NCBI GenBank assembly: GCA_033065855.1
Contig: JAVXUO010002027.1
Location: 1-64,000 of the forward strand
DNA: 64,000 bases
Direction of reading: 5' to 3'
Source of the DNA: Escallonia rubra
Lineage: Eukaryota > Streptophyta > Magnoliopsida > Escalloniales > Escalloniaceae
Part shown: piece after piece, positions 1 through 64,000 of the stretch
Layout of the letters: every line of letters begins with the position of its first letter
Position numbering within the stretch: the stretch's first letter is position 1
Position numbers and translations under genes: made by a program
Notes under the pieces: generated by a model
Database searches by the model: none
Seen by the model: the letters and a program-made list of their open reading frames with translations, nothing else
Told to the model about the DNA's origin: nothing

Positions 1-70
1 CAACACAACAAGAACATGGAACTTGACAATAAAACGAAGATTAAGGGGAGAGAGAGGTAGTCATGAAGAA

Positions 71-72
71 CC

Positions 73-103
<31 letters not shown>

Positions 104-107
104 ACAA
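71..107. repeat. poly-C followed by (CA)n microsatellite
   Basis: A run of 19 C residues passes directly into about nine CA dinucleotides. It is a compound simple repeat in non-coding DNA, likely variable in length and prone to assembly error. Confidence 0.95.
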
Positions 108-1360
108 GGTAATGCCGGCGAGTTTTTGTTCTGGGCTTCTTGTCTATAGAGAAGGCAGAGAAAAGTCAGAGACCAGATCAATGCACATCTTTGACGATGG
201 ATGTTTTCAAAGTTACTGTCCGAATTATTCGAAGTGACTGCTTTCTCTTATAAAATAAATCACCTGATCCCCTTATTTGTCACCAAATATTAGGAGTTGA
301 CACTATAATGCATCACGAACGATAAAAAAATGAAGTAAAACGTTACATATTTTTTGTCTTTTTCAAATAGTATTTTTTTCCCTGATGTGTGTGCACACTT
401 CATGAAAGGGTCACATTCCAATGCCATTAGATTATGGAAGATCATTGAACCAAAGGAAGCAGTTCGTGATCATTGAAGATGACGCCGAGGTTATTATCAA
501 CTTGCTCCCGGGCCAATCTCTAATCCCAAATTGACTAATCAGATCATCCATTTTTAAAGCCAGAAGACTTTTAAAATCCTTTGTGTCTTGAGATGCTGTG
601 TATACCCACAGGAAGGCTAATTGTGCTGGCTGCTCACAGCCTAGCAACCCAAGCCTCCTCCTGTAATCATTTTGCTTTTGTTCCATACTCTTGCACTCTC
701 TTGTTAAATTTGGAAGGAGATGAAACTTTGATGTAGCTATTCCTTTTGAGTAATATTAATTCCATCCTTGTACCAAAAATAAAAATAGAATACGGGTGAA
801 CTTGAGCCATGCATCTAACTACCTACTCAAGCTTCCAAACTCAATGCTCCACACCTTGAAATGTTTAGACTTTAATTGGTCGCATCATTTAGGAACCAAC
901 TACGCCACTTTTAGTTGCTATCGACGTAAGCTAGCTTTAAAGATTTTGCAGCCAGGAGAATCATCAACTCTTTCAACCCAAGTTTTACCAACCTTTAGCA
1001 AAAAGCAGAACTATATACATTAGATAACAAGATCAGTAAGGTGAGTCCTCGCAGGCTACAACCTCGATCACCCTCTTCTCCACACAAACAACCCATTGCG
1101 TTGTTTTGACGGGAAGAGATTCACGGGAAGATACGTAAGTGCAAAATTAACCATAGGATAACTTACAAATCCTACATACATGCTTATATTACAGCTACCC
1201 TCTTCAGATTAAGAGAGACTTGAACAAACCAAAAAGCCGCGAAACCAACTAGAAAAGCATATCTACAGAGAGCTAGCTAGCTAATACGCACACACACTGT
1301 TTTAAGTGACTGGAAACAAAAGCTAGCGTCTTCAACTGCCTGAGCGTGTAGTCTCACATT
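108..1360. other. downstream flank of the DRM1-like gene, no gene seen
   Basis: I see no supportable gene here. A minus-strand open frame of 84 codons at 432-686 resembles nothing I recognise and has no visible splice partner. The part nearest 1360 is expected to hold the 3' untranslated region of the DRM1-like gene on the minus strand, but no poly(A) signal was pinned down. Confidence 0.5.
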
Positions 1361-3253
1361 TCACAGCTCATAAGGAGGACGAGGGCTCCTGGTTCCAATC
1401 CCACTTGCCTTCTCGAAAGCATCCGATGCAGACCTCCTACGGAAGCGGAAGGATGGAGATCCTGCCCATTCATGAGCGACATTCGTTAGCAACAAACAAA
1501 AGTCTCACGACATTGAAAATGCAAACACAACTCAGGGGAGGGATCACTCGAGGAAGGAATCATCTCCATTGAATCGACCTATATAGATGCAGATGCAAGC
1601 AACACGATCAATGGGTTGTGTTGTGTGCATATGCATGGCAAGCGATACAAGAGAGAGCCAAGTCCCACGCTTTAACGCACTCCTGCTCATGGACATTAAA
1701 CTCCTAAATAGTTTCGAAGCACCATAGCCCACCTTCCGGTGTCCTTCCCCCCCACCGCCCCCTTGACACATCCATACAAACCACCCAACACACACACACA
1801 CACAAGGAGCTGATCATTTTGTTAAATGTATCCAAGGCATCTGGATGCACGAGTTGGCTAAAATATCCACATGCTTGACGCTTACTTTTAAGATGGGCAT
1901 TTGCAGCCATAGGTGCAAATTCTTATGGCTAAACCTCTTAGCTCCATAACTAAATGCAACTTCTACAGAATACTTGGGACATCAACAAGCTGCCTAGCAC
2001 CAGGTTGACCCAAAAAAAACAGTAATCGAACTAGCTAGAGACCCTCAAAATCCAATATTTGAACTAAGGACCAGTTGTATGATTGAGGCATAAAGTCAGA
2101 TAAATTACAGGGCGAGGGTCGATATTCACTTTGGCTTATTTGCTAGGAGGTTATGCTAAATCCATAACCAAGCATCCCAAAAAGCTAGACAAAACTATAG
2201 CACATTGATTGACAAGGACATAGTTGGCTTTTTACCCACCTCGTCGTTTGGTTACATTAATATCGCTTTCTAAATGAGCAAGACAGTTTGACAAAAGTAA
2301 TTGCACACCTAAACGCTACATAATTGCATTATCCGTGGGGCCAATATTTGAACCAAATGACCAAACCACCCTTCATGGACTCTTCTAGAACTCCACACAC
2401 TTCAAGCTCCACCCGAGTTGGAGAGGGCCATTTCGGCCATTTGACTCGTTACACCTAGCCCTACCTCTGACGACTCACCAACATGACATTAATAAAAGCT
2501 TACCGGCGAAGGGAGATACCGGAGGTGTAGATCCGGCCGGCGAAGCGGGTGGCGATCCGTTTTGAGTCTGGAGCCCCGGCGGCTTCATTATCTTGATGCT
2601 CCTCGTCACCTTCACCTTGTCCTCCACGGCCGCCGTCGCCTCCTCGCCGTACGATTTCGCAGTCCCGCCCTCCGACTCTGCTTCAAAACCAATCCACGGT
2701 TTAGACAGCAGTTAAAAGTAGGGCAACGATGTTCTTACCATCAGAGATGTAAGAACTGTACCTACTGCATTAACAGTTGTACATACCAAAACTCTTAAGT
2801 ACGTCCTAAGCAGGGAGGTTATTCATTTTGCGATTATTACAAGAACATTTTCACTACGGAGACACATCCGATCTGCAGTGCAGAGGTGTGTAAAGGCTTT
2901 AGTGATGTTATTTTGGTTTGGTACAAGTATATTGTTACTGTTGCTGCCCGTATGATTTTTTTGTCGCTAAAGACTTCAGGTCGATTCCGTTACAGCGTCT
3001 CTGTACACAGAGACTGATCCAACATGACTGATCCAACATGTCCAGTGTTTTGAGCTGAATAACAAATTCCTAAAATACCGGAAGCGCCTGATTGAAACTT
3101 GAAGGTAAGATTCATTATGCGATTCTGAAGGGGCCTACCCTTGCCGGAGTTTGATCGGAAGCTAAACGTGGAGTGTTTTCGGAGCTTCCCGAGGCCGGTA
3201 TCCGGGCGAGGACCGGCGAGGGTGTCGTCCCAAAGCTGGTCGAGCAGTCCCAT
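1361..3253 (-). CDS. DRM1-like: DRM1/ARP dormancy- and auxin-associated protein (three exons, 129 aa)
   Basis: Exons on the minus strand are 3253-3139, 2677-2504 and 1461-1361, with GT-AG borders and phases that join to 129 residues plus stop. The N-terminus reads MGLLDQLWDDTLAGPRPDTG, followed by LGKLRKHSTFSF, the signature of the plant dormancy/auxin-associated family (DRM1/ARP). Exon 2 holds VTRSIKIMKPPG and the SPAGSTPPVSPF stretch. Exon 3 holds FRFRRRSASDAFEKA and ends PPYEL, as in Arabidopsis At1g56220 (recalled, not searched). The family is small, disordered and without known catalytic activity; transcripts rise in dormant buds and under sugar or auxin change. Length is usual for the family. 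Exon 2 has a tandem acceptor (AAGCAG), so products with one extra Ala are possible. Intron 1 is 461 nt and intron 2 is 1042 nt. Confidence 0.93.
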
Positions 3254-3360
3254 AGCGCACTTAAAGGGGATAGGCGTATGTGAACGATCTCGCGGTGGCA
3301 TACTTACGAACCTCGGCAGTCTGCTAATAATTGGGGGAAGAGACAGGGGAGTGCAACGGA

Positions 3361-3369
3361 TATTTATTG
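3361..3369 (-). promoter_or_regulatory. weak candidate TATA element of the DRM1-like gene
   Basis: Read on the minus strand this is CAATAAATA, about 110 nt upstream of the ATG, which would leave an untranslated leader near 80 nt. The match to the plant TATA consensus is only fair. Confidence 0.3.
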
Positions 3370-4282
3370 AGGGCTCGAGGGTTAAGGGTCGAGCAAGGTG
3401 GAAGGTGTAGATCGTTTATGGGCGGTTCATATGGATCTGGTGGATCTGGGGTTAACGGGGACGATGGATCGAGAAGCACGTTAGGGGATAAGATCAACGT
3501 GACAGGCGCGTCGATAAATGTGGGTGGGATCGCCACGTGGCTATTTCGAGCGGGGTGAGAGGGGCAGATCACGTGATGGGTCACTGGCGGATGCTCAAAA
3601 GTCACGAGTGCCCCTGACTTTATCAGTTTATTTATCCGGTTGAAACGCAAATTAAGTTTACTAATTTGACGGGAGAGTTTGTTCCATTAGCCGCCTTTTG
3701 ATAAGCGCAAGCAGTTTTCTCTGTCTCTCTCCCTCTTTTTTTTTTTTTAAACGGATAAGAACTTTATCATTAGTATTAAAGATAGTACCATATGATATCC
3801 CCGTTCAATAGAAATTACGGTACATATCGCTCTTACACGTGAATAGTAACTCCTTCACATGTTTTCTCCTTTTCTTTCATGACCGATTAAATTTGCATTT
3901 TCATGCTACATTCATGTTCATTTTTTATATCAAAATTACGTTTTATTTTTACAAGCCTGGAATTTTGGCATTTTATATAATATAAAAAACTTGCATTTTG
4001 TGTCTACTAGTCAGTTAATTGTATTGTTACCTTATTGACCAGGAGATGTATTTGTTTTTTTTTTCTTTTCTAACGGATCATATAAAAAATGACAAATTTT
4101 TAATTCTTTTTACTAATTTTGTTTTTAATGATGTGAAAATGGTTCGATACCAAGCCATGTTAACTTTTATCCGTCAAAGATATTTTACTTTAAAAAAATT
4201 TTGTAAAATGAGGTAAAAACTTGATGAGAAATGAGCATGTGGGAGCAGTTATGCATATAACCCTTAAACAGTGTTATAACCC
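3370..4282. other. upstream intergenic DNA, no gene seen
   Basis: The first 300 bases are comparatively GC-rich and likely include upstream control sequence of the DRM1-like gene. From about 3720 the sequence is AT-rich with poly-T and poly-A runs. No coding region or structured repeat could be supported. Confidence 0.45.
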
Positions 4283-4285
4283 TTA

Positions 4286-5165
4286 GGCAGTGTTTGGTTA
4301 TAAGAATAAGGGTTCGGGATACGATAAAAAAATCATATCCAACATTTAACTGCACAGTTAAAGGCCATATAAGGTATCCTTTGGACTTGTGTGTTATCCC
4401 ACTGGAGTGAGATAATTTTGTACCTAAGGACATTGGTATACAATAAATCCTGTAGAGATTGGATAAAATAATGGGACCACCCCTAATTTTCTTCCTCTCT
4501 CCCGTCACCACCACTGCCAGGCCTCTCCATGTTCCACCCACCGCCGGCAGCTACCTCCCCATGCTTCGTCACGGACTGAAGTTCACCAACCTCCCAGCCG
4601 TCTTATCCATCCACCGCCTCATCCTCCCCTTCAGTCCATCTTCTCCATTCACCACCGGTTGCTTCAGATCTTACGCCCTCCCACCGTCTTTTCCGTCCAC
4701 CACCTCATCCTCCCCATCAACCCATATTCTCCGTCCACTGCCACCTTATCCATCGGTTGCTTCATATTTCACGTCCACTCCGCTATCTTCTCCATCCACC
4801 GCCTCATCCTCCGCCTTAACCCATCTTCTCCGTCCACCGCCTCATCCTCCGCCTTAACCCATCTTCTCCATCCACCGTCTCATCCTCCCCCTTAACTCAT
4901 CTTCTCCATCCACCGTCATCTTCTCCCCCTTTTGCTTTAGATCTAAAGATTTTTATGATATATATGTATTTTTTATTTTATACTTTTTAAATTGCTTATC
5001 CATATTATAAAGTATACTTTTTATACTTTTTAGAATCTGGTCTTCTTCCAACGTTGGACATGAGTTGTTGCTTGTCCGGCCTTATCCAACAGTATAGCTT
5101 GCTCAGCCTTATCCGCCCTTATCATGACCTATCCGACTGAATAATCATGCGTGCCAAATGTAGCC
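4286..5165. mobile_element. PIF/Harbinger-like non-autonomous DNA transposon, TSD TTA
   Basis: The ends are inverted (GGCAGTGTTTGG on the left; GGCTACATTTGG on the right read inwards) and are flanked on both sides by TTA, the three-base target duplication usual for PIF/Harbinger elements. It is 880 bp long with no transposase frame. The interior is pyrimidine-rich and includes about three copies of a 38 bp tandem unit at 4803-4918 (cores ATCCTCCGCC and CTTCTCCGTCCACCG). The long open frame on the plus strand across this part is a product of the repeat and not a gene. Confidence 0.7.
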
Positions 5166-5168
5166 TTA

Positions 5169-5916
5169 AGGGATAACTTGCAAATTCTTAAGCAATAATG
5201 GCTATGAACAATCATTAACAAGTGGTTTTGGCTTTCTTGGTTCTATATTACTCGAGAATTTACTTTTAAAAAGGTCCATTTGGCAAGTACAAGTGACTTC
5301 AATTATAATCGACCCCACCTTCCAAAAAAAACTGTAATCGACCTACTAATTATTCCAGAATTCACCAGATAGTTACAAGTGATTATCTCACATTTTTTTC
5401 TTTCTTTTTCGGTGTATGTGTGTGAATGCCCAAAGTCTCGAGTGAAGAGTGATGACAGACACGCATAGTGTGAGGGCAAAGAGTGATTAGCGTGGCCTAC
5501 CGAGACGTGCAAGTGAGAGAGCAAGACTATCTTAGACATTTACGGGATGAATCGTCTAATTGTCGCATCGTTGGGATAGAGTTGCGTTTGTCAAACTCTA
5601 GGAGCCATGATAGATGGGCCTAGAAGGTGGTTAAGCATCTTGGAGGGAGGAAAAAAATGTGTGATTACCTTCTTTAGAAATGGCTAAGGCGTTATTGTGA
5701 AAATTTGACAAAAAACTAGTATAGAGTAGTTATGTGGGACGAAGGAGGGGAAGAAACTTTTTGCCTTCAACATATAAAAAAATCTCAGATCCCATTTTTT
5801 TATGGGTTAATTGAAGAATTTTAGGCAGAGAGTGTCTTGTGTAAGTGATTGAGTTTGGATAACTAGCAAAGGAAGCCAAACGTTGTAAACATAAATATAA
5901 ATTGTAAAATTATTAA
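5169..5916. other. intergenic DNA, no gene seen
   Basis: Mixed sequence with no coding signal, RNA gene or clear repeat. A 78-codon minus-strand frame at 5303-5539 has no recognisable motif. Confidence 0.4.
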
Positions 5917-6119
5917 TACTTTCTCCGTCCCACATAATTTGTTCAACTTTTTTTTTGCATGCAGATTAAGAATTTAAGTGATATATTATTTATTTTTCCA
6001 TTCTATCCTTTGGAGAAAGGAAGGGAAGAAAGTGTGTCAGAAAATAGAAAATGGGTTAGTTGAGTGTTAAATGTGGAGAGAGAAATGAATAAAAAAAGTA
6101 TAATGAGACGGGGCAGGAT

Positions 6120-6329
6120 TGGAGTGTCACTTGGGCTGGGCAACCCGTGGACAACCCGTGCCAGCCCACAAAAATATGGGCATGGACTTACTTTTGTAGT
6201 GACTATGGTGGACGTGGGCTAAAAATTTTAGGCCCGTAAAAAATATGGGCTGGACATGGACAAAGGTTTTTACAAGCCCGTCCAGCCCGTGGGAAAACCA
6301 ACTCGTCTAATTATTATATAAAAGAAATT

Positions 6330-6367
<38 letters not shown>

Positions 6368-7042
6368 AATTTCTTTTATATAATAGTTAGACGGGTTGGT
6401 TTTCCCATAGCTTTAATTTGTTTCCTTTAGTCATTAAAAATTGTGGATCACATAAGTCTATACAATCTCGACCGTCAAACTGTTAACCTAGTAGAATATA
6501 ATTTCTATTTTTTACTTTCTCAACTCTCAGCTCACACTTCAACAAAGTCAAAGCCCCAAAGCCGAAGTAATGCGCATATTCTTGTCTTATTTTTCTGAAC
6601 CAGATTGAGCGACGGTTCCCACTTTTTCGTTCATGTTTAGAGATCTTTGAAAACTTTATTTTTTCTACTTTATTTCTTATTATAAAATTAGAGATTCTTG
6701 TCTTTTTCTCTCTCATTTTGTCCCAAATATTTGTTTTCATACTTATATTTAAGTTCATTTTGAGACTTTAATGTTCTTTTTTTCATTATCATGAATAAAT
6801 TGTAGAAGTTGGATGGTCAATGTTATATTTCGAAATCGTTTCAAAAAGAAATTCGTAATCATGGACAACCCGTGGACAGCTCGCGTCGAGCTCGTGTCCA
6901 CCAAAATTTTGATGGGCTTGGCGTGGACACATATTATTTGGCCCATAGATGAGCTGGGCTGGACATGAGCACGACTTTTGGAGAGCGGGCTGGTCATGGT
7001 CTAACCCTTGGGCCCGTCCAGCCCGCCCAAGTTGCACCCCTA
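6120..7042. mobile_element. hAT-type non-autonomous element nested in the Stowaway element
   Basis: The termini are inverted (TGGAGTGTCACTTGGGC on the left; TAGGGGTGCAACTTGGGC read inwards from the right). They are flanked by near-identical 8 bp duplications, GGCAGGAT at 6112-6119 and GGCAGGAG at 7043-7050, the length typical of hAT. The sub-terminal regions repeat GGGCTGGACATG and CCCGTCCAGCCCG on both sides. It contains a large internal palindrome at 6290-6407. No hAT transposase frame is visible. Confidence 0.75.
6290..6407. repeat. near-perfect long palindrome centred on an (AT)n tract
   Basis: The left arm begins TGGGAAAACCAACTCGTC and runs through AAAAGAAATTACAATAT; the right arm is its reverse complement with about two differences over some 48 bases, and the arms meet in an AT dinucleotide tract of more than 30 bases. 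Transcribed from either strand it would fold into one long hairpin. Confidence 0.95.
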
Positions 7043-7218
7043 GGCAGGAGGAAGAAAATGAGTTGATAGAGATATGGAGAGAAAAATAAAATAAAAATAT
7101 ATAAAAAGGATAAATATGTAAAAGTACATACGAAATCTTTTTTAATTTAGAAATGAGCAATTTTTGTAGGACGACTTAAAAAGAAAAGCTGATCAAATTA
7201 TGTGGGACGGAGGGATTA

Positions 7219-8450
7219 AAATGCTATAATTACCCTCTGATGCCCAATAATATCACACGACTTTCTGTTAAAATTATTGCTCATAAGTTACTCAAAATTA
7301 GTACTAATAAAATCTTGAACGTATCTAACTTCATCAAAGAATATGAACATCGATCGATAATAAGATGGTTGATTGCAGTTCAGTTTTAGGCTTATGTCGC
7401 TGTTATTTACAGTTGGTCCAAGCATTAAATGGACTAAAAAAGTACTACTAGTAATAAACAATAAATAACAACAATAATTAGAGTACAAAATAATTCAAGT
7501 CGTCCAATCAGACGGCTTCAATAATTTACAGAGCGCGCGCGTAAGAAGGCCACCCAATCACTACTAGGGTAGCTCAAGTGGATCAATCGCACTGGGAACT
7601 ACTTTGATCGACAAAACTGGCCCACAAAATTGGCCCACATGCCACTATAGTCAAAGTGCAATATGGGCAGCTTTGGGCCATGTTTGGACCAGATCTTTGG
7701 TACAATATGATGATGATGGCGAAATTGCCATGTAATAAGCTCACTATATAAATGATTTTATTTGTTGCTTTGTTCCCCAGTAACAAGGCCACATGAGCAA
7801 AGATTATTTTCTTTAATCATGATTTGGGTGGGTACCTAATCACTTACTTGCCTGACGGATAATTGCACAAACCGTTCAACAGTTGAGGTCACTCTCTAAA
7901 ACTGGATATTAAGATCAACTTTGTTCCTACTCTAGATATTTAAAACAAGAGGGATGCGAATTAATCATTTAACTAGGCCCTTTTGCAGTAGGTAAATAAA
8001 TGTACTTAAAAAGCCGAAATGACTTGTGATATGTTTGAGAGAGGGTGCGATAGGGGGGGGTAGCGACGTATTTGGTGATGGTGGTGATGCTTCATGATAT
8101 GTTTTTGCCGCACCCGATAATATGCCTTGTAAGTTAATTTCACATAAAAGGGGTAAAGATACGTCTTACGGTAACACTAGGAGCATTGCCAAAAAAATAA
8201 AATTTCTCGCAGAAGCATAAGTAGCAATCATACTTAAGTCGTTGCTAGCATAAAGATTCTCCGTTGCACGGCATCTCTGCTATAACAGTTTTAGCGACAA
8301 AAAGATTTTCATTAAAATTGTTTTCACTCTGCTGCTAAAATTTATAGTGTCAATCTCTTGTCGCTAAATACATTTGGTGACAGCTTTTGTCATTGCAAAG
8401 ATGTTGCGCAGTAGTAGTCCTCGTTGTTAAAGTGTTACACGTATAAAATT
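7219..8450. other. intergenic DNA with a degenerate inverted repeat
   Basis: No gene is supportable. At about 8292-8377 the sequence TTTAGCGACAA is mirrored by TTGTCGCTAAA, making a loose inverted repeat that resembles the middle of the Mutator-type MITE family described at 27008-27248. A G8 run lies near 8052. Confidence 0.4.
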
Positions 8451-8705
8451 CTGAACAAATTTTGATTGTTACCCTGATCGTAGGAATCTTCCTTCAACCT
8501 ATATACAGTGACAACTAATAGTCACTAAATATTTCTAATGCATTTTCTGTTAACAATTTCAACGACAATTCTTAATAATATTTTTTAATATTACTAAATA
8601 AAAGTGACTAAAAATATTTAGCAACCATTAATTGTCGTTATATATGGGGATATAAGGAAGTTTTTTTCGATTCAGATAAGAGCCAAAAAAATTTCTAGAA
8701 CTCTA
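8451..8705. mobile_element. Mutator-type foldback MITE, copy 1
   Basis: Inner inverted pair: CTATATACAGTGACAACTAA at about 8499 is mirrored by TTAATTGTCGTTATATATGG near 8629. The outer ends pair AACAAATTTTGATTG with the complement of AGCCAAAAAAATTT. The same layout recurs at 27008-27248 and 36988-37230, where 9 bp target duplications are clear. Here the flanks do not show a clean duplication, so the ends are approximate. Confidence 0.6.
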
Positions 8706-9324
8706 GCGTAGAAAAGTAGGATGCATGCATCAATTGCTTTCCTTTCATTTTTTATAATAATAATAATAATAAGACCATTCGATGCCCATGCTGTGGCGGA
8801 GGGGTACAATTTAGATGATAAGAATTTATAACTTATCGGGTCCAGTTTGGGTGAGGTTGGTGGGCTAAAGTTCTACTACTTTACATCTGGACCTACCCTG
8901 GGCCATGATTGGCTTTTTTTCTGTTCTGCAATATCAGCATATGATACTAGACTACTAGTATACTACAATCAATTCTTGTTCAGGTGCTGCTCATAATAAC
9001 ACTCGGGTTATAAAGAAAACCACATTAGTTTGGAGCTTGGCATTCACATTGCAAAAGAAATAACAATAAAATTCATCACTTGAGCTCCTACTTCAAGCAA
9101 AAGTTTGTGAGCCGAGGTCCTAACCCTGACCCTGGCCATAATCCTAGAGCGACCGCCGCACTCACGGGCTACCACCGTCCTACCGCTTGCATGGGAGCTC
9201 AATCTACTGATACATAGCCTTTTACACATAATTAGGGAAACCTCTGGTGTCTAAGGCCTGCCTACTAGAGTTCGAGGCATCAAATGATTCACACATTGTT
9301 GCCCTTCTGTCGTCCGCCAATAGG

Positions 9325-9608
9325 TTTATAAGATAGATAGAATGTAAGCACGGGCACGAAGAATACCCTTGAAAAACTCTGCAATTAGCTTGGTCCGTAG
9401 ACAGGAAATGAAGAACGGAATCGAAGAGATTCATACAGGAAATGAGACACCACAACTGCCTTTTGTTAATACGTTCATAAGATAGTCAGAATGTAAGCAC
9501 GGGCACGAAGAATATCCTTGAAAAACTCTGCAATTAGCTTGGTCTGTAGACAGCAAATGAATAACGGAATCTAAGAGATACATACAGGAAATGACAAACC
9601 ACAATTGT
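9325..9608. repeat. tandem duplication of about 148 bp downstream of the L18 gene
   Basis: Two copies share AATGTAAGCACGGGCACGAA, GAAAAACTCTGCAATTAGCT and ACATACAGGAAATGA-like stretches with a period of about 148 bases (9325-9472 and 9474-9608). They lie just 3' of the L18 stop codon, so one or both may be in its 3' untranslated region. Confidence 0.85.
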
Positions 9609-9713
9609 CTTCCCATCGACCAACTTAACCAGAAAATGAAAAACACAAGCTTAAAAACAAGGTGATACGAAAATTTTCTAATAAGCAAATTCAGTGAGCA
9701 GTCTACTCTTATT

Positions 9714-10058
9714 TTAAACCAGTTTGACACCAGTTGCTACTAAAGAATCAACTACTGCTTTAACTTTACCATGATATCTCTGTTCTCTCTTCAAGGAAAC
9801 AGAAACCGCAGGGATATCTCTAACCAGCAAACGCTCTCCGAGAATCTTCCCAATCTTTGCTGCAGCAGCAGAGTCACCAGTACTTTGCATGTTCGACCTC
9901 AAAGCCTTCTCTTGTGAGCTTGCAGCAGAGGCTATTGTTGCGGTTGGTTCATGGATTACTTGGGCACTTACATATTTGTTTGAGAAATGCATCTTCAAGA
10001 CATACGGTTTAAGAACTTTGGTAATTCTTCCCGGCTTGAGTGGTGGAAGAATAACCAT
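9714..10058 (-). CDS. L18p/L5e-family ribosomal protein, mitochondrial type (114 aa)
   Basis: The frame encodes MVILPPLKPGRITKVLKPYV followed by LKMHFSNKYVSAQVIHEPTA, then EKALR, AAAKIGKILGERLL, REQRYHGKVKAVVDSL and the end GVKLV. This is the compact plant L18 family lacking long extensions, best matched in memory by Arabidopsis At5g27820. Bacterial L18 binds 5S rRNA in the large subunit; the plant homologue is expected in an organelle ribosome, probably mitochondrial. I start at the second Met because family members begin MVI(L/P)PP and because the bases just before it read TTTTTCAAGACAG, a good splice acceptor. The 28 upstream codons therefore look like intron, giving a 5' untranslated-region intron. 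The coding part is a single exon. A duplicated block follows the stop. Confidence 0.9.
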   Translation of the reverse strand: MVILPPLKPGRITKVLKPYVLKMHFSNKYVSAQVIHEPTATIASAASSQEKALRSNMQSTGDSAAAAKIGKILGERLLVRDIPAVSVSLKREQRYHGKVKAVVDSLVATGVKLV

Positions 10059-10799
10059 TTCTGTCTTGAAAAATATCAATAAAGACGTTGGAATTGGATT
10101 AGTAAAAAGAACATAAAAGAATTTATAGCTCAATGGAACCAACAGAACATATCATATAGAGATGCGGAAAAAGTATTCCGAAAAAAGGGTACTTATTATA
10201 TTCAAAAGTTCAGGTAAGAAGTTTGTACGATAACCAAATTGGAGCTAGATGTATATTCCATGTAAGAGAGCCAAAAATTTAACTCAAGATAAAAATGTTG
10301 CAAGAGATCAGCCTATTTCTCAATCTATAGGACTTCTGGAATCACATAATGCCTCTTGGATGTGGGATAACAGACTCCAGGGCTCAATTAACCTATATTC
10401 CTGCAAATTTCTTTTCCCTTTCGGATTTGAGCATTATTACATGAAAAATTAACAAATAGTGCAGCCTTCGAAAGGGGCATCCCAACAATTCCAACCAGAG
10501 CCATACCAAGAATGTCCTGCCAATTAGACAACTAATTGGCATCCAAGACGCTCATCAGGACCAAGGGAAATAACTATTCTCACATCAAATCAAATAAATA
10601 GAGCCTCCTCAAATTCAGTCTCAATTGCATACCTCAAGGCAACCAACCCAGAGTTATAATATGGCCACGCAATTGAACGCATTTAGCTTACAGAAGCCAG
10701 CCTTTAATAGCAAGCTTAAATACGTGATTAGGACCAACCGATTCAACCATATGCCATTTGGGCCCCCTTCCCCTAACGATCTGCAAGGCACATTTCGCG
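10059..10799 (-). other. probable 5' untranslated region and intron of the L18 gene
   Basis: No coding signal is seen on either strand. The likely acceptor at 10061-10062 implies an upstream donor, but I could not choose it with confidence. The first exon may lie beyond the LINE fragment, around 11450-11650, so that the LINE would sit inside the leader intron. That placement is inference. Confidence 0.4.
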
Positions 10800-11441
10800 G
10801 TGCATCTACTATCAGGTAAAGAATCCATATCCTTTTTTAACAAGTAAACTATATTCAAAGCTGACAAGGGCACCGGTGAACCCAAGAAGCCCATAATACT
10901 AGAAGAAGCTGAAATCTATCTTACCAGCTATACAACTACTAAAGCTGTCCAAAAGTTCCAAAAGCATATCAAATTATACTCGGACCACAAAAAAAAATTT
11001 GTTTAGGTCAGACACTGCACACTCTTTCGCTTCAAACACCCTACTAATTGTTTCGCGCCACACACACCATAAAATACACAAAGGAGTAACATACCAAAGA
11101 ACAGTCTTCCATCTCTTCCTTTTATAAAGGGAACAGCTCTGAAACAAAGCCACAACCCACTTGGGCATGACCCAAGACACCAAAAAGGGAAATGACCAGG
11201 TCCCAAATAAGCTTTGCCACCCTGCAATGCAGCAGAAGACGATCCACGCTCTCCCCGTCTGATTTATTCAGATGCCCCTACTTGCCGACGGACCCCCCTA
11301 ATCACTTTGTACGTGAATCCTATGGCACTATCGCAGGTTGTCCCCTGTGAGTGCTGTATTCAGCATTGCTTCCCAAGCAAAGAAACTCACCTTCAGTGGG
11401 GCCGTGGTACGCCAAACAGCCGTCCAGAGGCTGAACATTAA
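10800..11441 (-). mobile_element. LINE (plant L1) 3' fragment with zf-RVT region
   Basis: Minus-strand pieces read PLKVSFFAWEAMLNTALTGD, then ESVDRLLLHCRVAKLIWDLV and, in another frame, KRKRWKTVLWYVTPLCILW followed by ISRVFEA. These are the conserved zinc-binding end of plant L1 reverse transcriptase polyproteins (VKVSFFAWEA, ESVDHLLLHC, LCLFWTIWKERN). At least two frameshifts and a stop break the frame. It is 5'-truncated, as LINE copies usually are, and lies upstream of the L18 gene in the same orientation. The 3' limit is approximate. Confidence 0.8.
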
Positions 11442-12527
11442 GAAGAAGAATACATACCTCTGAACCTTAACAAGAAGAATTAGGTTCAAGTGCTAGCAGA
11501 GTAGATCAATGATTTCCATGTCCCAACTGAAATCATAAACAATAGTCGAGACACGAATGCTGCCCCAACGCGCTCCGATGCTGGTACTTCGACCAATTTG
11601 GTGCACCTGTACTTCGTAGCTCCTTGATATAACGCTCAAACTATTGACACTTCTAACCTTAACAGAATACATAAACCATCCTCAATTTCTCTTCAGAAGC
11701 GTTCTTCATTACCATATGTTCTCTCTAGACTTTGTGTCATTTGAAAAGCGAGGCAATGTTCTCTGTAGAACCAATTCTTTTAAGATTTATATCTCAGATT
11801 GAAAATTAATTGGAATTCAATTCGTTCTTTTTGTCTGGAAAAAGGAAAAATCACATAATTCCTAACTATGGAATTGATTCCTTCAGGAATTGGATTTAGA
11901 ATTCAGCTTATTTTCTTTTGTTTGGAACACAGGGGATCTCAAATCACATACTTCCTATTTTGTGTTTGAATAACAGAGGAAATGAAAATGTTATTAATTT
12001 TTAGACAATCATATCATCAGCTTATGGTGGAAAAACAAACCACGGTAAGTAGTTTCACGTGTGCTATTTGCAAGACATGGTGGTGGTGGTGGTGGTGGTA
12101 GCACATGGTGGTGTGCCAACTCTATTCTTTTCCTTGCATACCTTTCAGAGATCCCTTAATGCCTTATTTATTTTTCACGATTTTGCCACGTCCATGTGTT
12201 CATCTTTACCTTGCTCTTTTCCTCTCTATTTTGCCTCCACACAACAAGAGCTTCTTTTACTCCCTTTCTCAAGGGTCGTATATTAAATTTTGTTGCCGTA
12301 CAGTACAGTTGATGGAAACTCACGTCAGAACCATCTCACATGGAAGCAATGTACTATACTGTATTGCTTTCTATACAAGTGTAAGGATAGTATTGACATT
12401 TTTAAGATATACATTGATGACTTCAGCAAAAAAGTACACTTTTTTAAGGGGTCAACGACGATGGACATGACTGATACCCTTTCAAAGTTATTGGTGACGA
12501 TTTGTTACGTTTTGAAACTTAGTATTC
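11442..12527. other. intergenic DNA, no gene seen
   Basis: May include the first untranslated exon and promoter of the L18 gene on the minus strand. A (GGT)n tract lies at 12077-12099. The plus-strand frames across 12059-12670 run through AT and simple repeats and show no motif. Confidence 0.35.
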
Positions 12528-12535
12528 TTGACTGT

Positions 12536-12666
12536 CTAAGTAGCACAGACACGGACACCATGTTCAACACCGACCGGGACACCGGACACCCCAATTTCCA
12601 AAAAATCAGATTTTGGACACCGCAGGACACCGCAGATTTTTTATATATATATATATATAACCGCTG

Positions 12667-12703
<37 letters not shown>

Positions 12704-14230
12704 ATTAAATATCAAATACATTCTACATCTAAAATAGTAAACAATAATCAATAATCACAATACAAGCAACTCAAATAAAAGTCATACTCAAAATTTAAAT
12801 GCAATATAGTACAAAAAAACATAGCACATAACATAACAAAGTACTTCACTACTCAACTTTTACTAAGTCGTGCAAACAGGTAACAGATACAGGGAAAGCG
12901 CCCTCTTCTTCATCGCCCAAACAGAAACAGAAAGAGAAACAGGGAACTCTTGCAAAGTCATAAGAAATTACTTAACTCTTACAAAGTCACACAACTATTA
13001 TCTCTTTCCTTCGACCAGGGCTCAATCTACATCAATAGTGTCATCTTCGAATGTAGCGAAACGAGAGAGATGAGAGAGAAAGAAGGAGACCTCGGTAAAG
13101 AAGAAAAAAAGAAATAGATGAGAGAGAAAGACGAAGGTACCTGTTGCTGGAATCCGGCGACGGCGGCGAGATCCTCCGGCGATCAGTTTGGGTGGGTCGT
13201 CTGCTTCGTTCTCTTCCTTGACGCCGTAAGAAGACGACACATAAGACAACGGTAACAGGTCGATCTAATTTGGGGGTTCCTAAAAGTTTATTTCTAAAAG
13301 AGCTCCAAAATTATTAAAACCCCCAAAATAAGTTTAAAATTTTGTATTTTGGTCTCACGTGTTCCAACACTTTTTCACGAAGTGTCAAAGACGAAGACTT
13401 ACGAGGCGATGAATGTGTAAAATTTTTAAATTTATACGTTTGTCATATTCTTTTTCAGTTTTTATTTTATGTTTTTATTTTCATGATTTTCGTATTCAGC
13501 TATAAAATACGTTCTTGTACTTTTATCATTTTTACCAAAAAAAAATTAGTTACTTTTTCTTATATTGGGTGAAAGTTTTTTGTCACTGTTTGAGTAATTT
13601 AACCCAAAACGAAAATATAAAATGGTAAAAGTACACAAAACAATATTTTTTATCATCATTGCAAAAACAGAAAACAAATATTGTAAATGTACAGGCCTAA
13701 ATTTTAATTAACTAACTCTCTACATTTATAAGAGATAATTTTAGAGACTTAGAAGAACTCTAGAAAGGTAGAGAGACTTGTAAATATCTAGATAATATTG
13801 TATATAACTCTAGAGACGGAATATAGACTGTAGAATAAAATGTATCTCCACCGTCCGTTGAAGAGGTGGAGTAGTATAAATAGTTAAGGCCTCACTTAGC
13901 CAAGGCATAGAGTGATCCAAGCACTGTATCGTTCTCCAAGCAATATAGTGTATATCATTCTCCAAAACTCTCGTTTTCCTTTATTCATTTGCCTTTAACA
14001 TCACCCAGCCCAAGGGATAGGTTGATTTAACGTGCAAACGGAGGCTTGATTTAGTTAAGTGCCGCGCGGTCGACTTATAGAAGCCTTTAGTGCCATGACA
14101 TGTAGTATTTCGAAAAAAAAAAAAAAACAGACACCGTAGAGAGGTGTCTGATACGTGTCCGGAAGTATCAAGGTGTCGGTAAGTATCGGACACCATACCT
14201 CGCTCCATATGAGGTGTCGGTGCTTCCTAG
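12536..14230. mobile_element. hAT-type DNA transposon, 1.7 kb, TSD TTGA(C/T)TGT
   Basis: The left end CTAAGTAGCACAGACACGGA and the right end, read inwards CTAGGAAGCACCGACACC, form an inverted repeat. TTGACTGT (12528-12535) and TTGATTGT (14231-14238) flank it, a near-perfect 8 bp duplication. Sub-terminal GGACACC/GGTGTCC motifs recur, as is common where hAT transposase binds. A short GC-rich stretch at 13140-13250 resembles a captured or promoter-proximal exon. Around 13873 GTATAAATAG lies in a 200-base AT-rich block that may be a further insertion. No transposase is left. Confidence 0.75.
12640..12700. repeat. (TA)n microsatellite inside the hAT element
   Basis: Two AT dinucleotide tracts are separated by a short CCGCTGATTTT interruption. 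Confidence 0.9.
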
Positions 14231-14238
14231 TTGATTGT

Positions 14239-15388
14239 AATTTCACTGTAACCTCAGAAATCTGGTTATAATAAATTAACGATATCCACTTTGAACAATT
14301 TGACTGGCGTATGAAGAAACCAAAAAAAAAATTGATTTCATAAATTGAATGAAACCCACAACGAAGCACAGACAATGATTAAGCAATGGACCATCCATGT
14401 TCTGGCTATTCAACCCACTAAAATGATTCATGAAAATTCAACACAGTAAAGACATCAAAGACTACATGGTTTGTATTACACAAGTACGAATAGCCTTATA
14501 CACCTCCATACTCAGAAAACGAACAAGAGAAGTCCAAGCATTAGCAAAAAAGAAATTGGCATAAAATTAGAATCTAGATAGTATTGGACCTGTAACGAGA
14601 GCAGGATGACTGATGTCTCTGTGAAGCGTCACTGCACCAGTCGTCAGTCGGGTGCAGTATGGTCTCCGGTATCCTGCGATCCTCGTGTGTTAAATCGCTA
14701 AGTAGCCATTTTGGGTGGTGGCGGAGCAGTGGTACGGCAGAACGAGCCGTAGCCCGGGCAGGGAGAACTGGATTAATGTACGACATTTTATTGGGCCCTG
14801 GTTGGCCCAGTCCCAAGTCGAGTGATCCATCTACTTCGTTCCCCTTTTGGTCCACAAGAAGCTACTTGGGCTTGGATTACGCAATGGACGCCCTTCACAT
14901 CACCCAATCCTGGTGACGAAAATCGAAGTCGCTTCGTATAACTTTACGAAATTTTACATCCTAGTTTCAACGATAAGGAAAATGCAAATCGGGTGGATTT
15001 ATTTTTGCACTTTAGATTACTATCAAGCGATGCACTATAGGCACAAAGAACACCCGGGGGGAGGGGGGTGTTGAAAAGGTGACAGTTGCAATAGTTATAA
15101 AACTTTTTAGTGTCGAGTTGCTTGTAGTAAACATTAGCGTGCTTAGAACATAGTGAAAAATAATCTACATTGCCAATGGGGCAATTTCAAAAAAGAAAAC
15201 ATTAATTGTTCAAAAAATATTGAAGTGTGGTATATAATAAATGAAAATTTTAATCGATATAGACGCTACTTCATTGCTAAGATAAGTATTTTGGAAGATA
15301 GTGTCTTTTAAGATAAGTATTCTAGCTGTTACTATTGGTAATGTAAGGGATTGTCTGGTAAAATTAAAATTTACATGCTGAAAACTTT
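14239..15388. other. intergenic DNA with an unassigned GC-richer patch
   Basis: At 14574-14916 both strands are open for 85 to 93 codons and the base composition rises. I recognise no protein motif in any frame, and the patch could equally be a piece of an old repeat. The rest is AT-rich without features. Confidence 0.35.
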
Positions 15389-16119
15389 AAGTGTGATGCC
15401 AAGGAAAGTGGGTTCGTACTTACGTGGAGGTGCCACAAAGGCTGCAGTCCGTGTCAGCTTCCAAGTATGCAAAGTGAGAGACAGCAAGGGTGGAACAAGG
15501 GCAGAGACCAAGGGCTTCCCAGACAGAGCTTGAGGGTGGCAGTGCTGCGAGGGCGATAGCGCGGGATGAATATACGACGACAGTCACAGTCCGATGCTTA
15601 GGTCCAAAGTCAGGGTCTTGTATGTTTCTCTCTCTAGGATTCTAGAGTGAGAAAGTGAAATATGTTCTGAAAATGTCCAACTGTTCATCCTAATGAATTC
15701 TCAAGACCTCTATTTATAGAGATTGAGATGATGATGTCATTAACCGACACGTGGCGCTCCCCGGGAGTGACACGTCACCAGGGGGTCCACGAGTGCCGGT
15801 GCTCCATGGACTGTCAGATCGCATATTCAACCGGCCTGCTCCTCACAGCGTCGCTCTGTCTGTCTGGAAAGACTGGCTCCCACCGCATCGGTGTGGCCAG
15901 AGAACCCCCTTGATCTAGCCTCCAATCCAAGCCCTTGCGGAGTCCCACAGGCCTGGCAGCGGTGGGGAAGACCCGACGCCCAACTGCCAGGTGAACTAGG
16001 CGCGATGCCCTCCGAAGACCTGCTCCCGTCTCGAAGTGACCCGGGGGTCATAGTCCCTAGGGGTGCCGACGCAAGCCCCCAGTGCCGGAGCACGTAGGCC
16101 AGTCACGCAGGCACCCTGA

Positions 16120-16940
16120 CGGAGATAGTGTCCCGGAGGAGTCGTCTATTCCGCAGGCCAAGGTAGCATCCCGGAGGAGCCGTCTACCCGGCCGGCCAAG
16201 GTAGCATCCCGGAGGAGCCGTCTACCTGGCGGAAGGGGAGTTGAAGAGCTCCCTGGCAGAGATAGTGTCCCGGAGGAGTCGCCTATCCCTGCGGGTGAGT
16301 CCTTATGCCGGAGCACTCGGAGCATGTCAAGGTAGCATCCCGGAGGAGCCGTCTACCCGACTGGCCGAGGTAGCATCCCGGAGGAGCCGTCTACCTGGCG
16401 GAAGGGGAGTTGAAGAGCTCCCTGGCAGAGATAGTGTCCCGGAGGAGTCGCCTATCCCCGCGGGTGAGTCCTTATGCCGGAGCACTCGGAGCATGTCAAG
16501 GTAGCATCCCGGAGGAGCCGTCTACCCGACTGGCCGAGGTAGCATCCCGGAGGAGCCGTCTACCTGGCGGAAGGGGAGTTGAAGAGCTCCCTGGCAGAGA
16601 TAGTGTCCCGGAGGAGTCGCCTATCCCCGCGGGTGAGTCCTTATGCCGGAGCACTCGGAGCATGTCAAGGTAGCATCCCGGAGGAGCCGTCTACCCGACT
16701 GGCCGAGGTAGCATCCCGGAGGAGCCGTCTACCTGGCGGAAGGGGAGTTGAAGAGCTCCCTGGCAGAGATAGTGTCCCGGAGGAGTCGCCTATCCCCGCG
16801 GGTGAGTCCTTGTGCCGGAGCACTCGGAGCATGTCAAGGTAGCATCCCGGAGGAGCCGTCTACCTGGCGGAAGGGGAGTTGAAGAGCTCCCTGGCAGAGA
16901 TAGTGTCCCGGAGGAGTCGCCTATCCCCGCGGATGATGTA
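16120..16940. repeat. 169 bp tandem array inside solo LTR copy A
   Basis: The unit contains AGATAGTGTCCCGGAGGAGT and two copies of AGGTAGCATCCCGGAGGAGC. Starts at about 16258, 16427, 16596 and 16765 are exactly 169 bases apart, followed by a shortened unit of about 133 bases. The core GCATCCCGGAGGAGCCGTCT also repeats within each unit. Several neighbouring copies are almost identical, so the array has been homogenised recently relative to the LTR. Confidence 0.95.
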
Positions 16941-17404
16941 CACTCCGGAGAGTGGGTTGAAGCATGTTCCATGACCAAGGCAAGGTGCGCATGGTGTGAT
17001 GAATGAGTGTGGTGCCCGGGGGCATGATGATATGATTGTGGCGCATGGGCGCGATGAAGTGAGTAAGGTGCCAGGAGCACGTCTATGTCAATGGCGCGGC
17101 GCATGGGCGCGACGGAGTGCGTAAGGTGCCGGGGGCATGCTTGTGTCAATGGTGGCGCATGGGCGCGACAGAGTGTGTAAGGTGCCGGGGGCACGTTGGT
17201 GTCAATGGTGGCGCATGGGCGCGACAAAGTGCTTATGGTGCCGGGGGCACGGTAGTGTGACAGAGAGCCTGGAGGCACGGCTGTATCAGCGGCGCGGCGC
17301 ACGGGCGCGGCGGAGTGTTGGAGTGTGACGCCCGGACGTCGGTGACGGGGGTCACGGAGACGACGTCCGGGCGACGGATGATGAGCGTCGTGGAGTTGTG
17401 TCTG

Positions 17405-17500
17405 GGCGACGGGGTCGCGGAGTTGTGTCCGGGCGACGGGGTCGCGGAGTTGTGTCCGGGCGACGGGGTCGCGGAGTTGTGTCCGGGCGACGGGGGTCGC
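17405..17500. repeat. 27 bp tandem repeat inside solo LTR copy A
   Basis: About four copies of a unit containing GGGCGACGGGGTCGCGGAGT. A longer imperfect pair containing GATGCACGACGGACGTCGCG follows at 17530-17640. Confidence 0.9.
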
Positions 17501-17728
17501 GGAGTTGATGGACGACGGACGTCGTGAAGTTGATGTACGAACGTCCGTAAGGTGATGCACGACGGACGTCGCGAGGTTGATGTACGAACGTCCGTAAGGT
17601 GATGCACGACGGACGTCGCGAGGTTGATGTCCGGATGATGGGCGAAGGGCGTCGCGAAGGATGCAAGGCCTCTTGAAGAGAAGTGAAGGTGCTAAGGATA
17701 GAGGCCAAAGGCCAACCCTTCGGGGAAG

Positions 17729-17820
17729 GCCGAGGCCGACCCCAAGGGGGAGGCCAAGGCCGAGGCCGACCCCAAGGGGGAGGCCAAGGCCGAGGCCGAC
17801 CCCAAGGGGAAGGCCAAGGC
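17729..17820. repeat. 30 bp tandem repeat inside solo LTR copy A
   Basis: Three copies of a 30-base unit with core CGAGGCCGACCCCAAGGGGG start at 17731, 17761 and 17791. Confidence 0.9.
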
Positions 17821-18037
17821 CAAGGCCAACTTCCTTGGGCAAGTGTCATGGCGCGTCGTTGGGCGACAGGCGAAGTGCGACGGTCGAAGTGTCATGAGGC
17901 TTGGTCACGTTACTTGAGCGTGCATGCTTTGACCGGTTGTGAGCGTTGAAAATGTATGTTGCTTGTGCGGACGTGTCATGCAAAATGGGACCGTAGTGGG
18001 CCTTTGGGTGTGACCAGAATAGGTTGGAAACAAAGTG

Positions 18038-19089
18038 TTAATAAAATTGAAATTTTTAAATGGTTGATTGTCACCACTAAAAAATGAGCTAACATGTTTG
18101 ATAAACCAAACACAATGTCTGAAAATTGTTCCATTTTAACAGAAATATTCACGCAGTATAATTTCTTATTGGCAAAATTGTGTTAGATGTGATAGTTGCG
18201 AAAAAGGTGTTGTTATAATGGTGGTAGTGGTGCGTGAAGATGTGATGTTGGTAATTATTATGGTAATGGCAGAGGCGACATGACGACCATGGTGGCGGTC
18301 GTAGTGTGGTGAAAATGGAGATAGTTTTGGCAAATGTGGAGTTGGTGGTGGCGGTGTCCTTGTGGTGGCGATTGCTATGGTGTTGGTGGTGGCCCTAGTG
18401 GTAGTCTTGGCGACGGCTAAGTCGTGGTAATTATGGTGGTGGCAACAAAAGGGAGATGGGTCTAGTATGCTGAGATGGTGTTGCCAGCAAATTTGTTGTG
18501 GTCGCATCATGGTGATAATTGTTCATTTTATATAAAATTGTATTCAATAACTTTGGACCATCTCACTTAAAATTAAGTGATAAGAACTAAGTAACCTCAT
18601 CATTAGTTATAATTTTGAACTATGTTTGTCGATAATTTATGTTTTAAGTGATACATGGTCCAAGGCCATCAAATGTACTTAGTTAAAAATTATTGAAGTT
18701 TTTTTATTTTAAGTATTCAATTGCGTTACCGAACACACCATATGTAGAATGTTTTTGTATTTTTGAAAAGTAGGGTTGTATCTGCTCGTTGGGAAGGGTG
18801 TGGGGGGGGGGGGGGGGGGGGGTTGTTGGAGATGGCAAGGGAGGTGGGGTAATAAATAGCAAAGGATAAATTTTGACAGCTAAACAAATCGTACATAGAG
18901 AGATAAATACAACCATTCACATAGCTATAATGTCACTAAATTGGTGGAATTGTTGTTAACACTTTTAAAGAAAAACCTTAACCGTATTATATTAATATCG
19001 CTAAAACAAAATAATTAAAATTTAGTGATCGTTAATTATCATTATATAAGATTAAGCTTATTCGACAAAGTTAAAAAAAAGTTTTAATA
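18038..19089. other. intergenic DNA with GGT-rich block and poly-G run
   Basis: 18190-18510 is rich in GGTGG and GTGATG motifs on the plus strand, like the CCACC-rich interiors of the transposon-like segments near 37 and 55 kb. A G21 run lies at 18802-18822. From about 18925 to 19070 a piece resembling the Mutator-type MITE occurs (TTAGTGATCGTTAATTATC). No gene is seen. Confidence 0.4.
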
Positions 19090-19610
19090 AGCAAGTCTCC
19101 TAAAGATGGACAATCGTATCTACCTAGGAACTCCAACCCAGTTGGCCCAAAACAACACACGACTTTTGAATTCAAACTAAACCGCACGCTCGGCTCATCA
19201 CCACTCCTTTTGCTGCTGCTGCTGCTGCTGCTTCTTCTTCTGAATCAGCAGCTTGGCGTCCAACACGCAACACAAACGTGAATCTCTTACACTGTACTGC
19301 CTCCTGGTGCTGCCTCTCTCTCTCTCTCTCTCTGCGCTACACAAACCAGTTTTCCAACAATGCCGAAAGGCTAAGAAATCATTTCACTGCCATCAGTTCC
19401 CTTGGTCAAAAGTCATAAGCATTCAACGAGGGATTGAGACTTTTGAGCTCTGGGCATTTAGTGAAGTGAAGGGCCTCACCTCATCACTCGTAATTATTTA
19501 CCTCTCTTTTAACCTCCTTGGGTTAAACTGGTGATCGTACATGTGATCATTTTTAGCTAACATGAGGATAAGGACTACATGCTTGCCCATAAATGCAGCA
19601 ACAACCTCCT
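19090..19610. promoter_or_regulatory. duplicated upstream block of MIR164 copy 1
   Basis: This block matches 24208-24740 in order: AAGATGG(A)CAATC...ATCTACCTAGG, GTCCAACACGCAAC, AAACGTG with CTTACACTG, AAAAGTCAT and GAGACTTTTGAGCT with TGGGCATT. It lies about 1.3-1.9 kb upstream of the microRNA. Retention in both copies while intervening sequence has diverged suggests constraint. A role as upstream control region is inferred. Confidence 0.6.
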
Positions 19611-20599
19611 TCTAGAGAACTTATCGTTTTCTGTTTCAGTAGCTTTCTTCAAAACTTCAAATTCACCGACCCATCTTATTTAAATCCAACCTGCTCCTTT
19701 TTATCCGATTCAATAAAGGTCAATCCATTTACTTTTTAAATTCCATTTGTTTAAAATAGTTTCATTTTTTAAAAGAAATTTTTTTTCTTCGTTGCGGTTG
19801 GCAACGGAGGTGGCTGCAAGAGTTGGATGGCGGCAGTGGCTGCTAGAATTGGCCGAAGTGAATGTCAGGAGCTGTCAAAGTTCACCGGAGGCGGTAACTG
19901 TCAGAATTGGATTGTTGTGGTTGGCGGTGGTAACTGCCAGTGATGACTTCAGAAGTTGTCGGAGGCAAGTGGTGATAAGCGAAGACTGTCAACTGTTGGC
20001 TTGTTTGAGCTGTGTGAGAGAGCGTGAAAGGAAGAAAACACATGCATATGAGCTAATTAGGTTTTGGCAAGATATTTGTGTTAAGTTGGAGATGGAAAAA
20101 ATTAAAAGGCTGCCGCAATTAGATCTTCGTTCGTTCCAAGTCATTTAGGACTTTCCAGAATAACTATCATGTGAGCGGGACACATTGGGGCTCGAATTAG
20201 GCTTTCAAGTTGCCAACCCATTTTGTAGGGACTATATGTGCATGATAACACATATTTTCAATGGAAAAAAGGTTAAAGAAATAGACAACTTGTTAGTTTA
20301 TTTTTTGGTTTTAAGCTGAAGGTGTCCAAAACTCATCAATCCAACTACATTTTATTATTAGGGATAATAATACAGTACATGACAATATGACCTCCACACG
20401 TTCTTTGAAAGAAGAAAAATGTAATCAAATCTTAAGTTGAGATGTGTGGTGTTATGCCTAAGCAAAACTAAGCCCACAAGCATAAACTGAACACCCTGGT
20501 CGTTGGGCCCACAGTTAGATGGCTCACACTTGATTGGTGAGTCGTTGGCTACGCGTTGTAAACAGAAGTATCTCTCACTGATCTTCTTCTGTTCTTCAT
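19611..20599. other. interval upstream of MIR164 copy 1, no gene seen
   Basis: A 133-codon plus-strand frame at 19747-20148 runs through GGT- and GTGGC-rich sequence of the type seen inside nearby transposons, and has no recognisable domain. Nothing else is visible. Confidence 0.4.
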
Positions 20600-20851
20600 A
20601 TCAGCATCAACTTATTTCTGGAAAACTTTGCTAATTCTCACTTTGAGTGGCGGGATTACAGAGAAATTACCACAACTTTGCCTTGCTGCAAAAACCATTT
20701 CGTCCCTTTGTTCATCAATGGTTTTCAAATCATCATTATGATGTCTACTTGATTGCTTCACCCATGGTCTCTCTAGCTCTTTAAAGAATGCCCACTCCAA
20801 GACTCCATCGCTTTATGAACTCACTTTCTCACCACTCTTCTCCATCTCTCG

Positions 20852-20860
20852 CTATAAATA
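20852..20860 (+). promoter_or_regulatory. TATA box of MIR164 copy 1
   Basis: CTATAAATA lies about 100 bases before the mature sequence, in a stretch (TTAAAGAATGCCCACTCCAA, CTCTCTAGCTC) that is also present before copy 2. The predicted start of the primary transcript is near 20885. Confidence 0.75.
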
Positions 20861-20944
20861 CACGGACACAGCCTTCTTCTTACCTTGCCATCCCTGTCTG
20901 AATTATGTCCGACAAGGGCGTATGCAATCGAATGGTTTCTAATG

Positions 20945-21075
20945 GGTGAGGTTCTCTTGTTGGAGAAGCAGGGCACGTGCAAAGCAAACTGACCTAGCTC
21001 AGCTATCAATGCTGGTGCAACGATGCGTGAGCTCTGCATATGCACGCGCTCCCCTTCTCCAACATGCGTTCCTCG
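20945..21075 (+). ncRNA. MIR164: MIR164 microRNA precursor, copy 1
   Basis: The mature miR164 lies at 20961-20981, starts TGGAGAAGCAGGGCACGT and ends GCA. It is the standard 21 nt plant sequence. The star strand at 21043-21063 reads CACGCGCTCCCC then TTCTCCAAC, and pairs with the mature arm leaving 2 nt 3' overhangs; the loop is about 60 nt. miR164 guides cleavage of mRNAs for NAC-domain factors of the CUC/NAM and ORE1 type, setting organ boundaries and ageing. The star has C where copy 2 has T, leaving an extra mismatch opposite mature position 15. A TATA box stands at a suitable distance. Copy 2 lies 4.8 kb downstream on the same strand. Confidence 0.95.
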
Positions 21076-22419
21076 TTCCTCTCGTCTCGACCAATGCATC
21101 GATCCTTGTACAGCTGACCATACCATGCTAGCGTGGGTTTGCAGTCTGGTAAGGTAAAACACTGTATCGGGCAAGTCTCTTTTACCCTCACAATCGCACA
21201 CTAGCACATTACTCATTAGTCAGAAACCTCTTTACTGGTGTTATGGCGTTAAGGGAATGCCCTGTGCCGATTTTAGCATGTTTTTTGAGTTGGAAACTGA
21301 GTCGAATATGTTCCATGTGAGGTTCGATTCTTTATATTTACATACTGATTCAGCAGAGTATCCCTCGTATAGTGCAGGGAAAGTTTGGGTGAGAAACGAC
21401 AGCTGGGCGAGAAAGGATTTACCATCTGATAATTGTAGGTGGTCCATGCCAACTCAAGGCTCCAAATGTGGTGGGAGCTAGCCTGGGTTTTCAACTTAAG
21501 AAGGGGTTACTCTGCAATCAAGAAGTATTTGGCTATTTTCTCAGTCGCGTTCGTACATATGTTTCTAAGACTTGTGCAATCCAAGGAACATTCCTGCCCT
21601 TTATCTGAAGTAATTATAAGTTTGACATATTCTCTTTCGGACTTCCGTACGTTTACTATGTTCGTTTTCTGTTTTGCAGTGATGATAATTTTTTTTTTTG
21701 GTATATTTTTATCATTTTCTATATTCGTTTTGAATGGTATTTTCAGTTTTTTTTTTCACTCAAACTTAACTCAATGTCAGAAAAAGTAACTGAATTTTTT
21801 TTGACGAAAAGGATAAAATTACATAAGCGTATTTTCTAACTGAATACGAAAATTATGAAAATAAAAACACAATATGAAAACGAATATGATAAACATACGG
21901 GCAATTTTCGATACACCCAGTAAAAATAGTTACTTCAAAAATTACACGAGGTGCGAGAAAAATAAACGACCAAACCCAGGCAATAAGTGATATTTGACCC
22001 AAACTGATATCCATATAGCAAAATAAAATACCATGGTAACTTGGCTTTAATACTCAATTTTGGTCAACTGCACAATTTTCTCTCTCACTCCATGTCACGG
22101 TTACATCATTCTAATTAATACGGAGTATCATTATTTGGTGAACCAGAGAAAGGAGGGCCTCATATACGATTGTGTTTATGTTCGGTGTCCTGTTCGGGGG
22201 AGTGGGGAGCTTTGTTTATGATTTTTTTCACACCTGCTTAATATATGAAATCCTTAAACAAATATAAAAAAAAACCTTAAAGAATAATCAGCTCCTTAAG
22301 AAAGACATAGATAGCAAGGGTTGATTGTAATACTATCTCAAGCTACTAGCTTTCAAATGAAGTAAAAGAACTTACTGCAAATAGGGTCTGAGAAAGAAGT
22401 TACAATTCTCTATATACTC
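21076..22419. other. downstream part of MIR164 copy 1 primary transcript and intergenic DNA
   Basis: The first few hundred bases are presumably within the primary transcript. The rest is AT-rich, with no supportable gene. A Stowaway-like remnant, TAATACGGAGTA, is at about 22117. Confidence 0.4.
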
Positions 22420-22695
22420 ATACTAGTGGTCGCAGTATGATTACATCGCTAAATAAATATTGTTAACATATATCAAGATTTTTAAAAATGTCAAAGATCG
22501 TATTAACAGCTATTAATTATCGCTATATGCAAAATCTTATGTATAGTAACAATTAATAGTCGTTAAATGTTTCAAGCGACTTTAACACTTGTAACAATTA
22601 TTAGCAGCATTTCGTCACTAAATAAAAGCCACTAGAAACATTTAGAGACAATTGACAAAGTAAAATTATCGCTATATGCGATCAGATTATTGCAA
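22420..22695. mobile_element. Mutator-type foldback MITE, degenerate copy
   Basis: TATAGTAACAATTAATAGTC at about 22550 with GTTAAATGTTTCAAGCGACT is mirrored by AGCCACTAGAAACATTTAG and the later TAAAATTATCGCTATATG. The arrangement matches the copies at 27 and 37 kb, but the ends are eroded and no target duplication was found. Confidence 0.5.
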
Positions 22696-23036
22696 CCAAA
22701 ATCTAAAAATTAGTTGCTCATACTTGTATGATATTTCCAAATGTACAAGACTGAAAAAGTTATTCGTAAAGAAATGTGGATTTAAGATTTAAACAGTGAC
22801 ATTACGTAAAAAGTTCTCTGTACTTGAAAACCCATAAGAACGAACATGTATAAAACCCGAATCCTTCTTAAAAAAGAAACTAGATTTGGACGGATGGACG
22901 GCTAGATCTAGTAGACAACTTAACTGAAATTATGCGAACAATAGATCGGCTCCTCACTTGTATAATCTTTCCAAAATTATTTATAAAGAAATGTGGATTT
23001 AAGATTTACAACAGTGATGATATAAAAAGTTCTCTG

Positions 23037-23037
<1 letters not shown>

Positions 23038-23074
<37 letters not shown>
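23038..23074. repeat. (TA)n microsatellite
   Basis: About 18 TA dinucleotides in a row, just before the conserved block at 23121. Confidence 0.95.
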
Positions 23075-23075
<1 letters not shown>

Positions 23076-23120
23076 CCCGCCCTCCTTAAAAAGTGCCGAC
23101 TCCATGGATACAGAGTATAG

Positions 23121-23540
23121 ACATCTCTGTTCATCAGTGCGTGTCTTGGTCCCGGCAAATCCAAAACGTTACGTGCGTGTAATACGGGCTACGGAGTATA
23201 TAAGCAAAAGCGAACGAACTGTCCCGTTTGGATGGAAGTACATAAATGGGTGCCAAGCTAGCCAGCCTAGCGAGCTAGGATGGCGTAAGAAGTCGGACTG
23301 GATTTGGCATTTGGCAGTCAAAAGAGGAAGCTTTACAAGCAACTGCACTCTCGGGTTTTGCCTTAGAAAGTGGGCGACTTTTGCTATTTTAGCTTTGCTT
23401 GTTGTTGGAAATTGAGATGAAGGCAAAACGGGAAGTGACTGACAAGGGGTAGAGATTGACCTCCCCAGATAGGAACCTTAAGTTGCAAGCAATGTCGTAA
23501 ACACTAATATATGACAGCACATGGAAATACAAGCAAAGGA
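23121..23540. promoter_or_regulatory. duplicated downstream block with TATATAAG, unit 1
   Basis: Strongly similar to 30325-30705. Shared strings in order include CCAAAAC(G/A)TTACGTGCG, GTAATACGGGCTA, TATATAAG, TGATGGCGTAAGAA-like, TTTTGCCTTAGAAAGTGGG and GCAAGCAATG(T/G)CGTAAACAC. TATATAAG at 23197-23204 reads as a good TATA box on the plus strand, following an ACGTG core. No shared open frame and no hairpin was found. It may be a distal control element of the MIR164 gene or the promoter of a separate non-coding transcript; both are inference. Confidence 0.6.
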
Positions 23541-24207
23541 TCCTATAAATTTTGAATCTCGACAGTTTGGGAGTGACATAAAAACAGCACAGATATTCCT
23601 AAAACACCGTTTTGTCGCTATTAGTGTCTTTCGTTGCAAAAATTTCGATTACCCATATCCTTTTTTATAGCAGAAGGCAAAGTTCGTTTGTCATGTTAAA
23701 TATAATAAAAGACAATCACTTCCATAAATCAGGTATCGACTCTCACTTTTTTTCCCTCTATTTGGAAGAATATTTGACTCATGAGTATTGAAATTCGAAT
23801 TTAAGACCTTGAGGTTATTTATCAAGACCTGGGAGTTGCATCTCACTTAAAGTGCAACGGAGCACAATCTCTAGCATGATTTGTTTATTTAGTAGGCGGA
23901 TGCACTTGTGTAGTTGGAACGGATTATCACTTTAACTCCAAAAGCTTTGGTAACTAGACCCTTGTGATCGTAGCGGGAGGATCTCACTAGAGATGATGCT
24001 GGTCGTAAATGGATCGGAATTGAATTTTTGTTGCTAATTAATACAGTAAATCACTAAAGATGAGGTTGTCCTAAATAAAAATTGAACATTAGTCGTCATA
24101 TAACAACAAATCATCATATGTATAGCCCGAGATGGTTGCTTTTGGTGGCAAACAATATATATTCTTCACTCCACTGCTCTCAATTTGGGAGGTGGGCTGG
24201 AGTAAAA
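23541..24207. other. intergenic DNA between duplication units, no gene seen
   Basis: AT-rich sequence without coding or repeat features that I can support. Confidence 0.35.
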
Positions 24208-24740
24208 GCAAAGCAAAGTCTGCCAAAGATGGAGAATCATATCTACCTAGGGACTCTCCCTGTTCTCCCAAAAACCAACATCAGCTCATCACCACTCACT
24301 CCCCTTCTATCTTCCTCTTCTTAATCAACACCTTTCCGTCCAACACGCAACCCAAACGTGCATTTCTTACACTGATCTGGGTATCTGCTACTGCTGCTCT
24401 CTGTCTCCTCACCTTTCCTCATCCTCTCTCTGCTTCACAATCTACTTATTTCCCCCCATGCCAAAACCAAAAAGTCTCACCATCAATTCACTTACGTCAA
24501 AAGTCATGAATGAGCATTTGATGAGTTTGCGGGATAATTATGATATACTTACAACCACAACCAGCCAGCCGAGACTTTTAAGCTTTGGGCATTGAATGAA
24601 GGCTTTCCTTGTGGGAATTTGATGAATGGCTTTATCGTATGGGTTGCTATTTACCTCTCGTTTTAACTTTCTTTGGTTAGTTTGGTTATGATTGAACCTG
24701 ATTTAGATGAATTGAGGATGACGACTGCACTGCCAACAGC
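24208..24740. promoter_or_regulatory. duplicated upstream block of MIR164 copy 2
   Basis: Counterpart of 19090-19610, with the same ordered strings (AAGATGGAGAATC, ATCTACCTAGGGAC, GTCCAACACGCAACCCAAAC, CTTACACTGAT, GAGACTTTTAAGCTTTGGGC). It lies 1.1-1.6 kb upstream of the second microRNA. Confidence 0.6.
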
Positions 24741-25620
24741 CCAACTTTAGTTGTGCTCTAGCTTGTTGCACAGGGTTTGTTACCTTGTTTAAAGTCTTAC
24801 AACGTGTACATTGGTGCGCGTGGCACCAAAAGCTAAATGTAAATATGATGTAAGAGTTTCTCCAATGTTATTAAAAATTAAAATTATGATTTTGTACAAG
24901 TATTCTCAATCACAATGATAATGTAAAAAATGACAGTAAACGTACATGTAACCTTTTAGTGAAGATCTTCAACTTCAAGTAGATAGTCTGACTGAATCAC
25001 TGTAAAGAAATTTTTGAAGATAAAATACTGCAGCTTAACCATCAATAGGAACGATAAATTGCACAAAAAATGTTTAGGGACAATGAGAAATGTTTGGAGA
25101 TCCATCTTTGTTGAGTTCAATCAAATTTAGTTTAATTGCACGACAGAATCTAGTTTTTTCTTAATCTATGCCCAATTTGGTAAAAACCAACTGTTAAGAT
25201 CCAGTCTTCGAGAAGTTGATTGCTGGGGATAAGATGTAAAGTTGAAGTCAATTTGTAATGTCCAAACGTAATAAGCTAGCCAGCCCGCTTCTCTTCTATC
25301 CCGCGTAACAAGCACGTAAGACGCAGAAGCCTTTCTTCTCTGCGACTAGTCGCCACGCATGGCCGAGAGAACGTGAACATCCAACAGCATCATCATGCTG
25401 GTTTCTCAAAGATTTCTTATGTTTTCTGCTTTTTGAATCTTCCCCCCCCCCCCCCCCTCTCTCTCTGTGTTTATCTCTCTCTCTCTTCGTGTCAATCCAA
25501 TCTTTTCCATCATGTATATTGAAGAATGGCATAGGCAAACACACGGCAAATTAAGCTTTTCTATCCACAGGGGGAAGGCATAATTTGGTGTCTGAAATCA
25601 GTCAATTTGATGTCTGCTAC
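24741..25620. other. interval upstream of MIR164 copy 2 core promoter
   Basis: AT-rich DNA with a C16 run followed by (CT)n at 25442-25466 on the plus strand. No gene seen. Confidence 0.4.
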
Positions 25621-25707
25621 CATCACCACCATGGTCTCTTTAAAGAATGCCCACTTCAAGACTCCATCTCTTTCAACTCTTTGCCTCTTTCTTCTCCCCG
25701 TCTCCCT

Positions 25708-25717
25708 CTATAAAATA
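25708..25717 (+). promoter_or_regulatory. TATA box of MIR164 copy 2
   Basis: CTATAAAATA sits about 90 bases before the mature sequence and follows TTAAAGAATGCCCACTTCAA, which is shared with copy 1. The predicted transcript start is near 25745. Confidence 0.75.
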
Positions 25718-25789
25718 CAAGTGAGCTTCTTCTTTCCTTGTTGCCAACAGATCTTTTTCACAGTGAAACGTGGTCAGCTATGGTTCATT

Positions 25790-25892
25790 GGGTGGGTAGC
25801 TCTTGCTGGAGAAGCAGGGCACGTGCAAAGTCCTCTCTGCATGGATCCACTCTGCACGTGCTCCCCTTCTCCAACATGGATTGCTCACTCCT
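25790..25892 (+). ncRNA. MIR164: MIR164 microRNA precursor, copy 2
   Basis: Mature miR164 at 25807-25827 is identical to copy 1. The star strand at 25855-25875 reads CACGTGCTCCCC then TTCTCCAAC, the standard miR164 star, with 2 nt 3' overhangs. The loop is only about 27 nt, shorter than in copy 1, and the duplex has one mismatch fewer. Targets are the NAC genes of the CUC/NAM and ORE1 groups. The core promoter and an upstream block are shared with copy 1, so the pair arose by tandem segmental duplication. A (CT)n tract follows at about 25951-25968. Confidence 0.96.
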
Positions 25893-26998
25893 TATTTCTT
25901 CTCCGATCCATCATGCATTCTTATCAGCACTGCAGAACCAAGCAGGCCCTCTCTCTCTCTCTCTCTCCTTCTCACACACGCATTCACACTTGGAAAGCTT
26001 TCTTGTGGACGACAGGCTACTAATTGTTCTTTCTGTGTAAGTTGTTCCAAGAGAGTTTCAATAAATTTCAACTTGCTATAGTGGTATAACACAGGATTCT
26101 CCAGTTTTGCAGGGGAAGAAGTATGGGTCTACATCTATATGCATCTGATACCTACTGTTTAAAGGACAGTTTGGAGTCAGGACCATGTGTTCATGTACAT
26201 CTGCCACCTCTCTTGGCTGCCCCAGAGCTTTCAGCTGGTCCACCCAAATCAAGACCCCTGCCATTTGCGTGGAAGCTTTATTTTTCTTTTCATTTTTTTA
26301 CTACTTTTGTCGTTCTGTTGTTTTTTTATTTGATTTGCAAATTTTCAAGATTAGATTTAGTGCGGGTACTGTAATCATTGCTTTTTTTTTATTTTTTATT
26401 GTAATTTTTTAAACTTTATATAATACGGAGTACTTATTTAAACGTTTGCATGTTTCTATTTTATGCTTATTTACTAAATCTATTCTAAGAAAATATACTT
26501 TAAATGACTTTAAACTGTTATTTGACTTCAAAATTCAAATCAACGTTTTATCATGAAAGAGCATCTAAGGTAATTGATATTTTCAATTTACTTCTTAAAT
26601 TTATACACTTTACTTTTTTTTTTTTGTGTGCTGAATATAGGAAAAAAGAACCGCTACTTCACAAGCATATCATTTCAAGAGCACATCAAAGTTTACCTTC
26701 CCTATTATTTTTTTTTCCTGGCTCACCTAAAAGACGACTAAGACCCGATATACGTATTGATTGATCGTGATATTAAAACTCATACATGAAATTCCATGAC
26801 AATCTAAAAAAGAAGAAAATTTGCGCTTTCTCTCTTTGCAATTAGTGGTTTTATTGGAACTTACATAATTGCTATTGACACTTCATATACTCTACACTAT
26901 TTGTATGTATAATTGTTTAATGTATTCTTACATAACAATTTGGAGAGTGCCATTAATTATTGTTGAAGTTCCAAAACTACCCTTTGCATTTGTCCTAT
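25893..26998. other. downstream part of MIR164 copy 2 transcript and intergenic DNA
   Basis: Likely includes the 3' part of the primary microRNA transcript. From about 26280 the sequence is very AT-rich, with a Stowaway-like AATACGGAGTACTTATT at about 26420. No protein gene is supportable. Confidence 0.4.
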
Positions 26999-27007
26999 TA
27001 ACAAATA

Positions 27008-27248
27008 GGAAAATTTTTGGCTGCTACCTTGGTTGAAGAAATTTTTCTTACCTTTTATATAGCGACAATCAATCATCTCTAAATGTTTCTAGTGACTTTT
27101 ATTTATTGAAACTAAAAAAATGCTGCTAATAATTATCGCTGAAAATGTTAGAAAAAAGCCACTGGAAACATTTGACAACTATTAATTGTCACTATACACG
27201 AGATTGGAGGAAGATTCCTACAACTCAGATACGAGCCAAAGTTTGTTC
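27008..27248. mobile_element. Mutator-type foldback MITE with perfect 9 bp TSD
   Basis: The element begins GGAAAATTTTTGGCTGCTAC and ends GAGCCAAAGTTTGTTC, inverted with respect to each other. TAACAAATA is present exactly on both sides (26999-27007 and 27249-27257). A 9 bp duplication is the mark of the Mutator superfamily. The two halves are inverted almost throughout (TATAGCGACAATCAATC against TTAATTGTCACTATA), so it folds on itself. It is 241 bp and non-coding. Confidence 0.85.
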
Positions 27249-27257
27249 TAACAAATA

Positions 27258-28551
27258 TTATCTTCTTATGCAATTCTCCTTTTAATTATGTTTCAAGATG
27301 TGGAAGCAGCCTTGAGATGAAGATCGTCTTTGCCATTATTAAATTTAAAAGTAAATTTCATCACGTTGGTTCCTTAAAGATTTCTTCTTCTTCTTCTTCT
27401 TCTTCTTTCTTCTTTTGAGTGAAGAGTTGAAATATATATCAAGATTAACGAAAAAAATAAAAATCATGCTGAGATAGACAAGTAAAAGATATACGGATGA
27501 TATTCTCATCCGATAGAAATTACAATAAAATAAAAGTCTAAAACAAACTGAAAAATAAAACATAGAAAACCTACAAACAAATAAGCCTAAAACAAATAAA
27601 TCTACAATCAGATAAGTTAGATTTTATTTTTTTTAAATGTAGATACATTAACTAACTAAATACAAAATAAATATCTACAAAACATGATAACTATTAACTA
27701 AAAACAAGATAAATACTAAAAAATCAGCCAATCAAATTAGACCAGCATTCTGTCCACTCCAACCCAAACTCCAGACACGTGTCCCTGTAATCCTGACACG
27801 TGTCTCCGCCGTTGTAACCTGTCCTCGATCTCCGTGCACCATTCCGGCGCCGGAAATGCCACATTTTTCGACCATCATCCTACTGCTTGACTCAAGAGGG
27901 CGCCATAACAAACTCAAACGAGAGCCCTTCAAACCATCAGAAGCATCGAAATCATCAGATAAATTCCATTGGACCAACCAAGTTCCCAGCAGGACCACCA
28001 TCAACCACCGACCCAAACATCGTGACCCATCAGCTGCCAAACCATCCTAACACAAAACAAGTGGTGCATCCTCACCACTTTCAATTTGCATTCAACAAAC
28101 CTTTCTAGAGCAAGGGGGAAAGGGGACAAAAAACACCTTGAAGTAATAACCTTAACCTAGACTCATCAAAGCTTCTTCGATCCATCGCAGCGCGACATCC
28201 ACAAGACCCAATCGACAAAATTTAACTTCATATGAAACCCACTACCCTGACGACAAATCTAATCTTCATCCAAAGCCCACCCCACCCCACCCCAACCCAA
28301 TCCTGAAGCACCCCAAAACCCCGACAGCTTAACCCCTCTTCAATTTTCAATCAAACTCTGGTGCCCAAAAATGCGAAAAAAACTCACCAGATCGATTGTA
28401 AAGCCCTCATGACAGCAAAGCTGTCCAGCTCACTGTAGCCCCCAAGATCCCCCACTAAAAGTAATAAACAACGATCTAAGCTACCACGTCACCGCCCGCC
28501 AGGAAAATCGACGCTGGTGACGGAAACAGAGGTATGAAAGTGAGAGGTTTG
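27258..28551. other. intergenic DNA with (CTT)n tract; possible old LINE 5' region on minus strand
   Basis: (CTT)n at 27382-27411. Between 27730 and 28550 the sequence is less AT-rich and a 102-codon minus-strand frame is open at 27732-28040. The block continues beyond the hAT insertion at 28560-29320 into CTCTTAGAGAGAGG. I recognise no domain. A degraded non-LTR retrotransposon 5' region is a guess. Confidence 0.25.
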
Positions 28552-28559
28552 GTAGAGAA

Positions 28560-29320
28560 CAGTGGCGGAGCCAGAAAAATTGTTTGAAGTGGGCATTAAA
28601 AAAAATGAAAATATTCAACAATCAATTAACTGCAAGAATACAAAGCAAAATCGGGTTGTATTACAATACTTAGTAAAAGTAATGCGTTTTTTCCTAATAA
28701 ACGCATAGAACTTTGAACTGGAAACAAAACAAATAAACATTTAGTACAGTGGACAAAAATATAAAAAAGGGTCAATTTACGGAATCAACAAATCCGTAAC
28801 TTCCAAAAATTTAACCTTAAATCTACCAAAATTTTGAAAAAAAAAACAGAGTACTTATTGTAAAAAAAAATGATGTGAATCGATAAAGAATTTTTACCAA
28901 TTAAACTTCGCTTTTTAACACTTGAAGCTTCCGTGCAAGAGAGAGGAAAGATATAATTGGGGGTAATGAAGCAGTGAGGAGACTTTTTCCTTATTAAGAA
29001 GATGGAGAAACTAAGGAGGAGGAAATCGAGGAGAAAGAACCGGAAGCCATCAATCTGCAGAAGAGGCAAGGACAGTGGTTAGACCCACATGCTCTTCCTC
29101 TATGTACTTATTCCTTTAATAGTCATTCTCTCCTTTTGTGTCCTATGATGAAATGACCAAATAGAGGCCACTTTAATTTGCTGAAGTCATATATTCATAG
29201 GGCACATTCGTCCATATAAGCTACGTACATAATATACACATAAGCTACATAACAGGAAGAGGACAGCAGGAGGGCAGGTGGGCACGTGCCCTCCTGTGAC
29301 CCCCACTACCTCCGCCACTG
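28560..29320. mobile_element. hAT-type non-autonomous element with perfect 8 bp TSD
   Basis: The ends are CAGTGGCGGAGCCAG on the left and CAGTGGCGGAGGTAG read inwards from the right. GTAGAGAA occurs on both sides (28552-28559 and 29321-29328). This length and the CAGTGGCGGA terminus fit the hAT superfamily. It is 761 bp. A 94-codon frame on the minus strand (28785-29069) is AT-rich and has no transposase motif. The perfect duplication suggests a fairly young insertion. Confidence 0.9.
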
Positions 29321-29558
29321 GTAGAGAAGGGATATCGTTGTTTTTAGCCCCTCTTAGAGAGAGGTTATGTGCTAACTTTTTGCAAAAGACTGCTAGAATG
29401 CAAAATTAAGACATGCAAACCAAACTGAAGCTCAGATAGAGAAAGATTTATTCTTTAATTTCATCACTTATGTTGCAAAGTAACCCTCACGATACTATTT
29501 GCTCTGGATAACGAAGACCCTCAAACTAACCAAAATTCCGAGCCTAGGGTGTTATTCC

Positions 29559-29919
29559 TGTTGCTGCAAAAAACATGCTTTGCGTACATTGCGGAACCCG
29601 AGCCTAGACCGATGACCTGCAAGACAAAAAACGAGTAACCGCCGGGTGGGGTTCCCGGCGGAGAACTCTCCGATACTTAAGTCAGAGCGCAGCTACAGAA
29701 TAGTAACTCTGAAAAAGCATGAATTGTCTAATTGTCCTTATACCTGAGAGTAGACCCCTTTATATAGCTGTAGGAGGAGAGTCCTAGTAGGATTGAGTCA
29801 TATGTCAGATGTGTTAGGATCGCGTTAGGATCCTCGAGAATCACGTCACAAGATAATTATCGATCTCCCAATTTGACTGGGATTGCCGGGTATTCACCAA
29901 TTTATTAGGAGTTATATCA
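29559..29919 (-). mobile_element. short solo LTR (361 bp) with perfect 5 bp TSD
   Basis: Read on the minus strand it starts TGATATAACTCC and ends TTTGCAGCAACA. ATTCC flanks both ends (29554-29558 and 29920-29924). A TATA box (CTATATAAA, minus) is at 29759-29767, followed by a GC-richer leader with CCCCACCCGGCGG. The length suits a Ty1/copia or short Ty3/gypsy LTR. No internal region remains, so it is a solo-LTR fossil. The intact duplication points to moderate age. Confidence 0.85.
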
Positions 29920-30324
29920 ATTCCTATCATTTATGCTCGACATCTTGAACACCAATATTGAATCATGCACCGTTTAACCATGACTAAACAAGATCAATTG
30001 GAACAACTACCAACACGCCCACTGTCCCATTCGGGTGAGATCTTCTTCTCCTTTTCCTTTAGAACTAAAACCATGGAACACAAGCTTGGCTTACTTGTAT
30101 TAGGACGGGAGAGGACAGCTAACCTTTTTAAGATTTCAACTATTGAGTCCACCCATGTAGAGCACATGTAATTCATTAAACATAGTAAATAATATGTGAT
30201 GAATCATCGCGTTTATGGTCACTTGTACTTAAATCTGCCAGTTAAGCAATTGAACACCATCCAAATCCTATCAAAATATTCAAAAAATTACAGTGGTATC
30301 ACAGCTAACCGTAAAACATAGGGA

Positions 30325-30705
30325 TCCTTCTCTGTGTCTTTGGTCCTAGGAATTCCAAAACATTACGTGCGCGTAATACGGGCTAAGGAATATATAAGAA
30401 GCGCACAGGGTTTGGACTTTGGAGCAGTCCCGTTTGGGGAAAAAAATGTAGACTGGGTGGCTAGGACAGTGATGGCGTAAGAACTTGAACTAGACTTGGC
30501 AGTCAACAGGGAAATGGTTTTACTCCCACAGTAAACTGTACTTTGGGGTTTGCCTTAGAAAGTGGGGGCTTTTGCAGCATGCATCTGCCCCATGGGGCCA
30601 TTCGGCCTTGCTTTTTGTTCGAGATTGCAGAAATGGAGGGGACTTATATTGCAAGCAATGGCGTAAACACGAACATGACAGCAAATGGAGGGGCAAGGAA
30701 AAGGA
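30325..30705. promoter_or_regulatory. duplicated downstream block with TATATAAG, unit 2
   Basis: Counterpart of 23121-23540. TATATAAG is at 30391-30398, after CATTACGTGCGCGTAATACG. Also shared are GATGGCGTAAGAAC, TTTGCCTTAGAAAGTGGGG and GCAAGCAATGGCGTAAACAC. It lies about 4.5 kb after MIR164 copy 2; the unit 1 block lies 2.1 kb after copy 1, the difference being made up largely by inserted elements (27008-27248, 28560-29320, 29559-29919) and other sequence. Confidence 0.6.
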
Positions 30706-32904
30706 ATATACATACATAACTGCGCCTGCGGGACGTTTTCTGGACACGCAATGCACGCATATCTAGGCTTGTCATGTTGCTTTCCGGACATGATTATGTC
30801 ACATGCCTCTTCCTCTTGTAAATAACTTTGCACCTGAGCAGCTGCCTGGTGCAGGTTTGTAACACTTATTCTGGGGTTTGCTCGGTTTGTGTGTGTGTGT
30901 GGGGTTGACCAGGAGGTGGTGGGGGAGCTCTTCTATTTGCTTTCAATCCTAAAATAAATCTCAAGTAAGAGCATGAAACGATCCATTATGCACAATTATC
31001 CATGTTTTTGTTTTGTTTGATTTTGAGTGTTTAGATGAGTGAGTTATAAATTTTAAATGGACCTTATGATTCCCTTATTTAGTTTTCCGTAAGAAAACAC
31101 ATGGTGTAGTTATCTTACAAACTCGAATTGTTATCGTCCAATTGAAGAAAAAAAATGTTGAGTGAGTGATAGATTAAAGTTTTAACTGTGGTCGTACCGC
31201 CATTATGTTTAGAAGCAAGTAATTTTGCACTTTTAGCTTTAAGTAAAGTTTAAGCATTGGATTTTATTTAGTAGTCTTGTGTTCTTCACACTTCAATTGT
31301 CATAAAAAAAAAAGCGTTAGTAACAATGCATTATCGTACTAATGGCGAAATAAGATTGGAAAAAGAATACGGCTATGTGAAAAAAGTTTTCGAAATCAGG
31401 TTCAAACTTTTCATACTGTCTGTTAATTAAATTTCATCTTTAATTATTCGAGGAAATTGCTTGTCTTTTAGTGTTCTTCTTCTAAGGGTGAGCAATTCAT
31501 TGAAACCAAACTGTCCAATCCAACCGATCACAAATTAATTAAACAAAACAATCAATTTTGCTCATTTAATTAAACAATCAAACCGAACCAGTTGATTCGA
31601 GTTTACTTTCCCGAAATCGAGCCAAACCGTATTACATTACTACAACTTCAGCTAAGCTCGTTCAAACCAATTCGTTCAAAAGAGTTTGACTTTTTTATTT
31701 TGTTTCAAATTGGTATTAGTCCGTTCAATTTCGTATCTAACCTCCAAACCGATCCAATTTATTCGGAAGTCGGAACAGTACATACTTGGGCTGATAAGTT
31801 ATTCGGCACATTAGAGAACGATCAGACACTCTTTAAGTTGGACTGGGCTACAACTTAGTAGTGGTCAGTTGATTGCATCTTTTTGTAACAGGAGAATAGG
31901 TGACAAATCGAAGCTTTAGCAACCAACTTCATCTGTGCGGGCTATTGGAGTTCCCCGCCTAATTACGGACAAGTGCACCTTTTGACAAGATCTTTCTCCA
32001 AGAAGGTACTAGGTTACTATTCCTCGGACCATGAAGCAACAAATCTGGGTTTCTATCTAGCCCTCCTTCAGTACGTACCACCTGTAATTCATCAACCACC
32101 ATATTTCTATTTTTAGAATTTGTTTTCTTGCCCATTTTTTGCCCACAATCTTTCCATTTGACATCATTTGCCAAAGAAGTAGACGACCTTGACTTAAAAG
32201 TGATTGAAGATTATTCTACTGGTGTGTTTGTCGAAAGAGTTTGCCGGTTCGTATACCTAACTGGATTGCTCATATTTTGTTTTCTTTGTTCACCGAGGAA
32301 GTATATATGCCCTTGATCTGTGGCTTGTTATTTGATTTCAAAGGGAGAGAAAATCGCGCCATCTTGGCGGAATAGGAAAGTTCAGGGAAAATCAATCATT
32401 ATATGATGTGAAAGAAGAGTCCTGGCATTTTAAATTGTTGTGCCATTTGGAATTTGAGGAGGCAGTGAGTAGATGTGAATGTAGCTTCCTGCGTTGTTCG
32501 ATTGTGTTTACTATGTGGGATCAATTGCTTTCAGAAATCTCTGCCGATACGAAATGCAAATACGCGTTACTGTCTGTTTAGGTTTTTACCCGTTACGATT
32601 TAGGTTGAATCGGCATTAAAACTCCATTTTGTTTTGTTGCTTTCCTAAACAGGAACCGCACTTGCTTAGATCGAGTGATATGCGCGAAAAGTTGTCATAA
32701 TTTCCTTTTCAGTGTTATGCGTGCTTTGTTCTTCTCTTCACTTTGATTTGCACCGGATGCTGTTCATTTTGAGATTCAAATAACCTATTCTGTTTGCATT
32801 CTTGCAATATATATGTGTTTAGAATACCAACACAATGTAATTAAACAAAGATTTGAAAATCTAGTTCATTGTTTGAGGCGAAACATCTTAGTTTTTCCAG
32901 CAGT
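30706..32904. other. intergenic DNA, no gene supported
   Basis: (GT)n at about 30885-30902. At 31959-32174 the minus strand is open for 71 codons with a soluble, protein-like composition (NMVVDELQVVRTEGG, LVPSWRKILSK), but I recognise no family and find no flanking exons. 31485-31600 begins GGGTGAGCAA and resembles hAT-type termini. The rest is featureless. Confidence 0.35.
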
Positions 32905-33419
32905 AAATCAAGAAGTTACCAATGAAGAGGATGCAGATACTGCAGCCTTAGTTTGCTTATCAAGTTGGTGGATCACAGTTTGTTGGAGTTGTTTAAACGT
33001 TGACGTCAACCAGTCTACCTGATCTTTAGTGAGTTCAGCGGTGGGTGCTCTCTACCTTTTTCTTTCTATGCCCCTTTTCCATCTGAGCTAGCATCTTTCC
33101 ACGCTTCTTCTCAGCTTCTAATTGTTCAGTGGCCTCATTCGCTTGAGCTCATTTATTCTAGCAGTGTTTTGTTGGACGTTAGGTTTTGGTTTAGAAACCG
33201 GTTTGAAATCGAGTCAATACTAGTATTCGCGACTGAGAAAGAAGTGTGATTAGGGGAGAAAATGACTATGCCAACATCTGCATCAGAGGGGGTACAGAGC
33301 TCAATTGCCTTCTTATAGATCCCACTGGGACGCTTTGGAAAAGTAGCAAACAAATCATCTTTATCTTAGATCGACTTCATTTTTATCTTTTGACGACCTT
33401 TAGTTTTCTTGTTTTCTAT
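32905..33419 (-). pseudogene. type I MADS-box (AGL61/62-like) pseudogene
   Basis: Read on the minus strand from 33419, the codons give an ENKKTKGRQKIKMK start, then LFATFPKRPSGIYKKAIELC, DADVGIVIFSPNHTSFSV and DSISNRFLNQN. This is the MADS domain of the M-alpha type I class, which in flowering plants acts in the female gametophyte and endosperm. It is broken. The position of the initiator Met reads ATA, an in-frame TAA follows the KMKSI segment inside the MADS domain, and the C-terminal part (EKKRGKMLAQM, KDQVDWLTSTFKQLQQ) continues only in other frames with further stops. It is a single-exon relic between the KCS gene and MIR164 copy 2. Confidence 0.85.
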
Positions 33420-33948
33420 GAGCGTAAGACTCCAGGCAAAGGAAATCAAGTGATAGATTTTCTTGTTGGTTTTTACGTGTTAAGAGGTAGGAAGTTATTC
33501 AGCATTAACACGTAGATTGAGCAGCAGCATGGCAACGTTACACAAATTAAGACCAGGCTTGATGCAGAACTTAATTAAACAAAATTGAAAGCATACTTCA
33601 TATGTAATTTGAGGGTTGCTTTTTTGTTCTTTTTGCCTGGGCTACATCATGAATGTTTCCCATTATCTTGTGTCACATATCATATCGAGAGGTGAAATGA
33701 TGCATTTGGTCTTTACGCTTACCTTTTTTCTTTTAACAAGCAAAGAGAACTAGAAGAGACATATTTATTGGCTGCATATTTTTACTACACCAATTTCTTT
33801 AGTTTACTACACATGAACTAGTTATCACTCTTTCATTGTCTTTTAAAGTGAAAAGAACTCTTGGAGCATGTCAGTAGCTCCTTTTTACTGCCTTCTATTG
33901 GTTTTAAAGAGTAAATGTTTAAAACCGGCTTGTTTTGCTTGATTTGCA

Positions 33949-35310
33949 TCAGGTGTCGATGACTTCGGGTACTGCCACTGGATATCTATTGATCCTGTCT
34001 GACCACGCATTCAGACCGTCTGGTTTGGGATTCGATATGCATCTCCAAACAGCAGAATTGCACTTAAACCCGCTCCCGAATGCCAGCTGCCAAACTCTGT
34101 CTCCCCTTTTCACTCTTCCCTTCGCCTCTAGATAGCAAAGTGAATACCAAACTGATGAAGCCGAGGTGTTTCCGAACCTATAGAGGGTCATTTTCGATGC
34201 TTCGACGTCCCTGTCTGTCAACTTCAGCTTATCTTTGATACTGTCAATCACTGCTCTTCCGCCTGCATGAATGCAGAAATGCTCAAAAGCCTTCTTGAAA
34301 TTTGGTATATAAGGTCCCCTTTTCCTTGCAGGAGCCCAAATTTTTCTCCAGCCCACTGATAAAACATAGTTGATTTGCTCTGAGTAGGGCAGAACCAGTG
34401 ATCCTAGTGAAGCCAGATTTATTTTTAGTGCTTCTCCTGCTACTTGTAGGATCGTTCTGGATAATGCTATCCCTGTGTATCCCTCGTCATCAAGATCCTG
34501 TATAACACACTTGTAAGCCCCAGTATTAAACCCAAGATGAGTTCGCACAATGTGTTGGAGTTCGTATTTCGCATTTACTCTGTCCCGTTTTCGGTTAGAT
34601 AGTACAATCCCCGCTCCTCCCACTCGAAACAAGCAGTTGGCCAGGATCATAGATTTGAGTTGTCCTTCGTAAACATTAGAACATATGGGCTCCATGCTAA
34701 GAACCAGAGCTAAGGAATTCTTATGCACTTTGAGGAGGTCCCGAGCTAAGCTAATAGACAGTATTCCCGCGCTGCAACCCATGCCAGTGAGGTTGAAGCT
34801 CTTGACATTGCTTCTGAATCCAAACTTGTTGACGACCATTGCTGATAAAGAGGGAGTACGGCTGACGAGGCTGCAGTTTATGATGAGTATATCAATGCTT
34901 CTCGGGTTTATGTTGTGCTTGGTCAATAGAGCTTGGACTATTGAGAAAAGCACTGTTTCGATTTCGTTTGTAGTCGAACTGAAGGGATTCTCGGATGGAA
35001 GTAAATGAAACCCTGAAGGTACGTGGGTTTCATTTCCAATTGCGGATCTTTCAGCGACTTTCCTTTGAAACTCTATGAAGTTCCTGTTAAACTTGCCCAT
35101 GATTTCTGAGTGCTCTATGAAGGTTGAAATAGGAACCCGTTGATGATCAGGTCCACGGTAGCAGATGAAGTCGAGGAGGTAAACATGGTTTGCTTTATGT
35201 AATAGGTAAATTGCTGCTAGGGTGAGAGTAATGGCTGCAAGAAACTTGAAATCGTTAAGTAAGACTAAGATCTCGGTAAGACTAATCTGATCAAACATGA
35301 AGCTCTCCAT
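33949..35310 (-). CDS. KCS: 3-ketoacyl-CoA synthase (KCS), single exon, 453 aa
   Basis: KCS enzymes sit in the endoplasmic reticulum membrane and condense malonyl-CoA with a long-chain acyl-CoA, the rate- and chain-length-setting step of very-long-chain fatty acid elongation for waxes, sphingolipids and suberin. The protein has one clear N-terminal hydrophobic segment at about residues 20-48, then the FAE1/thiolase-like fold. The catalytic Cys is 179 in TGMGCSAG, the His is 348 in EHFCIHAGGRAVID and the Asn is 381 in RFGNTSASS. NCLFRVGGAG (225-234) and AFGSGFKCNSAVW (410-422) are family motifs. The length is at the short end for KCS and the end RYPVAVPEV fits the KCS7/KCS21-like branch (tentative). 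Tyr377 stands where FAE1 has a conserved His. No intron is needed and the frame is intact. Confidence 0.94.
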   Translation of the reverse strand: MESFMFDQISLTEILVLLNDFKFLAAITLTLAAIYLLHKANHVYLLDFICYRGPDHQRVPISTFIEHSEIMGKFNRNFIEFQRKVAERSAIGNETHVPSGFHLLPSENPFSSTTNEIETVLFSIVQALLTKHNINPRSIDILIINCSLVSRTPSLSAMVVNKFGFRSNVKSFNLTGMGCSAGILSISLARDLLKVHKNSLALVLSMEPICSNVYEGQLKSMILANCLFRVGGAGIVLSNRKRDRVNAKYELQHIVRTHLGFNTGAYKCVIQDLDDEGYTGIALSRTILQVAGEALKINLASLGSLVLPYSEQINYVLSVGWRKIWAPARKRGPYIPNFKKAFEHFCIHAGGRAVIDSIKDKLKLTDRDVEASKMTLYRFGNTSASSVWYSLCYLEAKGRVKRGDRVWQLAFGSGFKCNSAVWRCISNPKPDGLNAWSDRINRYPVAVPEVIDT

Positions 35311-35352
35311 TTTCTTACAGCAGGCTGCAGCATTTGCTTTGCCATTGAGTCC

Positions 35353-35363
35353 ATATTTATATA
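35353..35363 (-). promoter_or_regulatory. TATA box of the KCS gene
   Basis: Read on the minus strand the bases are TATATAAATAT, about 45-55 nt upstream of the ATG. This implies a very short untranslated leader. Confidence 0.7.
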
Positions 35364-36314
35364 CTGATTCTGGTTGGCCTTAAGCCATGAAGGAGTGCCT
35401 TTCTTTTTTACAGCCCAACTGTCGGAGGGTTAAAAGGCTCATGCAAAAGATATGGATCACCAAACCCCTGCTCAAACCCCTTAAAACGAATATATGTGTT
35501 CACGGAGAATTGTAGGCTTATTAATGATTAAGGATGTATCAAACTACTAACTTACGTCTATCATTATAATTTTTTCTTGTACATCTACCAGTAAGGCCTG
35601 TTTGAGGAACCTCTTAACCCTGCAGTATCTCACTTTTGCCTATGGTAAAAATGACTCCATGTTCGAACAAACGAAGACTTTGGAAAGACTTGTCGACATC
35701 TCCATACAAGCTATGCCTGCAATGGTGCATTAACCCGGTAAGAGTTCGTCCTAAAGAAAAAGGCACAGAACAAAATCAATTCCATCAGATCATGTACTGG
35801 GCTGTGCAACCTGGAGTAATCACTGAGAAGGCACTGATGGTTTAGAAGAGCCTGTCATTCGGTTGAGGAATACAAAAACGCGCTTCGCTTGAACAAGATA
35901 TTCCCCAAAATCTACACTGGTTAATGGTGTTCCATCCCAAAGATATAACTAAACTTAAGAGTTTTGATGCAGCAATAAATAATACTCTGTATGTGAAATA
36001 TATGTGTATGGTTTTTGAAGAAATAGTAAATGAAAGAAGAAAAAAGAATATTTTTGGAGAGAATAATGTCTTGTTTCTTTTTCTTCTGTTTTCTTTTATA
36101 TTCAGACTTCTGACTTTTCTTATAACATTTTTTTATTTTTAAGGTACAGAAAAAACATAATGGCGAGATATTAGGCATATATGGAGAAAATTAGGAGAAA
36201 AAGTGGGTACTTAAAACTATCACTAACCCATGATTTAGAAGACTTAGTCAAAAAAAAATTCACTTTAATTAGGACATAACTAATCTTATTTTATAATTTA
36301 ACAGAAAGGACTTG
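35364..36314. other. KCS upstream region, no gene seen
   Basis: Holds the rest of the KCS promoter and AT-rich intergenic DNA. Short frames at 35636-35845 and 35921-36178 show no motif. Confidence 0.4.
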
Positions 36315-38193
36315 GGTAGTGTTTAAAAATCATTTGATTTTCTGTTTTTTCTCCGGCTTTTGTAAACTGGAGAAAAAAACGCGTTTGACACAAAATTTTC
36401 GCTTTTTTTTCCTTCAGTCTTGAAAATCAGTTTTTGAAAATTCTTATTTAGGAGTTTTGGGTTTTCAATTTTGATTTTTGTTTTGATTTTCTGTCTTGAC
36501 ATGAGGTGCTTCCACTTTGCTGAGAGCAACAGTGAGGAGGACGTGAGAGAGGTAGATTTGTCAATTGTAAAGGAGCCTCCTCAAACCTGTTTCGAGTTTC
36601 TAGCTTTGTTTATGTGCCAGTTCAGACTCCTTTCATGCTTGTGTCTAAAAACGGATATTTTCCATTGTTGCAATCTCTTGGAATGGAAAATGGCACATTT
36701 TGTGATTGCAAAGATCATAGTCAACTATGACGGGATGTTTTGCATCAACCAAATCCCTCACTGTTCATGCTTTCACACAAAATTTGACATCAACTATGGA
36801 TTCTATATTATTGGTTGCTTTCGAAAAATAAAACCACAAGTCCACGTAGCTTTTGACGCAATTTTTGTTCTCAGTTTTTTCATCTTTGTAAACCGAAGAT
36901 ATATTGAAATTTAGTATACAATTTTGATTTTTTTTTTTTTACCCTCAGTATTTTAAACTAGATAGCAATTTGCGTTTGTTTTTGAAGGAAAAAAATTTAG
37001 CTACTACTTAAGTTGGAGAAAATTTTCTCTTATCCCATATATAACGACAATCAATTGTATCTAAATGTTTTTAGTGGCTTTTCTTTAGTGCGTTAAAAGT
37101 ATGCTGCTAATAATTATCGCTGATAGTGTTAGAAGAAAAGTCACTAGATATATTTAACGACTATTAATTATGACTATATACGGTGTTAGAAAAAGATTTT
37201 TATCACCCGGTTAGGAACCAAAATTTGTTCTTTTTGAAAGTTCCATCTCAGAGTTTTAGATTGTCAGTTTTGAATTTTGTTTTGAAATTCATTCTTCAAG
37301 CTTCATTTGAAGTAATTTGCTATCCATATTTCAACGAAACTCATTTTTCATTTCATCATTTCCACCGCTAGCACCAGTTACCCTCTAAGCGCCAACCACC
37401 AATACCAGTAGACAACCACTACTGCCACCCCATTGTCGCCTATCGACCCCTCCGTCGCCATGCCACCTCTGCGCCGCCACAAATCTACATCACCATAACC
37501 ATCCTATTGCCGTCGCCACCCACAAATCGGTCATATCGCCGCCACAATCCGTCTATTGCAACCCAGAAATTTGCCTCACCGCCGCCACCCCACCTCATCG
37601 CCACCCACAAATATGCCCATCATCGCCAGATTCCCCTGCTTTCGACAACCAATCGGACTGCCATTGACGCTTTCGTCCACCACTAGCCTCCTGTAACTAT
37701 ATATACCACTGTCAACAACCACATGGCATCAGCCACCGACATCAACCACATCGCAATAACTACATATTTTCATCACATCAAATCGGTTTAACCATCGTCA
37801 GCTTCCGTCCACCACCAGCCCCCTCATCAGCTCTTGAACCCATCACCGCCACACTTCCGCTTTCGACAACCACCAGGGATCCGGCAGTGGATCGGGTCAT
37901 GGTAGTACTGAGGGGAGGGGTAATTGAATGCAGTGGTGTTGTTAGTTTGATGGTGGTGGTGGTGTTGATGTGGCGATGGTCGGAGGTGTTCTAAACAAGA
38001 AAACTAGTTTGAAATTATTGAAGAAAGAGACATAAGAAAGCAAAAGTGAAACGCAAACAGGAAAAAAAAGGAGAGAGACAGAGAGAAAACTCCTAACCAA
38101 ATACATCATTCATTTTGTAAAAAAACTGAAAACTAAAGAGGATTTGATTTTTGTTTTAATGAAAACTTAAAACCAAAAAGGTTTGAAAAACAC
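36315..38193. mobile_element. PIF/Harbinger-like element with CCACC-rich interior and nested MITE
   Basis: The left end (GGGTAGTGTTTAAAAATC, then TTGTAAACTGGAGAAAA and ACGCGTTTGACACA) is homologous to the element at 38674-39118, and the right end has GTTTGAAAAACACCC. The interior at 37370-37980 is rich in CCACC and CACCGCC triplets. A Mutator-type MITE (36988-37230) is inserted within it. The target duplication is not clear, so the limits are approximate. Confidence 0.45.
36988..37230. mobile_element. Mutator-type foldback MITE, 9 bp TSD
   Basis: Same family as 27008-27248. The ends are GAAAAAAATTTAGCTACTAC and ACCAAAATTTGTTC, flanked by TTTTTGAAG (36979-36987) and TTTTTGAAA (37231-37239). 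It is 243 bp, non-coding and self-complementary. Confidence 0.8.
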
Positions 38194-38673
38194 CCACAAA
38201 TCATGTTTTTTACGATAAATATAACTTCAATCTAGTTAGGGGTGCAACTTGGATGGTTTGGGTTAGGTAATCCAACCCAAGAAAATCAATGTGACTTTAT
38301 AAACCCAACAAGCTTCAACCAAGAAAAAAAAATTGAATCAATTATTCTAGGCTGGTTTGGGCTAGGTTGGGTTGAGAGTGTATATATGGGTTTCAATTGG
38401 TTAATCAAAACTAAATAAGAAATTTTTTTACTTAAGCAAAGAATATAGTAGTGACGGTTGCCAGCAATGCTGGCGACGGTGGAAGCTACCAGCAATGATG
38501 GTGCTACATAATCTAGCAAATATAAATTAAATTGCTAGTGGGGGGGGGGGGGGGTGTGGGGGGTTCATATTACAAATTAAAGGTATTATTGGCACATTGA
38601 AGAGTAAGTCCAAACTGTGGTCTTGGAACCTGTGTGCTGGAACGTGAATCCTCTTAAACTTGGGGTTTGTTTT
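38194..38673. other. intergenic DNA with a hAT-like end fragment and poly-G run
   Basis: TTAGGGGTGCAACTTGGATGG at about 38237 resembles the terminus of the hAT element at 6120-7042, but no partner end was found. A G-rich run lies at 38540-38563. Confidence 0.4.
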
Positions 38674-39118
38674 GGCTATGTTTGGTAACGTTTATTTTTT
38701 CAGTTTTGTAAACTGGAGAAAATAAACGCGTTTGACACATAATTTTCATTTTTTTTTCTTTCAGTTTTGAAAACCAGCTTCTAAAATAGGGCTGTTTTTG
38801 AAAACTCCAAAAAAGAGTTTTCGATTTTCAGTTTTGGTTTTTATTTTGAGACCACCACCACCCTCCCACCGCCACTGCCCACCACCAGCGACCGGCAACC
38901 ACCACCGTCGGCCACCGCCACGCCCCACCGCCACCACCACCAAAGAAAAAAGTCAAAATAAAAACTGGATAATCAAACACTCAAAAGAAAAAAGACTTAA
39001 AATAAAAACTGGGTAATCAAACACCTATTTATTTTTGTTAAAAAAAAATTAAATCGGTTTTGGTTTTTGTTTTTTTGGAAACAGAAAATCAAAACTGGAA
39101 GTTTTACCAAACGCTACC
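38674..39118. mobile_element. PIF/Harbinger-like non-autonomous element, 445 bp
   Basis: Inverted ends are GGCTATGTTTGGTAACG and, read inwards, GGTAGCGTTTGGTAAAAC. TTT on the left and TTA on the right give an imperfect 3 bp duplication. Internal strings TTGTAAACTGGAGAAAAT and ACGCGTTTGACACA are shared with 36315-38193. The centre is CCACC- and CACCGCC-rich. Confidence 0.6.
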
Positions 39119-39273
39119 TTAATGACGGCGATATAAAAGTTTAATAAACAATAAATTGAAAATAAAATATAAAAAAGAGGGTTTATAATTAGAGGAGAGC
39201 TAAATTTTTTTGAAAATTGGGAATTAGAAGAGGATACGGTTTGGTGAGAGAGTATTGGCAGAATTTTATGAAT

Positions 39274-39519
39274 TACTCATTTCGTCAATGATTAATTGAT
39301 CGTGTTTGACATAGATGCTCATTTAGGAAACGAGTTATAATTAATAAGTTTTTCATTCTATCCCAAGATAGAGAAAGAGAGGGAAGTATAATAAAAATGT
39401 TGTAATAAGAGTAAACATAAAAAAATACCTATATAATCTTTCTTTTTTGAAAAGTGATCAATTTTTTTAGAACAGCCTAAAAAGAAAATATGATTAAATA
39501 TTTAAGGACGGAGGGAGTA
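39274..39519. mobile_element. Stowaway MITE, 246 bp
   Basis: Left TACTCATTTCGTC and right, read inwards, TACTCCCTCCGTCCTTAAA form the degenerate Stowaway inverted repeat, with TA at each edge. Sub-terminal TTGATCGTGTTTGAC mirrors the AATCATATTTTC on the other side. Confidence 0.75.
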
Positions 39520-39961
39520 CTTAAATTGGACAATAATAATAAAAAAAGATATTAAAACTTTCAAACATGTTGACATTGAAAAGAGAAATGTGAGATATAT
39601 TCCACTAACAGATATGCAAAATAAAAAAGAAAAATTTAATAGTTTCTCGGCAACGAATTTATAATATTTGATTTTCTAATATATTTTTACTCTAGTAGCT
39701 TTCACAATGGCTTGAAAACATGCGTGTACATTGATGATGTAGCTTATATCCTACTTTTTCTAGTCATACTAATAATCCAGCCCGTTTAGTTACTATTTTG
39801 TTTATTTTTTGTTCTAAGTTTTTGAACTTTTTGTGTTTGTATGTAATTTAAAAATTCTGTTTTCAAAAGCACCAAAGTTCTAACACTATTCAGTAACTCT
39901 TCGCAAATATATTACTTAGATTCACAACACTATAAATGTGTGAAAAACGATATTCAAACAG

Positions 39962-40143
39962 CATAGAATAGTTTTCACATTTTTTAACGTACAAATTTAA
40001 TTAAATCTTATTGATTTTGTAATTCTGAAAATGGAGTCTAAACAAATTTGAAAAACAACATAGAATAGTTCACATTTTTTAACGTACAAATTTAATTGAA
40101 TCTTATTGATTTTGCAATTCTGAAAATGGAGTCTAAACAAATT
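39962..40143. repeat. tandem duplication of about 97 bp
   Basis: Two nearly identical copies (39962-40048 and 40059-40143) share CATAGAATAG, TTTTTTAACGTACAAATTTA, TCTTATTGATTTTG and CTGAAAATGGAGTCTAAACA. Confidence 0.95.
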
Positions 40144-41276
40144 GATACATGTTTTTCAGTTTCGCGAGAAGATGTCTCTCTCTTAAGTTTTTCAAGTTCA
40201 TGTAAATGAAACCAGATAAAACCACAAACAGTGAGAGTTCACGACTCAAATGACAAACTATAATCAAATCACCATTAAGGGCTCATAACTTTTTTGTTCT
40301 TTGTCAAACTAATGATGAGGGTACAAGCAATGAGGGTACCCTCTATACACTGGTTCACAAAAATAGAGTTGGCTCCAATACAAAACTCAATGAGGAAATG
40401 CTACTCTATTTTATCAAGGATAGGGAGGAACACAAAGGGAAGGATAAGGAAGAACCCGATAGGAGACATCTCTCTCGAAGTGTTAAGGCTCTATGGTAGT
40501 ATGAAATCGAGTTAGGAAATATTGACATCTTCACCTGATGCTATTCCACGTATATAGAAATTTCTTTAGCTTCCTCCAATATTTCAACAGCCAATGTCAA
40601 CTTCGTCCAAACTAGATAAATCAACTTTAATCATGTATAACATAATGATATGAACCACTCATCCAAGAAGTCATTCTCTGCTACCATAAATGCAGCAAGT
40701 TCATTCGAAATTGCCCCCAAGTTCAACACTAGAAAGGAATGACTCAATGTCATGCAAAATATGGATTCTAATCACCATAACTGAGTCATGACATTGAATA
40801 TAACTAAGTGAACATCACATACAAATGTCTTGCACTTCTTATCACGAAGACTCAACCTCAAGCGCATGCGTGCACCTGTTTCTGCGCATATTGCTGGAAG
40901 CATTATTCTCCGACGAATGCATATTACAAAGATGGGATTTCAAATTGCACAACGGACATCCTAAGTACAAAGTAAAAGCATAAAGATTTGACTGCTAAGA
41001 GTACATATATGCACTTCCACCTCCTGTTTATTTGACTGTCTTAAATCAATTAGTATAACAAGAATCTCTGTCAAGATATAACTTTTACTTACCCACTTTT
41101 GTAAATACAAGCTACCAAATTGGTAGAAGCATTATGCTACCACAAATGCCTACTACATAGATTGGATATTGAATCGCACATTGACATAAGAAGTACAAAA
41201 TGGAAAGCACAAAGACACTACCCCCTGCTGATTGAAGGTCTACATAACATCAGGTAGATATCATGTTCATCCTCCT
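40144..41276. other. downstream region of the HIG1-domain gene with a 3' duplication
   Basis: 40894-40990 and 41121-41218 are diverged copies of one block (GGAAGCATTATTCTC against GTAGAAGCATTATGCTAC, GGGATTTCAAATTGCACA against GGATATTGAATCGCACA, AGTACAAAGTAAAAGCA against AGTACAAAATGGAAAGCA). The nearer copy is likely in the 3' untranslated region of the HIG1-domain gene. Frames at 40294-40515 show no recognisable motif. Confidence 0.55.
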
Positions 41277-42751
41277 TCAATCCTTGTGTGGGTAGGTCTC
41301 CAGAGGGACAAACTTTGCATATTGATCTGCCTTTGTTCCTGATTTGTGATCATAGTATTCGACTACTGCAGCTCCGGCTAATGCAGCCAGTGTAAGCGCT
41401 TGTGCATGTAATCTGATATGTGTACCATTCAAGAAGTTAGATAAATTGCACATGTTGAACTTGCATAATAGGTGGGGACTAGACATTTACAGTGACACAA
41501 CGAACTTTTGGCTTAGAAGTTGTGCAGACGACTCAACATTTTTAGTGGTTGAAAGAAGGAAAAAAGTGGGAGAATTCCAATGATGGGGGAAGCTAAAGCA
41601 AAGTGATTTGCGAGGGAACAAGCACTGCAACATCCAATGGCCCGTTCTTACTTTCTATATTCTCAATGATGCGGCTTTCACAAACAAAACTAGGTAGCCC
41701 ATACAGAAAGCTATCCCACAAAATGGAGGATCCTCCTTCGCTCTTAAGGTAATTCTGCTTCTAAAGAACAAACTCATAAGAGAAACGAATATTCAATAGA
41801 TCATTATATATCATTCTCCATTGGAATGCACGGCATAACAAGGAGAGACCTAAGAACCGAGACAAAGAAGCATATGGTGCACCAAGTAAGTTAAATATCT
41901 CAGGGTGCCTAAGACACCATATAATAGTTTCAACATTCAAGTGGTGAGCTATGCTAAAAGGGGGCAAAACATTTAAAAAAACCTAATTGGAGATAATCTA
42001 AGCTCAATCACTTTAACAAAATCGCAGACCAAATCAATCAAGTACTCCACTAGGCTTCAATAACCTTTGATTTCATAAAAAGGGTCATCGTGCAGTGAAA
42101 TGGTGTCACTAAACTTTAAGATAGGTTTGCTAGATGTGAAAAACCATGTACTCTCACAACATTGTTATAGTTGGTAAATGGTATACTTTGCTAAAAACAT
42201 GTAGCCGAAACTCATTGAGTTCTTCAAAGTAATCAGAGGAAGTATCAAATATAATCCCGATAGGTAAGCATTGTCTCATTTTCATAAAATGAAGTCCTTA
42301 AAACATCAAGATCGGAGATCATTTTTCCCCTGAATGTCTCCAAATCAAGAGTACTAAACTACCCAGTTTGCGGTTCTTCCATAATCCCAAATACACTGCA
42401 ATTGATAGATCAAGAACTATCTAAAAATGAATGCAATACAAAATAAAAATATCAAAGAACCAAAGGGAAGATCGTACCTAGCATGGATGATCCTGACGCT
42501 GGTTTTCATAGCGGGTTTAGACCAATTGTAAGCGATTGATCCCGTTATACCACTCAGCCATAGACACCCTTTTCCAGAGAACCACATCAATTCATCAAAT
42601 GATGATTCAGATCAACACCCACATGTGCATAAGCAAACACACCACACAAACAAAGCAAAAAGAGAGGGAATTTACCAACGGCTCGAAGCTTGTGCTCCAC
42701 GACCCACTCTCTGAGCGATTCAACTGACGTTTTGGTGTTGGTTTCTGCCAT
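41277..42751 (-). CDS. HIG1-domain (hypoxia-responsive) mitochondrial protein, three exons, 100 aa
   Basis: Minus-strand exons are 42751-42676, 42568-42478 and 41412-41277; GT-AG borders and phases 1 and 2 join exactly to 100 residues. The protein starts MAETNTKTSVESLREWVVEH, continues with CLWLSGITGSIAYNWSKP and IIHARLHAQALTLAALAGAA, and ends VEYYDHKSGTK...YPHKD. Two membrane segments (about 26-42 and 61-75) flank the HIG1 motif I-H-A-R-L-H-A-Q. HIG1 proteins sit in the inner mitochondrial membrane and help assemble respiratory supercomplexes; plant members respond to low oxygen. The best remembered match is Arabidopsis At5g27760, of nearly equal length. Introns are 107 and 1065 nt. A CT-rich leader and a TATA box precede it. 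Confidence 0.94.
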
Positions 42752-42842
42752 GTTTACTCGCAGCTAAGAGAAGAAGCAGAATCTACAGACAGGTGAGGGA
42801 GAGAAAAACGAAGAAGAAAGTGGGTTCATGGTGAAGGGGGCA

Positions 42843-42849
42843 ATATATA
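42843..42849 (-). promoter_or_regulatory. TATA box of the HIG1-domain gene
   Basis: On the minus strand the bases read GTATATATTG, about 95 nt upstream of the ATG, leaving a leader of about 60 nt that is rich in CTTCTTC and TCTCTCC. Confidence 0.65.
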
Positions 42850-43236
42850 CGGGGTGGAGACTGGAGAAAGAAAACTAGAACTTTGTAACCTGCGAAACTG
42901 TTGGCGGGCGGGGTTTCAGGTTTTAGGCATCAAACATGTGGCCAATGGTGGCGGCGGAGTGATGCCAACCGTTGTTTCAACTTTCGTGGTGCTACCATGT
43001 TCTTTTTGGTTTTATCGTATGACTTATGGCGACACACGCGATTAAACACGAAGTTATAATTATAATATCAAGCTTAACTATATTTAATGAATTCTAAATT
43101 ATAAAAAGCAAAAATAAAGTTATCAAATTAGAATTTGTTAAAAAATCAAGTATGATAAATGATTGTTTTAAATGTAAAAATCAGACATGACCTTAAAGTG
43201 GTTATTTACTATTTAAGTTTCTATTTTTCTTATAAT

Positions 43237-43545
43237 TTTTTAATAATTCTCTTATTATGCCGAGTCTCATTATACTAAGATGATAGTTATGTAACATAAA
43301 AAAGATGTTACATTAAATTTTGTTTTCCTTTAATAAGTAGTATAGATAGGAAGAATATAGTTACGTAAATTTGTTTCAGTGTCTTTGGAGTGTGGCATAG
43401 TTTACAAGAAAAAGTGACCTAATTAACATCTATATTTATACTACTTATTAAGCTAAAACTTGGTTTGATGTAACACTTTTTTGGCGTTACATAACTACCA
43501 ACCTACAATGATGATAAGTGGCATTACAAGAATTTTTTAAAAAAA
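43237..43545. repeat. foldback (inverted-repeat) element, about 300 bp
   Basis: The left arm (AGTTATGTAAC, GATGTTACAT, AATAAGTAGTATAGAT) is mirrored by the right arm (ATACTACTTATTAAGC, GATGTAACACTTTTTTGGCG, TTACATAACTACC). It is non-coding. It is probably a MITE, but no target duplication was resolved. Confidence 0.8.
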
Positions 43546-44381
43546 TGACACAAAATAACCTTAATTGGTAAGTAACTACATACAAAAATATGTTTAGTTT
43601 TCACAAGTTAAAATTCATCAGAAAATATAGTTCAAAAAAATTTAAGACCAAGTTTGATACTATAATAATATTTTGATAATTTATTTTTGAACACGTATGA
43701 CTAACTTTAGTTTTCCGTTATTTAAGATTCATTTTACTAAATATGACAATAAACATGTATACGTGATGTTTGATTTTTTTAGTTTTATTTTTGCACAAGT
43801 ATCGCGTGTGTCAAGGTAACGCATCAATCTTAAAGAGAAAACTTTCTCTCTAAAAAAAAAAAAAAAATGTTCAATGATTGTCTAACCACGTCATTAGCTT
43901 GGGTAATATTAGACTACTACTAAAATATATAGCGAAACACAAACATTAAATTTTCACCAAATGTTTGAAGATCTCACCATCATTTCTCAACCTAAAATAT
44001 ATTTCATTTCTCATCATTCTCATTCCCCTCCCTCCTCTTTTCTCTTTCATTTTCACGAGAACCATCGTTGCCATTTTCGATTCAGTTTCACGAGAATCAC
44101 CATCTCCATTAATAATAATGCACAACTTCCATCTCCACTCCTGTTACAAACCACTCTCATTTATCTTTCTCTTTGGGCAATGCCGTCCTCACTAAGGTTC
44201 GGTCACCCATAGCTCAGAATCTTCTTTTCTATTCAATATGGGATATACCCGACTCACCATTCATTGCCCCAACCATCTCTTAATACGGGATATATCCCGA
44301 CTTGCCTTCTTTTCTCTCAACCATTGGCAACCCGACTGGATAGCCCAGTCCGAGCTTTCGAGAGTCAGCTCTGATCCTATT
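43546..44381. other. intergenic DNA, possible internal remnant of an LTR element at its end
   Basis: AT-rich up to about 43950, including an A16 run at 43852-43867. No gene is seen; short plus-strand frames at 43961-44212 are low-complexity. From about 44200 the sequence may belong to the LTR-element remnant described next. Confidence 0.35.
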
Positions 44382-44703
44382 TGTAATGAGTCGATCCACG
44401 GCCTCACCACATGGCATTGTTTCCCTTAAGAGGGCTAGTCAATTAGGTACTTATAAGTTTATGGGCAGGGTCTTATAAGGTCAATTACAAATAATATCAC
44501 ATCCGATGTGGGATATCGCAATCTTCCCACCTTATACTTGCATGAATTTGGATGTTTTGCAGATTGTGATATCCCATATCAGATGTGGTATTATTTGTGA
44601 TTAACATTATAAGACAATGTCCATGAATTCATAAGTAGCTAATTGGCTAGCCCTTTTGAGGGAGGTATTATCCTGTGATAGGACTGTGTATCGGGTTGCT
44701 ACA
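44382..44703 (-). mobile_element. candidate LTR remnant with adjoining primer-binding-like site
   Basis: On the minus strand a TG-started block (TGTAGCAACCC) ends in CATTACA, and two bases later comes a TAGGATCAGAGCTGACTC-like string that resembles the initiator-Met primer-binding site of Ty1/copia elements. Inside are arms of about 100 bases that fold back (AATAATATCACATCCGATG against CATCAGATGTGGTATTATT-like). It is a broken fossil; only one LTR and a little internal sequence were found. Family and limits are tentative. Confidence 0.4.
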
Positions 44704-44780
44704 TATATATCCCATTTGACTTCTCTTTCATTTCTCAACTACAAACCATCATGTGAATATAGATGCACACAGTTAATGTA

Positions 44781-45952
44781 GAGTAAATTGCACCAATGGC
44801 CATTGAACTATGACCCCTTTTTCACTTAAGTCACTCAACTTTATTTTGTGCCATTTTGGCCACTAGACTCTTAAATCTGTCCGATTTGACCACTCCGTTA
44901 GCCGGTGTTAAATTTTCCCCGTTAAAGGGTCACGTGCCACTCACATGACCCTTCAAAGCAGGGGCAAAACTGTCAATTCTCACAAAATCTCTTTTTTCTC
45001 TCTTTATCTTTCTTCTCTCTCTTTCCTTCTCACACAGAGATCCACCATCAGATCTGTCGTAGGTGATGACGTTGTTCAACACCATCATCGACTTCGCTTC
45101 GAATAGGAACCATGCCATTACGCCGTCGGTGATGACGCTGTTCTTCTTCTTCAGCTCTGCCGCTTTCTTCATACACGCCGCCTTCGATTTCCCTGGCATG
45201 GCTGCCACAATCTTCTCCCACCTCATAGCCACATCCTTCGGAAATGCCTTCATTTCCGCTATCAATTGACCCCACGGGTGTCGGATGCTGCCCGAATTCT
45301 TTGACCTTCCGGGCCTTGGATCGGCGATTAGAGGGTTTCTTATTAGAATCCGTAGGGTCAGACAGGTCATTTTGGGATGAGGGTGGTGGAAGGGCAGGGT
45401 CCACGTCGACGCGAATGTTGCTGGTGGTGAGAGACGAAGGGGCGAAGGGCCAGACGAGAAAGGAGAGGGCTAGCCACAAAATGAGGGATTTTAGGGTTAC
45501 GAATTGGAGGTAGAGGAAAGAGAGAGTGAAGAGGAGTGAAAGAAGAAGAGAAGTGAAATGATTAATGTGGGTTTGTAGGGAGTTAGAGTAAAGGATTAGG
45601 GATTTGGAGTTGAAGATAATGGGCGAGATTGAAACATTAATCTGGGTCTGCTCTTTTCGTCTAAGAACTCCATGGTCAGAGAGAGGGAAGAGAGACCAGG
45701 AGAGGGGGGGAGAGAGAAATTGAGAGAGAGATAGAGAGAGGAGATTATGAGAAAGTTTGACGGTTTTGCCCCTGCTTTGAAGGGTCATGTGAGTGGCACG
45801 TGACCCTTTAACGGAGAAAATTTAACACCGGCTAACGGAGTGGTCAAATCGAACAGATTTGAAAGTCTAGTGGCCAAAATGGCACAAAATAAAGTTGGGT
45901 GACTTAAGTGAAAAATGGGTCATAGTTCAGTGGCCATTGGTGCAATTTACTC
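44781..45952. mobile_element. Pack-MULE-like element with ~195 bp terminal inverted repeats
   Basis: The left arm begins GAGTAAATTGCACCAATGGC and runs to about 44978; the right arm, from about 45755 to 45952, is its reverse complement with few changes (shared ACTATGACC, TGTGCCATTTTGGCCAC, AGCCGGTGTTAAATTTT, AGGGTCACGTG). Very long inverted repeats of this sequence type are typical of Mutator-like elements in plants. The 780 bp interior holds captured host coding pieces instead of a transposase. The 9 bp flanks (GTTAATGTA and TTGTAATTA) do not match, so the target duplication is lost or misplaced. Confidence 0.8.
45140..45530 (-). pseudogene. captured MAMYB-like (membrane-anchored MYB) gene fragments
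   Basis: Within the Pack-MULE, the minus strand encodes LKSLILWLALSFLVWPFAP followed by SSLTTSNIRVDVDP, matching the membrane segment and flank of the plant membrane-anchored MYB protein MAMYB (Arabidopsis At5g45420, from memory). Directly after, in a shifted frame, it encodes AEMKAFPKDVAMRWEKIVAA then MPGKSKAACMKKAAELKK, which is the C-terminal SANT/MYB repeat of the same protein. The middle of the gene, with the first SANT repeat, is missing, and the two pieces meet at about 45280. Capture of a spliced or partly deleted copy would explain this. Frames of 146 and 246 codons span the block, so it may be transcribed, but a working protein is unlikely. Confidence 0.78.
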
Positions 45953-47002
45953 TTGTAATTAGTAAAGCAAATATGTAAAGCAAATATGTAAATCTTGAAT
46001 ACTTTGTTTGTTAATGCTAATATAAGAATAAATTTAATATAAAAATATTGGATGATTTAAAGCTCTTGAATAAAAAAATAACATTTTCAGAATTAAAAAG
46101 AAAAACTCCCAAATTAATTGGAGTAAAAACTGAATCTAATTGAATATTGCTCCCAATATTATTTGTTCCACAATTTTTACAATTATGTGCTTAAGATTTA
46201 TATCCAACATGAATACAACCAGTGGTTGCGAGATTGAAGTAAACCCAAATAGTTGGAACCTAGAATGAAGTGCAAACAAATAAGCTATATGAAGAATAAT
46301 TGGTTTACTCACATAGAAATTACACAATCTTTTGAGAAAAGGAAAAGAGTTACAAATGGATGGAATGCCAATTTACATGAATCCTAAAAACAAAATTATA
46401 GTAATAATAATAATATCATAGCAATGCATCCCTCCTTCCAAGATCTTATCCTCGCGGTTGAAAAGCAGGAAATCGAGTCCGGAGAGAATGTGATGCAACA
46501 TCGAAAATGGACGATCAAAAAGGAAGAATCACGTCACCCTCTTTACAAGGGATTCGCTGACCAGAATGTTCGTCGGTGTCACTGGAAAATTTGTGATGGC
46601 ACAAAACAAAGCAAAACTCCCCAGATTTAGAAACTACTATTGTATTACTTAAAGCACCCAAGACCCTCCAAGATTCTCTTCACCAGATTTGTAATGTAAA
46701 AACTCATCAACACCGACATTCTTATCATCTCCATAGTCTACAGTACTAACATGAAATTTGAGATAAGAAGATAATGGTGCTGAGGATTTTCCTTGAAATT
46801 CTCCTTCAATTAATTGGGTTGTATGCTACTGATTTACATCGCTTGAACATATGGCCAATGCTAGTATTTGTCCAGTATGGACATCAGAGTCTGTATCCCA
46901 GTAAGAGCTTTGTGCTCAAGAATAAAGGAACCAAATACCCCGATGCTTCAGGGATTCCGAAGGATGTATTCTCAAGTTCACTTAATGTTGTTAAAGCGAC
47001 CC
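45953..47002. other. intergenic DNA, no gene supported
   Basis: Plus-strand frames at 46424-46630 and 46774-47043 have ordinary composition but no motif I recognise, and no splice partners could be supported. Confidence 0.35.
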
Positions 47003-47439
47003 GGCTCTGTTTGACAACAATATTTTTTTTTTTTCAATTTTAAACAAAAAAAATTTTTAAAAAATTAAAGAGCAGTTTAAATTTTTTTTTACAAAAACAA
47101 GTGGATGTTTGATAACCCAGTTTTTTTTTTTTTGAATGTTTTTTTTGGTGGTTTGCGGTGGCAGGTGGCTGCCAGCGGTGGTCGCCGGAGGTTGCCGCCG
47201 CGGTGGTGGCCGGAGTTGGCCGTCGGCAACCGCCGGTTGTGGTGGCCGAAGGTGGCCGCCGGCAGTGGGCGGTGGCAGGGTGGTGGTTTAAAAAAAAAAA
47301 CTTATTTTTAGAGTTTTTTTTTTCTTCTTCAGTTTAAAAACTGATTTTTTAAACTGAAGAAGAAAAAAAAATGGTTACCAAATGCAACTTTTTTTTTCCA
47401 ATTTCCAAAATTGGAAAAAAAGTTGTGTCAAACAGGGCC
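47003..47439. mobile_element. PIF/Harbinger-like non-autonomous element, 437 bp
   Basis: The ends GGCTCTGTTTGACAACA and, read inwards, GGCCCTGTTTGACACAAC form an inverted repeat of the same type as 58171-59277. The centre is GGTGGC-rich (47150-47290). TTA follows the right end but is not found at the left, so the duplication is uncertain. Confidence 0.55.
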
Positions 47440-47750
47440 TTAACTCCTCACATTTTATCGGCGTTTTGGTCAAATCTGCAGCGGCAACGTTTTTTTACCT
47501 CGTGGTCCCTGTTTGCCAGTAATTTTCCACTGGCCAATTTGCGGTCGACCTCATCGGTAACACTGTTCGGTCCCTGGTTGTTCTACGTCACACCTAATTT
47601 ATGTTAACACAAGTTGCTTATATATTCTTGTTTCTTTTTGTTGACTCCCGTCAAACACGTCCCTTTGCTTTGACCCATGTTTCTTTCCTGGAGAGAAGTT
47701 GCTTAATGTCACCGTAAAACTGCATTTTTCTTTAAACAATTATTCAGATG

Positions 47751-49841
47751 TGATGCCAAGGAAAGTGGGTTCGCAGTCAATGTGGAGGTGCCACAAGGAA
47801 TGCAGTTCGAGTCAGATGCCAAGTGTGCTGATGTGGGACACAGCAAAGGTGGATCAAGAGTAGAGACCAAGGGCTTCCCAGACAGAGCCTAAGGGTGGCA
47901 GTGCTGCGAGGACGACGACGCATGGTGAATATACGACGACAGTCACCGTCCGATGCTTAGGTCCAGCGTCAGGGACTTAGGGTCCAACTGTGTTTCTCTC
48001 TCTAGAATTCCATAAGATTTGGATTCTAGAGTGAGAAAGTGAAATTGTCAAATGAGGGAATCCTCCTAAAATGAGTTATCCAGTCCCTTATTTATAGGGA
48101 AAAGTGTGCATGTGTCATCCCTTGGGAGTGACACGTCACTAGGGGGTTCAAAAATACTGCGGACTGTCGGATCGCATATTCACTCGACTTGCTCCTCACA
48201 ACGTCGCTCTATCTGTCTGGAAAGACTGGCTCCCACAGTGTCTGTGTGGCCAGAGAACCCCCTTGATCTAGCCACCAATCCAAGGCCTTTGCAGAGTCCC
48301 ACTGGCCTGGCAGCGGTGGGGAAGACCCGACGCCCAACTGCAAGGCGGACTATGTGCAATGCCTTTCGGAGACCTGCTCCCTTCTCGGAGTGACCCAAGG
48401 GTCATAGTCCCTAGGGGTGCTGATGAATCCCTCGGTGCCAGAGCACATAGGCCAGTCACGTAGACACCTGGCGGAGATAGTGTCCCGGAGGAGTCGCCTA
48501 TTTCGCTGGCCGAGGTAGTATCCCGGAGGAGTTGTCTACCTGGTGGGCCGAGGTAGCATCCCGGTGGAGTCGTCTACCCGGCAGAAGGGGAGTCTTCGTA
48601 CCGAAGCACTTAGAGCTCCCTGGCGGAGATAGTGTCCCGGAGGAGTCGTCTATCCCCGCTGGTGAGTCCTTGTGCCGGAGCACACAGAGCGCGTCAAGGT
48701 AGCATCCCAGAGGAACCGTCTACCTTACGGGCCGAGGTAGCATCCCGGAGGAGCCGTCTACCTGGCGGAAGGGGAGTTGAAAAGCTCCTTGGAGGAGATG
48801 GTGTCCCGGAGGAGTCGCCTATCCCCGTAGGTGAGTCTCTGTGCCGGATCACTTGAAGCGCGTCAAGGTTGCATCTCGGAGGAGCCGTCTACCTGACGGG
48901 CCGAGGTAGCATCCCGGAGGAGCCATCTACCTGGCGGAAGAGGAGTTGAAAAGCTCCCTGGCAGAGATAGTGTTCTGGAGGAGTCTCATATCTCTGCGGG
49001 ATGCTGCACACTCCGGAGAGTGGGTCGAAGCATGTTCCACGACCAAGGTAAGGTGCGCATGGTGTGGATATAGGATGGACCAGCGCAGGGAGCGTGGTAG
49101 TGTGACAGAGAATCGGAGGCGCGACTGTATCAGTGGCACGGCGGAGTGTTGGAGACGGCGCGCGGACGTGGGCGACGGGTGTCGCGAAGATGGCGCGCGG
49201 GCGACGAGAGACTGGCGTCGCGCGGCCGTGGGCGTCGAGCTCAGGGAAGTCGGCGCACGGGGCGACAGTGGGCATCGCGACGACGGCGCGCGACCACGGG
49301 TGACGGGCACCGTGAATCCGATGAGCAGGCGACGGTGCGCGACCACGGGTGACAGGTGCCGTGAAGCGGGTGCGCGGGCGACGGGGACAGGCGCCATGAA
49401 GCCGGTGCGCGGGCGACAAGCACCGTAAAGCCGGTGCGCGGATGACAGCAGGCGTCGTGGGAAGGCACGCGACCACGGGCGACAAACGCCGTAAAGCCGG
49501 TGCGCGGGCGACGGCGACGGGCGCCATAAAGCCGGAGCACGGGCGACGGCAGGCGTCGCAGAGACGGCACGTGACCACGGGTGCCGTGAAGCCTACTAGC
49601 ATCGCGGAGTCGGCACGAGGCCAAGGAAGAGCATGTGTTGCATGGGAGGTAAGAGGCACGCCGACCCCCAAGGGGGAATGCGCGCCAAGGTTGTTTCGAA
49701 GGAGAAAAATGCACGTGACTTAGGCATGGTTGTTTGACCGGCTTGAGAGCGTGGAAAAATTGACCGTTGAATATGGTGACGTGTCGCGTAAAACGGGACT
49801 CCTGGTGGGCCCTTAGGTGCGACCAATGTAGGTTGGGAACA
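47751..49841 (-). mobile_element. solo LTR (probably Ty3/gypsy-type), copy B
   Basis: Same family and orientation as 15394-18032. On the minus strand it starts TGTTCCCAACC and ends CCTTGGCATCA. The flanking five bases are AGATG and TGATG, a nearly matching duplication. A TATA box (CTATAAATA, minus) is at about 48088-48096. The U3 holds fewer and more diverged repeat units than copy A. Open frames of up to 260 codons here are by-products of GC-rich repeats. It is a fossil with no internal region. Confidence 0.83.
48470..48990. repeat. degenerate tandem array inside solo LTR copy B
   Basis: Diverged copies of the copy A unit, with the cores GATAGTGTCCCGGAGGAGTC and AGGTAGCATCCCGGAGGAGC, spaced irregularly at about 130-170 bases. 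They differ from each other far more than those of copy A. Confidence 0.85.
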
Positions 49842-49846
49842 TGATG

Positions 49847-50689
49847 TCAGTCTTTGGATTTCACTTGGCCTCTTCACTTTTGAACTCTTGCTTTCTTTAT
49901 GCTTGGCTTTGACCGGTATTCGTTATCTAGTTCGGACCTAGGAATCCTATTATGTGTTGTTCCAGAGAGAGCGTAGGGTTGGTTCCATCTTAGTGACACT
50001 GGTTTTTGTAAATCTTATCCTCCTTGATTAAAGTAAGAGAAGGTCCTTGTAATTCCTGCCTTATGGCTTCACCTTTCTTTTTCAAAAGGGTAGAATAGCG
50101 TGTTGGGGTCTTTTGTGGAATAAGGGTGGGTTTGGAGGGGGGGGGGGGGGGGGGTGCGCTAGTAACAGTGGTAGTCTGTTTGAGGTTTGCTTGGGCAGGT
50201 TTGCCTCGTCTTAAGTTTTTAGTCATTGAGAGGGTTTTTTAAGTTCGAGCTTGGGTCTCTATTGTAACGGTGTTGTCTGTCTCCTTTGCTTCTATTTTCT
50301 GTTTGCTTTTCCTTTTAAGTAGTTGACCGAAATTACATAACAGGTGTCATACTTGTAAATGTATTTCTAAGCTTGAGTTTTATAGTGTTTGCCTATCTTA
50401 TCCAAGATGGCGCAGGTACAAGTGACCCGAAGTGTTTCTAAAATTTTTTTTTGTCATGCTTCAAGGATTCAATATTACTCCAGGTCAACTGTTAAGTTTC
50501 GAATACACAACTGGAATGAGCTGTGAGCTTTGAATACACAACTGAAATGGGTTTCAAGGAATTTGGAAGATGAGATTGTTGGGGTTCAAGTATGTAAACA
50601 AGAGAATTTGGAAAATTCATGGGATTGCTTACATATTTTCTGTATTAAAATTACCGTTTTTGTGTAGCCGCTTAGTTCACTGTGGTTGA
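49847..50689. other. repeat-like DNA with poly-G run, unassigned
   Basis: A G18 run lies at 50137-50154. The minus strand is open at 49990-50226 (MTKNLRRGKPAQANL, then a Pro run encoded by the poly-G tract). It may come from an old mobile element, but I cannot name a family. Confidence 0.3.
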
Positions 50690-51600
50690 GCCCAAATTCG
50701 CCAAGCTTGCTTTCCCTGAAGAGCTTCACTTAAGAATTAAGTTTTACAAAATCCTAGTCTACCAAGCCTTGGAAAACAGATAAATCCCACGCAACCCAAT
50801 GAATAAACGACAATCCCCACTCCCAGCCACCGGAAACATACATAAATTTGATCTATCTGTGCACAACAAAAACGTAGGGAATTTGTAAATTTGCAAAAAA
50901 ATGCAGCAATAAGGAGGATGGATCATACTGAATAACTTGGCTCGAGCGGCCTTGTTAGAACTTTCCATAACGCACAGCGCTCCTGGATCCATTGAACGAG
51001 GTCATGGAAAAGTCTATCATGATCTTGACCACTATCGAATTGTATCCCAAGTACTTCCCAAGTGCCAACTCCATGCAAGTTTCTTGAAAGCAAGTTTGAA
51101 GGTTTAAGGGCGTATTAGACTACAACAACAACAAAAAACTCGATTTCGCGCACTTAATCCATTGCCCTAAGCCACAAGTGAACAAAATACTGATCTTGAA
51201 GTTTATGCATATGTGTGAAGTCTCAGGATGAATGAAAATATATATATATATATATCATTTGCATACATCAAGTGGGAAAGCGGATGAGCTTGTTCGCCAG
51301 CCCCAATACCCCCAATCAGGCGATGTTTTCAGCATGTTACAATAGTGCATATAAAGCCTTAGTGCACAAAATGAATGGAGAGATCAGATCACCTTATCAA
51401 ATGCCACAGAAGGGTTAAAATGGTATAGTTACACCTCCATTAACTAGAACATAATACGAGAGTGTAGGCTCGCATTGCATGATTAGTCGAACCCAATGGT
51501 CTGGGAAAGGAAACTATCTGAGAACAGCTTCTAAGAGATCCCATTGTTGTTGATCACAAGTCTTACTCATATCTTATTTCAAGGCAGCCACGGTGTTAGT
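50690..51600 (-). mobile_element. LINE (plant L1) reverse transcriptase remnant
   Basis: Minus-strand pieces include DMSKTCDQQQWDLLEAVLR, FPDHWVRLIMQCE and YYVLVNGGVTIPF, HAENIA and FIHWVAWD. They correspond to LDMSKAYDRVEWDFL, WVRLIMQC, VNG and IHWVSWE of plant L1 reverse transcriptases. Many stops and frameshifts separate them, so the copy is old. An (AT)n tract lies at 51239-51256. Confidence 0.75.
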
Positions 51601-53218
51601 ACATGTGACAACCATCGGTGGTGGTGATGATGTGTTTGGTGGTTGAAGAGGTCGACGGTGGTGGGTCAAGGAAGGGCTTGAGCAAATAAGGAAGTTTGGA
51701 GAGTGGAATAGAGATCAGGATACTGTTTGAGGCATAAAACAAGTGTTTTGCCCTTTAATGGTGCCCATTATCAAAATTTAGAAAATAATTAATGCAGCTA
51801 AGTTGTAAGGTTTAAGGACCATAGCTGCTAAAATGATTCAGAAGCGAAACTAATAAAACGGTAATAGTTTAAGGATCATTTTACTGTTGCATCCCACTGC
51901 CTTCTTATTGTATCCACTTGGGCTTTAAAATATAAACTCTTTCACATCAAGATTCTAAGAACATCATCCTTACCCATGTTTCGGATGTCGGGATATGATG
52001 ATATTTTAGATACGGTGGCCCAATCCTCTATGACTTTTGTCGCATTGTAAAAAAGTTTCATCATTATAGTTTTTATAGGGCGGATCCATTACTTTTGAAG
52101 GAAGCTAAAATCCAAACACATTTTGCATGTCAGACTCAGACAACAGTCTACCAGGACTGACCCGACTGAGTGCTTGACAATCTACACAACTAAGGACCTT
52201 TGTCATACGTGAGATTCTTTTAGTTAGACCTTGTAGTCATATTTATGTCTACTTTGTAAGGCCATAAGGCCGTATTCTTTACAAACTCTACCTTTTATTA
52301 TGCAATGCAATCTCTTATACAATAAAAAAAACCAGTTCTCATGTATGAGAGAGAACAAGACAACAAAGAGAAAACGTGTTTTTCTTCGGTTATTATCTCA
52401 AACGTATCTCTACACATACAGAAAAAAATTCCGTTTCAATGTTACAAAAGACTTTTAATCCTTTCTTACACTTCTTCCATATACTCGTTTCCCATTCATG
52501 TAGCCGGCCTGTGGTGTACAAGTCTTCTTGTAAAGCAAATACCTTTTGAGTGTGGATCATTTCTGTAAGAGAGAAAAAGGCTGGCGATTGCAAATGGGAC
52601 TTGAAAAAGTTGGCCAAAAAGGTCTCCTTGCATACTCATCGTCTACCAGGAAACCATCAGGTACCCGCTAACCAACAAATTCTCTCTGCACACTTTGTTC
52701 TGTATAAAGAAATCCGGTTAGTGTACAAACCTCTTGCACATCACTTTCTGATCCATTCCGAGAGATTTCAGCTTTCCCTTGAGCTTACACACAGTCATCC
52801 ACCACGGAACACTTTATCCTAGTGTGTAAAACAAATGGAGTCTCATGAGTCAGGACTCCATTGTTTTCAAAAAGTTCACTTTTACGTTTTGGTTTTTGAG
52901 CTTCGCTTTTGATATTCGAGTGTCACAAGTGTTACTAAAACTCTTTTACACCGACACTAAAGAGATGTTTAGTGACGAAAGTAGAGAGATGTTTAGTGAC
53001 GAAAGTAGAACGTGTGAAACTCAAAATTCAACTCCCGCACGCAGTGTAACACCAAAAAGCAAGTCAATATCTGAACATTCCCAACACGGAAATGAAAAGG
53101 GCTACTTTACTTTAGCTATACTATACTATGCCGATGACCTGAAGTCCAGACTAATGACCAATCAGAGTTTTATGTCGTTTTTAAGTACTTTTTCCTTGGT
53201 CTCCAAGTCTTAACTGCC
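51601..53218. other. annexin upstream region, no gene seen
   Basis: No coding region is supported. The 122-codon frame at 52845-53213 lies directly in the annexin promoter and has no motif. The stretch carries an exact 24 bp tandem pair. Confidence 0.45.
52962..53009. repeat. exact 24 bp tandem duplication in the annexin promoter region
   Basis: Two identical copies in a row of a unit starting GAGATGTTTAGTGACGAAAG, about 290-340 bases upstream of the annexin ATG. Confidence 0.97.
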
Positions 53219-53227
53219 TATATAATA
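53219..53227 (+). promoter_or_regulatory. TATA box of the annexin gene
   Basis: TATATAATA lies 71-79 bases before the ATG at 53298, implying a leader of about 45 nt. Confidence 0.7.
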
Positions 53228-53297
53228 TTAGAGTGGCTGGAGTTGGTACTACTGATGCGCCACAACTTTCATCAACACCCTTCATCTATCCGAAGCC

Positions 53298-56178
53298 ATG
53301 ACAATGTCAAGCCAGAATTGTAAGAATCTGTGCACGAAAATTCATGATTCTAAGGGACAATTGAACCAATTGGCTCAAGCCCTTGCAGCTAAAACCCATG
53401 TCGAGTGCCAGGAAATTAGAAGAACATACATGGAAATGTATGGGAAAGACCTGCATCAACTTCTCAAAAGCATCCAATTGACCAACCAAGGGGATGAGGC
53501 GGGGGCTTCATCCTACGAATGTGCAACAGCCTTGTCCATGTTGATGCTTAGCTCACACGAACGCGATGCCATCGTTGCAAGAGAAGCACTTGAGCAGAGT
53601 GAAGTCAATTTCAAGGCTGTGATTGAAATTTTCTTGGGTCGAAAATCCAGTCATGTTATTCTCATCCTACAAGCTTATCAAACAAGATTTAACAGGAAGT
53701 TGGAACAAGATATCTCAAGCATTGAGCCTCCCCACCCATACCAAATGGTAAGCCTGTTCAAATATGATTTTGTGTACTCCGTGTGTGCGTGTGCGTGTCT
53801 TGTGGTTGTTGGGAAATTTTGAGCCCCTAACCTGTGTTTTACAACGACTTTAGCTCAATTTAGACTAGTGTCTCTAAAATTACATGACAAATCAAGAGTT
53901 GGGTATCGTTCAATATATACAATAGTATGCCTAAAGCGATCAAATTGCTTCATCTGGTTGGAATTTGACAGATTTTGAGGGCACTGGCTTCATCACACAA
54001 AGCCCACCATGCAGTTGCTAGCGAGCACATTGGAAGGTGTGATGCCAGAAGGCTTTACCAAACAGGAGAAGGGAGAGCTGGGGCGATTGATGAAGCTGTG
54101 GTACTAGAGATCCTCAGTAAAAGGAGCGTTGCACAACTCTCCGTCACATTTTCTAGCTACAAACATATCTATGGACACTCATATGCAAAGGTACAGCTGA
54201 CTGCTACGCTTTTCTGTAATTAATTCAACAATGAAGATCCTCGTTTTTGTTTATAATAATCAGTTTGTTTTGCAGTCACTGAAGAAAGGAAACCATGGCC
54301 AATTTGAAGAAGCGCTAAAAGCAGTTGTAAGCTTCATTTCCAATCCTCCCAAATATTATGCCAAGGTAACATCAGAACTCTTGAGAAATGAACTTTTACC
54401 TGGCCCCTTTCTTCTCATTCCCTCACCATTTCAGCTAATCTAACGTGGAAACACAAGATTTCATTTCTTCCGGGAAACGATGTTCCAATTGTGATTAAGA
54501 ATGACAACCCTCCATGCTACTTTGAGGCACCCCTATCAAGCTAATACGCTACGTGTTCCCTTCAAAATTGGAATCACTTCCTCATTCTCAACTCAAATTT
54601 CTGGGTTTTCATTAACTTATTTTATTGAGGTCTTACCCAACCACCTTTTTGAGTGTTGTGCTATGCATAGCAGTAGTGTTCTCACCCTCAGAAAAATAAT
54701 TTTATGATGGGTGCGCCATAAACTCGCATATTAGATGTTAAACTAATAAAACCGGAGTCAATAAAACTGTCCTTTGAACCATACATCATTTTATGCGCTC
54801 CAAAGCTTAACACCCGTTTATCTTTGGGAGTTTAGTATGAATTTGCACAGCATGTGCCTTTTTCCCGAGGACAAATTGATATAATCACCACTACCACAGT
54901 AACCGCTACCGCCTCCACCAATTGCAACCACCACCGTCAATTATCACCATGCCCACCACTATGGCCGCTAACCACGAGATCTACCATGGTCGTCACCGCT
55001 ATCACCACCGATTCACCTGCCATCTTGGCTAGATCTACGATTAGCACCACCACATCCCACAACCTCTAGTAGTAACCACCCTATCAATCTCTAGCAGCCA
55101 GCGCCGCATCCAACCTCCACAACCACGACGGCATCCAATCTTCACTAGCCACAAACGCCACCTCTACAACGCATAGCAACCAACGCCACCACTACAACAT
55201 CATAGCCGCCACCAGCACCGCCAATCTACAAGCCACCCTCCGCGACCTTCGGTCTCCCTCTTCTTCATCTTCCCACTTCATCTCCGTCGTTCCACCACAA
55301 CCACTAATGCCGATCATCCTCAACCCACCACCACTTTTGGCCATCCACAACTAGCCACCACCATAATCAGCCCCCACTACCGCTGCCAAAAACAACCACC
55401 GTCATAAATTTGGCTGTGACCCACCATGACGACATCTATTACTGACCACCACCACCACCGACGAAGCCATCACCACATCAATTGCTCAGGTAGGATATGG
55501 TGTCGTGACCCACCACCACCGTCGAACCCACCGAGCCTATCGTTGATCTCCCCAGCAACACCACTCCACCACCCCAAATTCATCTCCAAAACCCCATCTA
55601 CCTTCCCCACTTCTCTGTATGTGTTTTTTGGGTACATCTGATGCTTCGGAGAGGATTGTACCGATTTGTGATCTGTGGTGGTGGGCAGCGGTGGTTGTGG
55701 TACAAGTGCTGGTGATTGTATTAATTTGCCGTCCCAAAATGAACGGGCATTTGTTTTGAAGCAGGTTTTGGAGCGGCTTGCAACGGTTTTTCAAAATAAA
55801 TTTTTTTTGAAGTTAAAATTCTAAAGAGTGACGCGTAAAACAGTTTACAATTTTATTCTTAATCCTCAACTAAATACTGCACTTGATCTTAGCCAAAAGG
55901 CCGAGATCAATAATCTTAATGTCTCGTCTTAACAATTGCCACATGCTTGAATTCAGACATTGTATAGAAGCATTATTAAGGGCGCAACAATGGAGAAGGG
56001 TTCTTTGGCACGTGTGATGGTGAGCCGGGCTGAGGTTGACATGAATGAGATTCAAGTGGTCTTCAAGAAGAAATATGGGATGGAACTTAGAGATGCTATC
56101 TGCGAGAGCATTCCATCAGGGGGGGACTATAGAGACTTTCTTGTTGCCTTGGCCACAAAAACAACTACCAGTTCATAG
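53298..56178 (+). CDS. divergent plant annexin, four exons, 326 aa
   Basis: Exons 53298-53747, 53972-54190, 54276-54365 and 55957-56178 all join in phase 0 with GT-AG borders, giving 326 residues, close to the usual plant annexin length. Family marks include [17 protein letters not shown] (36-52), [14 protein letters not shown] (85-98), [16 protein letters not shown] (124-139), [18 protein letters not shown] (197-214), PPKYYAKTLYRSI (247-259) and [12 protein letters not shown] (275-286) with [13 protein letters not shown] near the end. Annexins bind acidic membranes, usually through calcium. Here the type II calcium loop G-x-G-T is not visible in repeat 1 ([11 protein letters not shown]) or repeat 4 ([11 protein letters not shown]), so calcium binding is probably weak or altered. 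A TATA box precedes it. The last intron is 1591 nt and carries insertions. It belongs to the less conserved plant annexins; the exact subgroup is uncertain. Confidence 0.93.
54787..55850. repeat. CCACC-rich insertion in annexin intron 3
   Basis: 54890-55600 is full of CCACCA, CACCGCC and ACCACC triplets, like the interiors at 37.4-38.0 and 38.85-38.94 kb. TTTTATGCGCTCCAAAG on the left and GAGTGACGCGTAAAAC on the right are loosely inverted, which suggests a non-autonomous DNA element. The limits are uncertain. Confidence 0.4.
55872..55905 (-). pseudogene. U2 snRNA 5' fragment, antisense in annexin intron 3
   Basis: On the minus strand the bases read CTCGGCCTTTTGGCTAAGAT and continue CAAGTGCAGTATTT. 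This matches U2 snRNA from about nucleotide 8 to 42, including the highly conserved 5' domain and, with one change, the branch-site recognition sequence GUAGUA. The rest of U2 (stems beyond IIa, Sm site, 3' hairpins) is absent and there is no plant USE/TATA snRNA promoter pair in view. It is a truncated pseudogene, 51-84 bases upstream of the intron 3 acceptor and in the opposite orientation to annexin. Confidence 0.8.
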
Positions 56179-56830
56179 AAATTCAGGCCAAAAATTTGGA
56201 CACTAATTTGCTCCTATGTATGTTTTAGTTTATAGATTTTTACTGCAAAGCACTCTGGTTATGGGAAGAAATGTATGACAGCCTTTTCCTTTTGTCTTAT
56301 ACAGCTTTTCCATTTCTATCTTGTGTTACTTACTACTTACTAGCATGTTTGGATGTGAAATGTAGAAAAATTGCAGATTTAATGGAGAATGTTGGATACA
56401 AATGTTTTGCACTCTTTTCCTCGCAGAATATTTGCTTCCTTATAAACTACATAAGGGAACAAGACATTTATCACCGGAAATAAAAAAATGCAACTTTCTA
56501 GTAGCTATGGTAGAATGCTGACTGAGCAGGAATTTTCAAAGAGAGAGAAAAAAATTCGGAGTGAGGAAATCAGTGGCTTGGCAAGCGTATTTATAATGTA
56601 TCAAGATGTGCCATGAAGAGGTGAATTAAGTTAATAACAATTATATGGTTTTGTATGTATCATTTAACAGTCACTCAAGACTAAAAGACGCCATGAAGAG
56701 GTGTCTTTTTAATTTAAACAGAAACTAAATTTTTTGAAAAACTCCAACAAACAGACATATTCTTTCATCACAGTCTGACTTTGTTGCAAAAAGAAACGAT
56801 GGGCTACGGGCGAGGGCTTCTAGCAACAAT
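56179..56830. other. annexin 3' region, no further gene seen
   Basis: Expected to include the annexin 3' untranslated region and terminator. A 70-codon frame at 56271-56483 has no motif. Confidence 0.4.
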
Positions 56831-56958
56831 GTGCATGTGCAAAGTGCACCTTAAAGCAACTTTACACCACTACCCGCCGCATGCATGCTCATGTGTGCAT
56901 GTGCAAAGTGCACCTTAAAGCAACTTTACACCACTACCCGCCGCAAGCATGCGCATGT
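56831..56958. repeat. 64 bp tandem duplication
   Basis: Two copies, at 56831 and 56895, share GTGCATGTGCAAAGTGCACC, TTAAAGCAACTTTACACCAC and TACCCGCCGCA. They end just before the insertion point of the 5 kb LTR. Confidence 0.95.
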
Positions 56959-56978
56959 GTGCAATGCAAGGCACCGCA

Positions 56979-59900
56979 TGTGATACCCCGAAAAGTATCA
57001 AAAATTAATCTAACCGCGAGTTTGATTAATTAATGTGGGATTATTTTATTAAGTTGCATTATGTTGGTGACAATTAAGTGTTCAGGAGCTAAATAAGGGG
57101 ATCAGTGTGGTCGTGGGGGTTGAAATGAAATTTTGGAAAGTTAAGGGGCAAAAATATAATTTTGGAAAATAGGATGAATGGGATGCATATCTTTATTAAG
57201 TAGCATCATTTTGATGATAATGAGGTGTTAGGGGGCTACATGGAGGGTTAGGGTGATTTTGGGGTCAAATTGTAATTTTCCAAAGTCGAGGGGTCAAAAT
57301 ATAATTTTGGAAACTTTAGGCGTTAAAGTGCAAATTGTTGAAAGTTGTAAAAGGTGTCACAATTGGAGAGAAGTCATCTGAAACGTGGCCACCTCCAACT
57401 AGAGTCTCGGATGACTCATGAAACCTAAAAATGAGTGAAGGGGGTGGATGAAATTGAAACAAAAAGAAAATGAAAGAAGATGTTGGGGGGAAAATGCAAA
57501 TACAAGAAAGTTATGAACATGAATAGTGCGTGAACAGGAACCCGTGAAGAACACAACAAAAAGAGGAAGAAAAAGGGAGGAAAAAGAGAAGAAAGGAAGA
57601 AAGAAGAGACGAAAGGGAGAAAGGAAGAACCTCGAATTCATTTGGGTATGATTTTGAACCCTAAATCGCGAAGTTATGGAAGAATTTGGTGAAATTTTAG
57701 TTGAAGAACATGTGACGTATGTGTATGTATATTTCGGTTGTGTATGTATAATCGGGGTTGGGGAATTTGAATGGATTCTTGTTAGAATCATGTTTATGAG
57801 AACTTAAAATGGAGAAAGAAAGGAAACTAATTAGGGTTTCAAAATTGGTGGGAGTTCAGTGTGCGTGGGTGTGTGTTTCGGTGTGTTTTAGTGTGTGTTC
57901 TTCAATTTGGTTCATGAGTTTGGATTCAATTGGTTTAATTGTACGAAATTGATGCATAACAATGAGTTTAGGGCATGAATTGGGTGTATTATAATGTGTT
58001 TAAGCGATCTAAGATGAGTTTGTGAAAAGTTCATGTGTGATTGGAAGAGAAATGTGCCCAGGTGTGTAACTGTTGAAGGAGGAAGAAGATAAGTTTGTGT
58101 GCGTGAAGGTGAACTAGTGTGTGTGCTGATGTGAATAGTGACTGTTTTTGTCACTAAAAATGGAAATTAAGGGGCCGTTTGACATGCATTTTTTCACCTC
58201 TTTTTTGGCCCAATTTTAAAATTTGGAGAGAAGCCCAAAAAATTGGAGTGTTTGGTAGTGACATTACTTTTTAAAGAAGCCCAAGTCTTTAAAAAGAGGA
58301 AGTGGGTTTTCCAAAAGAGCTTTTAGCTCTTTTTGAAGCTTCTTTTCACGCGGCCCAGATGGCTTCACTTATGCGGTCTGGCCTTCGAGTCTTCCTAGCA
58401 ACAAAAATAAAAGATCTGCCAAATCAAAGAACAAACATTAGGGTTGTCTTCTCTTTGGCCGAATCGCATCTGAGGAGTCCACAGCCACAGCCACCGCTCT
58501 GCTCGCATCTCATCTCTCACGGGACCACAGCCACCGCCTCCGTCCCTTTCAAGAGAGATACCACCATCATGTCTGTAGAAGTTGTCTGCGTGTGAACATC
58601 CAAAACAGCTTGTCACTATGGCAAAGAGTTGTCAGAATCTGCATCGTGAGGGTTTTCGACCGGCGATGCTTCACTATCCGATTCACTTGTACAGTTGATC
58701 TTCTCCGGTTTTGTATCTTCATCAGTGGAGCTAAACTCTTTATTCTAGTCAATTAGTTACTCCATCACATTGTCCTCCTACATATTCTCTAGATTTGCCA
58801 AACCCAGATTGTTCAATAGGATCATTTTGGAGGTTAAGATCCACCAAATTTGACCCAACCCAAGGGCATCTATTTTAACTAGATTGTCAGTCTCATTTTC
58901 ATTAGGTTGTACTTCAGCTTAGTTTTCACCAGTGTTAGAGGCGATGAAATTGGAGCAATCACAAAGGACTCATCATCACTTGAGGCACTGGAAGGGTTCA
59001 GGGAAAAAGCATCGTAATACATTTGGAGAATTATGTTTAATTATGTGTAAGACATTGTAATATATCGGTTCAATTATGTTTAATTATGTTAAAATAAATA
59101 ATAATAAAAAAAAAGCAAAAGAGCTTTCCTATCAAACGTTTGGACTTTTCTATTTTTTTAAAAAATAAACTCTGTCAAACAGCCACCAATTTTTTAAACT
59201 GGTAAAAAAAAAACCATAACTCTTCTCTTTTTTTTAGAAAAAAAAACTGAAAACTGAAAGTCTTACCAAACAGACCCTAAGTAATCAGTTTAAAATTCGA
59301 ATCTTAAAAAAAATGTTTGGGTCATATTTAGCCAAAGTGCAAAAGAAAGACCCTAGTTATTTTTAGGATACCTGTATCGTGGAAAAATTTCAGATTTTTC
59401 CGAGATCGGGAATAGGGTGAACGGACGCGGGAAGTTTGGAACTTTACGGTAAATTTTAAAATATCAAACGAACGCGGTTTTGCGCAAAAATTTTATGGGG
59501 ACCTTAAGATGCTGAGAAGTTTCATTTCCCAAGATTTCAGGTCATTCTGAAGTTGTTTGCTATTTTTGGCCGAACGGGTTTTTAAGCGCTCGGTCCGGAC
59601 ACCGGTTCGGAATTTTTGGGTAAAATTTTTCTAAAATTCTCTTTAGCTCAAAAATGATTTCAGAAGGCTTAAAATAGCATTTCAAAATACTTTTGAGATT
59701 TTTCTGATGCCAGGAACCCTCAGGGGGCATTTTGGTAATTTGACATCCAGAGGTATTTTAGTAATTTTCCCTGTAAAGTTTTTCAAAGGAATTTTTAGTC
59801 CGAGAAGGGCTGTAAAACACCTGAAAGGTTGTTTTGAAGCTGATTTGGAGGCATTGCGGTGATAATGAACCCCGGAGGCATTTTAGTAATTTGTCACCCA

Positions 59901-61962
59901 TAGGGGGTATTTTGGTAATTTTCCCTATAAAATACTTTGAAGCACTGTTGGTCTGGGAAGGGGTGTAAGACATCTGAAAAGTAATTTTGAAGGGGTTTTG
60001 AGATGTTTGTTGGTGTAGCGGCCATTAGGGGGTATTTTGATAATTTGCCATGTTAACCCCAAATTTTAGGGAACGCGTGTCATTCAGCGTTCGAAATGAT
60101 GGGAAGTGAGGAATGATGTTAATAAGTTGAAATAATGAGATAGTGGCTATTGCTAATGCGTTGGTAAGCCAGGTTAAGGATCCAATTATTGGATTGGATT
60201 AACAAGTTGTCGTAAGACGCTATAAATGATTAAATGGGAAGGGATAGAATTGGGAGTGCGTATATGTGGAATGATTTCTAACGAGCAGAGTATTATTTGA
60301 CTAGGTGATGCAGCTCGTTGCGATCAGAGATTGCGAGTTGCTTCGGCTATAAGCCAATCAGGTAAGGACAATGCGGTTCTGATATGCTAATTCATTGTTT
60401 CGATTAGCATGCCATGTTGATGACGTATGGTTGAATTCTTGTTGTTATGATTGGTCACCGGTAGTCATTGTGACCGGTATACGTATATTTGAATTGTGCT
60501 GTTGAGGACTTAGGGTAGAATAATTCCCTAGTCCGCCCTGTTGATAGAGAATTTAATGAGGATAATGCGTGTCCTAGTATGCTATGATTCGATTCGATTA
60601 GCATACCTGAAGTTGATGATGATATTGTGTAGGGATTGTTGTGTGGTGGTTGGAGATGCCAGCAATTATTGATAGCCGATATTTCTTCTCTTTGAGAACA
60701 CCATTGAGGACTTGTGACAACTTCTCCCGAGTTCGCCCTGTCATTGATGATGATGTTGTTGAGGTCGTTGCGTGTTGTTGTGAAATGTCGGCACTTATTG
60801 GTAGTCGAAATTTATCTTATGTAAGAACGTTGTTGAGGGCTTGCGGTAATCTTTTCCCAAGTCCGCCCTATTAATGATGTTACATTGAACTCTTGTTGTT
60901 AGGTCTGAACACCGGTTGATCTTCTGATCCGGTATTCCTTGTTGAGCTGTGTTGTTGAAGACATAAGGTGGAATAAACTTTTCCTTAGTCCGCCCCGTTG
61001 ATAAAGTCATGTTGCTTGGCTGTAACGTGGTTAGGGAAAGCACTCTAAATGAGTTCCCTTCTTGTTGACAGCGTCTCTTCTATTTACTTGAGACTGAGAT
61101 GAACATCCCATAAAATGGGACATCAATATAAGGAGGATGGCCTGTGAAATATGATCACTGGCAAAGAGTATGAATGTCGCTCAAGCAGAGTCTGTCGTGT
61201 CTGGTCGAGTCCTGTCCGTCGTGTCCATGTGCATTGCATTTGATTTTCTTTTGATGTTGATGATTTTAATGATTTGTATTTCAATGATGTTTATCTTTAC
61301 GACCTTGGATTTCGGGTTCACTTGCATAGTCGGTCAATCCAGTCCATGAGAAAGTGGCAATAATGCTGTTCTATTGGGCCTTAAAGCCGCTCAGTCTGAC
61401 GAAAGAACAATTATCGTTTGACAATTATGCTGATGTCGAAAAATTTATTGGAACTCTTGATTCATTTCTATCGTTGAGATGATTATTATTCCTCCGAGTC
61501 TCTTGAATCATTTGTACACGATATTTCTCGTGTTGTCTTTACTGGGTGATTTGCTCTCATTCCTTATGTTGTATTGTGCAGGCTATAAGGTTGATCAAGG
61601 AGAACCTTCTAGAAAGGAAAAAGAAACAAGCTAGAAAAGTTGAGCAAGGGAATCAGTTGTATGAGGTAAGACCAGTTCGAAATGGTGAGATAAAGATTGA
61701 GTTGCGAGATAGGTTGATAAGAGTCATACGACTACAGTCGTATATTAGGTTGTAAGCATTCATGTTGTTTAAAGACCTGAAAGTCTTCCGCTGTATTACG
61801 ATGTATGTTTGTAAGAAAAAATTTGTAAGGACGCATTTTGGAGCTTCTAATAATGATGTATGAGTATGAGGATGTAATTGCTCTGTATTCAGCACAGGGT
61901 TTTGAAAGTGATTATGATCGATAACTCAGCCCGATGATGTCACCTGGGTTGAGGGTGTCGTA
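56979..61962. mobile_element. 5 kb solo LTR-like fossil with 5 bp TSD and nested DNA element
   Basis: The block starts TGTGATACCCCG, ends in a GAGGGTGTC-type inverse of its start, and is flanked by CCGCA on both sides (56974-56978 and 61963-61967). Start and end form the short inverted pair typical of LTRs (the TGTAATACCCCG class). At about 4984 bp, or 3.9 kb without the inserted PIF/Harbinger-like element at 58171-59277, it is very long for an LTR, as in some large Ty3/gypsy families. The part around 60.5-61.0 kb has several imperfect repeats with TAGTCCGCCCTGTTGAT-like cores. No internal coding region remains. Open frames inside it are not genes. Confidence 0.65.
58171..59277. mobile_element. 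PIF/Harbinger-like non-autonomous element nested in the 5 kb LTR, TSD TAA
   Basis: The ends GGGGCCGTTTGACATGC and, read inwards, GGGTCTGTTTGGTAAGAC are inverted, and TAA lies on each side (58168-58170 and 59278-59280). It is 1107 bp with no transposase. A GC-richer piece at 58302-58600 is open on both strands and may be captured sequence, but I recognise no protein. Confidence 0.75.
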
Positions 61963-62049
61963 CCGCACATGTGCAAGCTCATGTCCATGTACGCTTTGTG
62001 TTACTAGAACAATGTAACATATTACTTGTGCATTTATATACTCACAATT

Positions 62050-63720
62050 TTTTCCTCATCTAAGTAATATGGGAACTCACATTCTGACCCTTAAGATTTC
62101 TTATTTTTTTCAAACTTTAAGATCTTTGATCTCCTTGACCACTAGATAAAAATGTGTGATTCTTTTTTGTCTTTAAACGAAATTGGAATTTCCACATTTT
62201 TAGAAAATGTACCTCTATTGTCCTTTGGTAGGTCCTTCTAAGTTAAGCAGTACTTTTTGAATCGAACCTTTAGCATAAAACAATCAATTCAATCGAACTT
62301 CAAAGTAATCTTAGCCTTAAACTAAGAATCCTTTGTTATTAATCAGACGATGTTATGTGTGGAACCTTCTAACCGAAATTTTTAAATACTTGTACAACTA
62401 TGGCCTTTTGCTACATCTAAGAATTATCAGAAGGGCCTTAGAGACAAGTTTAAATCTCGTAGAAGCGGCTTCACTTCTAGACTTCAAAGAGATAAATCTA
62501 ATATGGTGAACTTGTATTATCTAAGCTCTCCTTTAAGGACATAGATTTATTAAATAAATATTTCTACCGTCCTCTTGTTCTCTATACAAGTATGCACTAC
62601 CTTGAGATGATATGAAGATCAAAGTCTTCACTCATTTAGTGCATCTGTTGTAAATCAAAGTTGAACTAGAAGACTAGAATTTACTATAGCGTCTAATTAG
62701 TGTGCCTATGCATGTTACCTCTTATTTTAAAATCTCTAACCCCATCTCCCTAGAAGTCTTTCAAACCACATCCTTTCATAGGCCTTTTCTAAAGGGATCC
62801 GCTAGATATCCTTTGGACTTCACATACTTAATATTAACAATTCATTCATTAAGTTATTCTTAAACATAGTTATTTCTTACATTTATACATCTTGACTTCC
62901 CATTGTTACCTTTGTTTGTATACCTTGTTGTATGCCTATGTTAATGCTGCGTCACTATAATGGAACACAAAATTAACAAGCATTCACTTAAGGCCTTAGA
63001 GGAATCTCTATTAGCATTTGCCTACTTCATTGCTATTGCCAACACAATAAATTGATACCTTATAATAAGATCTGAAATCAAAGTTTGTCTCTTGAAACCC
63101 CAAGAAATTGCACATCCACCCCTGGTAAATATTCAATCACTTTGAACTTCGTTTCATCCGAGTCTGTAATTTAGTTTGCATCCGTGTACCCTTCTAATAT
63201 TGCAAAAAATTTCTTATAAATTAACGCAAACTCTATTGTGCCCTTAAGGTACTTAAGTACCCTAAATGCCGCATTTCGATGGACTTGCCTGGGTTACGAT
63301 TCAATCTATTCATCCCCAAACTGCAAAGGCTATATCTAGTCTCGTACACTGCATGAGATACATCAAATTGTCAATGACACTACAATATTCAAGTTGTGAA
63401 ACACATTTTCTTTCGGTTGCTCTTAACTTGATATATGAGTCATAATAGGGTAGTAATATGTCATAATCCTTGTGATTTAATTTCTTTAATACCTTCCCAA
63501 TTTAATAAGATTATAACAAAAGAATAAATTTGTAGTTCCAACGATTTTCATTTTCAAAATAACATTGGCTTCCCTTGTATCCTTGATGTCCAAATGAAGA
63601 CAAAATATCTTTGATTTTAAAACAATATCCAATTCACTATAAAATATTAACATACCATCAACATACAAACATATAGCGTCACTTATATTTTCCAATTTGA
63701 ATAAGCTCATTTTCTTACGC
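62050..63720 (-). mobile_element. Ty1/copia pol remnant
   Basis: The minus strand carries recognisable reverse-transcriptase sequence of the Ty1/copia type (CLYVDGMLIFYSELDIV near 63640, then ANVILKMKI), followed at lower coordinates by weaker RNase H-like sequence. It is a broken fossil with many breaks, no LTR was identified with confidence, and it is old. Limits are approximate. Confidence 0.75.
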
Positions 63721-63734
63721 TCGTTATTCTAAAT

Positions 63735-64000
63735 TCATGGGATAAGTAAGCATTCCTCGACCTTACTCCAAATCCTGAGCAAGAAGGAATTATACAAAAG
63801 CAAACGCATAACCTCAAAACCATTTTGAAAAGGGGAAGTGAGTCTAAGGGGAATTGGCTTTGACCTATTAACCAAAACCTTAGAAATAATCTTGTATAGA
63901 ACCGTGCACGCGCTAATTTGACGATAATCTACTACCAATTTTGGAGAGGTTGTTTTAGAATTAATGTAATAAGGGTATGATTAACTGCCTTTAAAGATAC
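63735..64000 (-). mobile_element. LINE reverse transcriptase fragment at the window edge
   Basis: The minus strand reads DYRQISACTVLYKIISKVLV then NRSKPI and SPFQNGF, matching the plant L1 reverse-transcriptase stretch FRPISLCNVLYKIISKVLANRL...SPFQSAFV. It continues beyond the window (NHTLITLI upstream fits NHTYIALIPK). The conserved P of RPIS is changed and a frame break lies just upstream. The rest of the element cannot be judged here. Confidence 0.75.

Follow-up and report, generated by a model that had tools for sequence, protein, structure and literature searches.

Are the two miR164 hairpins that lie close together in the genome of Escallonia rubra the products of one local duplication, and do both still act as genes? 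The window analyzed here (positions 1 to 64,000 of contig JAVXUO010002027.1 in assembly GCA_033065855.1, a stretch of 64,000 nt without any N) had been described in a first-pass annotation, made from its letters, as containing a tandem segmental duplication with two MIR164 genes. The collinear islands, controls, and reciprocal genome searches described below uphold this description: a local duplication is present (Table 1). The reading that we consider likely is that a MIR164C-type locus was duplicated head to tail long ago and that both copies are transcribed and processed to miR164.

Table 1. Features of the duplicated MIR164 units and neighboring genes in the window.
Feature	Position	Strand	Details
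Mitochondrial uL18 (uL18m) gene	9714–10085	-	PF00861 E 7.3e-12; At5g27820 E 5.5e-46
Unit A distal upstream block	19089–19466	+	Islands 19089–19152, 19231–19326, 19436–19466; 79–87% to 24211–24601
Unit A promoter block	20777–20887	+	TATA word at 20853; 75% to 25636–25740
MIR164 copy A hairpin, longer loop	20943–21080	+	MFE -60.9 kcal/mol, z -5.20 (folded 20941–21080)
Mature miR164, copy A	20961–20981	+	Exact over 19 nt; identical 21-mer
miR164*, copy A	21041–21061	+	One base different from copy B
Unit A downstream block	23141–23525	+	Islands 23141–23204, 23279–23384, 23477–23525; 71–86% to 30334–30689
Unit B distal upstream block	24211–24601	+	Aligns to unit A upstream block
Unit B promoter block	25636–25740	+	TATA word at 25709; aligns to 20777–20887
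MIR164 copy B hairpin, short loop	25789–25892	+	MFE -51.5 kcal/mol, z -6.02 (folded 25787–25892)
Mature miR164, copy B	25807–25827	+	Exact over 19 nt; identical 21-mer
miR164*, copy B	25853–25873	+	One base different from copy A
MITE-like insertion in unit B, high-copy, outside duplication	27000–27260		73 matches, 40 of 3047 candidates scored
Insertion in unit B, presumably hAT-like	28560–29320		11-bp terminal inverted repeats, 8-bp target duplication GTAGAGAA
Unit B downstream block	30334–30689	+	Aligns to unit A downstream block
3-ketoacyl-CoA synthase	33949–35379	-	Neighbor gene
Annexin piece	53256–53822		Neighbor

For the hairpins, the query of the window pattern search was a 19-mer that we take to be the canonical miR164 sequence. 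It matches exactly at 20961–20979 and 25807–25825, both on the plus strand. The only other match at three or fewer mismatches falls on the star arm of copy B; none of 100 shuffled windows gave three or more such matches. The annotation had claimed two same-strand hairpins with identical mature miRNAs about 4.8 kb apart; the spacing is 4,846 nt, the 21-nt miR164 sequences agree at all 21 positions, and the star arms agree at 20 of 21. The canonical miR164 lies on the 5' arm in both copies. Plant miRNA precursors are recognized as stem-loops that have few mismatches in the miR/miR* duplex and lack asymmetric bulges. Both stem-loops have such a duplex, with three unpaired miRNA positions in copy A (9, 10, and 15) and two in copy B (9 and 10), neither with an asymmetric bulge. 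Folding of both hairpins had been named as a test of the annotation, and none of 200 shuffles was as stable as either copy. Relative to copy B, the predicted fold of copy A has an additional mismatch in the duplex, a lower stem that is weaker, and a longer loop. The loops are of unequal length and align poorly, yet the arms have been preserved, a pattern that implies constraint on both copies. Gene conversion, too, could keep the arms alike. Against the Rfam model RF00647 (gathering score 64), copy A scored 36.4 bits on the plus strand and 56.5 on the minus strand, both below the gathering score, and copy B scored 45.8 on the plus strand and 68.2 on the antisense strand, passing on the latter only. 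The antisense strand seems to be the one on which this model was built.

The similarity of the two units extends beyond the hairpins. A blastn comparison of 18–24 kb with 24–32 kb gave 11 matches, of which all but one inverted match are on the plus strand. The inverted match and one of the plus-strand matches fall within the high-copy MITE-like element and are left out of the count of islands. The remaining nine islands are collinear, on the same strand, and 71–88% identical between units A and B; the hairpin arms account for two of the nine. They start (A/B) at 19089/24211, 19231/24311, and 19436/24571 upstream, at 20777/25636 (promoter), 20943/25789, and 21041/25853 in the middle, and at 23141/30334, 23279/30471, and 23477/30643 downstream. 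A narrower search added a tenth island of about 32 nt at 19495/24648. In unit A (4437 bases), the nine islands cover 603 bases, and in unit B (6479 bases), they cover 595. Over the whole upstream blocks, identity is 71.7% in a MAFFT alignment, and the downstream blocks are located 2–5 kb 3' of the hairpins. The seven islands beyond the hairpin arms bear out the claim of matching sequence up- and downstream, and the homology that was to be absent if the annotation were wrong is present in the promoter, upstream, and downstream blocks. The span given for the duplication, 19090–30705, held as a duplication, with the unit limits placed nearer 19089–23525 (A) and 24211–30689 (B).

A chain of four or more islands occurred in none of 81 other window-pair comparisons, and a chain of two or more in none of 100 first-order Markov nulls; the observed chain in this control comparison is 10, one MITE match included. 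In two control pairs, the total score exceeded the observed one, owing to one long repeat common to the 15–17 and 47–49 kb regions. Similarity carried by transposons was considered and rejected as the source of the islands: the repeat matches are those of the MITE-like element (22533–22655/27000–27260) that the count excludes, and its relative in unit A is mainly in the opposite orientation. The element at 28560–29320 is one that we take to be hAT-like from its terminal inverted repeats and target duplication. The hAT-like and MITE-like insertions account for part of the greater downstream length of unit B.

Reciprocal searches of the 566-Mb assembly of this plant used six block queries, three per unit (upstream, promoter with hairpin, and downstream). 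Each query found itself and its partner, and otherwise only two 31-nt repeat-tract matches appeared. The latter came from the unit A upstream query, which also found itself and two of the three partner islands; the reciprocal query from unit B found itself and unit A only. The downstream queries, in both directions, found the partner only, as did the promoter-hairpin queries, which did not report other MIR164 loci. This DNA search, which scored the best candidates only and may miss weak relatives, found no other sequence in the assembly with a similarity on a par with that of the partner; its sensitivity is such that a 200-nt query on the copy A hairpin did not report copy B. Within that sensitivity, the units are adjacent, in the same orientation, flanked by homologous sequence, and not repeated elsewhere, as expected of a local duplication.

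Other MIR164 loci are present in the assembly. A one-mismatch search for the miR164 pattern gave 11 matches, compared with one for the reversed-pattern control. The nine outside the window comprise four hairpins, four sites in a NAC-like target peptide, and one ambiguous match on C1940, in a frame with stops and overlapping the edge of a MITE copy. The hairpins (C1345:324369, C2125:70997 with a variant miRNA, C1176:861797, and C1870:117464) set a lower bound of at least four MIR164 loci elsewhere. Two of them, on C1176 and C1870, are 92% alike over about 0.8 kb; their RF00647 matches are weak (E 0.04), and their assignment rests on the miRNA and fold. The RF00647 genome search scored 63 of 60540 candidates, among which C1345 was not reported, and a below-cut-off signal occurred in two of 14 control genomes. 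In precursor alignments, copies A and B share an identity of 0.78, compared with 0.67 for either copy against C2125 and 0.52–0.59 against the other three. By local blastn, the copy B hairpin aligns to that of C2125 along its full length (103 nt at 77%), and the copy A hairpin matches it only around the miRNA (93% over 28 nt). Because copy B and C2125 both have a short loop, the longer one of copy A may be a derived state, although the loops of C1176, C1870, and C1345 are long. Homology of the flanks to these other loci was sought in 10-kb stretches and rejected: the similarity covered the hairpin only for C2125 and the miRNA only for C1345, with no hairpin match for C1176 and C1870. One 151-nt match of C1870 lies at 18211–18351, outside unit A.

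The four opposite-sense pattern matches read as a NAC-like peptide (HVPCFS or similar). The site on C1371 is exact over 17 nt, and those on C917 and C933 have one mismatch. NAM-domain exons lie about 0.3–1.5 kb from these three sites on the target strand; the link between exon and target peptide is one of proximity, with reading frames listed at C1371 only. Near the target-like site on C2628, there is a NAM piece with stops, also on the target strand. The NAM-domain search gave 158 matches, with 150 of 179 candidates scored.

For the identity of the locus, one neighbor is informative. The PF00861 and solved-structure comparisons of the uL18m gene were run on 9714–10151, and its best solved match is Arabidopsis At5g27820; the gene is 11 kb from the MIR164 pair. 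Arabidopsis locus numbers follow the order along the chromosome. At5g27820 is named uL18m in a published table (PMC6953067), and the Arabidopsis MIR164C gene is At5g27807 (PMC5608315). This correspondence, between one neighbor gene and Arabidopsis locus numbers, suggests that the pair represents a MIR164C-type locus. Two relatives of the uL18m gene were found in the assembly. One, 72% alike, is on C2624; over a 6-kb stretch there, alignment to the window is confined to the coding portion, and no MIR164 match was found on that contig by the RF00647 and one-mismatch pattern searches. The other, 98% alike, is on the end of C2538, which overlaps 9189–12556 of the window at 99.6% identity.

This overlap shows that the assembly does contain redundant contig ends, as would be expected if the two units were two haplotypes of a single locus joined head to tail. 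Such an artefact is scarcely credible: identity between the units is 71–88% within islands and most of the remaining sequence does not align, in contrast to the 99.6% of the overlapping contig, and the window has no N. Alternatively, both hairpins might belong to one long polycistronic primary transcript. They are on the same strand, and same-strand tandem miRNAs are likelier to be co-transcribed, according to one survey (PMC3327684). However, they are 4.8 kb apart, compared with less than 200 nt in two confirmed polycistronic maize clusters (PMC2773440), and seven AATAAA words occur at 21080–25600, which is a weak argument in AT-rich DNA. The claim that each hairpin has its own TATA box agrees with the TATA words in the two aligned promoter blocks, which share an ungapped 38-nt stretch at 95% identity and place the miRNA 108 nt (A) and 98 nt (B) from the TATA word. 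Since such a promoter block stands directly before each hairpin, separate transcription of A and B is favored over a 5-kb transcript on sequence grounds, and the polycistronic reading is very improbable.

It may also be that the duplication is real and only one copy, probably B, is working while copy A decays. Copy A is below the Rfam gathering score on both strands, and in its predicted fold miRNA position 15 is additionally mismatched and most of the lower stem is open. This possibility nevertheless appears unlikely, given miRNA and star sequences identical at 21 of 21 and 20 of 21 positions within mostly unalignable surroundings, a duplex with three unpaired positions and no asymmetric bulge, and a promoter block that has been retained. 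The reading with two active copies of an old tandem duplication is preferred. A more specific form of it, tentative and on balance doubtful, is an ancient MIR164C pair with divided function, in which both copies retain the distal blocks with changes of their own, two separately controlled genes run boundary and petal-number control in this lineage, and the surviving distal islands are enhancers of the locus. The Arabidopsis MIR164C mutant has more petals (PMC5608315), and tomato MIR164a and MIR164b are said to have specialized roles (PMC9569937). By analogy with these roles, a divided expression of the pair is plausible.

The history of the preferred reading may be outlined as follows. A segment with a MIR164 hairpin, a TATA promoter, and flanks would have been copied head to tail; this duplication is probably old, because most of the sequence between the islands is unalignable. 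Later, the intervening sequence presumably diverged beyond alignment and transposons entered, while the hairpin arms, promoter, and distal blocks would have been retained in both copies. Judged from the alignments, the retention of the islands points to selection, and the conserved blocks may have a regulatory role. Each copy would be transcribed from its own promoter, and the plant miRNA machinery would release an identical miR164 from both precursors. Both may add to the miR164 pool by which NAC/CUC-type mRNAs are cleaved, and their expression is probably partly shared and partly diverged. Acting through CUC/NAC genes, the dose and place of miR164 contribute to organ boundaries, the number of petals, and the fusion of carpels. 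The pair offers a natural setting in which to weigh dose against divided expression.

Tandem duplication of MIR genes is common as a class. It has been reported for 51 plant miRNA families in four species (PMC3327684), and tandem or clustered families include miR156, 159, 166, 167, 168, 169, 395, 396, and 399, along with some lineage-specific families. The maize miR156b/c and miR166k/m genes likewise represent local same-family duplications of a conserved MIR gene, although these are other families in compact (<200 nt), polycistronic arrangements, whereas the copies here are 4.8 kb apart with a promoter block each. The same kind of local duplication, in other families, is described for the miR159/169/395 tandem clusters of soybean, the MIR168a and MIR399a tandem clusters of Eutrema, and the miR156/159/395/399 clusters of tomato. 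The Escallonia pair is a sound example of a further case of this fairly ordinary type of gene duplication.

For MIR164 itself, no tandem pair was reported among the literature matches listed, as far as their partial texts go; one may stand in the supplement of PMC3327684 or as the fourth miR164 of Eutrema (PMC3604812). Arabidopsis MIR164C/EEP1 (At5g27807) is also a miR164 gene with uL18m (At5g27820) near by locus number, but it is a single gene, whereas the locus here is a tandem pair; the comparison between the two is one of locus numbers. Date palm has six MIR164 genes, with MIR164 pairs on paralogous contigs. In the soybean and tomato reports, there are twelve and four miR164 genes, respectively, and miR164 is not among the four tandem families of the former or the clustered families of the latter. 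Eutrema has four MIR164 genes, and the fourth miR164 is mentioned in the section on tandem miRNAs of the corresponding paper (PMC3604812). Conserved regulatory sequence was found at a Brassica MIR164 locus by phylogenetic shadowing (cited in PMC8824567). The blocks here are likewise non-coding, but they are conserved between two copies in one genome, whereas those of Brassica are conserved between species. A tandem pair with a diverged background is an internal phylogenetic footprint, and the surviving islands are candidate MIR164 control elements.

Both downstream blocks have, at the same place, an inverted pair of half-sites (TTACGTG/CGTGTAA and TTACGTG/CGCGTAA) that matches what we take to be a NAC-like motif. 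By rough reckoning, the seven such half-sites in 12 kb are not far above chance, and no claim is made for them; if true, the pair of half-sites would suit CUC feedback.

The Rfam family model for MIR164 (RF00647) appears to have been built on the wrong strand, because the 3' arm of its consensus holds the reverse complement of miR164. Among the loci for which matches on both strands were listed (copies A and B of the window and the locus on contig C2125 of the same assembly), the strand antisense to the mature miRNA outscored the sense strand in all three. For the loci on two further contigs, C1176 and C1870, the match was listed on the antisense strand only. This orientation of the model may lead to misoriented MIR164 annotations.

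Positions of repeats and MIR164 model matches
Feature	Window position	Other contigs	Detail
RF00647 matches	20959-21063 and 25805-25875	C2125, C1176, C1870	Rfam model search
Inverted repeat arms	44780-44976 and 45757-45953		197 nt each
Repeat copies	15474-17000 and 47833-49080		spacing 32 kb

The loci at C1176:861797 and C1870:117464 form a second MIR164 pair, located on separate contigs. The two are 92% alike over a stretch of about 0.8 kb, the miRNA in this pair ends in GGGCACATGCT, and the pair was perhaps derived from whole-genome duplication. Contig C1940 (reverse complement, about 4771-5007) also has a miR164-like site, in which the NAC-like reading frame is broken. This site and the edge of a MITE-like element overlap; the element belongs to a family that is also present in both MIR164 units of the window.

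Elsewhere in the window, the arms of the inverted repeat are 96% complementary, are separated by 780 nt, and overlap the ends of two ORFs, neither of which has a Pfam match. The two repeat copies, with mostly 87-93% identity, both contain 169-bp tandem units and appear to be a mobile element that includes a minisatellite.
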